From: a virus | IMG/VR virus record: IMGVR_UViG_3300025133_000268 | Coordinates: 1 to 39,815 of that record | Length of the DNA: 39,815 bases | Strand: one strand, 5' to 3' | In this document: positions 1-39,815 of the stretch, piece after piece | Layout: every line of letters begins with the position of its first letter | How positions within the stretch are numbered: the first letter of the stretch is position 1 | The notes under the pieces: generated by a model | Told to the model about the DNA's origin: nothing | Databases searched by the model: none | What the model saw: only the letters and a program-made list of their open reading frames with translations | Made by a program: the position numbers and the translations under genes

Positions 1-3000
1 TCATCGACCTTGGTGTAGTCGGGGAGCCAGACTTCCAAGAATGTTGCCTGCATCGCATAGAAGTGCATGGCGTACCACAACTCCGGCGTCAATAGGGCCG
101 AACCGTCCCCGAGCATCTCGCTCAAGTCAAAGTAAGGCACGACTCCGCCGCACCCGTACTGCCTGCCGATAAGTCCGTTATAGACCCGCCCATACACAGG
201 TTCCGCCGGATTATCGTAGAACTCCGTGTTGAGTTTGGGTTCCGGGGTGGCGGCAATCAGTTGACCGGAGGCACCACCACTGCCCACCGAGTTCATCAAA
301 CCCCTACCGAGCGCAGGAGCAGTCACCACCATATAGGGGAGCACCGCACCCCCAGCCGCGATGAGGTCTTCCTGCATCTTGGGGTTCATGTTGTGGATGG
401 TGACCCCACGCCACCCACCCATAGTCTGCTCAAGGGAGGCGGGGTCAGCCCCATCCCAGATCGTGTCCGCACCCATCACATTATTGGAGGGCAGATGCTC
501 TCCCAGTTGCTGGACAGGAAGATAGTCCATCCCCGAACACACCGTGCCAGCCACAGCGGCAGCGTAGAAGTCAGTCTTGGTAGGAGGCGACGGGGACAGC
601 GCCCCCGCTGCATCTTGGGCGGTTGCCGAAGTGTTCATATTCAACACAAGGGTGCGAGCTTCGGCGTCATAGAGCCCCAAGCTCTGAATCGCCTTGCTCC
701 ACACTGCATCCTTGTCGAGCACCCAACCCGCATTACCACCCCCGTCGGCATCCGCGCTGTAGGCGGCGTACTCTTCTTTGAACACCAGATAAAGACGGCG
801 CGAGGTAAGGAAGCCATGGCCCGTCATGGCTCCGGCTACGGGGACTACATTCCCAAGGACAATAGTGTTGGTCCCCTCGTCAGCGGAGATAATGTAGGGG
901 AAGGTGAGGTCCAAAAACCCAGTGTCGGAAGTAGGACTGTTGGCGGTCAAAGCCTGCGCCACTGGCACCGGAGAAGTAGGATCAGCCGTCTGCCGAACCC
1001 CTTGGACCGGCACTTCCCCAAACGGGCTGCCTGTGTGGGTGAAGCGGGTGCCGTCGGAAACCATGGCGTAGCGGGTGAGATAAGTACCAGCTTTGATGGC
1101 CCCCTCATGGATGGCCCCACTGGCGACTGTGTCCACCACTACAATGTCGCCACTCTCAACATTGGCCGTCGCACCTGCGGTGGGAGTGGGGTCGAGATTA
1201 AGGATGTAGTTCCGATTCCCTTCATAAAAGTAGCCCGGCACAATGGTGGGCATCAGCGTCAAGGAAGAGTCCCCATCAAGGATGGTGCCATAGGACTCAA
1301 GGATCACATCGTCCACTCCCAGATCCGATGAGGGAACGGCGGAAAGGACGATATTGTCTATCTGGGAGGGAAGCTCCTCATTGTGGAACCCTTCCCATGA
1401 CATGGTTTGGAGAAACCCCACACTGAAAGTGGAGTTGCCCACCCCTACATACTTGGTGCCCGCCGGGACTGTGAGGGTGGGGTCCGGCCCCACCCGTTCC
1501 AAGAAGGTGAAGTAGTCGCCGCCGTTTACCGAGCCGGGGCTGTTGACCGTGAGGTTGGGCTGCCCGTTAATGGTGACGTACTGAAGACCGAACGCGGTTT
1601 CCATCGCCGTCTGGCCCGACACATAAGAAGCGGGGAAGTCCCAATCGTTGGCGGGAAGGAATCCTCGGGGAACCGCTTTGTTGAAAGCCAAATCTTCGCG
1701 GAAGGTCATACGATCCCGCATCACTCTACAGGTGGTAGATCCTGCTCCCGAACCCGGGGCGAGATTGGCGACTGCAAAAGTCTCCACATCAATGTAGGTA
1801 TCAATGTCGAGAGTGAAGTCATACGGGGTGCCCGTGGAGATGCCCAACAAGGTCGTCACAGGGGTAGTAGCGCCGGAGTTCAGTTCGCAGGTGATAGCTG
1901 CACCTACGATGGCCGTGCCGATACCAGCCGGGTCCAACACATAGGTTGTAACCGCTCCGCCAGCCGGACAGATGATGACCTGCCCCACACCGGGAGCGGT
2001 TCCCGCCAGAGTGACCGCGCCGATGTAGGGGTTGCCAACATGAGCGGGATCGGTGTGGTAGAACCGAATCACCAACGCATTGAAGTTGGGTCCGGCGTGG
2101 GTCAAAAGGGCCGTGAGACCTGTGAGGTCGAGGTCGGAGACAGTGGTGAAGTCAAAAGTAGTATCTCTCAACAGACCCACCACGTTCTCATTGACGCGAA
2201 CCCCTTGTTCTCCACTCCTATGTTCCACGTTGGCCGCAAAGGAGCGCACCGTGTACTGGTGAAGGTTGCTGGTGTCCACGGCCGTAACAAAACGCGGTAC
2301 CTCGATGCTGTTGGAAGTCTCATCTGCGGAGAGAGCCAAGGTTCTCCCCACATTCCCCACTGTAAGGATTCCTGTAGCGCCGTCCCACAGGTCTCCGCCG
2401 CCGGAGGCGGAAGAAGGCTGCTTAGTCTCGATGAGCAACAGGTCATACCGACGGAGGTCGCCTATCCCGCTGTTGGGTGTGTACGACCCCGCGAACCCCA
2501 CCGGGCGGACATCTGTGCCCGTGTAGAGGGTGGCAGCGTTCCGAGAGTGCGTTGTATAAGCGGAGGTAAGGGGGATGGTACCATCCGTGACGAGGATCTC
2601 GTCCGGAGACACCGCCGAGAAGTCCTGTTCCTCTATGGCGAGGAGACTGTCGGGTTGGAAGGGCAACGCTTCCGAGGTGTTGTCGTCGAAGATGACCGGG
2701 AGGATGGCGGCGATCTTCCCGAGAGCGTCCAACTCGGAGAGGGACTTCATGTAAGGAAGTTGGTTGTCTCCTGAATCATCCTGTGGCTCACCCAACAGAC
2801 AAGGAAGCTGGGCCGGTTCTGCCTCGGTGTTGTTGAAGTCAACGGACCCCTCGATACAAGTAAGCGGAGCCGGAGGCTTCTGGCCCAACAACTCTTGGAA
2901 AGGGAAAGGGAAGATGTCGTCCGGGGTGGGGAGCGAAGCATCTACAAACTCACCACGCTTCCGGCGCACCTTCATGTCAAACTGAATCCGATAGTCCGGC

Positions 3001-6000
3001 AACCCCCCAATCAGTTCGGCCATCTCCTCCGTAGTAGGGGGATCGCCCGGAATAGGCGAAGCCAGTGTCCCCGTCGAGGGGATGGCGAAGATGGTGTCGC
3101 CATAGCCGGTCTCGTCGGAAACAACCTCCGTCAGTTTCGTGACCAGAGGGATAACGAAGACACTGGTGCCGGGGAGTTGAGTGGTGGGGTCAGCACAAGA
3201 AGCCAGTGTGATGACACACCCCTTCTGGACCCCGGCTGTGCTCACACAGACACCGAATCCGTCGGGGTCGGTAAGAGCGTAGACGCGCCCATTGGGCTGT
3301 CCGTAAGAGAGCCGCTGCCCAGCCTCAAAAGCCGGAGTGGAAAGCTCAATGTTGCCCGTATCAAGAGAGTCCAGCGTTCCCGCTGACGGCGTGCCGCCGT
3401 TGTTGTAGAGCAACTGGGCCACATCAGGGAGACCCGTAGCTTGGTCGATGGGGAACTCACTCAAAGGAAGGGGGGTGGCGACGATGGTTGCGAAGCCTTG
3501 GGTGGTGACCCCGAGGGTAGCGTCATTAGCTGCCGAGAATCCCTTTGGGAGATAGATCCACATGCGGCCCCGTGCCCGACGGTCTTCGGCCGTGATGTCC
3601 ACGATGTTGGGGATTTCCCCCAGCGCAGGATTGGCCACTGTGCCGATAGTGGTGCCGCGAGTCCGGACGACCTGATCGGTTTCCTCCCCCGGCTCGGGGC
3701 CGGGTTTAGTGATCAGGCGGCCAAAGGAATAGAACCCGGGGTCGGTGTAACCATTAGCTCCGACAACCGCTTCCAGCCCCGGCATCAGCCGAGAGAAGTG
3801 CTTGGTGGTTTCGGGGAACAGGCGGGAGAAGAAGTGGTCTTGCCACATGTCCTTGTACCGCCCCTTGGCACTGAAGAGGGGGAACAAGAAGAAGGGCAGC
3901 CCTTTAGGCCGACGGGTGCCAATCAGGACACGGTCATCCATGTCGTTCTTGATGCGAGACTTCTGCCGGTTGATGAAGAACTGGCGAAGGTCAGGATCGA
4001 GGTTCTCACCATTGGTGTCGCCCGGCCGGTAAGGAACCAGCGCCGGGTTGGAATCAGGCACTTCAGCCGTGATGGGGTTGTAGATCGGGTCCGCTTCGAT
4101 GAAGAAGCCGTCATTGGTTTCGTAAGCAGCGGGTGCCCAGTTCTCGATGATCTCACGCCAGATCAGCCGTTTGTTGAGGACTCCTGTGATTTCATCTTCC
4201 CACCCCGGAGGGGCATACCGCTTGTCGTGGCCAATGAAGAAACGAAACTTCCCATCCCGGTCCCCGATGATGCGACCATCGAGGGCTTCCAACACCTGCT
4301 CAAAAGCCACAATGACCCGGTTGAAAAACTCAACGTAGACCCGCGCAGCACGATCTTGGTCACCCAGATCTGCTGTCTCCCCTCGGAGACCGAAAGTTCC
4401 TTTCTTCGTGAGGTCAGGAGATCCCGGGTAAGCCAAAGGAGGCCCTCCCCCGACAGGGGTACCTCCCTTGGACGCCGAGACAACGGCCACTTCGCCGAGG
4501 TATTCCTCCAGAGTTTCCACGGCAAAGAAGAAAGAGTCGGGGCTGCGGTAAGTGTACTGCGCCCTCAAAGCCCCACCTTGAAGGCGGTTCTCCTCGGAGG
4601 GAGTGGTCAGGTAGAGATAGCCTCCCTTATAGAGAGGGTAGATGAGAGCACCATCGTTGACGAGGGGGCTGACCTCCCGACGACGGGTGTACCGCAGATG
4701 AAGCACCTCACCAGCCTGCAAGGGGCCTTGCGTGGGCTGCTGAAAAGTGATGGCTCCACCGGGCTTGGTGAGGGCATAGTGAGTGCCTTCCACCAACTCT
4801 TTGCCGGGCAGCGTGTTCCCATCACTGTCCACACTTCCCAACAGGAACAGGCTGTAGTCCTCTCCCCCCACCACCGGGTAGATGGGATTGAACGCCATGG
4901 GGGAAGGCCCATAAACTGGGCGCGTGCTCACCCGCACAGTAGGGGCCGCCGTCTGTTTGGTGTAGACGGGGGTGGCGAGTTGAACCTTCGTGTTCCGCCC
5001 GTCTTCCGACAAGGAAGAGGTCAGGATGATGTAGGGGTAGCCATCAATCTCCAACAGATGATTAGGGCGCGTCCATTTCCGGACATCCCCGTAAAACCCT
5101 ACCGACAACTGTCCCTTGTCCACGGGTAGAAGGGGGTTAGCCATCAGGTCAAGACTGGCCAAGAACCCGGGTGACCCGCCGCCCGGCACCGGGGCCGCCC
5201 CGTTGGGGTCGATGGTGATAGCCACGGGAAAGTCGGAGATAAGAAGGCGAGCATCACGGCCCACCGCCCGGCTTCCCACCTCGGTCTGGGGCGGGGGCCA
5301 GATAGTCACCAGCGTTTCCGAGTCCCCCGCTGAATAGGAGGACGAGACGATATACAGCGGCGTAGTCCCCAAGACCATGAGATGGCCAGTGGGGAAACTC
5401 GACCGCCGATCTGTCTCCAGAGTGAAAGTAGTCTGCTGCTCCTCCAAGAAGAAGGGTTTACGGTATACCGGAGGGGAGGACACAGTGTAGGCCTGCTCTC
5501 CTCCAAAGGCTTCCAGAACCCCGTAGTTGATCTTGACGGTAGAACCGCTGGGAGGTGAAACCGACAAAGAGATGAGACTGGGGTCAGCCTCGATGACGGC
5601 GTTTTTTCTCCCGGCAAAGTTCATCAGTTCCACACCAACCCAAACGAACGGCTCCACCACAGTGGAGACCGTCCTCCCCGTGGGGTTGTAGGTATAGAGA
5701 GTGTCGGAATCCCCCACCGTGGCCTCTTCCAGTCGCACGGTGAGAGCTAAGAACTCGGTGATCTCTACTGCGTTCCCATCTGCATCGAGCTTCTTGTCGC
5801 CGTTGCTATCCGCTTGGTAGTAGGACACCTCAACAATCTGCCCCTCTCGGAGAGGCTTGTTGAAAAGGAGACTCCCGCTCATAGGCGAGGTGGTCACATC
5901 GAGGCTGCCCTCGGTGATCATCTGCTCTACGAAGTAGGCTGTGTCCCCGCTATAGGCCGTGCTATCAGCAGCCGGGATTTGAACTTCTCCGGTAGCCGAG

Positions 6001-9000
6001 TTGATCTCTACGGTGTGGGCGGGGATGAGGGTGGGGTCAAGGAACAACTGGTCGTAGTAAACGCTGGACCCACCCTCGGCGGAGACAATGTCAGTCGCGA
6101 TGTAAACCTCTCCCACATTAGAAGCGGCCCCGAAACCAACTACTTGAATGGTTCCCGCAGCCACCCCACCCGGAGGGGGAGGCGCGGCCACCAGTATCAG
6201 ATTGCCCCCCGGCGCGGTGCTGTATTCCTGTGCTCCTACGCGCAGGGCGAAGTAGGCGTCGCCGGAAGTGCCTGAAAGAGTAACGTGAAGGTCGTCAGGG
6301 TCCACCACCAGCCCGGTCTCCGCGATGGGGCCGAGGAGGGTGCCTCGTTGGAGGTAGGTGACGGAACGGATATTGGCGGCGACGGGGTCTACCCCGAACC
6401 GTACTGATACTTCGCGGCCGGACGCCACCGCATCAGCCACATCTGCTTCCAAGGTGTCTCCCACCGTGCCAATCCCCGAGAGAAGCCGGATCTTGAACGG
6501 CTCCGAGGGGAGATGGTTGGTAGGCACCAACTGCACATCAGCGATGAGAGTGTCGTCTACAACCGGGTCACTACGAAGTTCGGCCTCGTACATGCGCCAC
6601 TGGGCGGTGGCGGTGGCCGGGATGTCAGGCGGCATATCGGGAGTGATAGCGAAAACCACCACCGTTCCCGGCCCTGCCACCTGCTGCTTCGCGGTGATCT
6701 GGTAAACCCCTTCTGCCTCTCCGTTAAGGATGTGGAGCAAGTAGCCCGCCTCGATGGCAGCATAGAGTCCGTCTTGGTCGGCCACATTGGCATCCCTGAA
6801 CACACCGAGAGAGGGGGCGGTTGCCCCGGCCCCACCCCGCGCTGCGATACCTCCCTCGACCTCCACCAACAAGGACTGCCCCGGTTGAGCCTGACCCGGC
6901 ATAAGGAAATCCTCCCCGAACACTTGCTCGGAATAGAGAGTTTCGTCCGGCCCCTTGAGATAGAAGCCGTAGTCGGGGTTCAACATCGCATCCGAAGACA
7001 CTGTCTCCGAAAAAACTGCTGTATGGGACAACTGAAGATCAGCGGTGGGGTAGGCCACCTTAGTGGGGGGTGTGGTTCCGGACTCGGCCCAGATGAGCCG
7101 CTGGTTGGCCCAGTCATACTTCACCCCTACACCAAGGGTAGTGACATAGTTCTCCAGATCCACATTCAACAGCCCGATAGAGGTCTGGAAATGAGAGTTG
7201 GCTCCATAGCCGGGCAAGTCTTCCAGAGGTGGGGGGTTCACCCGAACAAAGGGATTGGCGTAGATACCGTCAATCAATACGGTGTCGTCAAATGTGTCCC
7301 GAGAACGAATGTCAGGAGTGCTGCTTCGCCTATTCCGATTGAGAGGACTACGGAAAACTCCCATCGAGGCCCCATTGTCCGGCAACCATCGGCACTGGGT
7401 CTCCCCCGAGCGGTTGTCCACGCGCCATCCCGGGAGGAAACCCAGTGCCGCATGACCCGCGAGGTCGGCCTGATCGGGATCATTCCAGCCAATCTCGACA
7501 TTTCCGCTGGACGGGGAAAGGACAGGAGCTTGGATAAAGAGGCGGCCTCGTGCCACTCCCACTGAATCAACAGGAAGCGGGGGAAGGGTGTCAGCTTGAA
7601 GACTGGCTTGCACCTCCTCGGCCGTGTAAGAGATTTCCTCGCCGCTCGGGTTCAGCGTAGTGGAGTGCCATTCGTAAACTTGAGTGTTGATGGCAAAGCG
7701 AAGGGTGACCCTTCCCAGCGTGTAAGGGCCAGCAAACCGTGAGTAGATCCGAGGCTCCTCGGCATAGACGGAAGGAATGGCCACACACTGGCGGAAGTAG
7801 AGGGGCTCATCAATCAGATTCTTGCGCCGACATTCCACCCGTGAGGCTTGGCTGCTCCCCGTGGGCTGGGAAACGCTCACCATTTCGGCCACTTCGGCCT
7901 TGTTTTTGGCTACTTTGAAAGAGATGATGGGCAGGTCGTCGTCGTACTCATCTACACCCAGCCTTTCAAAAGCGAAGTTGCTGGAAAAGAAGAAGTTGTC
8001 TCCCACCCCCTTAATCTGACGTTTGAGGCCATTCCCCACGGGTCGGGTTTGAGGGACCGGGACGGAAGTCAGATCCGGGGTCTCCCCGGAGCCGTCGGGA
8101 ACCCACTGCACGCCGCTTACGCCGGGAGGAGGGAGACAGACCGCCCGATCAATCCAAAGGTTACCCAACAGAGGAGTGGTCGCTCCGCCCCCCAAAATAT
8201 CCCCATTGAGGGGTTTGCCGTCTGATTCCAGCGCAGCCACAGGAGCTTTGACCGGGATGGGCTGTTGGCTCATGGCCACCCCGTCATAGTAAAGATGTGC
8301 TCCGAGATAAGGGAGTTCGTATCCGGCAGCGCCGGGAGTAGCCTTCTCAATGTCCTCTGCGGCCAGAACAATCTTGCCCGTCGTGCGAGACCAGTAGAAC
8401 TGGCCGCCGGTCACCGCCGCAGGGGCGGGCAGATCCCCATCTGTGTCTACCGGCACGGGGGTGAGGTACCTCCTAAAACCAATCCGAAGGAAGGGTCGCT
8501 CGGTCGGGCCGGGGGCCGGGGAGAGGACCGGGAACCCTTGGTTGGACGTAAGGGGCAACCCCGCTACCGCGCCCATGTCACCGTCGCCCTCTACGGGAAA
8601 GGCCTCCGGGTTGTACCAAAGAGTCTTCCCGGCGTGGTCGTCCTCTTTGGCTGGGTTGAGGCGCAGGATGCCATTGGTCACCCCCACCACGCCGTCCAGA
8701 GTGGCATCCCACCCACCGTCCCAGCCCGCAACGACGGCGGTGTCGGGCACCACCTGAATCTTGAGAGGGTCCGAGATTGAATCAGGGTAAAGGCCCAACC
8801 GGAGCAGGGCATACCCATCACTGGTAGAGGGGTAAGGGAGAAGGGCATCCACCGCGAAACGGGTCACTGGGGGAGCCAGTTTGTAGGTCTCCTCCGGAAC
8901 CACTCCGCCCATGTCCCGTGGAGTCGTACCGGCAAGAGGAGACCACCGCTGATTAAGACCGTCCCATCCGAAGCGGGTGAGGTCTTGGTCGTTCCGGGTC

Positions 9001-9680
9001 CACCAGAAAGTAGGGGGGGACAAGGTGTAGTAAACAACCACCACCACATCACCACGATCCACCGAGAAGCCTCCCCCCAATGCGGCGAGAGCCGCCGCAT
9101 TGATAACAACCGTGCCTACCGAGAGATCCGACAGAGTGGAGTCGAATCCGATAGCCTCCCCCTCCTTAATCTCCACCAAGCCGATAGCAGGGTCCGCGCT
9201 CAAGACGGCAAGGTAGGTGATGCCGGAGATGTCGCGCCCGCCGGGATCGGTCAAACGGAAAGTAGCGGTGCCATCCTGATAGGGATCACTGGGAAGGGTG
9301 GGGTTAGAAGTCACCAGATTCCCGGCTACGGGGGTAACCATGGCCGAGGTGCCGGTGATGAGAACAGAATCCCCCTCCTCAACCACACTCAACGAGGAAG
9401 TAACCGCAGCGAAAACACAGTATTCTTCGGTACTGGCCCGGTCTGTGGGCTTCTGGAGAACAGCGGCGCGGTACATGTCCGCATAAGGTTCAACAGGCTT
9501 AGTGGGGAGAGCTTGATACCCCAGACCAGTCATCACAGTAGGAGTGATGTGATCCCGTTCCACTCCCGTCGTCGCCTCGTCGGTGTCCGGGGAGTTACCC
9601 CCTGCAACACGAGCAGGACGCAGGATATAGCCATTTAGATTGAAACCCACTTCGCCATCCCTCAAGTCAGACTGATACAC
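1..9680 (-). CDS. Giant virion structural protein, C-terminus beyond window (at least 3226 codons)
   Basis: One uninterrupted minus-strand frame runs from an in-frame TAA at 9687-9689 to the left edge; I read it through and checked that both ends are in the same frame. The translation is beta-rich, with many Gly, Asp, Pro and Thr residues, as in phage baseplate or tail-fibre proteins. It follows the hub and spike genes, where distal tail proteins usually lie. A loop DSNGDKKLDADG near residues 1290-1303 has the spacing of a dockerin/EF-hand calcium loop. A more helical, charged section lies around residues 1770-2040, and the visible C-terminal end (YAMHFYAMQATFLEVWLPDY) is also helical. The most upstream start is GTG at 9680, which lacks a Shine-Dalgarno site. 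GTG at 9650 has GAGGG 8 nt upstream and is a real alternative. I recognise no catalytic domain. Structural role: confident. Exact role (fibre, wedge or other): unknown. Confidence 0.85.
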   Translation of the reverse strand, partial: MYQSDLRDGEVGFNLNGYILRPARVAGGNSPDTDEATTGVERDHITPTVMTGLGYQALPTKPVEPYADMYRAAVLQKPTDRASTEEYCVFAAVTSSLSVVEEGDSVLITGTSAMVTPVAGNLVTSNPTLPSDPYQDGTATFRLTDPGGRDISGITYLAVLSADPAIGLVEIKEGEAIGFDSTLSDLSVGTVVINAAALAALGGGFSVDRGDVVVVVYYTLSPPTFWWTRNDQDLTRFGWDGLNQRWSPLAGTTPRDMGGVVPEETYKLAPPVTRFAVDALLPYPSTSDGYALLRLGLYPDSISDPLKIQVVPDTAVVAGWDGGWDATLDGVVGVTNGILRLNPAKEDDHAGKTLWYNPEAFPVEGDGDMGAVAGLPLTSNQGFPVLSPAPGPTERPFLRIGFRRYLTPVPVDTDGDLPAPAAVTGGQFYWSRTTGKIVLAAEDIEKATPGAAGYELPYLGAHLYYDGVAMSQQPIPVKAPVAALESDGKPLNGDILGGGATTPLLGNLWIDRAVCLPPPGVSGVQWVPDGSGETPDLTSVPVPQTRPVGNGLKRQIKGVGDNFFFSSNFAFERLGVDEYDDDLPIISFKVAKNKAEVAEMVSVSQPTGSSQASRVECRRKNLIDEPLYFRQCVAIPSVYAEEPRIYSRFAGPYTLGRVTLRFAINTQVYEWHSTTLNPSGEEISYTAEEVQASLQADTLPPLPVDSVGVARGRLFIQAPVLSPSSGNVEIGWNDPDQADLAGHAALGFLPGWRVDNRSGETQCRWLPDNGASMGVFRSPLNRNRRSSTPDIRSRDTFDDTVLIDGIYANPFVRVNPPPLEDLPGYGANSHFQTSIGLLNVDLENYVTTLGVGVKYDWANQRLIWAESGTTPPTKVAYPTADLQLSHTAVFSETVSSDAMLNPDYGFYLKGPDETLYSEQVFGEDFLMPGQAQPGQSLLVEVEGGIAARGGAGATAPSLGVFRDANVADQDGLYAAIEAGYLLHILNGEAEGVYQITAKQQVAGPGTVVVFAITPDMPPDIPATATAQWRMYEAELRSDPVVDDTLIADVQLVPTNHLPSEPFKIRLLSGIGTVGDTLEADVADAVASGREVSVRFGVDPVAANIRSVTYLQRGTLLGPIAETGLVVDPDDLHVTLSGTSGDAYFALRVGAQEYSTAPGGNLILVAAPPPPGGVAAGTIQVVGFGAASNVGEVYIATDIVSAEGGSSVYYDQLFLDPTLIPAHTVEINSATGEVQIPAADSTAYSGDTAYFVEQMITEGSLDVTTSPMSGSLLFNKPLREGQIVEVSYYQADSNGDKKLDADGNAVEITEFLALTVRLEEATVGDSDTLYTYNPTGRTVSTVVEPFVWVGVELMNFAGRKNAVIEADPSLISLSVSPPSGSTVKINYGVLEAFGGEQAYTVSSPPVYRKPFFLEEQQTTFTLETDRRSSFPTGHLMVLGTTPLYIVSSSYSAGDSETLVTIWPPPQTEVGSRAVGRDARLLISDFPVAITIDPNGAAPVPGGGSPGFLASLDLMANPLLPVDKGQLSVGFYGDVRKWTRPNHLLEIDGYPYIILTSSLSEDGRNTKVQLATPVYTKQTAAPTVRVSTRPVYGPSPMAFNPIYPVVGGEDYSLFLLGSVDSDGNTLPGKELVEGTHYALTKPGGAITFQQPTQGPLQAGEVLHLRYTRRREVSPLVNDGALIYPLYKGGYLYLTTPSEENRLQGGALRAQYTYRSPDSFFFAVETLEEYLGEVAVVSASKGGTPVGGGPPLAYPGSPDLTKKGTFGLRGETADLGDQDRAARVYVEFFNRVIVAFEQVLEALDGRIIGDRDGKFRFFIGHDKRYAPPGWEDEITGVLNKRLIWREIIENWAPAAYETNDGFFIEADPIYNPITAEVPDSNPALVPYRPGDTNGENLDPDLRQFFINRQKSRIKNDMDDRVLIGTRRPKGLPFFLFPLFSAKGRYKDMWQDHFFSRLFPETTKHFSRLMPGLEAVVGANGYTDPGFYSFGRLITKPGPEPGEETDQVVRTRGTTIGTVANPALGEIPNIVDITAEDRRARGRMWIYLPKGFSAANDATLGVTTQGFATIVATPLPLSEFPIDQATGLPDVAQLLYNNGGTPSAGTLDSLDTGNIELSTPAFEAGQRLSYGQPNGRVYALTDPDGFGVCVSTAGVQKGCVITLASCADPTTQLPGTSVFVIPLVTKLTEVVSDETGYGDTIFAIPSTGTLASPIPGDPPTTEEMAELIGGLPDYRIQFDMKVRRKRGEFVDASLPTPDDIFPFPFQELLGQKPPAPLTCIEGSVDFNNTEAEPAQLPCLLGEPQDDSGDNQLPYMKSLSELDALGKIAAILPVIFDDNTSEALPFQPDSLLAIEEQDFSAVSPDEILVTDGTIPLTSAYTTHSRNAATLYTGTDVRPVGFAGSYTPNSGIGDLRRYDLLLIETKQPSSASGGGDLWDGATGILTVGNVGRTLALSADETSNSIEVPRFVTAVDTSNLHQYTVRSFAANVEHRSGEQGVRVNENVVGLLRDTTFDFTTVSDLDLTGLTALLTHAGPNFNALVIRFYHTDPAHVGNPYIGAVTLAGTAPGVGQVIICPAGGAVTTYVLDPAGIGTAIVGAAITCELNSGATTPVTTLLGISTGTPYDFTLDIDTYIDVETFAVANLAPGSGAGSTTCRVMRDRMTFREDLAFNKAVPRGFLPANDWDFPASYVSGQTAMETAFGLQYVTINGQPNLTVNSPGSVNGGDYFTFLERVGPDPTLTVPAGTKYVGVGNSTFSVGFLQTMSWEGFHNEELPSQIDNIVLSAVPSSDLGVDDVILESYGTILDGDSSLTLMPTIVPGYFYEGNRNYILNLDPTPTAGATANVESGDIVVVDTVASGAIHEGAIKAGTYLTRYAMVSDGTRFTHTGSPFGEVPVQGVRQTADPTSPVPVAQALTANSPTSDTGFLDLTFPYIISADEGTNTIVLGNVVPVAGAMTGHGFLTSRRLYLVFKEEYAAYSADADGGGNAGWVLDKDAVWSKAIQSLGLYDAEARTLVLNMNTSATAQDAAGALSPSPPTKTDFYAAAVAGTVCSGMDYLPVQQLGEHLPSNNVMGADTIWDGADPASLEQTMGGWRGVTIHNMNPKMQEDLIAAGGAVLPYMVVTAPALGRGLMNSVGSGGASGQLIAATPEPKLNTEFYDNPAEPVYGRVYNGLIGRQYGCGGVVPYFDLSEMLGDGSALLTPELWYAMHFYAMQATFLEVWLPDYTKVD

Positions 9681-9732
9681 CCAGTTTTACTTGGGTAGCC
9701 CGAAAGCCGTTCTACCGGATTCAAGTGAGGGA
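9658..9732 (-). promoter_or_regulatory. Possible structured leader of the giant gene
   Basis: On the minus strand UCCCUCA (9732-9726) pairs perfectly with UGAGGGA (9664-9658). The second arm includes the GAGGG that would be the Shine-Dalgarno site for GTG 9650. Inside the loop are two short stems, GGTAG/CTACC and ACCCA/TGGGT, which share a few bases and cannot both form fully. If this folds it could hide the ribosome site. The stems are short and no energy was calculated, so this is tentative. Confidence 0.25.
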
Positions 9733-9764
9733 CTATACCGCTCGGAGAGGAGTCTCGAACCCCC

Positions 9765-10340
9765 TCATACAATGGTGGAGACGCTACCCCCCACACCGAC
9801 CATTGGGCCACCTGCCCCTACGGCCACTCCTGCACCACCCCCCATCATAAACAACCCGGCGATTCCGGGAGCTAAAGCCACGGCCCATCGCATAGCCATC
9901 GGCCCAACCATTCCTTGGGCGGCAAAAGCTCCCGCCAAGAGGGGGATCAGCGGGACGGGATTAGCGAAGACCACCTTAGCTACATCTGCCCCGATGGCCC
10001 CGATGCTTGCTCCCACATAAGTGGCGGACGCGCTGTAAGCCGTCCCGATACCGATACCGATGGCAGCGGCCATCTGGGGGGAGACTGGTCCCACCAAACC
10101 ATTAGCGGCCACCGATCCCACTACAGTCACCGGCACCGGGGGGACCGCCACCTTCCCGTTCACCACCCCCGCCCCCACCACTCCTGTCGTGATGCCTGCC
10201 ACCACCACATTCCCCGGAACAAGGGTCCACGCCACCGTCCCGATGCCGACACCAGCCGCCACGCGCATCCATGTCGGTCCTTTAAGCGTCGGCCCTGCCG
10301 CCAAGATAGCTCCACTTACAGCCACGGGGGTAACTGGCAT
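9765..10340 (-). CDS. Hydrophobic Gly/Ala/Val-rich repeat protein (191 aa)
   Basis: I do not recognise this family. The protein is almost entirely Gly, Ala, Val, Ile and Pro, with few charged residues. It appears to hold three related modules. The first begins near residue 26 (MRVAAGVGIGT) and ends in a VPPVP-like segment; the second begins near residue 90 (MAAAIGIGIGT) and ends in NPVP; the third, shorter, begins with MRWAVALAPGIAG. The start ATG overlaps the stop of the spike gene (TAATG), so the two are likely translationally coupled. Coupling to a spike suggests a tail-tip or membrane-interacting component. A membrane protein such as a pore or holin-like factor is an alternative, because several stretches could span a bilayer. 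Function is inferred from position only. Confidence 0.75.
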   Translation of the reverse strand: MPVTPVAVSGAILAAGPTLKGPTWMRVAAGVGIGTVAWTLVPGNVVVAGITTGVVGAGVVNGKVAVPPVPVTVVGSVAANGLVGPVSPQMAAAIGIGIGTAYSASATYVGASIGAIGADVAKVVFANPVPLIPLLAGAFAAQGMVGPMAMRWAVALAPGIAGLFMMGGGAGVAVGAGGPMVGVGGSVSTIV

Positions 10341-12790
10341 TAGTTCAACCTGAAACCGGGAGCACCCACCGTCCCCGACAGGAACATAGGAAGACCAGTC
10401 ATACTATCGAGGCAGCCATCGGACACAACCCCACCGGGCATCCCCGGAGCAGTCATGTGGATGAAAGGGGCGGCAGCCGACACAGTAGCCAGCGAGTTGA
10501 TCAAGGTGCCTGCTGTGCCTGAAACCATGGCGGCTCCAGTAGCAGCTTGAAGACTGGCTACCCCGGTCATGGACTTTAGAAAAGACCCGGCACCGGGGAT
10601 GGCCTGCATCCCATTATCCAGACCCGGGACGCCGGAAACCATCTTGGCTCCCACACCCGGCCCCATTTGAGGAAGGGCCGCCCCAGTACCAACCATGTTG
10701 ATGGAACCTACACTTACTTCGGTGTTTCGCGCCCCCACCCTGAAGGTCTCCGACAACTGGCCGAAGATCACCGTGTACTCGTCTACATCCATCCCCAAAC
10801 CGCCCGTAAGAGGGGTGGAGGTAAACGTAGTGCTGCGCGATGATCCGTTAGTGGGGAGGGAGTTCTTGGGGCCGCCAAAGGTGAACTCGGCCTTGCCGTT
10901 GCAGGTGAGGCCATAGGTCTTGGAGGAAAGAGCAATAGCGTCCCCCGAGTTGACGGTCACGGAGGAGCTTGCCCCGATAGTGGTGGTGTTCGTGTCACTA
11001 ATAGCCACCTCTTTCCCAGAGATGGTGGCCTTTCCAACAGCGGTGAACTCGGCTGACTGCTTGCTTTTAAGGGAAAGAGCCAGCCCCGCCGCAGCCGGAG
11101 ATCCTTGAGGGTTGGTACCTCCGTCGGCTGCGCCCGCTGTGGAAGAACCACCACCGGAAATGGAAATGGCTCCGCCCACCGACGAAATCTCGACTCCGAC
11201 GTTGTCCGCCTGTCGGCCGCCCGTAGAGACAAGGGAAATAGCTCCCAACGCCTCGGTTTTTTGGCTCACACCGTCTTGGGTCATGCCCAGCTTAGAGGAT
11301 TTGCCCGCAGCATAGTCCTCTTCAATGCTGGGTGATCCCTTGCCCCCAAACATCTGAACCCATTGACCCCCCTTCGTGAACCCCACAAACGAAATGCGGG
11401 CAGGGTTGTCTGGGTCCCGTACTTTCAGAAGGAACGCGAAGTGTTTGGAGAGAGGGTCGGTGGGAGTGGCCGCCCGAAGCCCGCCCCCTCCTTTCACCAA
11501 AGGGAGACCGTACTGGCCGGGGAAGTTGAAAGGGTCATTCCCCACAGCAGTCCCCATCACCAACTCCACCATGGGGGCGTTAGGAGAGAGGTTGGTGGGG
11601 TCCAACACCCCGCCCGACGAACCACCCCCTCCGTCGGGGTCTTCGTTAGGGGCTGTGGGGAGAAGACGGTCGATGTCCAATCCGTCTGTTTGCTCGGTGA
11701 CGGGCAAAGTCCCGTCTGTCGTATGGGCCACCTCGATGCGGTACTCCGTGAAGACCCCGTCACCCGTATTAAGCACCCCGTTGGAATGAGCCCCATTCCC
11801 CGCCGTGTCTACCGACACGCGGTAGGTGGGCTTGCCTCCATATATGGACCCGCGCCCTGCTCCCGCCGATACGGTGCCATCAGAATCCACAAAGAGCCCA
11901 CGAGCCAGAATAGCTTGAGGGTCAAAGAGAGGGGGCATAGCCACCCCAGAATCCTCATCAAAGACCGCCGCTGTCTGAAGCTGGCCGTCTTGCTCGTCCT
12001 CCGTCAAGTCCGACGGAGGAAGGGGATACCCCCCCTCATCCACCTGCCGGTCGGAATCCCACTGCACCTCGCCATGAGTGAGTTCGGGAGGGAGAAGGTT
12101 GGCATCCCGTTGGACCATGCCGCTGTAAGTCCGGAACCCGGCTCCCGCGTGGAACTGCTGGAGCGACCGAACCACCAATGCCTGATCCTGATCTCGTAGG
12201 ATCAGTTCATTTCCCCGGCGGTTGGCCAGCGTGGCGCTCTCCGTGAGCAGAAGGTCCGATCCCTGTGAAGAGGAGGCGATGATGTTGCCCTTCTCCATCT
12301 GCCGAAGTTTGTGGCGACGGACGGAAGCAATACCTTCCAACACCTCCTGCTCTTTGGGGGTGAGTCCCAGCGTCTTAGGAGCGTGGGACCGGACATTCAG
12401 CCAGTCGTACCCCGCTTGAGTAGAGGGGACGAACCACCCCAGAATGACAGGTCTCTTAGAGTGGCCGCTCTCCCCGGGAGACTGACCGATAACACACAAA
12501 TCCCCCACTTCGGGGATAGCTCCCATGAAGTGCCGCGAGCCTGCGCTCGGGAAGGTAAGAGGAACATCGGTGGAAGGCGGACCCGGACCCGAGAGAGGTT
12601 TGAGGTCTACCACCATCTTCTTGGGGTCAACCCGCGTGACCGCTGCATAGCGGATAGGGAAAACACTCCCCCCACTCACATCAGAAGTAGCGAGGTTTCC
12701 CGGAGCAAAGTTGCGGTTGATCTCTCCGTCTGTCACCCCGCCATTAGGGTTAGGGGCAACAGTGGTGCCCCCTTCGTTATTCGCGCCCAT
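10340..12790 (-). CDS. Baseplate spike protein, gpV/gp5-like (816 aa)
   Basis: This is probably the central spike at the end of the tail tube that contacts or pierces the host envelope. Residues about 45-125 resemble the OB-fold of gpV/gp45 spike proteins: alternating strands with RYAAVTRVD, an EVGDLCVIGQ turn and RPVILGWFVP at the end. A section around residues 175-235 contains repeated hydrophilic strands (GSDLLLTES, NELILRDQDQALVV). From about residue 520 to 660 are Ser/Thr/Gly-rich strands with the look of a triple-stranded beta-helix (GVEISSVGGAISISGG, KATISGKEVAISDTNTTTIG). The C-terminus is Gly/Ala/Met-rich. The gene starts within the stop of the hub gene (TAATG), and GAGGAAGG supplies the ribosome site. 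gpV-like spikes are typical of contractile tails. Assignment is from pattern and position. Confidence 0.75.
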   Translation of the reverse strand: MGANNEGGTTVAPNPNGGVTDGEINRNFAPGNLATSDVSGGSVFPIRYAAVTRVDPKKMVVDLKPLSGPGPPSTDVPLTFPSAGSRHFMGAIPEVGDLCVIGQSPGESGHSKRPVILGWFVPSTQAGYDWLNVRSHAPKTLGLTPKEQEVLEGIASVRRHKLRQMEKGNIIASSSQGSDLLLTESATLANRRGNELILRDQDQALVVRSLQQFHAGAGFRTYSGMVQRDANLLPPELTHGEVQWDSDRQVDEGGYPLPPSDLTEDEQDGQLQTAAVFDEDSGVAMPPLFDPQAILARGLFVDSDGTVSAGAGRGSIYGGKPTYRVSVDTAGNGAHSNGVLNTGDGVFTEYRIEVAHTTDGTLPVTEQTDGLDIDRLLPTAPNEDPDGGGGSSGGVLDPTNLSPNAPMVELVMGTAVGNDPFNFPGQYGLPLVKGGGGLRAATPTDPLSKHFAFLLKVRDPDNPARISFVGFTKGGQWVQMFGGKGSPSIEEDYAAGKSSKLGMTQDGVSQKTEALGAISLVSTGGRQADNVGVEISSVGGAISISGGGSSTAGAADGGTNPQGSPAAAGLALSLKSKQSAEFTAVGKATISGKEVAISDTNTTTIGASSSVTVNSGDAIALSSKTYGLTCNGKAEFTFGGPKNSLPTNGSSRSTTFTSTPLTGGLGMDVDEYTVIFGQLSETFRVGARNTEVSVGSINMVGTGAALPQMGPGVGAKMVSGVPGLDNGMQAIPGAGSFLKSMTGVASLQAATGAAMVSGTAGTLINSLATVSAAAPFIHMTAPGMPGGVVSDGCLDSMTGLPMFLSGTVGAPGFRLN

Positions 12791-15700
12791 TATTCACCTT
12801 CCTCTGTATCAGCGGCCTCATCGCTGTCTTCGCCAACGGCCTCGACAGGCTCCCTCAAACTATCTTGAGTGTAAGCTCTATTGAAAGGACTACCCGGACC
12901 CGCCCCAACCATAGGAGTCTCCCCTCCCCTTCTCTCTTCTTCGTCCTCGTCCTCGGGGTAGTAGAAGCTATCCGGGATGCCGGGAATCCTCCGGTCTTCG
13001 TCCAGTACTTCAATATGGTAAGTGCTCTTTCCGTCGAAAGAGGGGATCTCCAAGTCTTCCAGATCCTTCACGGCACTTGTTATTTGCTGCACCCCTCCCT
13101 GCACCTCGCGCCCCAAGTCTTCGTACCCGGCCACGAAACTCTCACCGAGAGATCGGTAGTGGTCCAAAGCGGAACCGGCCCGAGTGTCAAGGTGCTCACC
13201 GGCCAGAGTCTCTTTGGTGAGCTTCCAGTCCGTCCCAGCAGTGATGGCTTGATCCTTCAGCCATTCGGCCATCGCCTCGTCCCCATGGATTTGGACGAAC
13301 TCGCCTGAAAAGGCTTGCATGTAGTACTGGGCTTCCACCCCGTTACACAAACAGATTCCGCCGTCCTCGGCAGTGATAGAGGCCAACTCGTCGATAGACA
13401 TGTTGGAGGTGTAGGATTGACCCCGGCTTCGCGAAGATACCGGAGTGTTGCGGACAAACACCTTTCCTTCTTCAGCTTCGGCAAGGAGTTTTTCAACCGC
13501 GCCTTCAAGCTCATTGGTCGTCACTTCCAGCCCCGCTGCGAGGTCGGCTTTCTGCTCGGGAGTGAGAACAGTGAAGGCGTGGGCCACCCCCGCCTCTTTA
13601 CCTCCTCCTCCCGCGATCAGCGCGGCCATGAACTGCTCGATAGCAGCCATGGAGTTGGTGTCGGTGGGGGTTCCTTCTATATTCAGGAGGCCTTTGTAAG
13701 AAACGATATTCAACCCACGCCCGTAAGCCAAGCTGCCGTACACTTCGTAACCACTGTTATCCGAGACCGGCAGGACCAAAGAGTGGTCCGGCAACTCTAC
13801 GAGTTCGTCGGTCACAATCTGCGGAGTCCCGTTTGGGGAATCCACCACGTTTGGGAACCCTGCCAGAAGGTCTCCTTTCGCCGTCTTCAACTTTGTGAGG
13901 TAACTCTGATCCACCTTCCCCTTCGGCGTTGCCTGCTGCCGAAGCTCCCGTTCTTTTTTAACCGCCGCGTTTTCCGCAAGCTGGTAGAGGTTGCCCAACG
14001 AGTTGGCAGCTTGAGTGGAGATGTTTTCAATGGCCTTGAGATCACTCTGTCGCCATACTCTCGTGGCCTTGAGGCTTGAATCCGCTACGAGCCGATTTCG
14101 TTGTTGAGGTTTCAAAGATTGCGCGAAGTTATCCAACTTTGTCTTTTTGGCCGCGTACCTCGTGTCGGTCTGGACTTCGGCCTTGTTCGCCCACGCATCA
14201 ATAAGGGTGAGGAACTCCAGATAGCCCCCGGACTTTGCCACACCCCCCGCATCGCTGTTTCCGAAACGATCTCCACATGGGTCCTCTACATTGCGAGGGC
14301 TGGCAAAGAGCGACATCCCATCCCCCATGGCGGTTTTGAGTCCGCTTGTGCTCACCTGCCATGCGGTGAAAGGAGTAGGACTTGCCCCCTGCATCCCTAT
14401 CCTGCGTTTGGTGACAATCCGTTGGAAGGTGACGAAACGAATGTCGTCGGTAGTCACATCTACATAGCGTGCACCCTCCTCATCACTGTCCGTAGCGGTG
14501 GTGCCGTACACCCGGAAAGCCCGCTTGGGCATTCCCTTACCCACTTTAATGCGGCTGCCGCTTTGGGTTAGAAGGGTGATCTCGTTCGCTACCTCGGGCT
14601 TACCGGGAGGAGCATCCCCTATCCTCCCGCTATCACCGTCAAGGGTGATTTCCGAGGGGGCTTGGTCCGCCTCATCGGGTGCCGAAGAAGAGAAATACCG
14701 GTACTGTCCCTGAATACTCTGGTGGCCGTAGAGGTTCTTGGTCGCCGTCTGGAGGGACATCCAGTTTCCGAGCAGGTCCGCATCCGCGATGTTACTCAAG
14801 GTGCGCTGCATCACCCCCAAAAGAGCCGACCCGAAGTTCGTGGCTATCTTGTCCTTCGGGTACTCCTTGAGCCACTTTGCGAGTCCCCCGGTGTGTTGGA
14901 GGGCTTGGACTTTCTCAAAGATCCCCCCCTCCCCGAACTCGCTCACCACTTCAGTGTAGGTGACGATTGAGTCCTGTTCCGGTTCGTTCGATTGAGCGAG
15001 GAAGTACTGTTCGTCGTTCTCGGGGTCCCGGCGCAACACTCCCAATGTCAGAGCAAAATCCAAAAACGATTGGGCTGACCCGAGTTGAATCCCCGCTGCG
15101 AAAGTCCGAGGGTTCAACTTGTCAGGATCGAGGGCCATCACGCAGTTGGGGTAGCCCATGATCCGGGGAGGCCCAGAAGGTTCTCCGCCCTCGGACCCCA
15201 GCAAGTCCTCGGTGTAGACGTACAAAGGCATGGGAGGGTACTCGCCGGGAGCCGAGAGGCGCACATCCCCCAAAGTGGGAATAGGCTGCGAGCCGCTCCC
15301 ATCACTCCGGTCTGGCATCCCCGGTGGCAGGAACTTCGCCCGTTTGGCTACGCCGTTGATAGTGGTCTGGCACGCACCCCCCACGGCATAGGAGTGGCTC
15401 ATGCTCTTGATGTAGAAGAACGCATCCTGACATTCCACATACACCGGGTAGCCGGGACGCAGTTCAGGACGAATGGGAATGGTGATGGAAGCTGACTTCA
15501 TCTCAACATTGTTGAGATCAAGGCGCATCATCGCGCTGACAAACATCTGCCCAGAACTCGACATGTACTGGGACTCAAAGTTGGCTTCTTTCCAGCCGAA
15601 CTCCGCCACCAGACGCCAATCAATGAACTTACCTTGCCGAGTGCCAAACTCCCCGTCGAGGATTCCCGTGAAGTTTTGGAACAGCCCGCCTGACCCCTTG

Positions 15701-16983
15701 ACGTAGGTAGACGTAGGCTCGCTGTGGGATTCAGAAATGGAGATGAGATCCCGATCCTTGATGCAGTAGACGGGGTCGGTGCTGGTGTCGAGATTATAGA
15801 AAGGGGGCTTAAAGACAATGTCGCCGTCTACATCTTGATAGAACTCAAACCCGGAGAGACCCTTGACCGTGTCGGCAATCTCCATCTTCGACATGTATTC
15901 CGCATCGAACATGTTGGGCTGACCCATCCGGCCAAGGTCCAACACGAACGCCTGCATCTTCAGCACGCTCTGCTTCGTGCCCTCCTGATCGACAATAGCC
16001 TCCTCAAACGCACTGGCCCGGTAGCCCACCGTGCGGGCGGCGGCTTGGTAGTTGGCCTTAGCATCAGGGTTGAAGTTCTTGGGAAGCTCAATGCCAAAGG
16101 ACTTAATGAACTCCGCCCCTTTGGCAGCGTTCCCTTTCACATCGAACATGCCAATAAAGGCTTGTTCAAAAGCATTAAAAAGAGAGCCATCGGCTCCATA
16201 CATACGCAGCCGCGTAGATGCCTCCCCCCATCTTTTCTCCCACCATAGAGCCGCATGTTTGTAGAGGCTCTTGCCGGTCCCATCCGCCACAGCGGAGATG
16301 TTAGCCTTCTGGGCAATCGTCCAGTTCACCCCAAACGCCGATCCAAACCCCACCCGCATCAACGTGTAGATGATGGAATAAGGGGACATCCCATTCATCT
16401 TGTGGCCCGTCAGATCGATGCCGCCCCCGTCATCCTTGGGGGAAGTTCCGAACACCGACCCGTTGGTGTTGATCTGAAGGTACTGCCAGAAATGGAGGAT
16501 GTTGGAGCAGGACAGGTTGGCCGTGTAGAAGCCACCCGAATACTCATGGGAGACCTCCGTCACCACTCCCCGGAAGGTTTGATAGTACGGATAGACGGGA
16601 ACTTTCTCATCGGCATCTGTGGTGCTCTCTTGCCCCTTGGCCGCGTAGCCCGCCACCGGGAAATACCCTCGCATGAGGATGAGGACTTCAAGGCCGGGTA
16701 CCAGAACGTAGTTCCCATCGTGAGAGAAAACGGACGCATCATTGGTAGGGATGGACATCGACAGGCTGGCCGTCGAGACCGGCTCGGTCGTGGGGTCACA
16801 CGACACCTGTGTGATGTACTTGTTGAAGTCGAGCTTGTTGTTACAGGTGGCACATGAAGCGAACTGGGTGTGGCCGTTGATCAGAACGATACAATCCGGC
16901 GTATGGCGCACCACCGTTTGAGAACCCAAACGGTAAGTGCCCGCGTAAGGGCGGTTGCCAAAGCTGTTGTCACCTACAGACAT
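12790..16983 (-). CDS. Baseplate hub protein with N-terminal Cys4 cluster (1397 aa)
   Basis: This probably forms the hub connecting tube and spike, as gp27/gpD do. The N-terminal 180 residues have hub-like features: a beta-rich section with SLSMSIPTNDAS, VPGLEVLILMRG and then FRGVVTEVSHEYSGG followed by ANLSCSNILHF, which matches the strand order of gpD-type hub domains. Cys31, Cys44, Cys47 and Cys62 form a likely zinc site, which is not a standard feature of gp27. The rest is far longer than usual hub proteins (about 350-400 aa). It has a mixed alpha/beta middle, a helical section around residues 1150-1220, and a strongly acidic tail ending in EEGE. It lies between the two gp53/LysM-like genes and the spike, the expected place. 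The start has only a weak ribosome site. Confidence 0.7.
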   Translation of the reverse strand: MSVGDNSFGNRPYAGTYRLGSQTVVRHTPDCIVLINGHTQFASCATCNNKLDFNKYITQVSCDPTTEPVSTASLSMSIPTNDASVFSHDGNYVLVPGLEVLILMRGYFPVAGYAAKGQESTTDADEKVPVYPYYQTFRGVVTEVSHEYSGGFYTANLSCSNILHFWQYLQINTNGSVFGTSPKDDGGGIDLTGHKMNGMSPYSIIYTLMRVGFGSAFGVNWTIAQKANISAVADGTGKSLYKHAALWWEKRWGEASTRLRMYGADGSLFNAFEQAFIGMFDVKGNAAKGAEFIKSFGIELPKNFNPDAKANYQAAARTVGYRASAFEEAIVDQEGTKQSVLKMQAFVLDLGRMGQPNMFDAEYMSKMEIADTVKGLSGFEFYQDVDGDIVFKPPFYNLDTSTDPVYCIKDRDLISISESHSEPTSTYVKGSGGLFQNFTGILDGEFGTRQGKFIDWRLVAEFGWKEANFESQYMSSSGQMFVSAMMRLDLNNVEMKSASITIPIRPELRPGYPVYVECQDAFFYIKSMSHSYAVGGACQTTINGVAKRAKFLPPGMPDRSDGSGSQPIPTLGDVRLSAPGEYPPMPLYVYTEDLLGSEGGEPSGPPRIMGYPNCVMALDPDKLNPRTFAAGIQLGSAQSFLDFALTLGVLRRDPENDEQYFLAQSNEPEQDSIVTYTEVVSEFGEGGIFEKVQALQHTGGLAKWLKEYPKDKIATNFGSALLGVMQRTLSNIADADLLGNWMSLQTATKNLYGHQSIQGQYRYFSSSAPDEADQAPSEITLDGDSGRIGDAPPGKPEVANEITLLTQSGSRIKVGKGMPKRAFRVYGTTATDSDEEGARYVDVTTDDIRFVTFQRIVTKRRIGMQGASPTPFTAWQVSTSGLKTAMGDGMSLFASPRNVEDPCGDRFGNSDAGGVAKSGGYLEFLTLIDAWANKAEVQTDTRYAAKKTKLDNFAQSLKPQQRNRLVADSSLKATRVWRQSDLKAIENISTQAANSLGNLYQLAENAAVKKERELRQQATPKGKVDQSYLTKLKTAKGDLLAGFPNVVDSPNGTPQIVTDELVELPDHSLVLPVSDNSGYEVYGSLAYGRGLNIVSYKGLLNIEGTPTDTNSMAAIEQFMAALIAGGGGKEAGVAHAFTVLTPEQKADLAAGLEVTTNELEGAVEKLLAEAEEGKVFVRNTPVSSRSRGQSYTSNMSIDELASITAEDGGICLCNGVEAQYYMQAFSGEFVQIHGDEAMAEWLKDQAITAGTDWKLTKETLAGEHLDTRAGSALDHYRSLGESFVAGYEDLGREVQGGVQQITSAVKDLEDLEIPSFDGKSTYHIEVLDEDRRIPGIPDSFYYPEDEDEEERRGGETPMVGAGPGSPFNRAYTQDSLREPVEAVGEDSDEAADTEEGE

Positions 16984-17005
16984 GTTGCACCATACCGCTC
17001 AACCA

Positions 17006-18325
17006 TCACTCCCCTCCCGGCGTGAGGTTCGGGGGGGTTAGCGATTCGGGAGCCCCGCTAAAGGGAACCCCCAGATTTTGAAGCGGACTCTGGCCGTGTT
17101 GGGACTGCTCCGCCAGATACTCCACTGCTTCTTGGGCCTGTGCGATGCCGTCCTCGATCTGCCGCGCCACCCACTCCTCTGTTGCAGTGGCCCCACGACC
17201 AGCCAAGCCGTCACGGCCCGACATTTCCAACCAGCCTCCGGCCCTGCCCTCCACATCGCTCTGCTGGGGGGTGTTTCCAATCATATCCCCCATCTCACTA
17301 AGAGAGAGGGAGCCGGGAGCGGGGGTGGGGGAAGTTTCCGGGAGGATCACAATGGGGGATTCTGCATGGTCGTACATGCGCCCCACGGTGAAGTTCATTG
17401 ACCACTTGAGGTTGTGGGGGTTCTGCTCATCGTAGCTGTATTCAAAGTTGTCGATATGCCCGACATAGGTCCACTGGTCGTAGTCGATAGCCACGGCCCC
17501 AATGTAGAGGTGCGCCTCCGTCCCGGTAACCGTGTCGTAGATGTAGCCGTTGTTGCGGTAGAACTGATAGAGAGAGATGAAGTTCTGGAAGGCGGCGCTG
17601 TCCCGCTTCGTGGCGAACTGAACGCCTGTAGGAGACACCGTTTCGTCCATGCCGGGGAAAACCCGCGCAGGGTTCTGGCCTGCCGCCCAAGCTCCCGTGG
17701 TTCCCGAGAAACTAATGGTAGGTTGAGCCTCTCCCCACCGCTCAAAGATAAAGCCGGAGCGGGAACGGTTAGAAAACTGCTGGGTTGAAACATAAGCGAT
17801 AGCCATGCTCTCGGGATTGATGAGCAACGTGAGAGGCGGAGTCTGCATCATCGCCTCCACCTGATACCGGATGTCGGCCACAGTCGTGAGGTCGGTCAAC
17901 ACAGAGCGCACATCGGTGCCCATAGTGGACTGGAGATACTGTCCCGCTGACACCGTCGAACGCAGGTTGGTCAGCACTTGTTGGGAGGCGGACCCTACTC
18001 CCGCAATCGGAATCCCCAGAGCCTCCCGGATCGTCTTCATCTGAAGGTCCCGCTCTTTACTCTCTTGGCCAACGCGCCCCATGAGGTTTACGTCCACCCC
18101 CTTGACATCAAGGGCTTCAAGAAGGGCGGGAGGGATGATAAGCCGCAAGGTAAAAGGGGAGAGTTGGCGAGCAATCTTATTGCTCCCGTCTACCGGGATA
18201 CCCTCCTGCACTTCAAAGTTAGAAGTGAGTCCGGGACCACTGGGGACGTACTCGTAACGGTCAGCGCGGTAGGTGTCCGCTGCCGCAGGGTCCGCCGCAA
18301 AGCTCTCAAAGAAACCGCCAGCCAT
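17006..18325 (-). CDS. Baseplate/tail-completion protein, LysM/gp53-like (439 aa)
   Basis: Probably joins the tail tube to the baseplate. Residues about 165-335 contain INPESMAIAY, then FERWGEAQPTISFSGTTGAW, then LYQFYRNNGYIYD and a closing beta section with YVGHIDNFEYSYD. The same order appears in the next gene upstream (18337-18957), so the two are paralogues. N-terminal domains of LysM-type baseplate proteins (PBSX XkdP, eCIS Afp7/Pvc7, T4 gp53) also begin with an NP-x-S signature; I make this link by resemblance, not by search. The N-terminal 160 residues and the Ser/Gly/Pro-rich C-terminal 100 residues are extra relative to the paralogue. AAGGGGG precedes the start. Confidence 0.65.
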   Translation of the reverse strand: MAGGFFESFAADPAAADTYRADRYEYVPSGPGLTSNFEVQEGIPVDGSNKIARQLSPFTLRLIIPPALLEALDVKGVDVNLMGRVGQESKERDLQMKTIREALGIPIAGVGSASQQVLTNLRSTVSAGQYLQSTMGTDVRSVLTDLTTVADIRYQVEAMMQTPPLTLLINPESMAIAYVSTQQFSNRSRSGFIFERWGEAQPTISFSGTTGAWAAGQNPARVFPGMDETVSPTGVQFATKRDSAAFQNFISLYQFYRNNGYIYDTVTGTEAHLYIGAVAIDYDQWTYVGHIDNFEYSYDEQNPHNLKWSMNFTVGRMYDHAESPIVILPETSPTPAPGSLSLSEMGDMIGNTPQQSDVEGRAGGWLEMSGRDGLAGRGATATEEWVARQIEDGIAQAQEAVEYLAEQSQHGQSPLQNLGVPFSGAPESLTPPNLTPGGE

Positions 18326-18336
18326 GGAACACCCCC

Positions 18337-18957
18337 TTACAGATCAAAGACCGAAGATGAAGAGTCAGCAGAAGTGCGCCACGTTTGGACCTCGGAGGAG
18401 ACCTCAAAGGCAGCGGACAGGGTGAACTGGAAAGGCTTGTCAGCACTCTCCGTCACATTGAAAGTAGTAAACCAACCGAAGTAGACGCCACCATCAAAGG
18501 TGACCTTGATCTGCCCTTGGAGAGCGATGCGCCCAGAGATGTCGTAGACACTTCCGTTGTTGTGGAAAAGAGCCAGCATGTCCAAGTAGGAGTCGTAGGC
18601 CAAGCTCTCCCGCCTCGTTCCTTGGGTCATTTCGGGTGAGGTGTTATTGGCCAGACCAGCGTAGAGCCGCATGAAGCCCCCGGTCGCCATATCGAAGTTG
18701 ATGGTCTGGGTGCCGTCGCCCCAGTGTTGCTCGACGTAGCCGCTCTTGGTCTGTGTGCGCTCCACGACTCGCTCATAGGCAATCTTCATGGAAGTAGGGT
18801 TCACATGGAGGACGAGCTTCAAGCTGTCGGGGAGAACGCTTGTGATCCCATCAGGCGCAATAATGTCAAAGATGACGGGACGCCTCCCAGTGGAAGAAAA
18901 CTCATCCTCTGCCCCTCCCGGGAAAGCTGGTCTGAAGATGGGGCGGTTCGTAGGCAT
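18337..18957 (-). CDS. Baseplate/tail-completion protein, paralogue of next gene (206 aa)
   Basis: A compact version of the domain seen in the 439-residue neighbour. Key shared points are VNPTSMKIAY, EQHWGDGTQTINFDMATGGF, a Ser-Tyr segment (ESLAYDSYLDMLALF), HNNGSVYD, and a final beta section with TFNVTESAD. It lies directly after the tape measure gene (3 bp gap), where small baseplate-adaptor or initiator proteins are usual. A C-terminal Ser-rich tail ends in SSSSVFDL. Alternative: a tail terminator of the gpU type. No LysM repeat itself is visible. Confidence 0.65.
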   Translation of the reverse strand: MPTNRPIFRPAFPGGAEDEFSSTGRRPVIFDIIAPDGITSVLPDSLKLVLHVNPTSMKIAYERVVERTQTKSGYVEQHWGDGTQTINFDMATGGFMRLYAGLANNTSPEMTQGTRRESLAYDSYLDMLALFHNNGSVYDISGRIALQGQIKVTFDGGVYFGWFTTFNVTESADKPFQFTLSAAFEVSSEVQTWRTSADSSSSVFDL

Positions 18958-18960
18958 CTA

Positions 18961-21900
18961 TCAGTTCCCCAGAGCCGCTTTGACGGCTCGCCGCACCACA
19001 GAGACAATCTGATTGGGGTTGTTCCCGTTGATGTAGAAGTTGTTGACCACTCCTCGGCCACCCATGGCTTGACTGATGGCCCCTCCGGGCTTCATTCCGA
19101 GGAACTCGTCGGCTCGGTTGATAGGAGTGATGCGCCCCCCGTTGGACCCACCCCGATAGACGAAGTCCTCTACTCCTTGCTCAAGCTGGGCGAGACGGAA
19201 CTGCAAAGCGGCCTTGGCCGCCGGGGAGGCATCGGTGACAGCCCCCATGGCCGTTCGCAGTTCCGTCTTGCTCATCTTCTGAATCGCGCCGACGCCCTTG
19301 CCGGTAGCCCCCGCGATCTGGGACAGAGCCATGTCTCTGTTGCCTGCGTTGATGGCCTCGATGATCTGCTTTGAGGTCATCTTCGTCGTGTCTACCATCT
19401 TTGCGGTGTTCTTCTTGCCTCCTTCCACCACCTCGCTGGCCTGCTCTTGCGAGGCGCTGTAGAGAGCACCTTCCAGAAGATCGCTGTCTTCTTTGGTGCC
19501 TTCGGCCTCGCCCCAACTGACACCCGGAATCCAGTTCACCATCTCGCTCATAAATGCGCCAACGCCTAACAGTGCGCCCCCTCCGCCTCCGCTGCGCCCG
19601 CCACCGCCCATCCTGTTGCCCATCGCGTCCTGAAGCCCGATTTCCCCGGAGGCCTTTGCCGCTGATGCGCGGCCGAATCGGTTGTAAGATTCAACGTCCG
19701 TGAAATCCGAGCGGTCATATTTGCCAACAATCCGACCGGCCTTGGTGTCGCTTGCCTTCAGTTGATCGTACCGGACTCCCGCTATGGCACTGTCGGTGGA
19801 GGTGCCTGCCAACGCAGCCGTATATCCAGCTTGGTGTTGCTCCGCGATCTGCTCCCGATGGATAACGCTGCCAAGTCTTTTCACTTGTACTTTCTTCGTT
19901 TCTGCGGCAAGCAGGTCATCGAAGCCGGTCGTGTCGTCGGTAATGCCGCGTTGCTTGAGGGCCTCCTTCGCCTCCGCTTGGAAGTCTTTTCCGCTCGACT
20001 TTTCATACGCCTCCCTTGCTGCTGCGGCGTCTTTTGCGTAGGCTTGCGAGGACTCCATAAACTTGTCTATCTCCGACGTATCCACCTCATCCCCGGCCCA
20101 CCATGTGATGACCGCATAGACTTTCTCCAGCATCCCGCCGATCTTGTTCTTGAGAGTCTGACCAATACTGGTGATCTCCAACAACTGCTGACGGGCGATC
20201 TTCTCCATCTCGGGGAGAGATGCTTCTCGGGCTTTCTCCAACGCCTCCTTATCCGTCGAAGATAGGTGCATATCACCCTTCGCAATAGCCACGGCGATGT
20301 CCTCCGCAGTGATGGAGTCTGCCTCCACCCCCCGGTCCCGAGCGATTCGGGCCGCCATACGGTTGGAAATATCCATCATCGCTTCAAGCTCACCTCCGGA
20401 ACGTCCCGTGACGCTCTCGTAGGTGGCTCTGTCCAGATTCTCCATTTCGCCGACGGTTTTATCGCCGAGGATTGAGGCTGCCTCCACGAAGCCGTAGGCC
20501 AACTCGCCCAGATCATCCGCCTGCCCGAGAGCGGTAGCCCGCTGGCCCAGAGTCGCGCCCTCTCGGGTGCCTCGCTGCGCTCGGGAGAGCTTCCCGAGGC
20601 GAATCGCAATCGCTTCGCCGCCCTCTCCCGCTGCGGAAGCCACAATCTCTTGGATTCGCCCAAGTTCGGCTCCCTTGAGGCCGCCAACGTCCAACTTGCC
20701 GTTTTTGAGAAGACCCATGCTCTTGAGGGCACCCATCGCCCCCTTTCCTCCGACAGCAGTTCTCAGATCAGCCAAGAAGTTATCGGTCTGCCTCTCGGCC
20801 ATAGCCCCCACCACGGCCCGGCCCGAACTCCCCGCAGTCATCACAGAGCGCATCCGATCAGTGTGGCCCATGTCCCTAAACCGGCCACTGAACTTGGTCA
20901 TTTCCTTGGCCATGTCTTCCCCCAATATGTCTGTCATGGCGATAAGAAGCTCTGCCGTGTCCTCCATGCGGAAGTTCATCAACGCCATGGCCGAGGTCGC
21001 CTCATTGATAGAAGTGAAGAACCCCCGCATGGACATGTTGGCAAGCTGGGCGGACCCGAAGATGCCCCCCAAGGCCTCTTGAACCCCTAAGAAGTTCTGA
21101 CCCATGTCTCGGAAAAGCATGTTGGTGAAAGAGGCTATTTCTTCCCCTTGCACCCCAAAAGCTGTGGAGGCTTTGATGGCTTGCTGGGCGACTGCGGTGT
21201 AGGCCGTCAAGTCATCATGGGCGAAGCTCGCATACTGCCGCATCTCACGGAAGGTAAGCCCCACCTCATTAAAAGACCCCAGCATCTTTGTCACTTCATC
21301 ATTGGTCACCCGGAGACTCGTGGCCACATTTTGTGAGGCTTGTCGGAGATTCGCAAGCCCCCTCCCCAATGAAGTGCTGCCTCCCCCCACAATGTCCATC
21401 GCCGAACCCGATTCCAGCAGCGCCTTGTTCATGTCCTTGGCTCGCCCGTAAGCCATCCCAAAGACAGCCACAACCGCTGCGAGACCGGCCACCACCCCGG
21501 CAATCGCCCCAGCAGCCGCACCAAGGGCCATCGCCCCCTTGCCGAGCATGGCAATCATCTTGTTGCTGCTACCGGCCATTTTGCCGCCCTTCGCCACCAA
21601 ACCGGGAGCGGCTTCCTTCAATCCTCCTCCGGCACTCTTGAGCATCTGGGAAGGGTCAACACTGCCACCGCTGGCAAAGATGCCTTCCAGCGTGGCCCCG
21701 AAGCCCTTACCAATCTTCTCGGTTCGGGTCTCCAGATTGTCGGCCGCCTGCTGCATCCCTCGATCCATGAGATCAACCATGCGTTCTTGGGCGTCCTCTT
21801 GGGTCTGGACGAGCTTCTCTTGGGCCACCTGTTGCGTCCGGATGGAGTCTTGCAGTCGCTTCTGCTCTGCCTTCCACCGCTTCTTGGTTCGATTGGAGTC

Positions 21901-22212
21901 GGCACGGTCTTTGTACGCCTCCACTTTCTCATTCGCCTTCAGAAGCAGAGCGGTTTCGGCCTCAATCTTTCTCTGGCGGGTTTTGAAGTGGTTTTCAAGC
22001 TGATCTGCTTCTTGCTTCGCACCGACCTTCAAGGCGTTGGTGTAGGCCCTTCCGTATTTGGCCTCAATCATCTTCTGGGTGTCCTCAATGGCACCGCCCA
22101 GACCTTTAGCCGCACCACCCGCAGTCGCCTGTTGAATGACGCGCTGGAGATCGGCTTGCCCGGTGATGCTATTCACCATGAAGTCGAGGCCAACTGCTGT
22201 AGTTACGGACAT
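18961..22212 (-). CDS. Tail tape measure protein (1083 aa)
   Basis: Sets tail length and is packed inside the tube during assembly. The sequence shows a charged coiled-coil section (residues about 40-170), then a hydrophobic Gly/Ala-rich membrane-like segment (about 220-260, GAMALGAAAGAIAGVVAG), then long helical stretches with Met- and Ala-rich repeats. It ends with the typical tape-measure signature NNFYINGNNP followed by a short basic helix. At about 1.5 angstrom per residue, the usual rule, it would correspond to a tail of roughly 160 nm. It follows the two chaperone-position genes and precedes the baseplate genes, the standard order. AGGAG lies 6 nt before the ATG. Confidence 0.92.
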   Translation of the reverse strand: MSVTTAVGLDFMVNSITGQADLQRVIQQATAGGAAKGLGGAIEDTQKMIEAKYGRAYTNALKVGAKQEADQLENHFKTRQRKIEAETALLLKANEKVEAYKDRADSNRTKKRWKAEQKRLQDSIRTQQVAQEKLVQTQEDAQERMVDLMDRGMQQAADNLETRTEKIGKGFGATLEGIFASGGSVDPSQMLKSAGGGLKEAAPGLVAKGGKMAGSSNKMIAMLGKGAMALGAAAGAIAGVVAGLAAVVAVFGMAYGRAKDMNKALLESGSAMDIVGGGSTSLGRGLANLRQASQNVATSLRVTNDEVTKMLGSFNEVGLTFREMRQYASFAHDDLTAYTAVAQQAIKASTAFGVQGEEIASFTNMLFRDMGQNFLGVQEALGGIFGSAQLANMSMRGFFTSINEATSAMALMNFRMEDTAELLIAMTDILGEDMAKEMTKFSGRFRDMGHTDRMRSVMTAGSSGRAVVGAMAERQTDNFLADLRTAVGGKGAMGALKSMGLLKNGKLDVGGLKGAELGRIQEIVASAAGEGGEAIAIRLGKLSRAQRGTREGATLGQRATALGQADDLGELAYGFVEAASILGDKTVGEMENLDRATYESVTGRSGGELEAMMDISNRMAARIARDRGVEADSITAEDIAVAIAKGDMHLSSTDKEALEKAREASLPEMEKIARQQLLEITSIGQTLKNKIGGMLEKVYAVITWWAGDEVDTSEIDKFMESSQAYAKDAAAAREAYEKSSGKDFQAEAKEALKQRGITDDTTGFDDLLAAETKKVQVKRLGSVIHREQIAEQHQAGYTAALAGTSTDSAIAGVRYDQLKASDTKAGRIVGKYDRSDFTDVESYNRFGRASAAKASGEIGLQDAMGNRMGGGGRSGGGGGALLGVGAFMSEMVNWIPGVSWGEAEGTKEDSDLLEGALYSASQEQASEVVEGGKKNTAKMVDTTKMTSKQIIEAINAGNRDMALSQIAGATGKGVGAIQKMSKTELRTAMGAVTDASPAAKAALQFRLAQLEQGVEDFVYRGGSNGGRITPINRADEFLGMKPGGAISQAMGGRGVVNNFYINGNNPNQIVSVVRRAVKAALGN

Positions 22213-22246
22213 GGAGTTCTCCTACCCTCGGACACCCATAGAGAGA

Positions 22247-23476
22247 TTATGACTTGAGCGTGGGTTTCCTTCGGCTGATTTTGTCTTGGAGGGATTCAGG
22301 ACCCTTGTTCTCTGCCCCGCTGTCGGGGGCCGAAGTTGGCCCAGCATCGGCAGCTTCGGGGCGTCCTTGGGCACCGAGCCAGCCCGGTTTGATTTCCGTG
22401 CTGATGTAACGGTCGAAGGCCGGATCGTGCCCCGCTGGTTGAGCCTCATGGGTAGTACGCCGCTGAAGCACCTCGGGGTTGAGTTCCCGCAACTGCTCCG
22501 CCGTGTACCCGACGAGAGAGGTTTGACCCTCCAACCCTTCCTGCATCCGCTCCGCCAAAGCATCTCGGAGAGCGGCCCTGCGTTCGTCTTCCCGCTCTTT
22601 CTTGATGGCCATGCTGTGGGCCTTGTATGCGTCCACCACCATGTCGTGGTAGTCCTTCTCCCCACGCATGGCACGCATCAGTTCCTCTTGCATCTCGTCC
22701 ACGGTCTGGGACGCATGGACCTTGGGGACCTCGTACTCCGTGTCGCCCACTTTGATGAAAACAGGGGCTTGTTCCGAGCGTTCCCCTTGAATGATCCAGT
22801 TCACCGCATCTTCAATGACCCGACGACGACGGTCTTCCCGGCTTCGCTCCCATTTCTCGATGGATTTGCGAAGTGACTTCGCCCCCTTGCCGGACATTGA
22901 TCCCACCAGAGCAATAGTGTGACCCCACTGGTTGTTCTCTGCTTCAAAGTCATCTTGGCCACGGTTATGGGCGTCCCACAACCGTTGGATAAGAGTCGGC
23001 TCACCGCTAAGGGGGGGCTTGGTGTGCCACAGTGAGCGGGAGAACTTTTCGCATGAGTAGGCTTCTACAATCTTGAGCGCCCTTGCCACTCGATTGCGGA
23101 TGCCAATGACGGTGGCAAAGAGAGCTTCGACCCATTCGTAGCGCAGGTTTTTAGCCCATGTGTGAAACACATAGTAGGCATCGTTTCCCCGGGGGGTGCC
23201 GTCGATGATGAAGCCATCAATCATCCACACAGAAGTGGCGATATACCACCGCTTCCAATCCAAACCGTTGGCACCATCAAGACGGTGAAGCATCGGAATG
23301 GTGCGCGTGCCGTCCAATGACCGGAAGACTATCGAAACGCCATCCACGACCAAGGTATGCGTCAAAAACCCCGGAGTGATGAGGTCTTCTACATCCTTGT
23401 ATAAGGGTCTGCGCCGGTCTGCTTCTTCAAGGAGAGCTTTCTCGGCGGCCTCTTTTTCAAGAGCCTCCCGATCCAT
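22247..23476 (-). CDS. Probable tail assembly chaperone-position protein (409 aa)
   Basis: I do not recognise a family by motif. It lies between the tail tube and the tape measure, the place of the G/GT or gp24/gp26-type chaperones that load the tape measure. The N-terminal 30 residues are a charged helix rich in Glu and Ala. Residues about 35-190 look globular, with several Trp and Tyr residues. Residues about 195-330 are strongly charged helices (KWERSREDRRRRVIEDAV, KKEREDERRAALRDALAERM). The tail is Pro/Gly/Ala-rich and ends in a basic KISRRKPTLKS. It is larger than most chaperones. No slippery heptamer joins it to the previous gene; they are separated by 11 bp. Confidence 0.6.
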   Translation of the reverse strand: MDREALEKEAAEKALLEEADRRRPLYKDVEDLITPGFLTHTLVVDGVSIVFRSLDGTRTIPMLHRLDGANGLDWKRWYIATSVWMIDGFIIDGTPRGNDAYYVFHTWAKNLRYEWVEALFATVIGIRNRVARALKIVEAYSCEKFSRSLWHTKPPLSGEPTLIQRLWDAHNRGQDDFEAENNQWGHTIALVGSMSGKGAKSLRKSIEKWERSREDRRRRVIEDAVNWIIQGERSEQAPVFIKVGDTEYEVPKVHASQTVDEMQEELMRAMRGEKDYHDMVVDAYKAHSMAIKKEREDERRAALRDALAERMQEGLEGQTSLVGYTAEQLRELNPEVLQRRTTHEAQPAGHDPAFDRYISTEIKPGWLGAQGRPEAADAGPTSAPDSGAENKGPESLQDKISRRKPTLKS

Positions 23477-23487
23477 CGCTCACCTAC

Positions 23488-24666
23488 TTAGGAGTTGGGC
23501 TTAAAGTTGGGATTCAAAGTCGTGTCGGCAGGGGGCGGGCTTCCCTTCTTCCCCTTTGCTTTTCCCTTGCGCCCACGGGGACTCATCTCCTCGGCGGGGA
23601 GGCGGTACGCATCCACTCCCTCGATACTACCAGCGGGCTGGGCTTGGGAGAGCGGGTCACGAAGGTCTTGGGGTGGGGGAGGTGGGGTCGGCTCCGTTGG
23701 TTGGGGAGGTGGGGTCGGCTCCGTTGGTTGGGGGGGTGGAGTCGGCTCCGCCACTTTCTGCCGGGAGGCGGCTGCGGCGCGTCGCTGCGCTTCCAGAATA
23801 CGCCCCTCTTCGGCGGCGATGACTTCGGCATCTTCCCCGTCCTCAAAGGAAGATCGGATGTCTTCCAACGGTGCCCCTGCTGCCGCAGGGGGAGGGAAGG
23901 TCTCCTCCTCTTGAGGAGGCATTGAATAAGAAGGGGTAGAAGGAGGTGGGGAAGCGGCAGGGATAACCGACTTCCGTTCCGGAGCAGGAGCCTGTGCCGC
24001 CATCCTTTCGGCTTCAGCCTTGGCAGCGGCTCGTTTGAGGTCAGCCTGCATTTCATTTCCGGCCTGAACAAGCTGCGTGATCTGCATCGAAGTGACACTG
24101 GGATCACCCTTGGCTCGGGTTTCCCGGTCAGCCTTGAGTTCCTCCAGCCGCTTCTCGCTCCTTTCGATCTCGGCATCGAGATCGGCGAGAGATTGGCTCA
24201 CCAACTTGTCTGCACGATCAGCAATCCCCTGTACGAGATCCCCGTACTTGGCAAAACAAACGGTGATCATGGCCCGGGACCATGTCTGAACGATTCCGCG
24301 CATCGCGATAGTGCGGGGCACCTGAACCGGAGTGCCGTTATCCAACACCTCTCCCGTGGGTATGCGCTCGACTTCCCGGAGGTCGGTGTCATCCACCTGA
24401 ATCACCGAGTAAGCGATGACCTCAATCCGAAAGCGGTCGAAGTAGTCCATGGCCGCTGCACGGCTCATCTGGTCTTGATTGGAGAGACCCTCCTGCCCCT
24501 GAATCTCATCCAGTACCGAGGCAGCAAACCGCTGGACCTGCACTTCCTCCATGGGAAGCAGGGGGCGGAGGGTGAGGGTGGTCCCCTCTACGTCAAAGGT
24601 CTTCTCATCTCTCCCCACTTGGGAGAGAGGTTCAAAAGCCTGCTTGAGTGAAGTGAGATCCAACAT
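23488..24666 (-). CDS. Probable tail assembly chaperone-position protein with Pro-rich repeats (392 aa)
   Basis: Placed directly downstream of the tail tube. The first 170 residues look like a folded domain (FDVEGTTLTLRPLLPMEEVQ, a short polar start typical of tail-chaperone-like proteins that bind via a beta-rich N-terminus). A coiled coil with many Glu and Arg residues follows (about 165-230). The C-terminal 150 residues are disordered and Pro-rich, with near-exact repeats of the nonapeptide EPTPPPQPT, and the end is basic (RGRKGKAKGKKG). GGAGG lies 6-7 nt before the ATG. Function inferred from order; a virion scaffold or adaptor is the alternative. Confidence 0.6.
   Translation of the reverse strand: MLDLTSLKQAFEPLSQVGRDEKTFDVEGTTLTLRPLLPMEEVQVQRFAASVLDEIQGQEGLSNQDQMSRAAAMDYFDRFRIEVIAYSVIQVDDTDLREVERIPTGEVLDNGTPVQVPRTIAMRGIVQTWSRAMITVCFAKYGDLVQGIADRADKLVSQSLADLDAEIERSEKRLEELKADRETRAKGDPSVTSMQITQLVQAGNEMQADLKRAAAKAEAERMAAQAPAPERKSVIPAASPPPSTPSYSMPPQEEETFPPPAAAGAPLEDIRSSFEDGEDAEVIAAEEGRILEAQRRAAAASRQKVAEPTPPPQPTEPTPPPQPTEPTPPPPPQDLRDPLSQAQPAGSIEGVDAYRLPAEEMSPRGRKGKAKGKKGSPPPADTTLNPNFKPNS
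23678..23752. repeat. 27-bp tandem repeat, about 2.8 copies
   Basis: Two exact 27-bp copies (23678-23704 and 23705-23731) are followed by a diverged third copy. They lie within the Pro-rich tail of the 392-residue protein and encode EPTPPPQPT units on the minus strand. The unit keeps the reading frame, so copy number can change without breaking the gene. Confidence 0.9.
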
Positions 24667-24716
24667 CAGAGTCCTCCATCTGGTTCTGGTGTTTCAGTAC
24701 CACGATGGGAGACTCT

Positions 24717-24742
24717 ACCCCGCTGGAGTCATCCAGCGGGGT
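24717..24742 (-). terminator. Strong hairpin after the tail tube gene
   Basis: A perfect 11-bp GC-rich stem (24717-24727 with 24732-24742) closes a 4-nt loop (GTCA on the plus strand). It lies 12 bp beyond the tube stop and 50 bp before the next start. There is no U-tract on the minus-strand side, so it may be a weak or partial terminator or an RNA-stabilising 3' hairpin. That would let the tube be made in larger amounts than downstream tail proteins. Confidence 0.55.
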
Positions 24743-24753
24743 GGGTCAAGAAA

Positions 24754-25545
24754 TCAAGTGAAGGTGGCTGCGTTGTAGATGTTGGAGGAGAACTGATCGT
24801 TACTTGGATCGTTACCCGTAGCAAGGAACTCACCGTACTGGACCTCGGAGAAGTCGTGTACGTCAGTGATCGTCATTGTCCCCGACTCCATGACCAAAGC
24901 CGTATCCTTCTGGAAGCTCGTGCTCCAATCACCCCACCAGCAACCTTCGTAGTAGGTGATGAGGATCTGGTGCGAGCCGGGCTTGTTGTCCTTACCGTAG
25001 GGGCCACCTCCGCCGAGGTTGCCGCTGTACTCAAGACTGTCGATGGCACCGCTTGTCTGGTTGAACCCGTTTTTGGAGAACTTACCGTCACCGGTAGCAC
25101 CCGGAACGCCATGGTCAGCGATAACCGAGAACACAATCTCCTGCTGCACATCAAAGGGCCAACGATGGTGGCGCAAAGAACGCACAGGACCAGAAACGCC
25201 GGAAGCGTAGCCCGTAGACTGCCACAAGTTGGAGAGGTAAAGCATGGTGCGCTCGACCGAAGCCGTCATCGGCTCGGTGTTGCCCGGCACGAGTTCGGCG
25301 ATGATGTCACCGAAACCGATCCCGCGAACCGGCTCGATGCTACGAGACTCCGAAGGACCGAAGTTGGAAAGAACACCAATCTGGAAAAGAGTTTGCGCTT
25401 TAGTCGCTCCATAGGCCGGAGCCAACACTCGCACCTTCTGGGTAACAACACTACGAGTGTTGGGAGAGGTGCCGAACTTATAGAGTCGGGAGGAACCCTG
25501 TATTCCGTTCTGCGGATTTAGATCGAGGTTGTCGCCAGTAGCCAT
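24754..25545 (-). CDS. Tail tube protein (263 aa)
   Basis: Forms the hollow tail tube. It is a compact beta-rich protein of the right size for a gp19-like tube. It has an N-terminal Asn/Asp/Gly-rich stretch, a central Arg/Ser/Gly section, and many aromatic residues in beta-like alternation (ITYYEGCWWGDWSTSF, a section of MTITDVHDFSEVQYGEF). It is directly upstream of two chaperone-position genes and the tape measure. TGGAGG lies 7 nt before the ATG. A 54-bp gap and the strong hairpin after it fit a highly expressed gene. I find no sheath gene next to it in this window. Confidence 0.75.
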   Translation of the reverse strand: MATGDNLDLNPQNGIQGSSRLYKFGTSPNTRSVVTQKVRVLAPAYGATKAQTLFQIGVLSNFGPSESRSIEPVRGIGFGDIIAELVPGNTEPMTASVERTMLYLSNLWQSTGYASGVSGPVRSLRHHRWPFDVQQEIVFSVIADHGVPGATGDGKFSKNGFNQTSGAIDSLEYSGNLGGGGPYGKDNKPGSHQILITYYEGCWWGDWSTSFQKDTALVMESGTMTITDVHDFSEVQYGEFLATGNDPSNDQFSSNIYNAATFT

Positions 25546-25599
25546 GATGGAGCCTCCAGAGGTGCTGCTTGTTGGCAGCTATAGACGGGGTATTGAGTG

Positions 25600-25983
25600 C
25601 TAACCCCAAGAAGAACGGGTGCCCCCATCATAGGGGCGAGCGAGACCTTCGTCGATTAGAAGGCTGTTGATGTACCCAAACTCATCCGACCACACTTTTA
25701 CCAAAAGACGGCCATACTTGTCGGGTTTAGCTACGGAATGAAGGGTGACCCATTGGTTGAGCACGATCTCACGCAGACGATCCCGGGCTTCATAAGCGAG
25801 CTTCTTTTCAGAAGCGGACTTGGTGCGAATCTCGGGGGTGTCGATGCCCAAGAGCCGACAGGAAGCATGGACCTTAATAGAGAGACCCAGATCAATGTCT
25901 ACCCTGATGGTGTCCCCATCATAAACGGACTGCACCAACGCTCGGTACACATAAGGGGTGGGGACTTCGGGGGTGTCGCTCAT
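25600..25983 (-). CDS. Staphylococcal nuclease-like (SNase/thermonuclease) protein, 127 aa
   Basis: A small Ca2+-dependent nuclease of the micrococcal-nuclease OB-fold family. All main family residues are visible: DGDT at residues 22-25, Arg43 and the IDTPE segment at 47-51 (Asp48, Thr49, Glu51), and DKYGR at 88-92 with the catalytic Arg92. No signal peptide is seen, so it would act in the cytoplasm or be carried in the virion. The ATG at 25983 overlaps the stop of the preceding gene (TGATG), and AGGAG lies 6 nt upstream, which is why I chose it over the longer open frame. Its position just ahead of the tail tube is unusual for a host-DNA-degrading enzyme. Confidence 0.9.
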   Translation of the reverse strand: MSDTPEVPTPYVYRALVQSVYDGDTIRVDIDLGLSIKVHASCRLLGIDTPEIRTKSASEKKLAYEARDRLREIVLNQWVTLHSVAKPDKYGRLLVKVWSDEFGYINSLLIDEGLARPYDGGTRSSWG

Positions 25984-26210
25984 CAGTGGCTCCTCATTTG
26001 ACCTACCAGTTGAACATACTTGTCCCATCCGTGGAGGGTGCCCCCTTGGGAAACAATCCGCGAAGCCTCGCCGTCTTGAAGCGTAGAAGGGATCAGAGTT
26101 CCCCCGTACCCGCTCCCGGCCCACCCAGCTTCTTTCACTCTGGTCTCCAGAGCCCACCGGGTCGCTACCCGGTAAGGGAAAGTGTGGGGGTCATGGCCGT
26201 CGAGTCGCAT
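25983..26210 (-). CDS. Hypothetical protein (75 aa)
   Basis: Unrecognised small protein, probably cytoplasmic, rich in Gly, Arg and Trp (WALETRVKEAGWAGSGYGG). The start is chosen because GGAGGAG lies 5-6 nt before the ATG at 26210. The longer frame upstream reads through a poly-G/C region without protein-like features. It is translationally coupled to the nuclease gene by a TGATG overlap. It is the first gene of this minus-strand tail run. Confidence 0.7.
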   Translation of the reverse strand: MRLDGHDPHTFPYRVATRWALETRVKEAGWAGSGYGGTLIPSTLQDGEASRIVSQGGTLHGWDKYVQLVGQMRSH

Positions 26211-26296
26211 CAAGTCTCCTCCGCCCCCCCCAGCGAAACATAGGAGGAGTACCGAGAAAGGGGGTGGGAAAAGAGTGCGGGCGGGTAAGAGGGGCC

Positions 26297-26565
26297 ATGC
26301 TTCGTAAATACTCATGTGATTGTATCGGCTTTGAGACCATTGGCCCAAATGAGAGCGGGTGGCTTGGTGTGTGGCTCCGTGTGACGCCACGGGGGAGAGG
26401 GACGAACCACCTGTCACGGTCTACAAACGTCCCGGATTGCTGGAGAAAACCAGTGAACCGTGGGATGCCGCCGGGGAGGAGAGATTGCTCCTCCTGTTGG
26501 GCCGCATGGCGGAGCAGGGCCACCAGCTTACCCTTGCACGTTCGATCCTCGCCCCACCGGGGTAG
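26297..26565 (+). pseudogene. Small Cys-containing gene split by an apparent -1 frameshift
   Basis: From ATG 26297 (AGAGGGG upstream) frame 2 reads MLRKYSCDCIGFETIG, then on to GWLGVW. It then becomes implausible (TPRGRGTNHLSRS). Frame 1 opens at 26353 and from about 26380 reads CDATGERDEPPVTVYKRPG and KTSEPWDAAGEERLLLLLG, to a stop at 26565, nine bases before the next start. Joining the two gives about 88 residues of plausible protein. The shift lies between about 26370 and 26400, near a run of five G. A missing base in this genome, a read error or a programmed -1 shift would all explain it. Function unknown. Confidence 0.55.
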
Positions 26566-26573
26566 GGTGGCCT

Positions 26574-26894
26574 ATGGCTGACGACACCAAAAAGGTCATA
26601 GACCTCGACCAACATCGCCTGCGCCTTGCCGGAGAGGGCAAGGACGGAGTACCTGATCTCGACACCGATCCGGTGGCGTACATCGAAGGTATCTGGGGCA
26701 CCGATGCTTATGGCTGGAATGCCGTCATCGTAGATATTGAAGCCATGCGTAGAGGAGGGGAGAACCTTCCGCTGCGTCCCCCCGAGACTTCCTACGAGGT
26801 AGGTTTGCTCATCCGACACATGCGAGCCTTGGCTAACGACATCGCTCGGCAGAGCGGAATGAACCATCTGGTTCGTGAAGAAGACGAACTATGA
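26574..26894 (+). CDS. Hypothetical protein (106 aa)
   Basis: Unrecognised. An acidic protein with a basic start, a compact core with aromatic residues (EGIWGTDAYGWNAVIVDIEAM) and a C-terminal helix ending in an acidic VREEDEL. ATG 26574 is preferred: it lies eight bases after the preceding stop, with a modest AGGGTGG. The longer frame upstream is a Pro/Gly-rich shadow. Its stop overlaps the start of the next gene (ATGA), so they form a short plus-strand operon. Confidence 0.75.
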   Translation: MADDTKKVIDLDQHRLRLAGEGKDGVPDLDTDPVAYIEGIWGTDAYGWNAVIVDIEAMRRGGENLPLRPPETSYEVGLLIRHMRALANDIARQSGMNHLVREEDEL

Positions 26895-27079
26895 ACCCCC
26901 CTGTCTATGCGATTCGATGGAGCACCGACACCGCCAACGGTGAACTCCCTATCGCCTACATTTCTTTGGAGGCGGCCTTGGTGGGTGCGCGACAATGGGA
27001 GAAAGAGATGGTGGCTCAAGAAAAGGCGTCACCCAAACCTTCCGTCGAATACCGTACCGAAGTCTACCGCCTCCGTTGA
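26891..27079 (+). CDS. Hypothetical protein (62 aa)
   Basis: Unrecognised small soluble protein with a beta-strand-like start (VYAIRWSTD) and a helix with Trp and Glu in the middle (GARQWEKEMVAQEKA). The ATG overlaps the previous stop as ATGA. It lies in the same plus-strand operon as the 106-residue protein and the histone-like protein. Confidence 0.65.
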   Translation: MNPPVYAIRWSTDTANGELPIAYISLEAALVGARQWEKEMVAQEKASPKPSVEYRTEVYRLR

Positions 27080-27124
27080 TTCCATTCCGGGGGTCTTCCC
27101 CACTACCCAGACAAGGAGATCTCA

Positions 27125-27304
27125 ATGTCTGTTTCTGATCAGTTGAACGCTATCATCACCAACCTCCAAGCTGCCGTCGAAGACGCAGGGAAGGTAGATT
27201 CTGGAAAAGCAGGTGCCCCCGGCACACGCCTCCGCAAAGTCGCCCAAGAAGCTAAGAAGAGTCTTGATGAGATTCGTAAGGGTGTCCTCGCCGCTCGCGG
27301 ATAA
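27125..27304 (+). CDS. Small basic histone H1-like (Hc1-type) protein candidate, 59 aa
   Basis: Has an excellent AAGGAG site 7 nt before the ATG. The N-terminal half is a helix with a heptad-like pattern (NAIITNLQAAVEDAGKV). A short flexible Gly/Ala/Pro break follows, then a basic helix with the pattern RLRKVAQEAKKSLDEIRK. This arrangement, helix, SGKAGAPG-type break, then lysine/arginine helix, recalls bacterial histone H1-like Hc1 proteins, some of which occur in phages. It lacks the long Lys/Ala/Pro tail of full Hc1. If correct it would bind nucleic acid. Family assignment is from resemblance only. A strong RNA structure region lies directly downstream. Confidence 0.6.
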   Translation: MSVSDQLNAIITNLQAAVEDAGKVDSGKAGAPGTRLRKVAQEAKKSLDEIRKGVLAARG

Positions 27305-27310
27305 CCGAGA

Positions 27311-27344
27311 AATCACATCGGCAGTGTGATTGTCAGACTGCCGA
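27311..27344 (+). ncRNA. Nested pairing region, pseudoknot or alternative hairpins
   Basis: AATCACA (27311-27317) pairs perfectly with TGTGATT (27325-27331). The whole loop between them, TCGGCAG (27318-27324), pairs perfectly with CTGCCGA (27338-27344). The two 7-bp stems therefore interlock with no spare base between three of the four arms. They would form either an H-type pseudoknot or two mutually exclusive hairpins. It lies 6 nt after the stop of the histone-like gene. No covariation can be tested here. Confidence 0.45.
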
Positions 27345-27355
27345 GAGTGAAAGTA

Positions 27356-27404
27356 AAGCCCCTGAACATGAAAGTAAGGTCTTAACTTTCATGTTTGGGG
27401 GTTT
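27356..27404 (+). terminator. 20-bp imperfect hairpin between two plus-strand genes
   Basis: Positions 27356-27375 pair with 27385-27404 with no mismatch, using three G-U wobbles, around a 9-nt loop. Copies of TGAAAGTAA lie at 27348 and 27369, the second within the left arm. The right end is GGGGGTTT, so the U-tract is only three bases long. It could terminate transcription in either direction or act as a processing signal before the 56-residue gene. Confidence 0.5.
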
Positions 27405-27432
27405 ACTGCTATATTCTGTATGGAGGCGTAAC

Positions 27433-27603
27433 ATGACGCATCTTTCAGAATGGGCTGCCACCCGCAACCTACCTGCCTTAGAATCCCGAGAGACTGCGGT
27501 CTACCTCACGATCCTTGCCCATCGCCATGGGCACCACATCCCTGTTGAGGCATGGGTGTTGATCGCTCACTTCTGGGGCCAAAGCCCCTCCGAGTGGAAC
27601 TAA
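27433..27603 (+). CDS. Hypothetical protein (56 aa)
   Basis: Unrecognised, His- and Trp-rich small protein (LTILAHRHGHHIPVEAW, IAHFWGQS). TGGAGG lies 6-7 nt before the chosen ATG. The longer frame starting at 27391 begins inside the upstream hairpin and is not supported. A His/Trp cluster could bind a metal, but no defined motif is present. Its stop overlaps the stop of the convergent minus-strand gene by 4 bp. Confidence 0.65.
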   Translation: MTHLSEWAATRNLPALESRETAVYLTILAHRHGHHIPVEAWVLIAHFWGQSPSEWN

Positions 27604-28232
27604 GCGTCACTTTTGAGTTTGAGGATCTTCTCGGTCGCGGTCTTCCGCCCAGCCTTCACCTCGGCGGCTTTCACTTCTGCTTTATGGACCTGCTCCCGAG
27701 TATCCGCTCGGCTCCGCGCTTCGCCGTGACGAGCTTTGCGGAGGAGCTTCTGCTGCTCATGGGAGAGCCGGGCGTTGCCCATTAGCGTGAGTTCCCCGGT
27801 GTCCCGGTCTTGCCATCGTGAAGTGAGACCCCGCGCACCGGGCTTCAATGCCTTCACCACTTTGGGGTCCATCGCCATGAGGGCGATGTCCCACACCATG
27901 TCCATGAAAACCCCATCGGCTACTTCAATGGGCTTCCCGTTATACAAAGTAGATTGGCGTTCTTTGAACAAGAGCAACCCGGCCCCAGTCCTCAACTCCA
28001 GATCAAAGAAATGAACTGGGGTAGGAAGTTCCGGCCGAGTGAAGTTAATCCGAAAGGCAAGCGACAGCCGCAAGTCCCCATAGATCACCCGGGGCTGGTC
28101 GATGGTGGCCCAACTTTTCACGATGACCCGCAGGTCTTGGGATTCCACCAGACGAGCCAGAACCTCTTGCTCGTCTTCCGACAAAGGGGTGTAGAGACTC
28201 CCCTTCACCCCCCCAAATGGGTTTTTATCCAT
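27600..28232 (-). CDS. Hypothetical protein with basic coiled-coil tail (210 aa)
   Basis: I do not recognise this. The first 120 residues look like a compact globular domain with alternating strands (VIYGDLRLSLAFRINF, VHFFDLELRTGAGLLLF). Residues 150-210 form a charged Lys/Glu/Ala/Arg helix (KLLRKARHGEARSRADTRE, then KAEVKAAEVKAGRKT) that would suit a nucleic acid or protein interface. AAGGAG lies 7 nt before the ATG and partly uses the end of the double cold-shock gene. It is the last gene of this minus-strand run before the convergent plus-strand gene. Confidence 0.75.
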   Translation of the reverse strand: MDKNPFGGVKGSLYTPLSEDEQEVLARLVESQDLRVIVKSWATIDQPRVIYGDLRLSLAFRINFTRPELPTPVHFFDLELRTGAGLLLFKERQSTLYNGKPIEVADGVFMDMVWDIALMAMDPKVVKALKPGARGLTSRWQDRDTGELTLMGNARLSHEQQKLLRKARHGEARSRADTREQVHKAEVKAAEVKAGRKTATEKILKLKSDA

Positions 28233-28244
28233 GACGCTTCTCCT

Positions 28245-28679
28245 TCACGGGACTTTAGTGCCCCCCACTTTACCCGTCTGCTTCACATAACAAGCGCGAG
28301 GTCTCCCCCTTCGGACCCCAGCATAAAACGACAGGGTGGTACCAATCAGAGGGGAGAACTTCTCCAGCAGATCACTTCGATGAAGAAAGTAAAGGATCTG
28401 GCCTGCTCTAATGAACCCCCACCCCTTCCCCACATCAAAGGAAGCCACCGTCCCCAAACAAGGCGTGGGGGAAGTAGTGCGGTGGACAGAGACGGCGCGG
28501 GGGTTTCCTGTGCCTTCAACGATCTGGGGCACTTCCACGCTCTCCCCCATAAGAGGAAGCACCGCATCCGAGGCAACAAAGTCCTCCACACGAAAGAAGA
28601 CGCGCCCCTCCCCCTCCAACGCCACACAAAAGCCGTAGCCGTGGCTTATTGAATACATGTCCACCCGCATGAGAGCCAT
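28245..28679 (-). CDS. Double cold-shock-domain protein (144 aa)
   Basis: A predicted single-stranded nucleic-acid binding protein. The second domain (residues about 75-133) is a good cold-shock match: GTVASFDVGKGWGFI, then YFLHRSDLL, and a closing SFYAGVRRGRPRA. The first (residues about 8-68) is a degenerate copy with HGYGFCV and RVFFRVEDF, then ESVEV. CspA-type proteins are about 70 residues with a single domain, so a tandem pair is uncommon in phages. Function is likely RNA chaperoning or ssDNA/RNA binding during infection. AGGGGG lies upstream of the start. Confidence 0.75.
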   Translation of the reverse strand: MALMRVDMYSISHGYGFCVALEGEGRVFFRVEDFVASDAVLPLMGESVEVPQIVEGTGNPRAVSVHRTTSPTPCLGTVASFDVGKGWGFIRAGQILYFLHRSDLLEKFSPLIGTTLSFYAGVRRGRPRACYVKQTGKVGGTKVP

Positions 28680-28706
28680 CGGGAACCCCCTAAGCGGTGA
28701 AACCTA

Positions 28707-28991
28707 TTAAGCGTAGAGCGCCTCAAGGATTTGCGCTTTAGTCGCTCCCGGGGGGGTGTCCACACCCTTCGCCTCTGCTTCGGCCAAAAGCTCGGCTTTG
28801 GTGTTGCTCATGGTGAGCCGTTCTTCGGCAGGAGCGGCTTCCGGTGCAGCAGGTGCAGCAGGAGCGGCTTCCGGTGCAGCAGGTGCAGCAGGTGCAGCAG
28901 GTGCAGCAGGTGCAGCAGCACGGGCAGCGGTAGAAGTACGACGAACCTTGGGGTTACGCGAGAGAAGGACGGACATGACACGGCGAGACAT
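28707..28991 (-). CDS. HeH/SAP-like protein with Ala-Pro linker (94 aa)
   Basis: The C-terminal 35 residues (TKAELLAEAEAKGVDTPPGA, then TKAQILEAL) have the helix-extended-loop-helix look of SAP, LEM or Rho-N domains, which bind nucleic acid. The N-terminal 25 residues are basic (SRNPKVRRTSTAAR). Between them is a low-complexity linker of AAP and PEA repeats encoded by a near-exact DNA repeat. AAGGAG lies 7 nt before the chosen ATG. It recalls the C-terminus of the 102-residue protein at 30845. A short internal start at MSNTKAEL is possible but has no good ribosome site. Confidence 0.65.
   Translation of the reverse strand: MSRRVMSVLLSRNPKVRRTSTAARAAAPAAPAAPAAPAAPEAAPAAPAAPEAAPAEERLTMSNTKAELLAEAEAKGVDTPPGATKAQILEALYA
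28831..28917. repeat. 30-bp and 9-bp tandem repeats in Ala-Pro linker
   Basis: A 30-bp unit at 28831-28860 is repeated exactly at 28861-28890, and three further ggtgcagca (9-bp) copies follow. On the minus strand they encode Ala/Pro linker units. In-frame changes in copy number would alter linker length only. Confidence 0.85.
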
Positions 28992-29002
28992 TAGGTATCT
29001 CC

Positions 29003-29377
29003 TTATTTGTAGCGATTGACAGGACCCGGTGGAGTGACATGGATACCAGCGGTAGCTTCCTTCTTTTGGATAGCGTCGTTGATGGCCATTTCATCCCCCG
29101 GCATGGGACGTTTGAACAAGTGTTTATTCCGCCTCATCAACTTGGTGAGCCGTGCTTGGCTCACTGCGTCCATGGTAGGAAACAACTGGTAGAACTGATT
29201 AAGGGCTATAGGACTGTTCTTCACCGCAAAGAGGATGAACTCGTCCTGCAAGACACACGGGTAGTCGGTGTCTTTCTTCACATAGGTGGACCCGTCCGGA
29301 AGTTCAACGACGGTAGACTCCGCCCCTGCCAAACCGTTCTTCCCCATGAAGTCCCAGTATCCGTATGGTGATGCCAT
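29003..29377 (-). CDS. Hypothetical protein (124 aa)
   Basis: Unrecognised. A compact N-terminal part carries YWDFMGKNG and a beta section with DGSTYVKKD, and the C-terminal half is helical and basic (SQARLTKLMRRNKHLFKR). No transmembrane segment or signal peptide is seen. AGGAGAG lies upstream of the ATG. It is in the same minus-strand run as the HeH-like and cold-shock proteins. Confidence 0.75.
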   Translation of the reverse strand: MASPYGYWDFMGKNGLAGAESTVVELPDGSTYVKKDTDYPCVLQDEFILFAVKNSPIALNQFYQLFPTMDAVSQARLTKLMRRNKHLFKRPMPGDEMAINDAIQKKEATAGIHVTPPGPVNRYK

Positions 29378-29412
29378 GCGCTCTCCTGTCCCCGTGACCC
29401 TTCATAGGGTTT

Positions 29413-29937
29413 CTACCGTGTGGGGGGGAGTTTTACTTTCCCGAGGGGTTTTGTTTGAACTTCGTCGCGCAACCTCGGCGGCGGTTCCTCGCCCACTTTC
29501 TGTTGAACAGATGTCAGCCGAGCCATGATCTGACGCTTCTGCCTCCCCAAGTCACTAATGTCCACCCCCACCTCTGCTGCTTGTTGGCGCAAGGCGTCAA
29601 GAGAGGGGAGACCGGCCCCACCCAAGGCTCCTACAACTGGCGCGGGTTTTCCCTCCCGGTCGTACTGCACCCGCAGCACAACGACTCCCTCGGGGTTAAC
29701 GCGCAACGAGGGGTTTCCTCGTCGCTTCTGTTCTTTCATCAGCGTCCGTGCCGTGACAGCCACCAGTTCGCTCTCTGCCAGAACCTTGTTGGCTCTCCGA
29801 AGAGCCTCTTTCGCTTCTTCGACCAGAAGACCTACCGTGGTATGTGTCCCCTCCTCTGTAGGAACGGCCAAACCGAAAAGAGCTTCTCTCAAAGCGGGAG
29901 ATACAGGAATATCCACAGGGCGGAGCTTACGGGTCAT
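29413..29937 (-). CDS. Hypothetical protein (174 aa)
   Basis: Unrecognised. The N-terminal part is helical (LLVEEAKEALRRANKVLA). A central beta section, VNPEGVVVLRVQYDREGKPAP, is followed by a C-terminal helical region with LPSLDALRQQAAEVG and Gln/Arg-rich segments. The end is basic and Pro-rich. It is the first gene of this minus-strand run, facing the plus-strand exonuclease across a 66-bp divergent gap. No clear promoter is visible in that gap. Confidence 0.75.
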   Translation of the reverse strand: MTRKLRPVDIPVSPALREALFGLAVPTEEGTHTTVGLLVEEAKEALRRANKVLAESELVAVTARTLMKEQKRRGNPSLRVNPEGVVVLRVQYDREGKPAPVVGALGGAGLPSLDALRQQAAEVGVDISDLGRQKRQIMARLTSVQQKVGEEPPPRLRDEVQTKPLGKVKLPPTR

Positions 29938-30003
29938 CCCCCAACCTCACAGGGGGGGTGGAAAACCCCCGCAGCCCCGGTAGGTACAAGAAAGGAGAGC
30001 CTC

Positions 30004-30543
30004 ATGGACCGTCCTCTATGCTTTGTTGACACTGAAACCACTGGTCTGGACCCTGCTGTGGCGGAGGTGATTGAAATCGCTATCACTCGGCGTGAACCCG
30101 ATGGGAAAGAATCTCGTTACTATACCCTCGTCCTCCCAGAGAACATCGAGGATGCCTCCCCAAAAGCCTTAGAGATAAACGGCTACGCCGACAACCCTTC
30201 GCGCTGGGAGAACGCCCCCCCTATGAGCACGGTCGGCCCTCAAATCCTCGCCTTCCTTGAAGGAGGAGTGTTGGTGGGGCACAACGTCGCCTTTGATGAG
30301 AGGATGTTGGCGGCCCACCTAAAACGGGCCGGAGTAGAAGGGCGAGTCCCCTACCACAAGATCGACACCGTCACCTTAGTTTACGAACACCTGTTCCCCA
30401 AAGGGTTGAAGCGAGCCTCCATGGGGTCCGTAAGAGAGTTTCTCGGCTGGTCAGCAGAAGGTGCCCACACCGCGTCCAAAGACGCGGATGATGCGATGCG
30501 CCTGTTTGATCTCTTGTGGAGGTCCGGTACCTCCTCTATTTAG
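30004..30543 (+). CDS. DEDDh (DnaQ-like) 3'-5' exonuclease, 179 aa
   Basis: A proofreading-type or RNase-T/oligoribonuclease-like exonuclease. The motifs are visible in order: Exo I DTETTG with Asp9 and Glu11; Exo II GHNVAFDE with Asp98; Exo III His155 followed by Asp160 (HTASKDADDA), which makes it DEDDh. No polymerase or other domain is attached. AAAGGAG lies 7 nt before the ATG at 30004; the longer frame upstream starts inside the opposite-strand gene and is not supported. It is an isolated enzyme gene on the plus strand between two minus-strand structural runs. Confidence 0.92.
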   Translation: MDRPLCFVDTETTGLDPAVAEVIEIAITRREPDGKESRYYTLVLPENIEDASPKALEINGYADNPSRWENAPPMSTVGPQILAFLEGGVLVGHNVAFDERMLAAHLKRAGVEGRVPYHKIDTVTLVYEHLFPKGLKRASMGSVREFLGWSAEGAHTASKDADDAMRLFDLLWRSGTSSI

Positions 30544-30577
30544 CGGGGTATGGAAGAACCCCATACAGGAGCCTCCT

Positions 30578-30778
30578 ATGCCAGTCCGATCTACTACTTC
30601 CGAGTACCAGCCTTCTCCACCCTACCTGCGCCTCCGCTCCAGCGGAAAGGTAGGAACGGGAGTCAACCGCGTTGTCCGCGCTACCGCGACCAACAACACC
30701 AAAGCCAACATGTGTGTTGCCCCCGCCAACTCGGGTGGTGGTGGTGGCATGAAGGTCAACGTGTCCTTCTCGGGCTGA
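30578..30778 (+). CDS. Gly-rich small protein (66 aa)
   Basis: Unrecognised. Begins MPVRSTTSEYQPSPPYLRLR and has a basic central part (KVGTGVNRVVRATATNNTKA), then a Gly-rich stretch with a final short strand (MKVNVSFSG). AGGAG lies 6 nt before this ATG. It follows the exonuclease by 34 bp, so they probably share a transcript, which ends at the hairpin just downstream. Size and composition suggest a structural or decoration protein, but nothing specific is seen. Confidence 0.6.
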   Translation: MPVRSTTSEYQPSPPYLRLRSSGKVGTGVNRVVRATATNNTKANMCVAPANSGGGGGMKVNVSFSG

Positions 30779-30791
30779 TCTCTCCCACACT

Positions 30792-30834
30792 GCAAAGTGG
30801 CCTCTCCGGATTCCTTTCGGGGGGGCCTCTTTGC
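30792..30834. terminator. Bidirectional hairpin at a convergent junction
   Basis: GCAAAGTGGCC (30792-30802) faces GGCCTCTTTGC (30824-30834): 10 of 11 pairs, with one T-T mismatch, around a 21-nt interior that can pair further. It separates the plus-strand Gly-rich gene from the minus-strand 102-residue gene, both ending nearby. It has no long U-tract on either side. Confidence 0.6.
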
Positions 30835-30844
30835 TTCCGGGTAC

Positions 30845-31153
30845 TTAGGACAGAATCGCGATCAGGTCGGCCTTCTTCATAGAAGAGAAGCCTTTGACAC
30901 CGCGTTTCTTGGCCACAGCCTTGAGTTCGGCCACCTTCATCTTAGTCAAATCCACTGCCTCGTGAGTTTGGGTGATAGCTTCCTCCACGGCTTCCTTAGC
31001 CTCCAACACCTCGGCGGCCACTTCTTCCACGGCCTCCTTCACAGGGGCTTTCTTTCCAAGGCGACGAAACGCCTTGACGATGGAAGCCCACGGACTGTTG
31101 GACACACCTTTTTCGTGGTGCTTGACGATCTTCTTTGCCTGACGCTTTTTCAT
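30845..31153 (-). CDS. SAP/Rho-N-like protein with basic N-terminus (102 aa)
   Basis: A predicted nucleic-acid binding protein. Residues about 67-102 (DLTKMKVAELKAVAKKRGVK, then KKADLIAILS) fit the SAP/Rho-N helix-loop-helix pattern. The first 35 residues are strongly basic (MKKRQAKKIVKHHEKG). The middle is an acidic coiled coil of Glu/Ala/Val residues. The ATG lies 3 nt after the stop of the actin-like gene. The domain resembles the end of the 94-residue protein at 28707. It is the last gene of this operon. Confidence 0.7.
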   Translation of the reverse strand: MKKRQAKKIVKHHEKGVSNSPWASIVKAFRRLGKKAPVKEAVEEVAAEVLEAKEAVEEAITQTHEAVDLTKMKVAELKAVAKKRGVKGFSSMKKADLIAILS

Positions 31154-31156
31154 GTT

Positions 31157-32173
31157 CTACTCGGTTTCGTACTCTTGCATGGCTTGAATCAGGAGACCCC
31201 GGGCCACCGCATTTAGGGGGTCACTCGCGTGACGGATTTCGCTTACCTCAAACGGGAACTTCCGGCGTTTCTTAGCAAAAACCTGCTCAAAGAAGGGGAG
31301 GAAGTTTCCGGCCAGACTCGTGCCTCCGCTAACCACAATGGGGATAGCCTTGGGGAGAGCAAACCTGTCCTTAATCTTGATGAACTCTCGGGTGGTCTGG
31401 TCGATGCAATACTCAATGAGACTCTTGTAGTAGAGCGCCAAGGCCTCCTGTTCGCGCCCCTCGGGAGCCATGAGGTCAAACCCCTTCTCCTTGAGCGCAC
31501 ACATACGGCTGTGAGTGGACCCCGTGGCCTTCGCGGCTCCGGCATCAATCCAGTCACCACCTCGCGCAACACTGAACACCATGCCCTCAACGCCTGACAC
31601 CGCCAGAGCAAGGTTGCACATGCCGGAGCCAAACGAAATGCCCAGTCCCGAGAAACCGTCGGCGGCAGTCTCGGCGTAAATGATAGCCATGGCTTCGTTG
31701 CTGGGGTAGGCCTCGTAGCCGCACTCGGTCACGATGCGTTCAAACACACCTCGGTGGTAAACCACATCGCGGTCGGCATCCACAGGAGCGGCTGGGACAC
31801 TGAAATAGCAGATCTCGTTCTTCTCCGTCGGCTCTCCGAGGACGTTCTTGATAAGAACTCCGAGCACATCGAGGGCGTCCATCTCTCCCGCCGAGATCAG
31901 ACCCTGCGACAAAGGGCGGCGAGCTTCCCGGCCAAAGACGTTGGCCATGTCCATGGCGGCATCGCCAACGACAATAATCCCATCCTCACCGTGATCAATA
32001 AAGTTGACCCCAGAGAGCTTCAACATCTTCTTGGCACCGGATTCCAGATCCAAGAACGCATCTCGCATCCGGCTCGTTTCAATCGAACCGTCAGCGGTAC
32101 GCCGCGCACCGACAAGGTTCATGGTGCCTACATCGAGCCCGATCCCCAACGGGGCTTTTTTCTTGGTGGCCAT
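31157..32173 (-). CDS. Actin/Hsp70-fold (ASKHA) ATPase, 338 aa
   Basis: A nucleotide-binding protein of the actin/ParM/MreB/Hsp70 superfamily. The motifs fall in the right order: phosphate-1 GLDVGTMNLVGAR (12-24), connect-1 SNEAMAIIYAE (158-168), phosphate-2 GLGISFGSGMCNLAL (176-190), adenosine motif VVSGGTSLAGNF (280-291), connect-2 DPLNAVARGLLI (318-329). It lacks an Hsp70 substrate-binding domain and matches the size of ParM-like filament-forming proteins. AGGAG lies 6 nt before the ATG. Its neighbours are a basic-tailed protein and a SAP-like protein, which could be adaptor and DNA partner. Filament formation is an inference; a chaperone-like or enzyme role remains possible. Confidence 0.85.
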   Translation of the reverse strand: MATKKKAPLGIGLDVGTMNLVGARRTADGSIETSRMRDAFLDLESGAKKMLKLSGVNFIDHGEDGIIVVGDAAMDMANVFGREARRPLSQGLISAGEMDALDVLGVLIKNVLGEPTEKNEICYFSVPAAPVDADRDVVYHRGVFERIVTECGYEAYPSNEAMAIIYAETAADGFSGLGISFGSGMCNLALAVSGVEGMVFSVARGGDWIDAGAAKATGSTHSRMCALKEKGFDLMAPEGREQEALALYYKSLIEYCIDQTTREFIKIKDRFALPKAIPIVVSGGTSLAGNFLPFFEQVFAKKRRKFPFEVSEIRHASDPLNAVARGLLIQAMQEYETE

Positions 32174-32182
32174 GAGAGTCTC

Positions 32183-32869
32183 CTATTTCTTCTTCCGAGA
32201 GGTTTTCTTCTTTGCAGGGCTGCTCTTCCGCAGAGCTTTAAGAGCAGATGCCGCATCATCCAGCCCTTCGCCTCCCCCCGAAGATTCGGATTGGACATCA
32301 AGACTCTCGGCACCGTCCCTCACAATACCCGTGGGAATGAACAAAGGTTCTTCGGGGCCGCCAAAAGCCTCACCTTCGGTGCCTCCTCCTGCCCCGCCCA
32401 TCATACGGACGTTGCCCAACACCTTAGTGACTACTTGCTCCAGCCTGTCCTCCAACGCCGATGCGTCCGGAGTGGTCTGTGCCGCGTTCATCATTGACTG
32501 CATCATAGGAGCCATGGAAGCAATAGCTTGCTGTGCCGCCGCCGCTGCGGCTTCCGCCACCATCTTTTGGGCTTCTTCGGGGGTGAGGCCGTCGATCTTC
32601 GGCGGGGGTTGTTGGCCCCGGTGCCGGTTGAGTCCCCGGTTGCGGGACAAGTGGACCGAATGAACAGCGGGTTTCTTAGGGGGATCTTTAGACACACGGC
32701 ACCTCGCGCCAGCAGATTGCCGGACCTTTTTGAGCTTCAACAACGCTTGAAGACAGGCGGAAGCCTGCGCTGCCGTCTTGTCCACCCAGATAGGGCCGGG
32801 GCCAACCCTCACACCGAGGTCTTCCACCCAAACGGGCTCGTCTGCGTCCAATCGGATCTGTTGACTCAT
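32183..32869 (-). CDS. Possible adaptor protein with Lys-rich tail (228 aa)
   Basis: Unrecognised. The first 60 residues look like a small folded domain (VWVEDLGVRVGPGPIWVDK and a Lys/Leu-rich helix). The middle is Ala/Met/Gln-rich helix (AAAAAAQQAIASMAPMMQSM). The C-terminal half is Gly/Ser/Glu-rich and disordered, and the last 15 residues are a Lys/Ser tail ending in KKTSRKKK. The stop of the previous gene overlaps its start (TAATG), and its own stop is 9 bp before the actin-like start. It could link the actin-like ATPase to nucleic acid, but that is inferred from context only. Confidence 0.65.
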   Translation of the reverse strand: MSQQIRLDADEPVWVEDLGVRVGPGPIWVDKTAAQASACLQALLKLKKVRQSAGARCRVSKDPPKKPAVHSVHLSRNRGLNRHRGQQPPPKIDGLTPEEAQKMVAEAAAAAAQQAIASMAPMMQSMMNAAQTTPDASALEDRLEQVVTKVLGNVRMMGGAGGGTEGEAFGGPEEPLFIPTGIVRDGAESLDVQSESSGGGEGLDDAASALKALRKSSPAKKKTSRKKK

Positions 32870-33489
32870 TAAAATAGACTCCCGGATTCCAGAAAGGCGG
32901 CCACGATCTCATCTTTGAGTTTCTTGACCACTTCTACTCTCCCTTTACGAATACCCCGCTCGATGAAGGTGTAGCGCGTGAAGCCGGGATGAATCCATGC
33001 GTCGTCGGTAGTGAGAGGGGCAGTTCGGATGATGACCTGACCGTTCTCGGTCACAATAGGGACGTACTTGACCTTGGGCTGGACGAGCCAAGTCATTGGA
33101 ATCCCCTTCTTGGGGTGCTGCGCTGGCTTACCGGGAATCGCCGCGTTCAGGTCGCGGGTTGTCGGCTTGACTGTATGGGCTTCAGCGGTAGGCCATGAGG
33201 ACCAAATCTCGATGGTTGAGGTGCCTTTTATCTTCCAGTGGAAGGAACGGATGAAGGCTTCCCCTTGGGGGATAGGGATGGGCTTTCGATCATCATAAGG
33301 TTTCGGCCAAGTGCCGCCTCGCAGCCCTTTCGACTTCTCCATGTCCCGTCGAATCTCTTTCTTCACCGACCGGAGAATGATGGCGGCTGCTTGGCGAAGC
33401 AGCTTAGTGTTCACGGCAGCCTTGTCCCCGGCTTTGAGGAGAGGCTTGCCGTACAGCCCCGTCATCTTGGCGTACTTGCGATTATTCAT
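32869..33489 (-). CDS. Virion morphogenesis-like protein (206 aa)
   Basis: Possibly a head-tail connection or tail-completion protein of HK97-gp10-like type. It has a basic N-terminus, then a helix (LRQAAAIILRSVKKEIRRDM) and a Gly/Arg-Trp loop. The beta-rich middle includes FHWKIKGTSTIEIWSSWPTA, and the protein ends with the helical KGRVEVVKKLKDEIVAAF. That order (N-terminal helix, beta sheet, C-terminal helix) fits the gp10-like fold. The ATG at 33489 overlaps the end of the preceding gene; AGGTG is a modest ribosome site. Family assignment is by resemblance and moderate. Confidence 0.55.
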   Translation of the reverse strand: MNNRKYAKMTGLYGKPLLKAGDKAAVNTKLLRQAAAIILRSVKKEIRRDMEKSKGLRGGTWPKPYDDRKPIPIPQGEAFIRSFHWKIKGTSTIEIWSSWPTAEAHTVKPTTRDLNAAIPGKPAQHPKKGIPMTWLVQPKVKYVPIVTENGQVIIRTAPLTTDDAWIHPGFTRYTFIERGIRKGRVEVVKKLKDEIVAAFLESGSLF

Positions 33490-33796
33490 GGAACACCTGC
33501 CACATAGACACTGCAAAAGACACTACCGAGATCCCCATTCCCAGAAGGGCCAACCGTTTAGAGAACCGGGCCTGTGTGTAGGCTTCCCCGAGATTGTCCC
33601 GTTGAATCTTGTAGGTCATGTGTTCAAGGGGAGTCACATCAGGGATGCGCTCCAAAAAGTCGGGACACTCACGGCTCTCGTATACATCGCTACTGTGAAG
33701 GCGCAGTTGATACCAGACACACACCCCCCCGTAGATCTTCTCGGGGTGGTGTTTGGGGTATTCATTCCACAGCCCGCATCGCCCGCATCGCGCCAT
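33482..33796 (-). CDS. Cys4 membrane protein (104 aa)
   Basis: Unrecognised. Four Cys residues at 4, 7, 26 and 44 suggest a zinc-ribbon-like N-terminal domain (MARCGRCGLW). Residues 82-102 (LALLGMGISVVSFAVSMWQV) form one predicted membrane segment at the C-terminus. GGAAGG lies 6 nt before the chosen ATG. The longer frame upstream runs antiparallel to a coding region without support. The ribosome site overlaps the end of the tandem-ART gene, so they are likely cotranslated. A membrane-anchored metal-binding protein could anchor or regulate a partner. Confidence 0.7.
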   Translation of the reverse strand: MARCGRCGLWNEYPKHHPEKIYGGVCVWYQLRLHSSDVYESRECPDFLERIPDVTPLEHMTYKIQRDNLGEAYTQARFSKRLALLGMGISVVSFAVSMWQVFHE

Positions 33797-33797
33797 A

Positions 33798-34907
33798 TCA
33801 AGCCTTCCCGGGGGCAAAGATCTCAAAGTCCATCTCCCACCACCCTGTAGGCTGACCGTACTCGTCATACTCCTCGTCGCTATCCGACTCATAGGAGGAG
33901 GCATCCTCCACCTCTTGAGTCATCGCCGCAGTATCTACAGAACGCACCCGGGTCCATTTCCGACCGTCCCACACTTCAATGAACTCCGGCTCGATCTCAA
34001 CATCGGTCCAAAAAGCTCCACTGTAAGAGTCCTGTGATCCGGGGGCGTCCTCCTCCAAGTCTTCAAGGTGTTGGTCCGCCCATTCCTTCACATCCACCCG
34101 AAGGGTAACGGGAGTCCACCCAGCATCCTCCTCAATGTCTTTGAAGTCGGAGTTGTGGTGGGCGAGGTTTTCCATCTTGGACATCCAGAAGTCCACACCG
34201 CCCCAGTCAGAGAGAAACACGCGACCTCGGCTGTGGCCTTCATAACCCCCACTGAACTGCGAACCCCCACTCGGCAAAAGCCCGTGCGAGCCTATGCTGT
34301 CGAGGTTCTTGAGAAAAGTGGCGTGATAGCCATGCTTGTCACGGGAAGCGTAGCGGGAGGCCACGCGGGCAGCCGACACATACCTCTGCCCCCCCACCAC
34401 TCGGAAGGCTTCACTGGGGATAGCCCGCTTGATGATGGCTCCGTCATGGGACTTCAGGGCCTGCCTTGGGCTGGTCTCTCCCAGTTGGGCCATCTCGGTC
34501 GGCACCGAAAGTTCTTTGCGGGGGACTGTGACCTCCAGCACCACCGGGCCGTAACCACCCACAGCCCTCGCACTGGCTCCAACGTATAGCCCTTGGTCTA
34601 TCCCGCGCCCCGGCGCATAGGTCTCCACTCGGCTGCGGGGCTTGGTGGCTGGGATAAAACCTCGACGCAACAGCATCTTGGCGGCCGAAGGGGTGGTGGC
34701 ATGGTAAACCTTGATGCCCCCAGAGACCTCATAGGGTTTGGGGGCCAGACGGCGCAGTGCCTCCCCAACCTCACCCGCATCCACCATCGACCGACTCACC
34801 GGATCAAAGAGGCGCGTTTCCTCCCCCACCATCTGAAGCAAGGTGGCCAAAGACTCGTGGGGTGCATCTTGGAGCAAACTGATAGCAGCAGATTCGGCAG
34901 GCTTCAT
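33798..34907 (-). CDS. Tandem ADP-ribosyltransferase-like protein (369 aa)
   Basis: Two ART-like modules can be recognised. Module 1 (about 60-175) has KVYHATT (66-72) and GLYVGASARAVGGYG (106-120), then beta-strand VVLEVTVP. Module 2 (about 190-320) has YHATF (194-198), GLLPSGG, VFLSDWGGVDFW (230-241) and EIEPEFIEVWDG (304-315). These match the pattern of H-then-Y/S-then-E ART-fold enzymes such as DarT, KptA and T4 Alt-type effectors; which catalytic class is unclear. Between the modules lies SAARVASRY (178-186), which recurs in the neighbours. The C-terminus is acidic. It starts with an ATGA overlap with the ART/GNAT/Nudix gene, so they form one unit. Catalysis is a hypothesis. Confidence 0.6.
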   Translation of the reverse strand: MKPAESAAISLLQDAPHESLATLLQMVGEETRLFDPVSRSMVDAGEVGEALRRLAPKPYEVSGGIKVYHATTPSAAKMLLRRGFIPATKPRSRVETYAPGRGIDQGLYVGASARAVGGYGPVVLEVTVPRKELSVPTEMAQLGETSPRQALKSHDGAIIKRAIPSEAFRVVGGQRYVSAARVASRYASRDKHGYHATFLKNLDSIGSHGLLPSGGSQFSGGYEGHSRGRVFLSDWGGVDFWMSKMENLAHHNSDFKDIEEDAGWTPVTLRVDVKEWADQHLEDLEEDAPGSQDSYSGAFWTDVEIEPEFIEVWDGRKWTRVRSVDTAAMTQEVEDASSYESDSDEEYDEYGQPTGWWEMDFEIFAPGKA

Positions 34908-36280
34908 GGTCCCATCCTCTTGAGCACCCAGACCACACCGGGGTGGATGCCTGTAGGTTTCATGTCACCGAGGTCGAACAAACCCCAATCGGTGTGTTCC
35001 CAGTTCAACCGGGGTCGGAACTTGCTCAATGAATCGCGGTCGGTTTCCCACACAAAGGTCGTGAAAGTGAACCCGCTCGGCTTGCGGAACACATGTTTGC
35101 CGCCCACCGAGCCGGACGGGATGCCGCCCATTTCCTCCCGAGCCTCGTCGAGTGCAGACCGCTTGGCGTCCTTTCGCTTCCCTGTGCCGTAGTCCACCGG
35201 AATAGCCCCGCCCGGGATGCCCCACAAGCCGGGGTCTTGGACGTAGGGCGACCGCTTGAGCAGGAGCACCCGGTCACCGTCGGTGACGAGCAGACCGGAG
35301 GCAGACGACCCCCAATCCTCTCCGACCATTCCTTCGTCCACGAAGGGGGCAGCGGTACGGCCCGAGGCCAACCGAACCAACCACTCCTTTTTGCTTACTT
35401 GTTCGATGCCCGAATACCTCTGCCGGAGTCGCCTCCACACTGCTTGGGCTGCGGGGGTCGTCCCCATCCCCGTACAACCCCCGGAAACGACTACTGCGGG
35501 AGCCACCGCTTCAAACGCTTTCTCATACAAAGACAGCCCAATGCCCTGCCTTCGACGTTCCCCGGCTACCTCAACATCCCTGATACGCCAGATCGGTAAA
35601 TCAGTCTCACCGAGGGATTCACGACACTCTTTGGTCAGGCGGTAGCCCCCCAATGGACCAAGCAGAAGGAAATCTCCTTCATCGTTGGAGACGCTGACCC
35701 CGTCGGAGTCCCGGTAGACCCGGAGAGAGGACGCCTTGCCGGAAGCGGCCCGGAGGGGTGCCTCTCCGACGGTGCCCTCGTCTACGAAGCGAGCCACTAC
35801 TCGTGCTGCCGACGGTGGGCCAGCCACTTTCCACCCTTCCTCTTTAGAGAGGTGGAGGACCGGGTACGAAACCTTCTCGTCCCATTCACGCAAAACGAAA
35901 GCAGGGGGTGCCTTGCCTGCAAAGATGACCCCACGGATGAAGGAGGCGGGGATCTTGGTCGTGTCTATCCGCTCCTCAAACTCATCCCCCACACCGGGGT
36001 GTTGAACGGGAGCCATACCGAACTTCTGGCCAAGTTCGCGCCCATCGAAAACAAAGATGACGTTGCCGAAACCCCCTCGTAGGAGCAAACCCAAGTCCCG
36101 GCTCATCGAGATCCCGGCTTGGCCCCCGTGATTGGAGAACCCAGAATCGGCTTTCAAGCCCTGCCCCCGCAGAGCGATATTAGCGGCCCGAGGTCCCGTG
36201 GAGGCATGGAACAAGGGAGCAGAGACTCCGGGGAGGAGTCGCTTCACCTTCATCCATGAGGCGGAACGAGGGAGTGTCAT
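34904..36280 (-). CDS. ART-like / GNAT / Nudix fusion protein (458 aa)
   Basis: Three parts are visible. Residues 20-145 resemble the ART fold: LFHAST (His25), ISMSRD (57-62) and EFEERI (100-105). Residues about 187-300 have the GNAT acetyl-CoA motif RRRQGIG (242-248) followed by a helix. Residues 326-458 are a Nudix hydrolase: LWGIPGGAIP, then ALDEAREEMGG, keeping Glu379, Glu382 and Glu383. The Nudix box has an extra loop (GTGKRKD) and an Asp in place of the usual Arg, so its substrate may differ. SAARVVARFVDEGTVGE (157-173) lies at the ART/GNAT border and a related AAPFVDEGMVGED at the GNAT/Nudix border. Nudix enzymes often cleave ADP-ribose or NADH. It may be an effector for NAD+/ADP-ribose metabolism. 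Confidence 0.75.
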   Translation of the reverse strand: MTLPRSASWMKVKRLLPGVSAPLFHASTGPRAANIALRGQGLKADSGFSNHGGQAGISMSRDLGLLLRGGFGNVIFVFDGRELGQKFGMAPVQHPGVGDEFEERIDTTKIPASFIRGVIFAGKAPPAFVLREWDEKVSYPVLHLSKEEGWKVAGPPSAARVVARFVDEGTVGEAPLRAASGKASSLRVYRDSDGVSVSNDEGDFLLLGPLGGYRLTKECRESLGETDLPIWRIRDVEVAGERRRQGIGLSLYEKAFEAVAPAVVVSGGCTGMGTTPAAQAVWRRLRQRYSGIEQVSKKEWLVRLASGRTAAPFVDEGMVGEDWGSSASGLLVTDGDRVLLLKRSPYVQDPGLWGIPGGAIPVDYGTGKRKDAKRSALDEAREEMGGIPSGSVGGKHVFRKPSGFTFTTFVWETDRDSLSKFRPRLNWEHTDWGLFDLGDMKPTGIHPGVVWVLKRMGP

Positions 36281-36606
36281 AGTGCGTGGTCCCCCAGAGG
36301 ATCATGGGCCTCATCCAGCCCCACAAAGGTGGGGGTGCCTTCCCCGGCCCACGCCCCGCTGGTGTTGTAGCCGAACCAGTCTTGGGCCTCGGAGTAGTCA
36401 CACTCCATCCACTCCATCAGGGCTTCCAGACATTTCGCGGTGTCGTAAACCGCCACAGTCTTCTTTTCAGCCCGAGGCCAATGATCCTGTGGGTGGTCCG
36501 TGATCCCAACCAAAGCCGCATCGTAAACCGCACGAGGCTCCAACAGGAGAGCCTCCGGGTTGGTGGTTTCAAGGTGGTTCAAGATCTCGGTGATGGACAT
36601 GGACAT
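36277..36606 (-). CDS. Acidic phage protein (109 aa), function unknown
   Basis: A small acidic protein with a helix at the start (ITEILNHLETTNPEALLLEP), a beta section (AVYDAALVGITD, KTVAVYD), a helix with Cys/Trp/Met (LEALMEWMECDYSEAQDWF) and a closing GYNTSGAWAGEGTP. I recall similar short proteins in other phages but cannot name a function. GGGGAG lies 5-6 nt before the ATG at 36606, which is why I prefer this over the longer frame. It is the first gene after the U-tract terminator and overlaps the next start as ATGA. Confidence 0.75.
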   Translation of the reverse strand: MSMSITEILNHLETTNPEALLLEPRAVYDAALVGITDHPQDHWPRAEKKTVAVYDTAKCLEALMEWMECDYSEAQDWFGYNTSGAWAGEGTPTFVGLDEAHDPLGDHAL

Positions 36607-36650
36607 AAAGGCTCCCCGGCGTAGCGGGCTGCTACTCATACAGGATTGGC

Positions 36651-36677
36651 AAAAAACCGAGGGGGAACACCCCCCTC
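36651..36677 (-). terminator. Rho-independent terminator of the 39.8-36.7 kb operon
   Basis: A perfect 7-bp stem (GAGGGGG 36659-36665 with CCCCCTC 36671-36677) and 5-nt loop are followed on the minus strand by GG and six U (36656-36651). It is correctly oriented for minus-strand transcription, 13 bp past the stop at 36690. It separates the small ART-like gene from the next operon. Confidence 0.8.
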
Positions 36678-36689
36678 ACCCATCCTTAC

Positions 36690-37256
36690 CTACCCGGCAC
36701 TGTTGCTCCGCCCCCCGTACCGAGCCGCCACCCGTGCGGCCGAGGGGGTGGTGCCAACCCAAACGGGAAGGGTCTCTCCAGCGATCTCTTGGGCTGGCTC
36801 TCTCCCTCGTTCAGAAGGGACCAGCAACCCCAGCAGAGCACCACGCACGTTCAGGGTGGTGCTCTCCCTCTTGGTGATCCACTCGTCCTCACCCTTTTTC
36901 CAAAGGAAGGAGTTGAGCATCCCGTTCATCCACGCCTGCTCCATGCACGCTTCGTCGTCGAAGCCATCTTCATCCATGCACTCCTCTGGGTAGACGAACT
37001 GTTCCTCCCACCCCTCCCCAGCGATGTAAGAGGCCTGTTCGGGGTATTGCTCCGCCCACTTCTCCGTGTATTTCACCTGCATAATCTGGTTGCCCAAATC
37101 CGAGCTATCCAACACCAGTGCTACGTCCCCATGTCGAATGTCACCTCCAAACAGAGGCTTCTCGGAGAGGGAGATGTAGGGGGAGAGGCTTTTCAGCTTT
37201 CCGGATTGGAGAGTGCGCTTCAGCTTATTCCACGAGGTAGTGTGAAAGAGTCTCAC
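36690..37256 (-). CDS. ADP-ribosyltransferase-like protein with C-terminal SAARV motif (188 aa)
   Basis: The N-terminus has LFHTTS with His5, then LSPYISLSEKP (24-34) and a strand (VALVLDSSDLG). A later EWITKREST (125-133) is followed by strand GALLGLLV. This order matches ART-like folds (His, Tyr/Ser-rich strand, Glu motif). An acidic loop sits in the middle. It ends with TPSAARVAARYGGRSNSAG, the same motif seen at domain borders in the two larger ART genes. The GTG start at 37256 overlaps the stop of the structural gene (GTGA), with a GGGG before it. The function is inferred; alternatives are an inactive structural homologue or a different fold with the same signature. Confidence 0.55.
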   Translation of the reverse strand: MRLFHTTSWNKLKRTLQSGKLKSLSPYISLSEKPLFGGDIRHGDVALVLDSSDLGNQIMQVKYTEKWAEQYPEQASYIAGEGWEEQFVYPEECMDEDGFDDEACMEQAWMNGMLNSFLWKKGEDEWITKRESTTLNVRGALLGLLVPSERGREPAQEIAGETLPVWVGTTPSAARVAARYGGRSNSAG

Positions 37257-39364
37257 GACCCCTTGCCACCGTAGGTGATGTTGGCCCACACCGGAGTGCG
37301 GCCTCGCTGTTCCCGAGCGTCATCAATCTTCGGCACTTCCGTGGCCATAGGGGAGGCCTGATAGTCGTACCCAACCGGATAGGGGTTAGCATCCTCGCAG
37401 GGCGAGTCTTCCGGGTTGTTGTAGCGGGTCTCGGGCCACGGCAATCGTTCCAAAGCCCCCATGGGCACCTTGTAGCGGATGTCGGTGGAGTCGAGGTAGC
37501 CGATCTGAAAGGCTTGTTGGAGCACCAAACCACGAACTTGGGTTCGGCGCACCGGGCCAATAGAGTAGCGTTCCCCGTTCTGCTTCACGATGAAGTCACG
37601 CTGGGAAAGCATCGGTGAGGGACCGATCCATACTTCGTACTGATTCTGAAGCTGCCGCCCGTTAGCTGTCTGCGCCACACGGCGTTCGCTATCGTCGGGG
37701 CCAACAATGATGTCAATGGGACCTTCGTAGCCTCCCACGAACCCGGTGCCGTAACACTTGATGCAAGTGTTGGAAGGCTGTTGGGTGTACTCCTCCAATC
37801 GAGGGTCCCACACGCAATCGCACTCCACCCCTGTCACACGGCGGATGAAAAGTTTAACCCGCTCACCCCCCTGTTCCAGAATCCACCGGTTACGCCGGAT
37901 GGCTTCCTTCCAGATGTAGTCCATCTTCTCGCTGTTCATAGGCGAGATGGGTTCGGTGTATCCCAAGGGAGTTTCCACCAGACCGGTGGGGCTTTCCCCA
38001 CTCTCGTCGATGGCTACGGTCGTGAGACGATAGAAAACCTTATGTTTTTCGTCCAACACATTGACGAGGGTTTCCCCTCGCTTCCAATAGTAGTTGACGG
38101 TAACGGGGGTGGTTTCCGTGGGGGCAGTGAACTGAATCCATTGTTCAGTGCTCGCATCCCATACCGGCGCAGTGTCCAGAGTGATCTGACCCGTAGGACC
38201 AAACACATCAGCGACGGGCACGCGCACCCCGCCGATGTAAACCTCCACATCAAAGGGAGAATCGGCTGCTACTCCGTTCCCCGTCTTCTTCACCATTGGG
38301 CGGTTACGGGTCTGGAGACGCCAGACTCCTTCGACATTAGGCATCGAACCCCGGAATACCCAGCCGGTATCCCACGGGATGACCTCTCCCATCTGCTCCA
38401 CAATATCGGTGCGGTCGCGGAAGAAGTTAGTCATCACCGGAATGTGGTTCACCCGGAAGTAAGGACCCCGCTCCCCTGTGTCGGATCTATAAACATTGAC
38501 CCCGAGGATGTTCCACTGGGTGTTGGACTTCCCCTCACAGGGAACCCCGAGTCCTCCGCTGGTTTGGGAGTCACTGGTAACCAAAGCGGTGGTGTTGGTG
38601 GTAGTGATGGTGATCCCATCACCCATCGTGCCGTCCCGGAAGGCGGCGATAAGGACTTGGTCCCCCGCCGTCACCGTAGCCGTCACAAAACTCAAAGTGT
38701 TGGTAGCATCATTGATAGCATCTGCGATGCTCTGGGCCGTGTCGAAGTTGGTCGGCCCCACACCAAAGTTCATACCCCCCGCTGTACGAGCAGTTTCCGC
38801 ACTCAACACCTGCCCACCAATCGTGAGGGTGTCGGCATCCAGCCCCCCGGAGAAGGTGGCACCAGACGCAGCGATGCGGTCAGAGTCGGAGGACAAGGTC
38901 GTCGCATTAGCGGCTTCCCCAGCCGTCCCGGCTGTCAAAGTCACGACTGCCAAGGCCGAGATAGCGGTGGCAATCCCCCATGCCCCCACACTGCCTGTCG
39001 TGATAGCGGTAGCGATGTTGGCGGCCACAACAGCGGTGTCACCCGACGAGCCGTCAAACTCATCAACGCCGGGCACCCCGGCGGAAGCGGTGAGCACGAC
39101 CCCTCCCACCTCGATGGTGTCCCCAGCAGTGATGGGGGCACCAACGAGAGTGAAAGTAGCTGTGGCCGCCGTGAGAACATCGGGAATCCCCGCCACCGTC
39201 ACCGACACCGTAGCCCGGGTGGTGGGGGTAGCAGGACCTGTGCTCAAAGTAGAGGGGTCATCCCAGCGGATGTCCGTATCCGAAGAATGGAAAGCGGACA
39301 TCGCTGTACCATTGGCCGGAGGCCACGGGAAAGATCCCGATATTGGCTCCCAGCCAGTAGTCAT
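37253..39364 (-). CDS. Structural protein with duplicated beta modules and Cys cluster (703 aa)
   Basis: Probably a virion surface or neck component. Residues about 79-174 and 175-272 are two diverged copies of a beta module (GDTIEVGGVVLTASAG and ADTLTIGGQVLSAET, each with IATAI or IADAI and ending in SGGL), a type common in phage structural proteins. A middle part (about 290-480) has aromatic residues and strands. Residues about 514-540 hold four Cys residues as CDC and CIKCYGTGF, a DnaJ-like zinc pattern, followed by VGGYEGPIDIIVG. The C-terminal 100 residues are rich in Pro, Asp and Arg. The start overlaps the preceding stop (TGATG). Confidence 0.65.
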   Translation of the reverse strand: MTTGWEPISGSFPWPPANGTAMSAFHSSDTDIRWDDPSTLSTGPATPTTRATVSVTVAGIPDVLTAATATFTLVGAPITAGDTIEVGGVVLTASAGVPGVDEFDGSSGDTAVVAANIATAITTGSVGAWGIATAISALAVVTLTAGTAGEAANATTLSSDSDRIAASGATFSGGLDADTLTIGGQVLSAETARTAGGMNFGVGPTNFDTAQSIADAINDATNTLSFVTATVTAGDQVLIAAFRDGTMGDGITITTTNTTALVTSDSQTSGGLGVPCEGKSNTQWNILGVNVYRSDTGERGPYFRVNHIPVMTNFFRDRTDIVEQMGEVIPWDTGWVFRGSMPNVEGVWRLQTRNRPMVKKTGNGVAADSPFDVEVYIGGVRVPVADVFGPTGQITLDTAPVWDASTEQWIQFTAPTETTPVTVNYYWKRGETLVNVLDEKHKVFYRLTTVAIDESGESPTGLVETPLGYTEPISPMNSEKMDYIWKEAIRRNRWILEQGGERVKLFIRRVTGVECDCVWDPRLEEYTQQPSNTCIKCYGTGFVGGYEGPIDIIVGPDDSERRVAQTANGRQLQNQYEVWIGPSPMLSQRDFIVKQNGERYSIGPVRRTQVRGLVLQQAFQIGYLDSTDIRYKVPMGALERLPWPETRYNNPEDSPCEDANPYPVGYDYQASPMATEVPKIDDAREQRGRTPVWANITYGGKGS

Positions 39365-39657
39365 CAGCCTGCCTCAACAATAGAAGCCTTGCCTTCCGGG
39401 GTGATCTTCCATTGAGCACCAGCCGGGATGCCGAGTCGTGCGGACTCCTGCTTCACAAGGTTGTTGGCCTGCGTGTTGAGGTCGGTGATCTCTCCCAGCA
39501 GATTGGCCTTGTGGAGTTCAATCCGACCCACTTCTCCCAAGAGACCTTCGGCCCGGGTACGCAGTTGGGTGATCCCAGCCAGAACTTCGGGTGTAACCGT
39601 CATGTCCTGCTCGGCAGCCTTCTTGTCGGCCTTCTTCTTTCGCTTCGTCGTTGCCAT
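39364..39657 (-). CDS. Basic/coiled-coil hypothetical protein (97 aa)
   Basis: Unrecognised. The N-terminus is Lys-rich (MATTKRKKKADKKAAEQD). Residues about 25-70 are a coiled coil (LRTRAEGLLGEVGRIELHKA, ending DLNTQANNLV). The end is AQWKITPEGKASIVEAG. AAAGGAG lies 8 nt before the ATG at 39657; the longer frame starts inside the upstream gene. Such short coiled-coil proteins occur next to phage structural genes. Confidence 0.75.
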   Translation of the reverse strand: MATTKRKKKADKKAAEQDMTVTPEVLAGITQLRTRAEGLLGEVGRIELHKANLLGEITDLNTQANNLVKQESARLGIPAGAQWKITPEGKASIVEAG

Positions 39658-39697
39658 GATTGATGCTCCTTTGAATACATCGAGGGTGAGGGGGATT

Positions 39698-39815
39698 CTA
39701 CCCGCGTGCATCCTCCTGAAGCTCTGCCACATCTTGACGGTACTCCTTCTTCCAGTCCGGCCGCTTTCTCATGCGAGCGAGATAGAGGAGTTCCCCTTTC
39801 TTGGGGTTGAAGGTG
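39698..39815 (-). CDS. C-terminal end of a gene cut by the window edge
   Basis: The frame from the right edge reads TFNPKKGELLYLARMRKRPD, then WKKEYRQDVAELQEDARG and a stop at 39698-39700. It is a basic-to-acidic helical tail of 38 residues. Nothing more can be said; it is the first gene in the visible minus-strand series. Confidence 0.6.
   Translation of the reverse strand, partial: TFNPKKGELLYLARMRKRPDWKKEYRQDVAELQEDARG

Follow-up and report, generated by a model that had tools for sequence, protein, structure and literature searches.

Here, we found that an actin-like ATPase of 338 residues (VOL), encoded among the virion genes of a phage contig, belongs by its sequence to the volactin family, and that it stands in a conserved gene block, gp37-g215-g228-VOL, directly after the gene of a putative adaptor, g228. 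We propose that huge phages probably use actin filaments of their own to organise particle assembly. The window, i.e. the whole stretch of DNA that was analysed, comprises 39,815 bases of a viral record in the class 'linear', which often denotes a fragment; nearly all of its large open reading frames lie on the minus strand, and a 42-kb contig (L002) is near-identical to it. A first-pass annotation of the window had described three adjacent genes, and we confirmed them on the minus strand with gaps of 9 nt (g228 to VOL) and 3 nt (VOL to the SAP gene):

32183..32869 (read 32869->32183), minus strand: g228, 228 aa, Lys-rich end, putative adaptor
31157..32173 (read 32173->31157), minus strand: VOL, volactin-family actin-like ATPase, 338 aa
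30845..31153 (read 31153->30845), minus strand: Rho_N/SAP protein, 102 aa, with a Rho_N domain

All three are real genes, given the PF25216 match and low dN/dS of VOL, the Rho_N domain of the 102-residue protein and the conservation of g228.

Residues 11-331 of VOL match the Pfam family PF25216 (Volactin) over profile positions 3-321 of 321 (E=3e-77, 260.7 bits, at a curated cut-off of 35 bits), and 19 of 19 related records scored above this cut-off too. A PHROG search returned no match for VOL. Since Volactin is the sole Pfam family that VOL matches at E<1, we rejected a sugar-kinase or other metabolic ASKHA identity, which the first-pass annotation had raised as a competing outcome. Haloarchaeal proteins from plasmids of Haloarcula and Natrinema, listed there as hypothetical, are 39-40% identical to VOL across 97% of its length and match PF25216 at ~450 bits. 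The AlphaFold2 model of VOL shows an actin/MreB fold with a two-domain ATPase (pLDDT 91.5, pTM 0.90). Foldseek searches with this model returned MreB and MamK as top matches (E about 1e-13 to 1e-14), and the best solved relative by profile was MamK (E=1e-4). The earlier label 'ParM-fold' was thus too specific, as VOL is closer to volactin, MamK and MreB than to ParM.

We compared the nucleotide site across 75 sequences, comprising the window copy and 74 distinct loci. The phosphate-1 Asp is kept in 74 of them, the remaining one having a gap, and no variation was seen at connect-1 Glu160, in the GDW.D motif or at the adenosine Gly-Gly; E160 is aligned with the catalytic residue of actin (Q137) and MreB (Glu). 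All five actin-type motifs are present, as had been claimed, but the phosphate-2 motif has lost its Asp (actin D154), which is Ser in 75/75 sequences. This Asp is present in the MamK and MreB families, and its replacement by Ser is unusual among actins. The same Ser is found in the two haloarchaeal volactins examined (from Haloarcula and Natrinema; the Haloferax protein was not among them), and VOL and the haloarchaeal members have in common the motifs SxGxGMxN at phosphate 2, GDW[IV]D and NE at connect 1. Because the change is shared with the haloarchaeal volactins, we regard it as a family-wide trait and not as decay; apart from it, the loss of ATP-binding residues in homologues that would speak against the first-pass reading was looked for and not seen. 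VOL is under strong purifying selection: where dS was measurable, dN/dS was about 0.04-0.07.

How far are volactins spread among viruses? Searching viral contigs with the single sequence yielded 40 relatives of VOL, and searching with a profile yielded 459. We retained the best 80 of the latter; among these 80, contigs reach 618,736 bases, others measuring 497, 485, 376 and 372 kb. Two phages of an annotated collection carry the gene as well, LR745208.1 (485 kb, VOL identity 62%) and LR756511.1 (595 kb, 33%). The phage volactins form a single clade, separate from the haloarchaeal ones (support 99/98); for the sequence of the 595-kb phage, which has a very long branch, the placement is unsure. 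In a cellular survey of 287 Patescibacteria and 296 Actinomycetota genomes, where a true volactin was defined by >200 bits, only the two genomes that had started the search contained one, and all other matches stayed <40 bits. With 40 or more syntenic viral contigs and such rarity in the surveyed genomes, we rejected the explanation of a host gene caught on a contig. One 297-kb contig (loci L004 and L007) carries two volactin copies, each with g228 and g215, and its putative sheath is distant from one of the copies; either this genome has two modules or the contig is chimeric.

The order gp37-g215-g228-VOL is kept across loci, as seen by tblastn of the window proteins, and a profile-based synteny survey covered 74 distinct loci. 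g228 was found upstream of VOL in all 67 loci with at least 1.2 kb of upstream sequence, g215 in 59 of the 65 with >2 kb and gp37 in 52 of the 56 with >4.5 kb. g228 is an obligate neighbour in these loci, nearly always directly adjacent to VOL and now and then up to about 1.2 kb apart; since 29 sequences of the same loci went into the g228 profile, roughly 40 of the 67 are independent of it. VOL is the best conserved member of the block, with a median identity of 65% compared to 50% for gp37, 38% for g228 and 31% for g215. The further genes of the block and the tail genes that lie downstream of it in the window are:

32869..33489, minus strand: g215, 206 aa from its ATG, conserved cassette gene
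37253..39364, minus strand: gp37, 703 aa, conserved cassette gene
24754..25545, minus strand: putative tail tube protein, 263 aa
18961..22212, minus strand: tail tape measure protein (phrog_991, E=8e-5)

Searches with Pfam, PHROG and PDB profiles gave no usable assignment for gp37, g215 or g228. The best PHROG match of g215, 'tail completion or Neck1', is weak (E=0.03, one member only), and g215 is possibly a neck or tail-completion protein. gp37, which has no relative in Pfam or PDB, has as its core the C-terminal ~420 residues with CxC and CxxC pairs. In the 485-kb phage, two genes a few kb upstream of the cassette encode a protein with a caspase domain (Peptidase_C14, E=2e-25) and one of VWA type (L045:11748-12596 and 13401-15872).

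A homologue of the tape measure protein lies downstream of VOL in the 485-kb phage, and homologues of the 263-residue protein, which we take for a tail tube protein from its position, follow VOL in six loci (48-79% identity); weak matches to tail-tube initiators were also found downstream of the cassette. In most large relatives VOL is followed by a long putative tail sheath, which starts 2-5 kb past VOL in the four records measured; it has no sequence match in the PDB and was named by its length, its N-terminal 'PGVYT' and its position. In the 595-kb phage, the only one in which a Terminase_6N search found a terminase, VOL is flanked by baseplate gp25 on one side and by the genes for terminase and portal on the other, in a common orientation, and no recognisable g228 adjoins it. 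Given the tail genes downstream and the context in the 595-kb phage, the structural-operon setting is robust, and the earlier reading, an actin-fold ATPase encoded together with an adaptor-like protein among virion structural genes, was borne out.

Three further observations concern virion genes. The window lineage (window 26000-31000; G005) is devoid of the long putative sheath seen after volactin in other large phages, and may be a non-contractile relative or perhaps have its sheath elsewhere. At the end of the tail module of the window, one reading frame stays open for 3226 aa or more (3-9680, minus strand). The T4-type portal of the 595-kb phage probably contains an intein (L046:36213-38786; Intein_splicing, E=4e-8).

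The family of g228 is diverse (17-51% identity to the window copy), with a common layout of a ~53-residue N-terminal domain, a Pro-rich disordered linker, helices and a conserved C-terminal block. This block, '[DE]EP.[FY]IP..IV' followed by the helix 'LD.A..ALKALRKKK', is kept while the rest of the protein drifts, and 68 of 71 members carry at least four K/R within their last 12 residues. As g228 and VOL lie in one frame, it was possible to fold a read-through translation of both (TAG as Gly) by AlphaFold2 with 11 natural read-through pairs. In the fused model, the N-terminal domain of g228 reached a pLDDT of 89-98 and the linkers stayed <50, and the C-terminal block (180-215) formed a strand and a helix at about 80-86. 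The block was confidently modelled only within this fused chain, a hint of docking on VOL, with which the model would fit; the ordered motif could instead pair with g228 itself.

The 102-residue protein, a Rho_N match (E=3.6e-10), had been suggested as a further nucleic acid-binding partner. It is found only in the window lineage (L002, L005, L006 and L081), whereas g228 is universal, and since only the closest relatives have it, we rejected it as a core partner. Just past its gene lies an RNase_T/DnaQ-like exonuclease gene (window 30004-30543, plus strand; E=3e-15); it runs against the SAP gene, an orientation that several close relatives preserve. A second small protein with a SAP-like C-terminus is encoded ~2 kb past volactin in close relatives (window 28707-28991, minus strand) and has no Pfam match at E<0.01.

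What could a volactin do in a virion gene block? We give an even chance to a VOL filament that is coupled by g228 to the virion neck or tail and organises assembly or positioning. We infer that VOL would bind and hydrolyse ATP and assemble into dynamic filaments, as the cellular volactin of Haloferax does in vivo (PMC10869688), that the C-terminal motif and helix of g228 would dock on VOL, and that its N-terminal domain would attach to a neck or tail component. With such a bridge, the filament would act late in infection and tether, move or gather heads, tails or complete particles. VOL would then be the actin counterpart of the PhuZ tubulin, which delivers capsids in nucleus-forming jumbo phages and whose mutant filaments trap them (PMC9067925). 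A search of 16 large volactin-phage records gave no match to tubulin (PhuZ), which fits a replacement by actin, though most of the 16 may be fragments. Gene neighbourhood is no proof that virions are the cargo, and we weighed this reading against others.

The first-pass annotation had pointed to nucleic acid as the cargo. One rival reading is a system of the ParMRC or AlpAC type that partitions DNA or positions replication sites, with VOL as its filament and with g228, or else the SAP protein, as the part that binds phage DNA. Such a role has a phage precedent in AlpC with its co-transcribed adaptor AlpA (PMC4446434), and DNA partitioning is also the role described for salactin, a further actin of haloarchaea (in PMC10869688); contacts with nucleic acid could be made by the Lys-rich g228 ends and by the neighbouring Rho_N/SAP protein. 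We nevertheless consider it unlikely. No direct-repeat array or other centromere-like site was detected near the operon (window 29900-33600), and in three relatives the repeats found were gene-internal or unshared and without a consistent placement. Moreover, searches of Pfam and of PHROG/PDB-type profiles recognised no DNA-binding domain in g228, only close relatives have the SAP protein, and the genes belong to the virion cassette instead of lying beside replication genes.

VOL is in fixed linkage with a partner that is disordered for the most part and has a conserved motif resembling a docking site. This would also suit a switch that does not polymerise, in which VOL serves as an ATP-driven assembly chaperone, with a logic like that of Hsp70 or EutJ, and holds g228 or a neck or tail protein while the particle is assembled. 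The ASKHA fold is common to VOL, EutJ and Hsp70, the phosphate-2 Asp is missing in VOL, and the volactins of gas-vesicle clusters could likewise be assembly factors. However, VOL is without an Hsp70-type substrate-binding domain, it is nearest in sequence and fold to filament formers (MamK, MreB), and cellular volactin polymerises in vivo (PMC10869688), which leaves the chaperone improbable in our estimate. Finally, because VOL is encoded between cassette genes and tail genes, it might be a structural component of the neck or tail, with an ATPase site left over as a relic or kept as a sensor; this is very improbable, as the full nucleotide site is strictly conserved and VOL is conserved far more than its cassette neighbours.

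Are volactins associated with other large assemblies? The two cellular members of our survey, from a Falkowbacteria MAG (L044:10001-10996) and from a second genome of the same Patescibacteria order (L156:9913-11022), are 55% identical to each other, and each lies inside a gas-vesicle gene cluster (GvpN-like, CDC48-like, GvpL/F, ArsA, GvpO, GvpK and GvpA across the two genomes). Counting the phage cassette, volactins are thus seen alongside two kinds of large protein assembly in addition to haloarchaeal cell shape, which gives circumstantial support to a role in building or positioning such assemblies. We tentatively extend the filament reading, at less than even odds, to hundreds of tubulin-less huge phages that would run a virion-cassette actin with an adaptor to the neck or tail and thereby move or array their particles; volactins would then organise large assemblies, i.e. 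virions and gas vesicles, besides cell shape.

The volactin family, until now described only as a haloarchaeal cell-shape actin, and phage actins as such (AlpC) are already known. The phage cytoskeletons known so far are mainly PhuZ/TubZ tubulins, plus a small number of actin-like proteins with a link to phage DNA. In the open-access literature we found, provisionally, no report of phage volactins, of the gp37-g215-g228-VOL cassette or of gas-vesicle volactins, in line with the first impression that the arrangement matches no known pattern; the huge-phage survey mentions tubulins and not actin in its main text. A fixed actin-adaptor pair in the virion block of hundreds of huge-phage contigs would make actin-driven assembly or transport of particles in bacteria directly testable, and phage VOL would extend the volactin family beyond archaeal cell shape.

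Among known systems, volactin of Haloferax volcanii (VolA, HVO_2015; PF25216) belongs to the same family as VOL over the full length, and the haloarchaeal volactins examined have the same phosphate-2 motif. In contrast to VolA, which acts in the rod-to-disk shape change of the cell (PMC10869688), VOL is viral, its phage relatives form their own clade, and it stands together with g228 in a virion cassette of fixed composition. MamK and MreB are the closest solved structures by profile and fold, but they are below about 20% identical to VOL (Foldseek) and have different partners; MamK positions an organelle. The direct linkage of an actin-like filament gene to an adaptor gene recalls AlpC-AlpA of prophage CGP3 and ParM-ParR, from which the VOL operon differs in an unrelated adaptor sequence and in the lack of centromere-like repeats nearby. 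In addition, AlpAC belongs to the early genes and is linked to replication of the phage DNA (PMC4446434), whereas the VOL genes lie in the virion block. PhuZ of nucleus-forming jumbo phages is a cytomotive phage filament whose capsid transport is analogous to the job proposed here for VOL, which has an actin fold and not the tubulin fold of PhuZ and TubZ.
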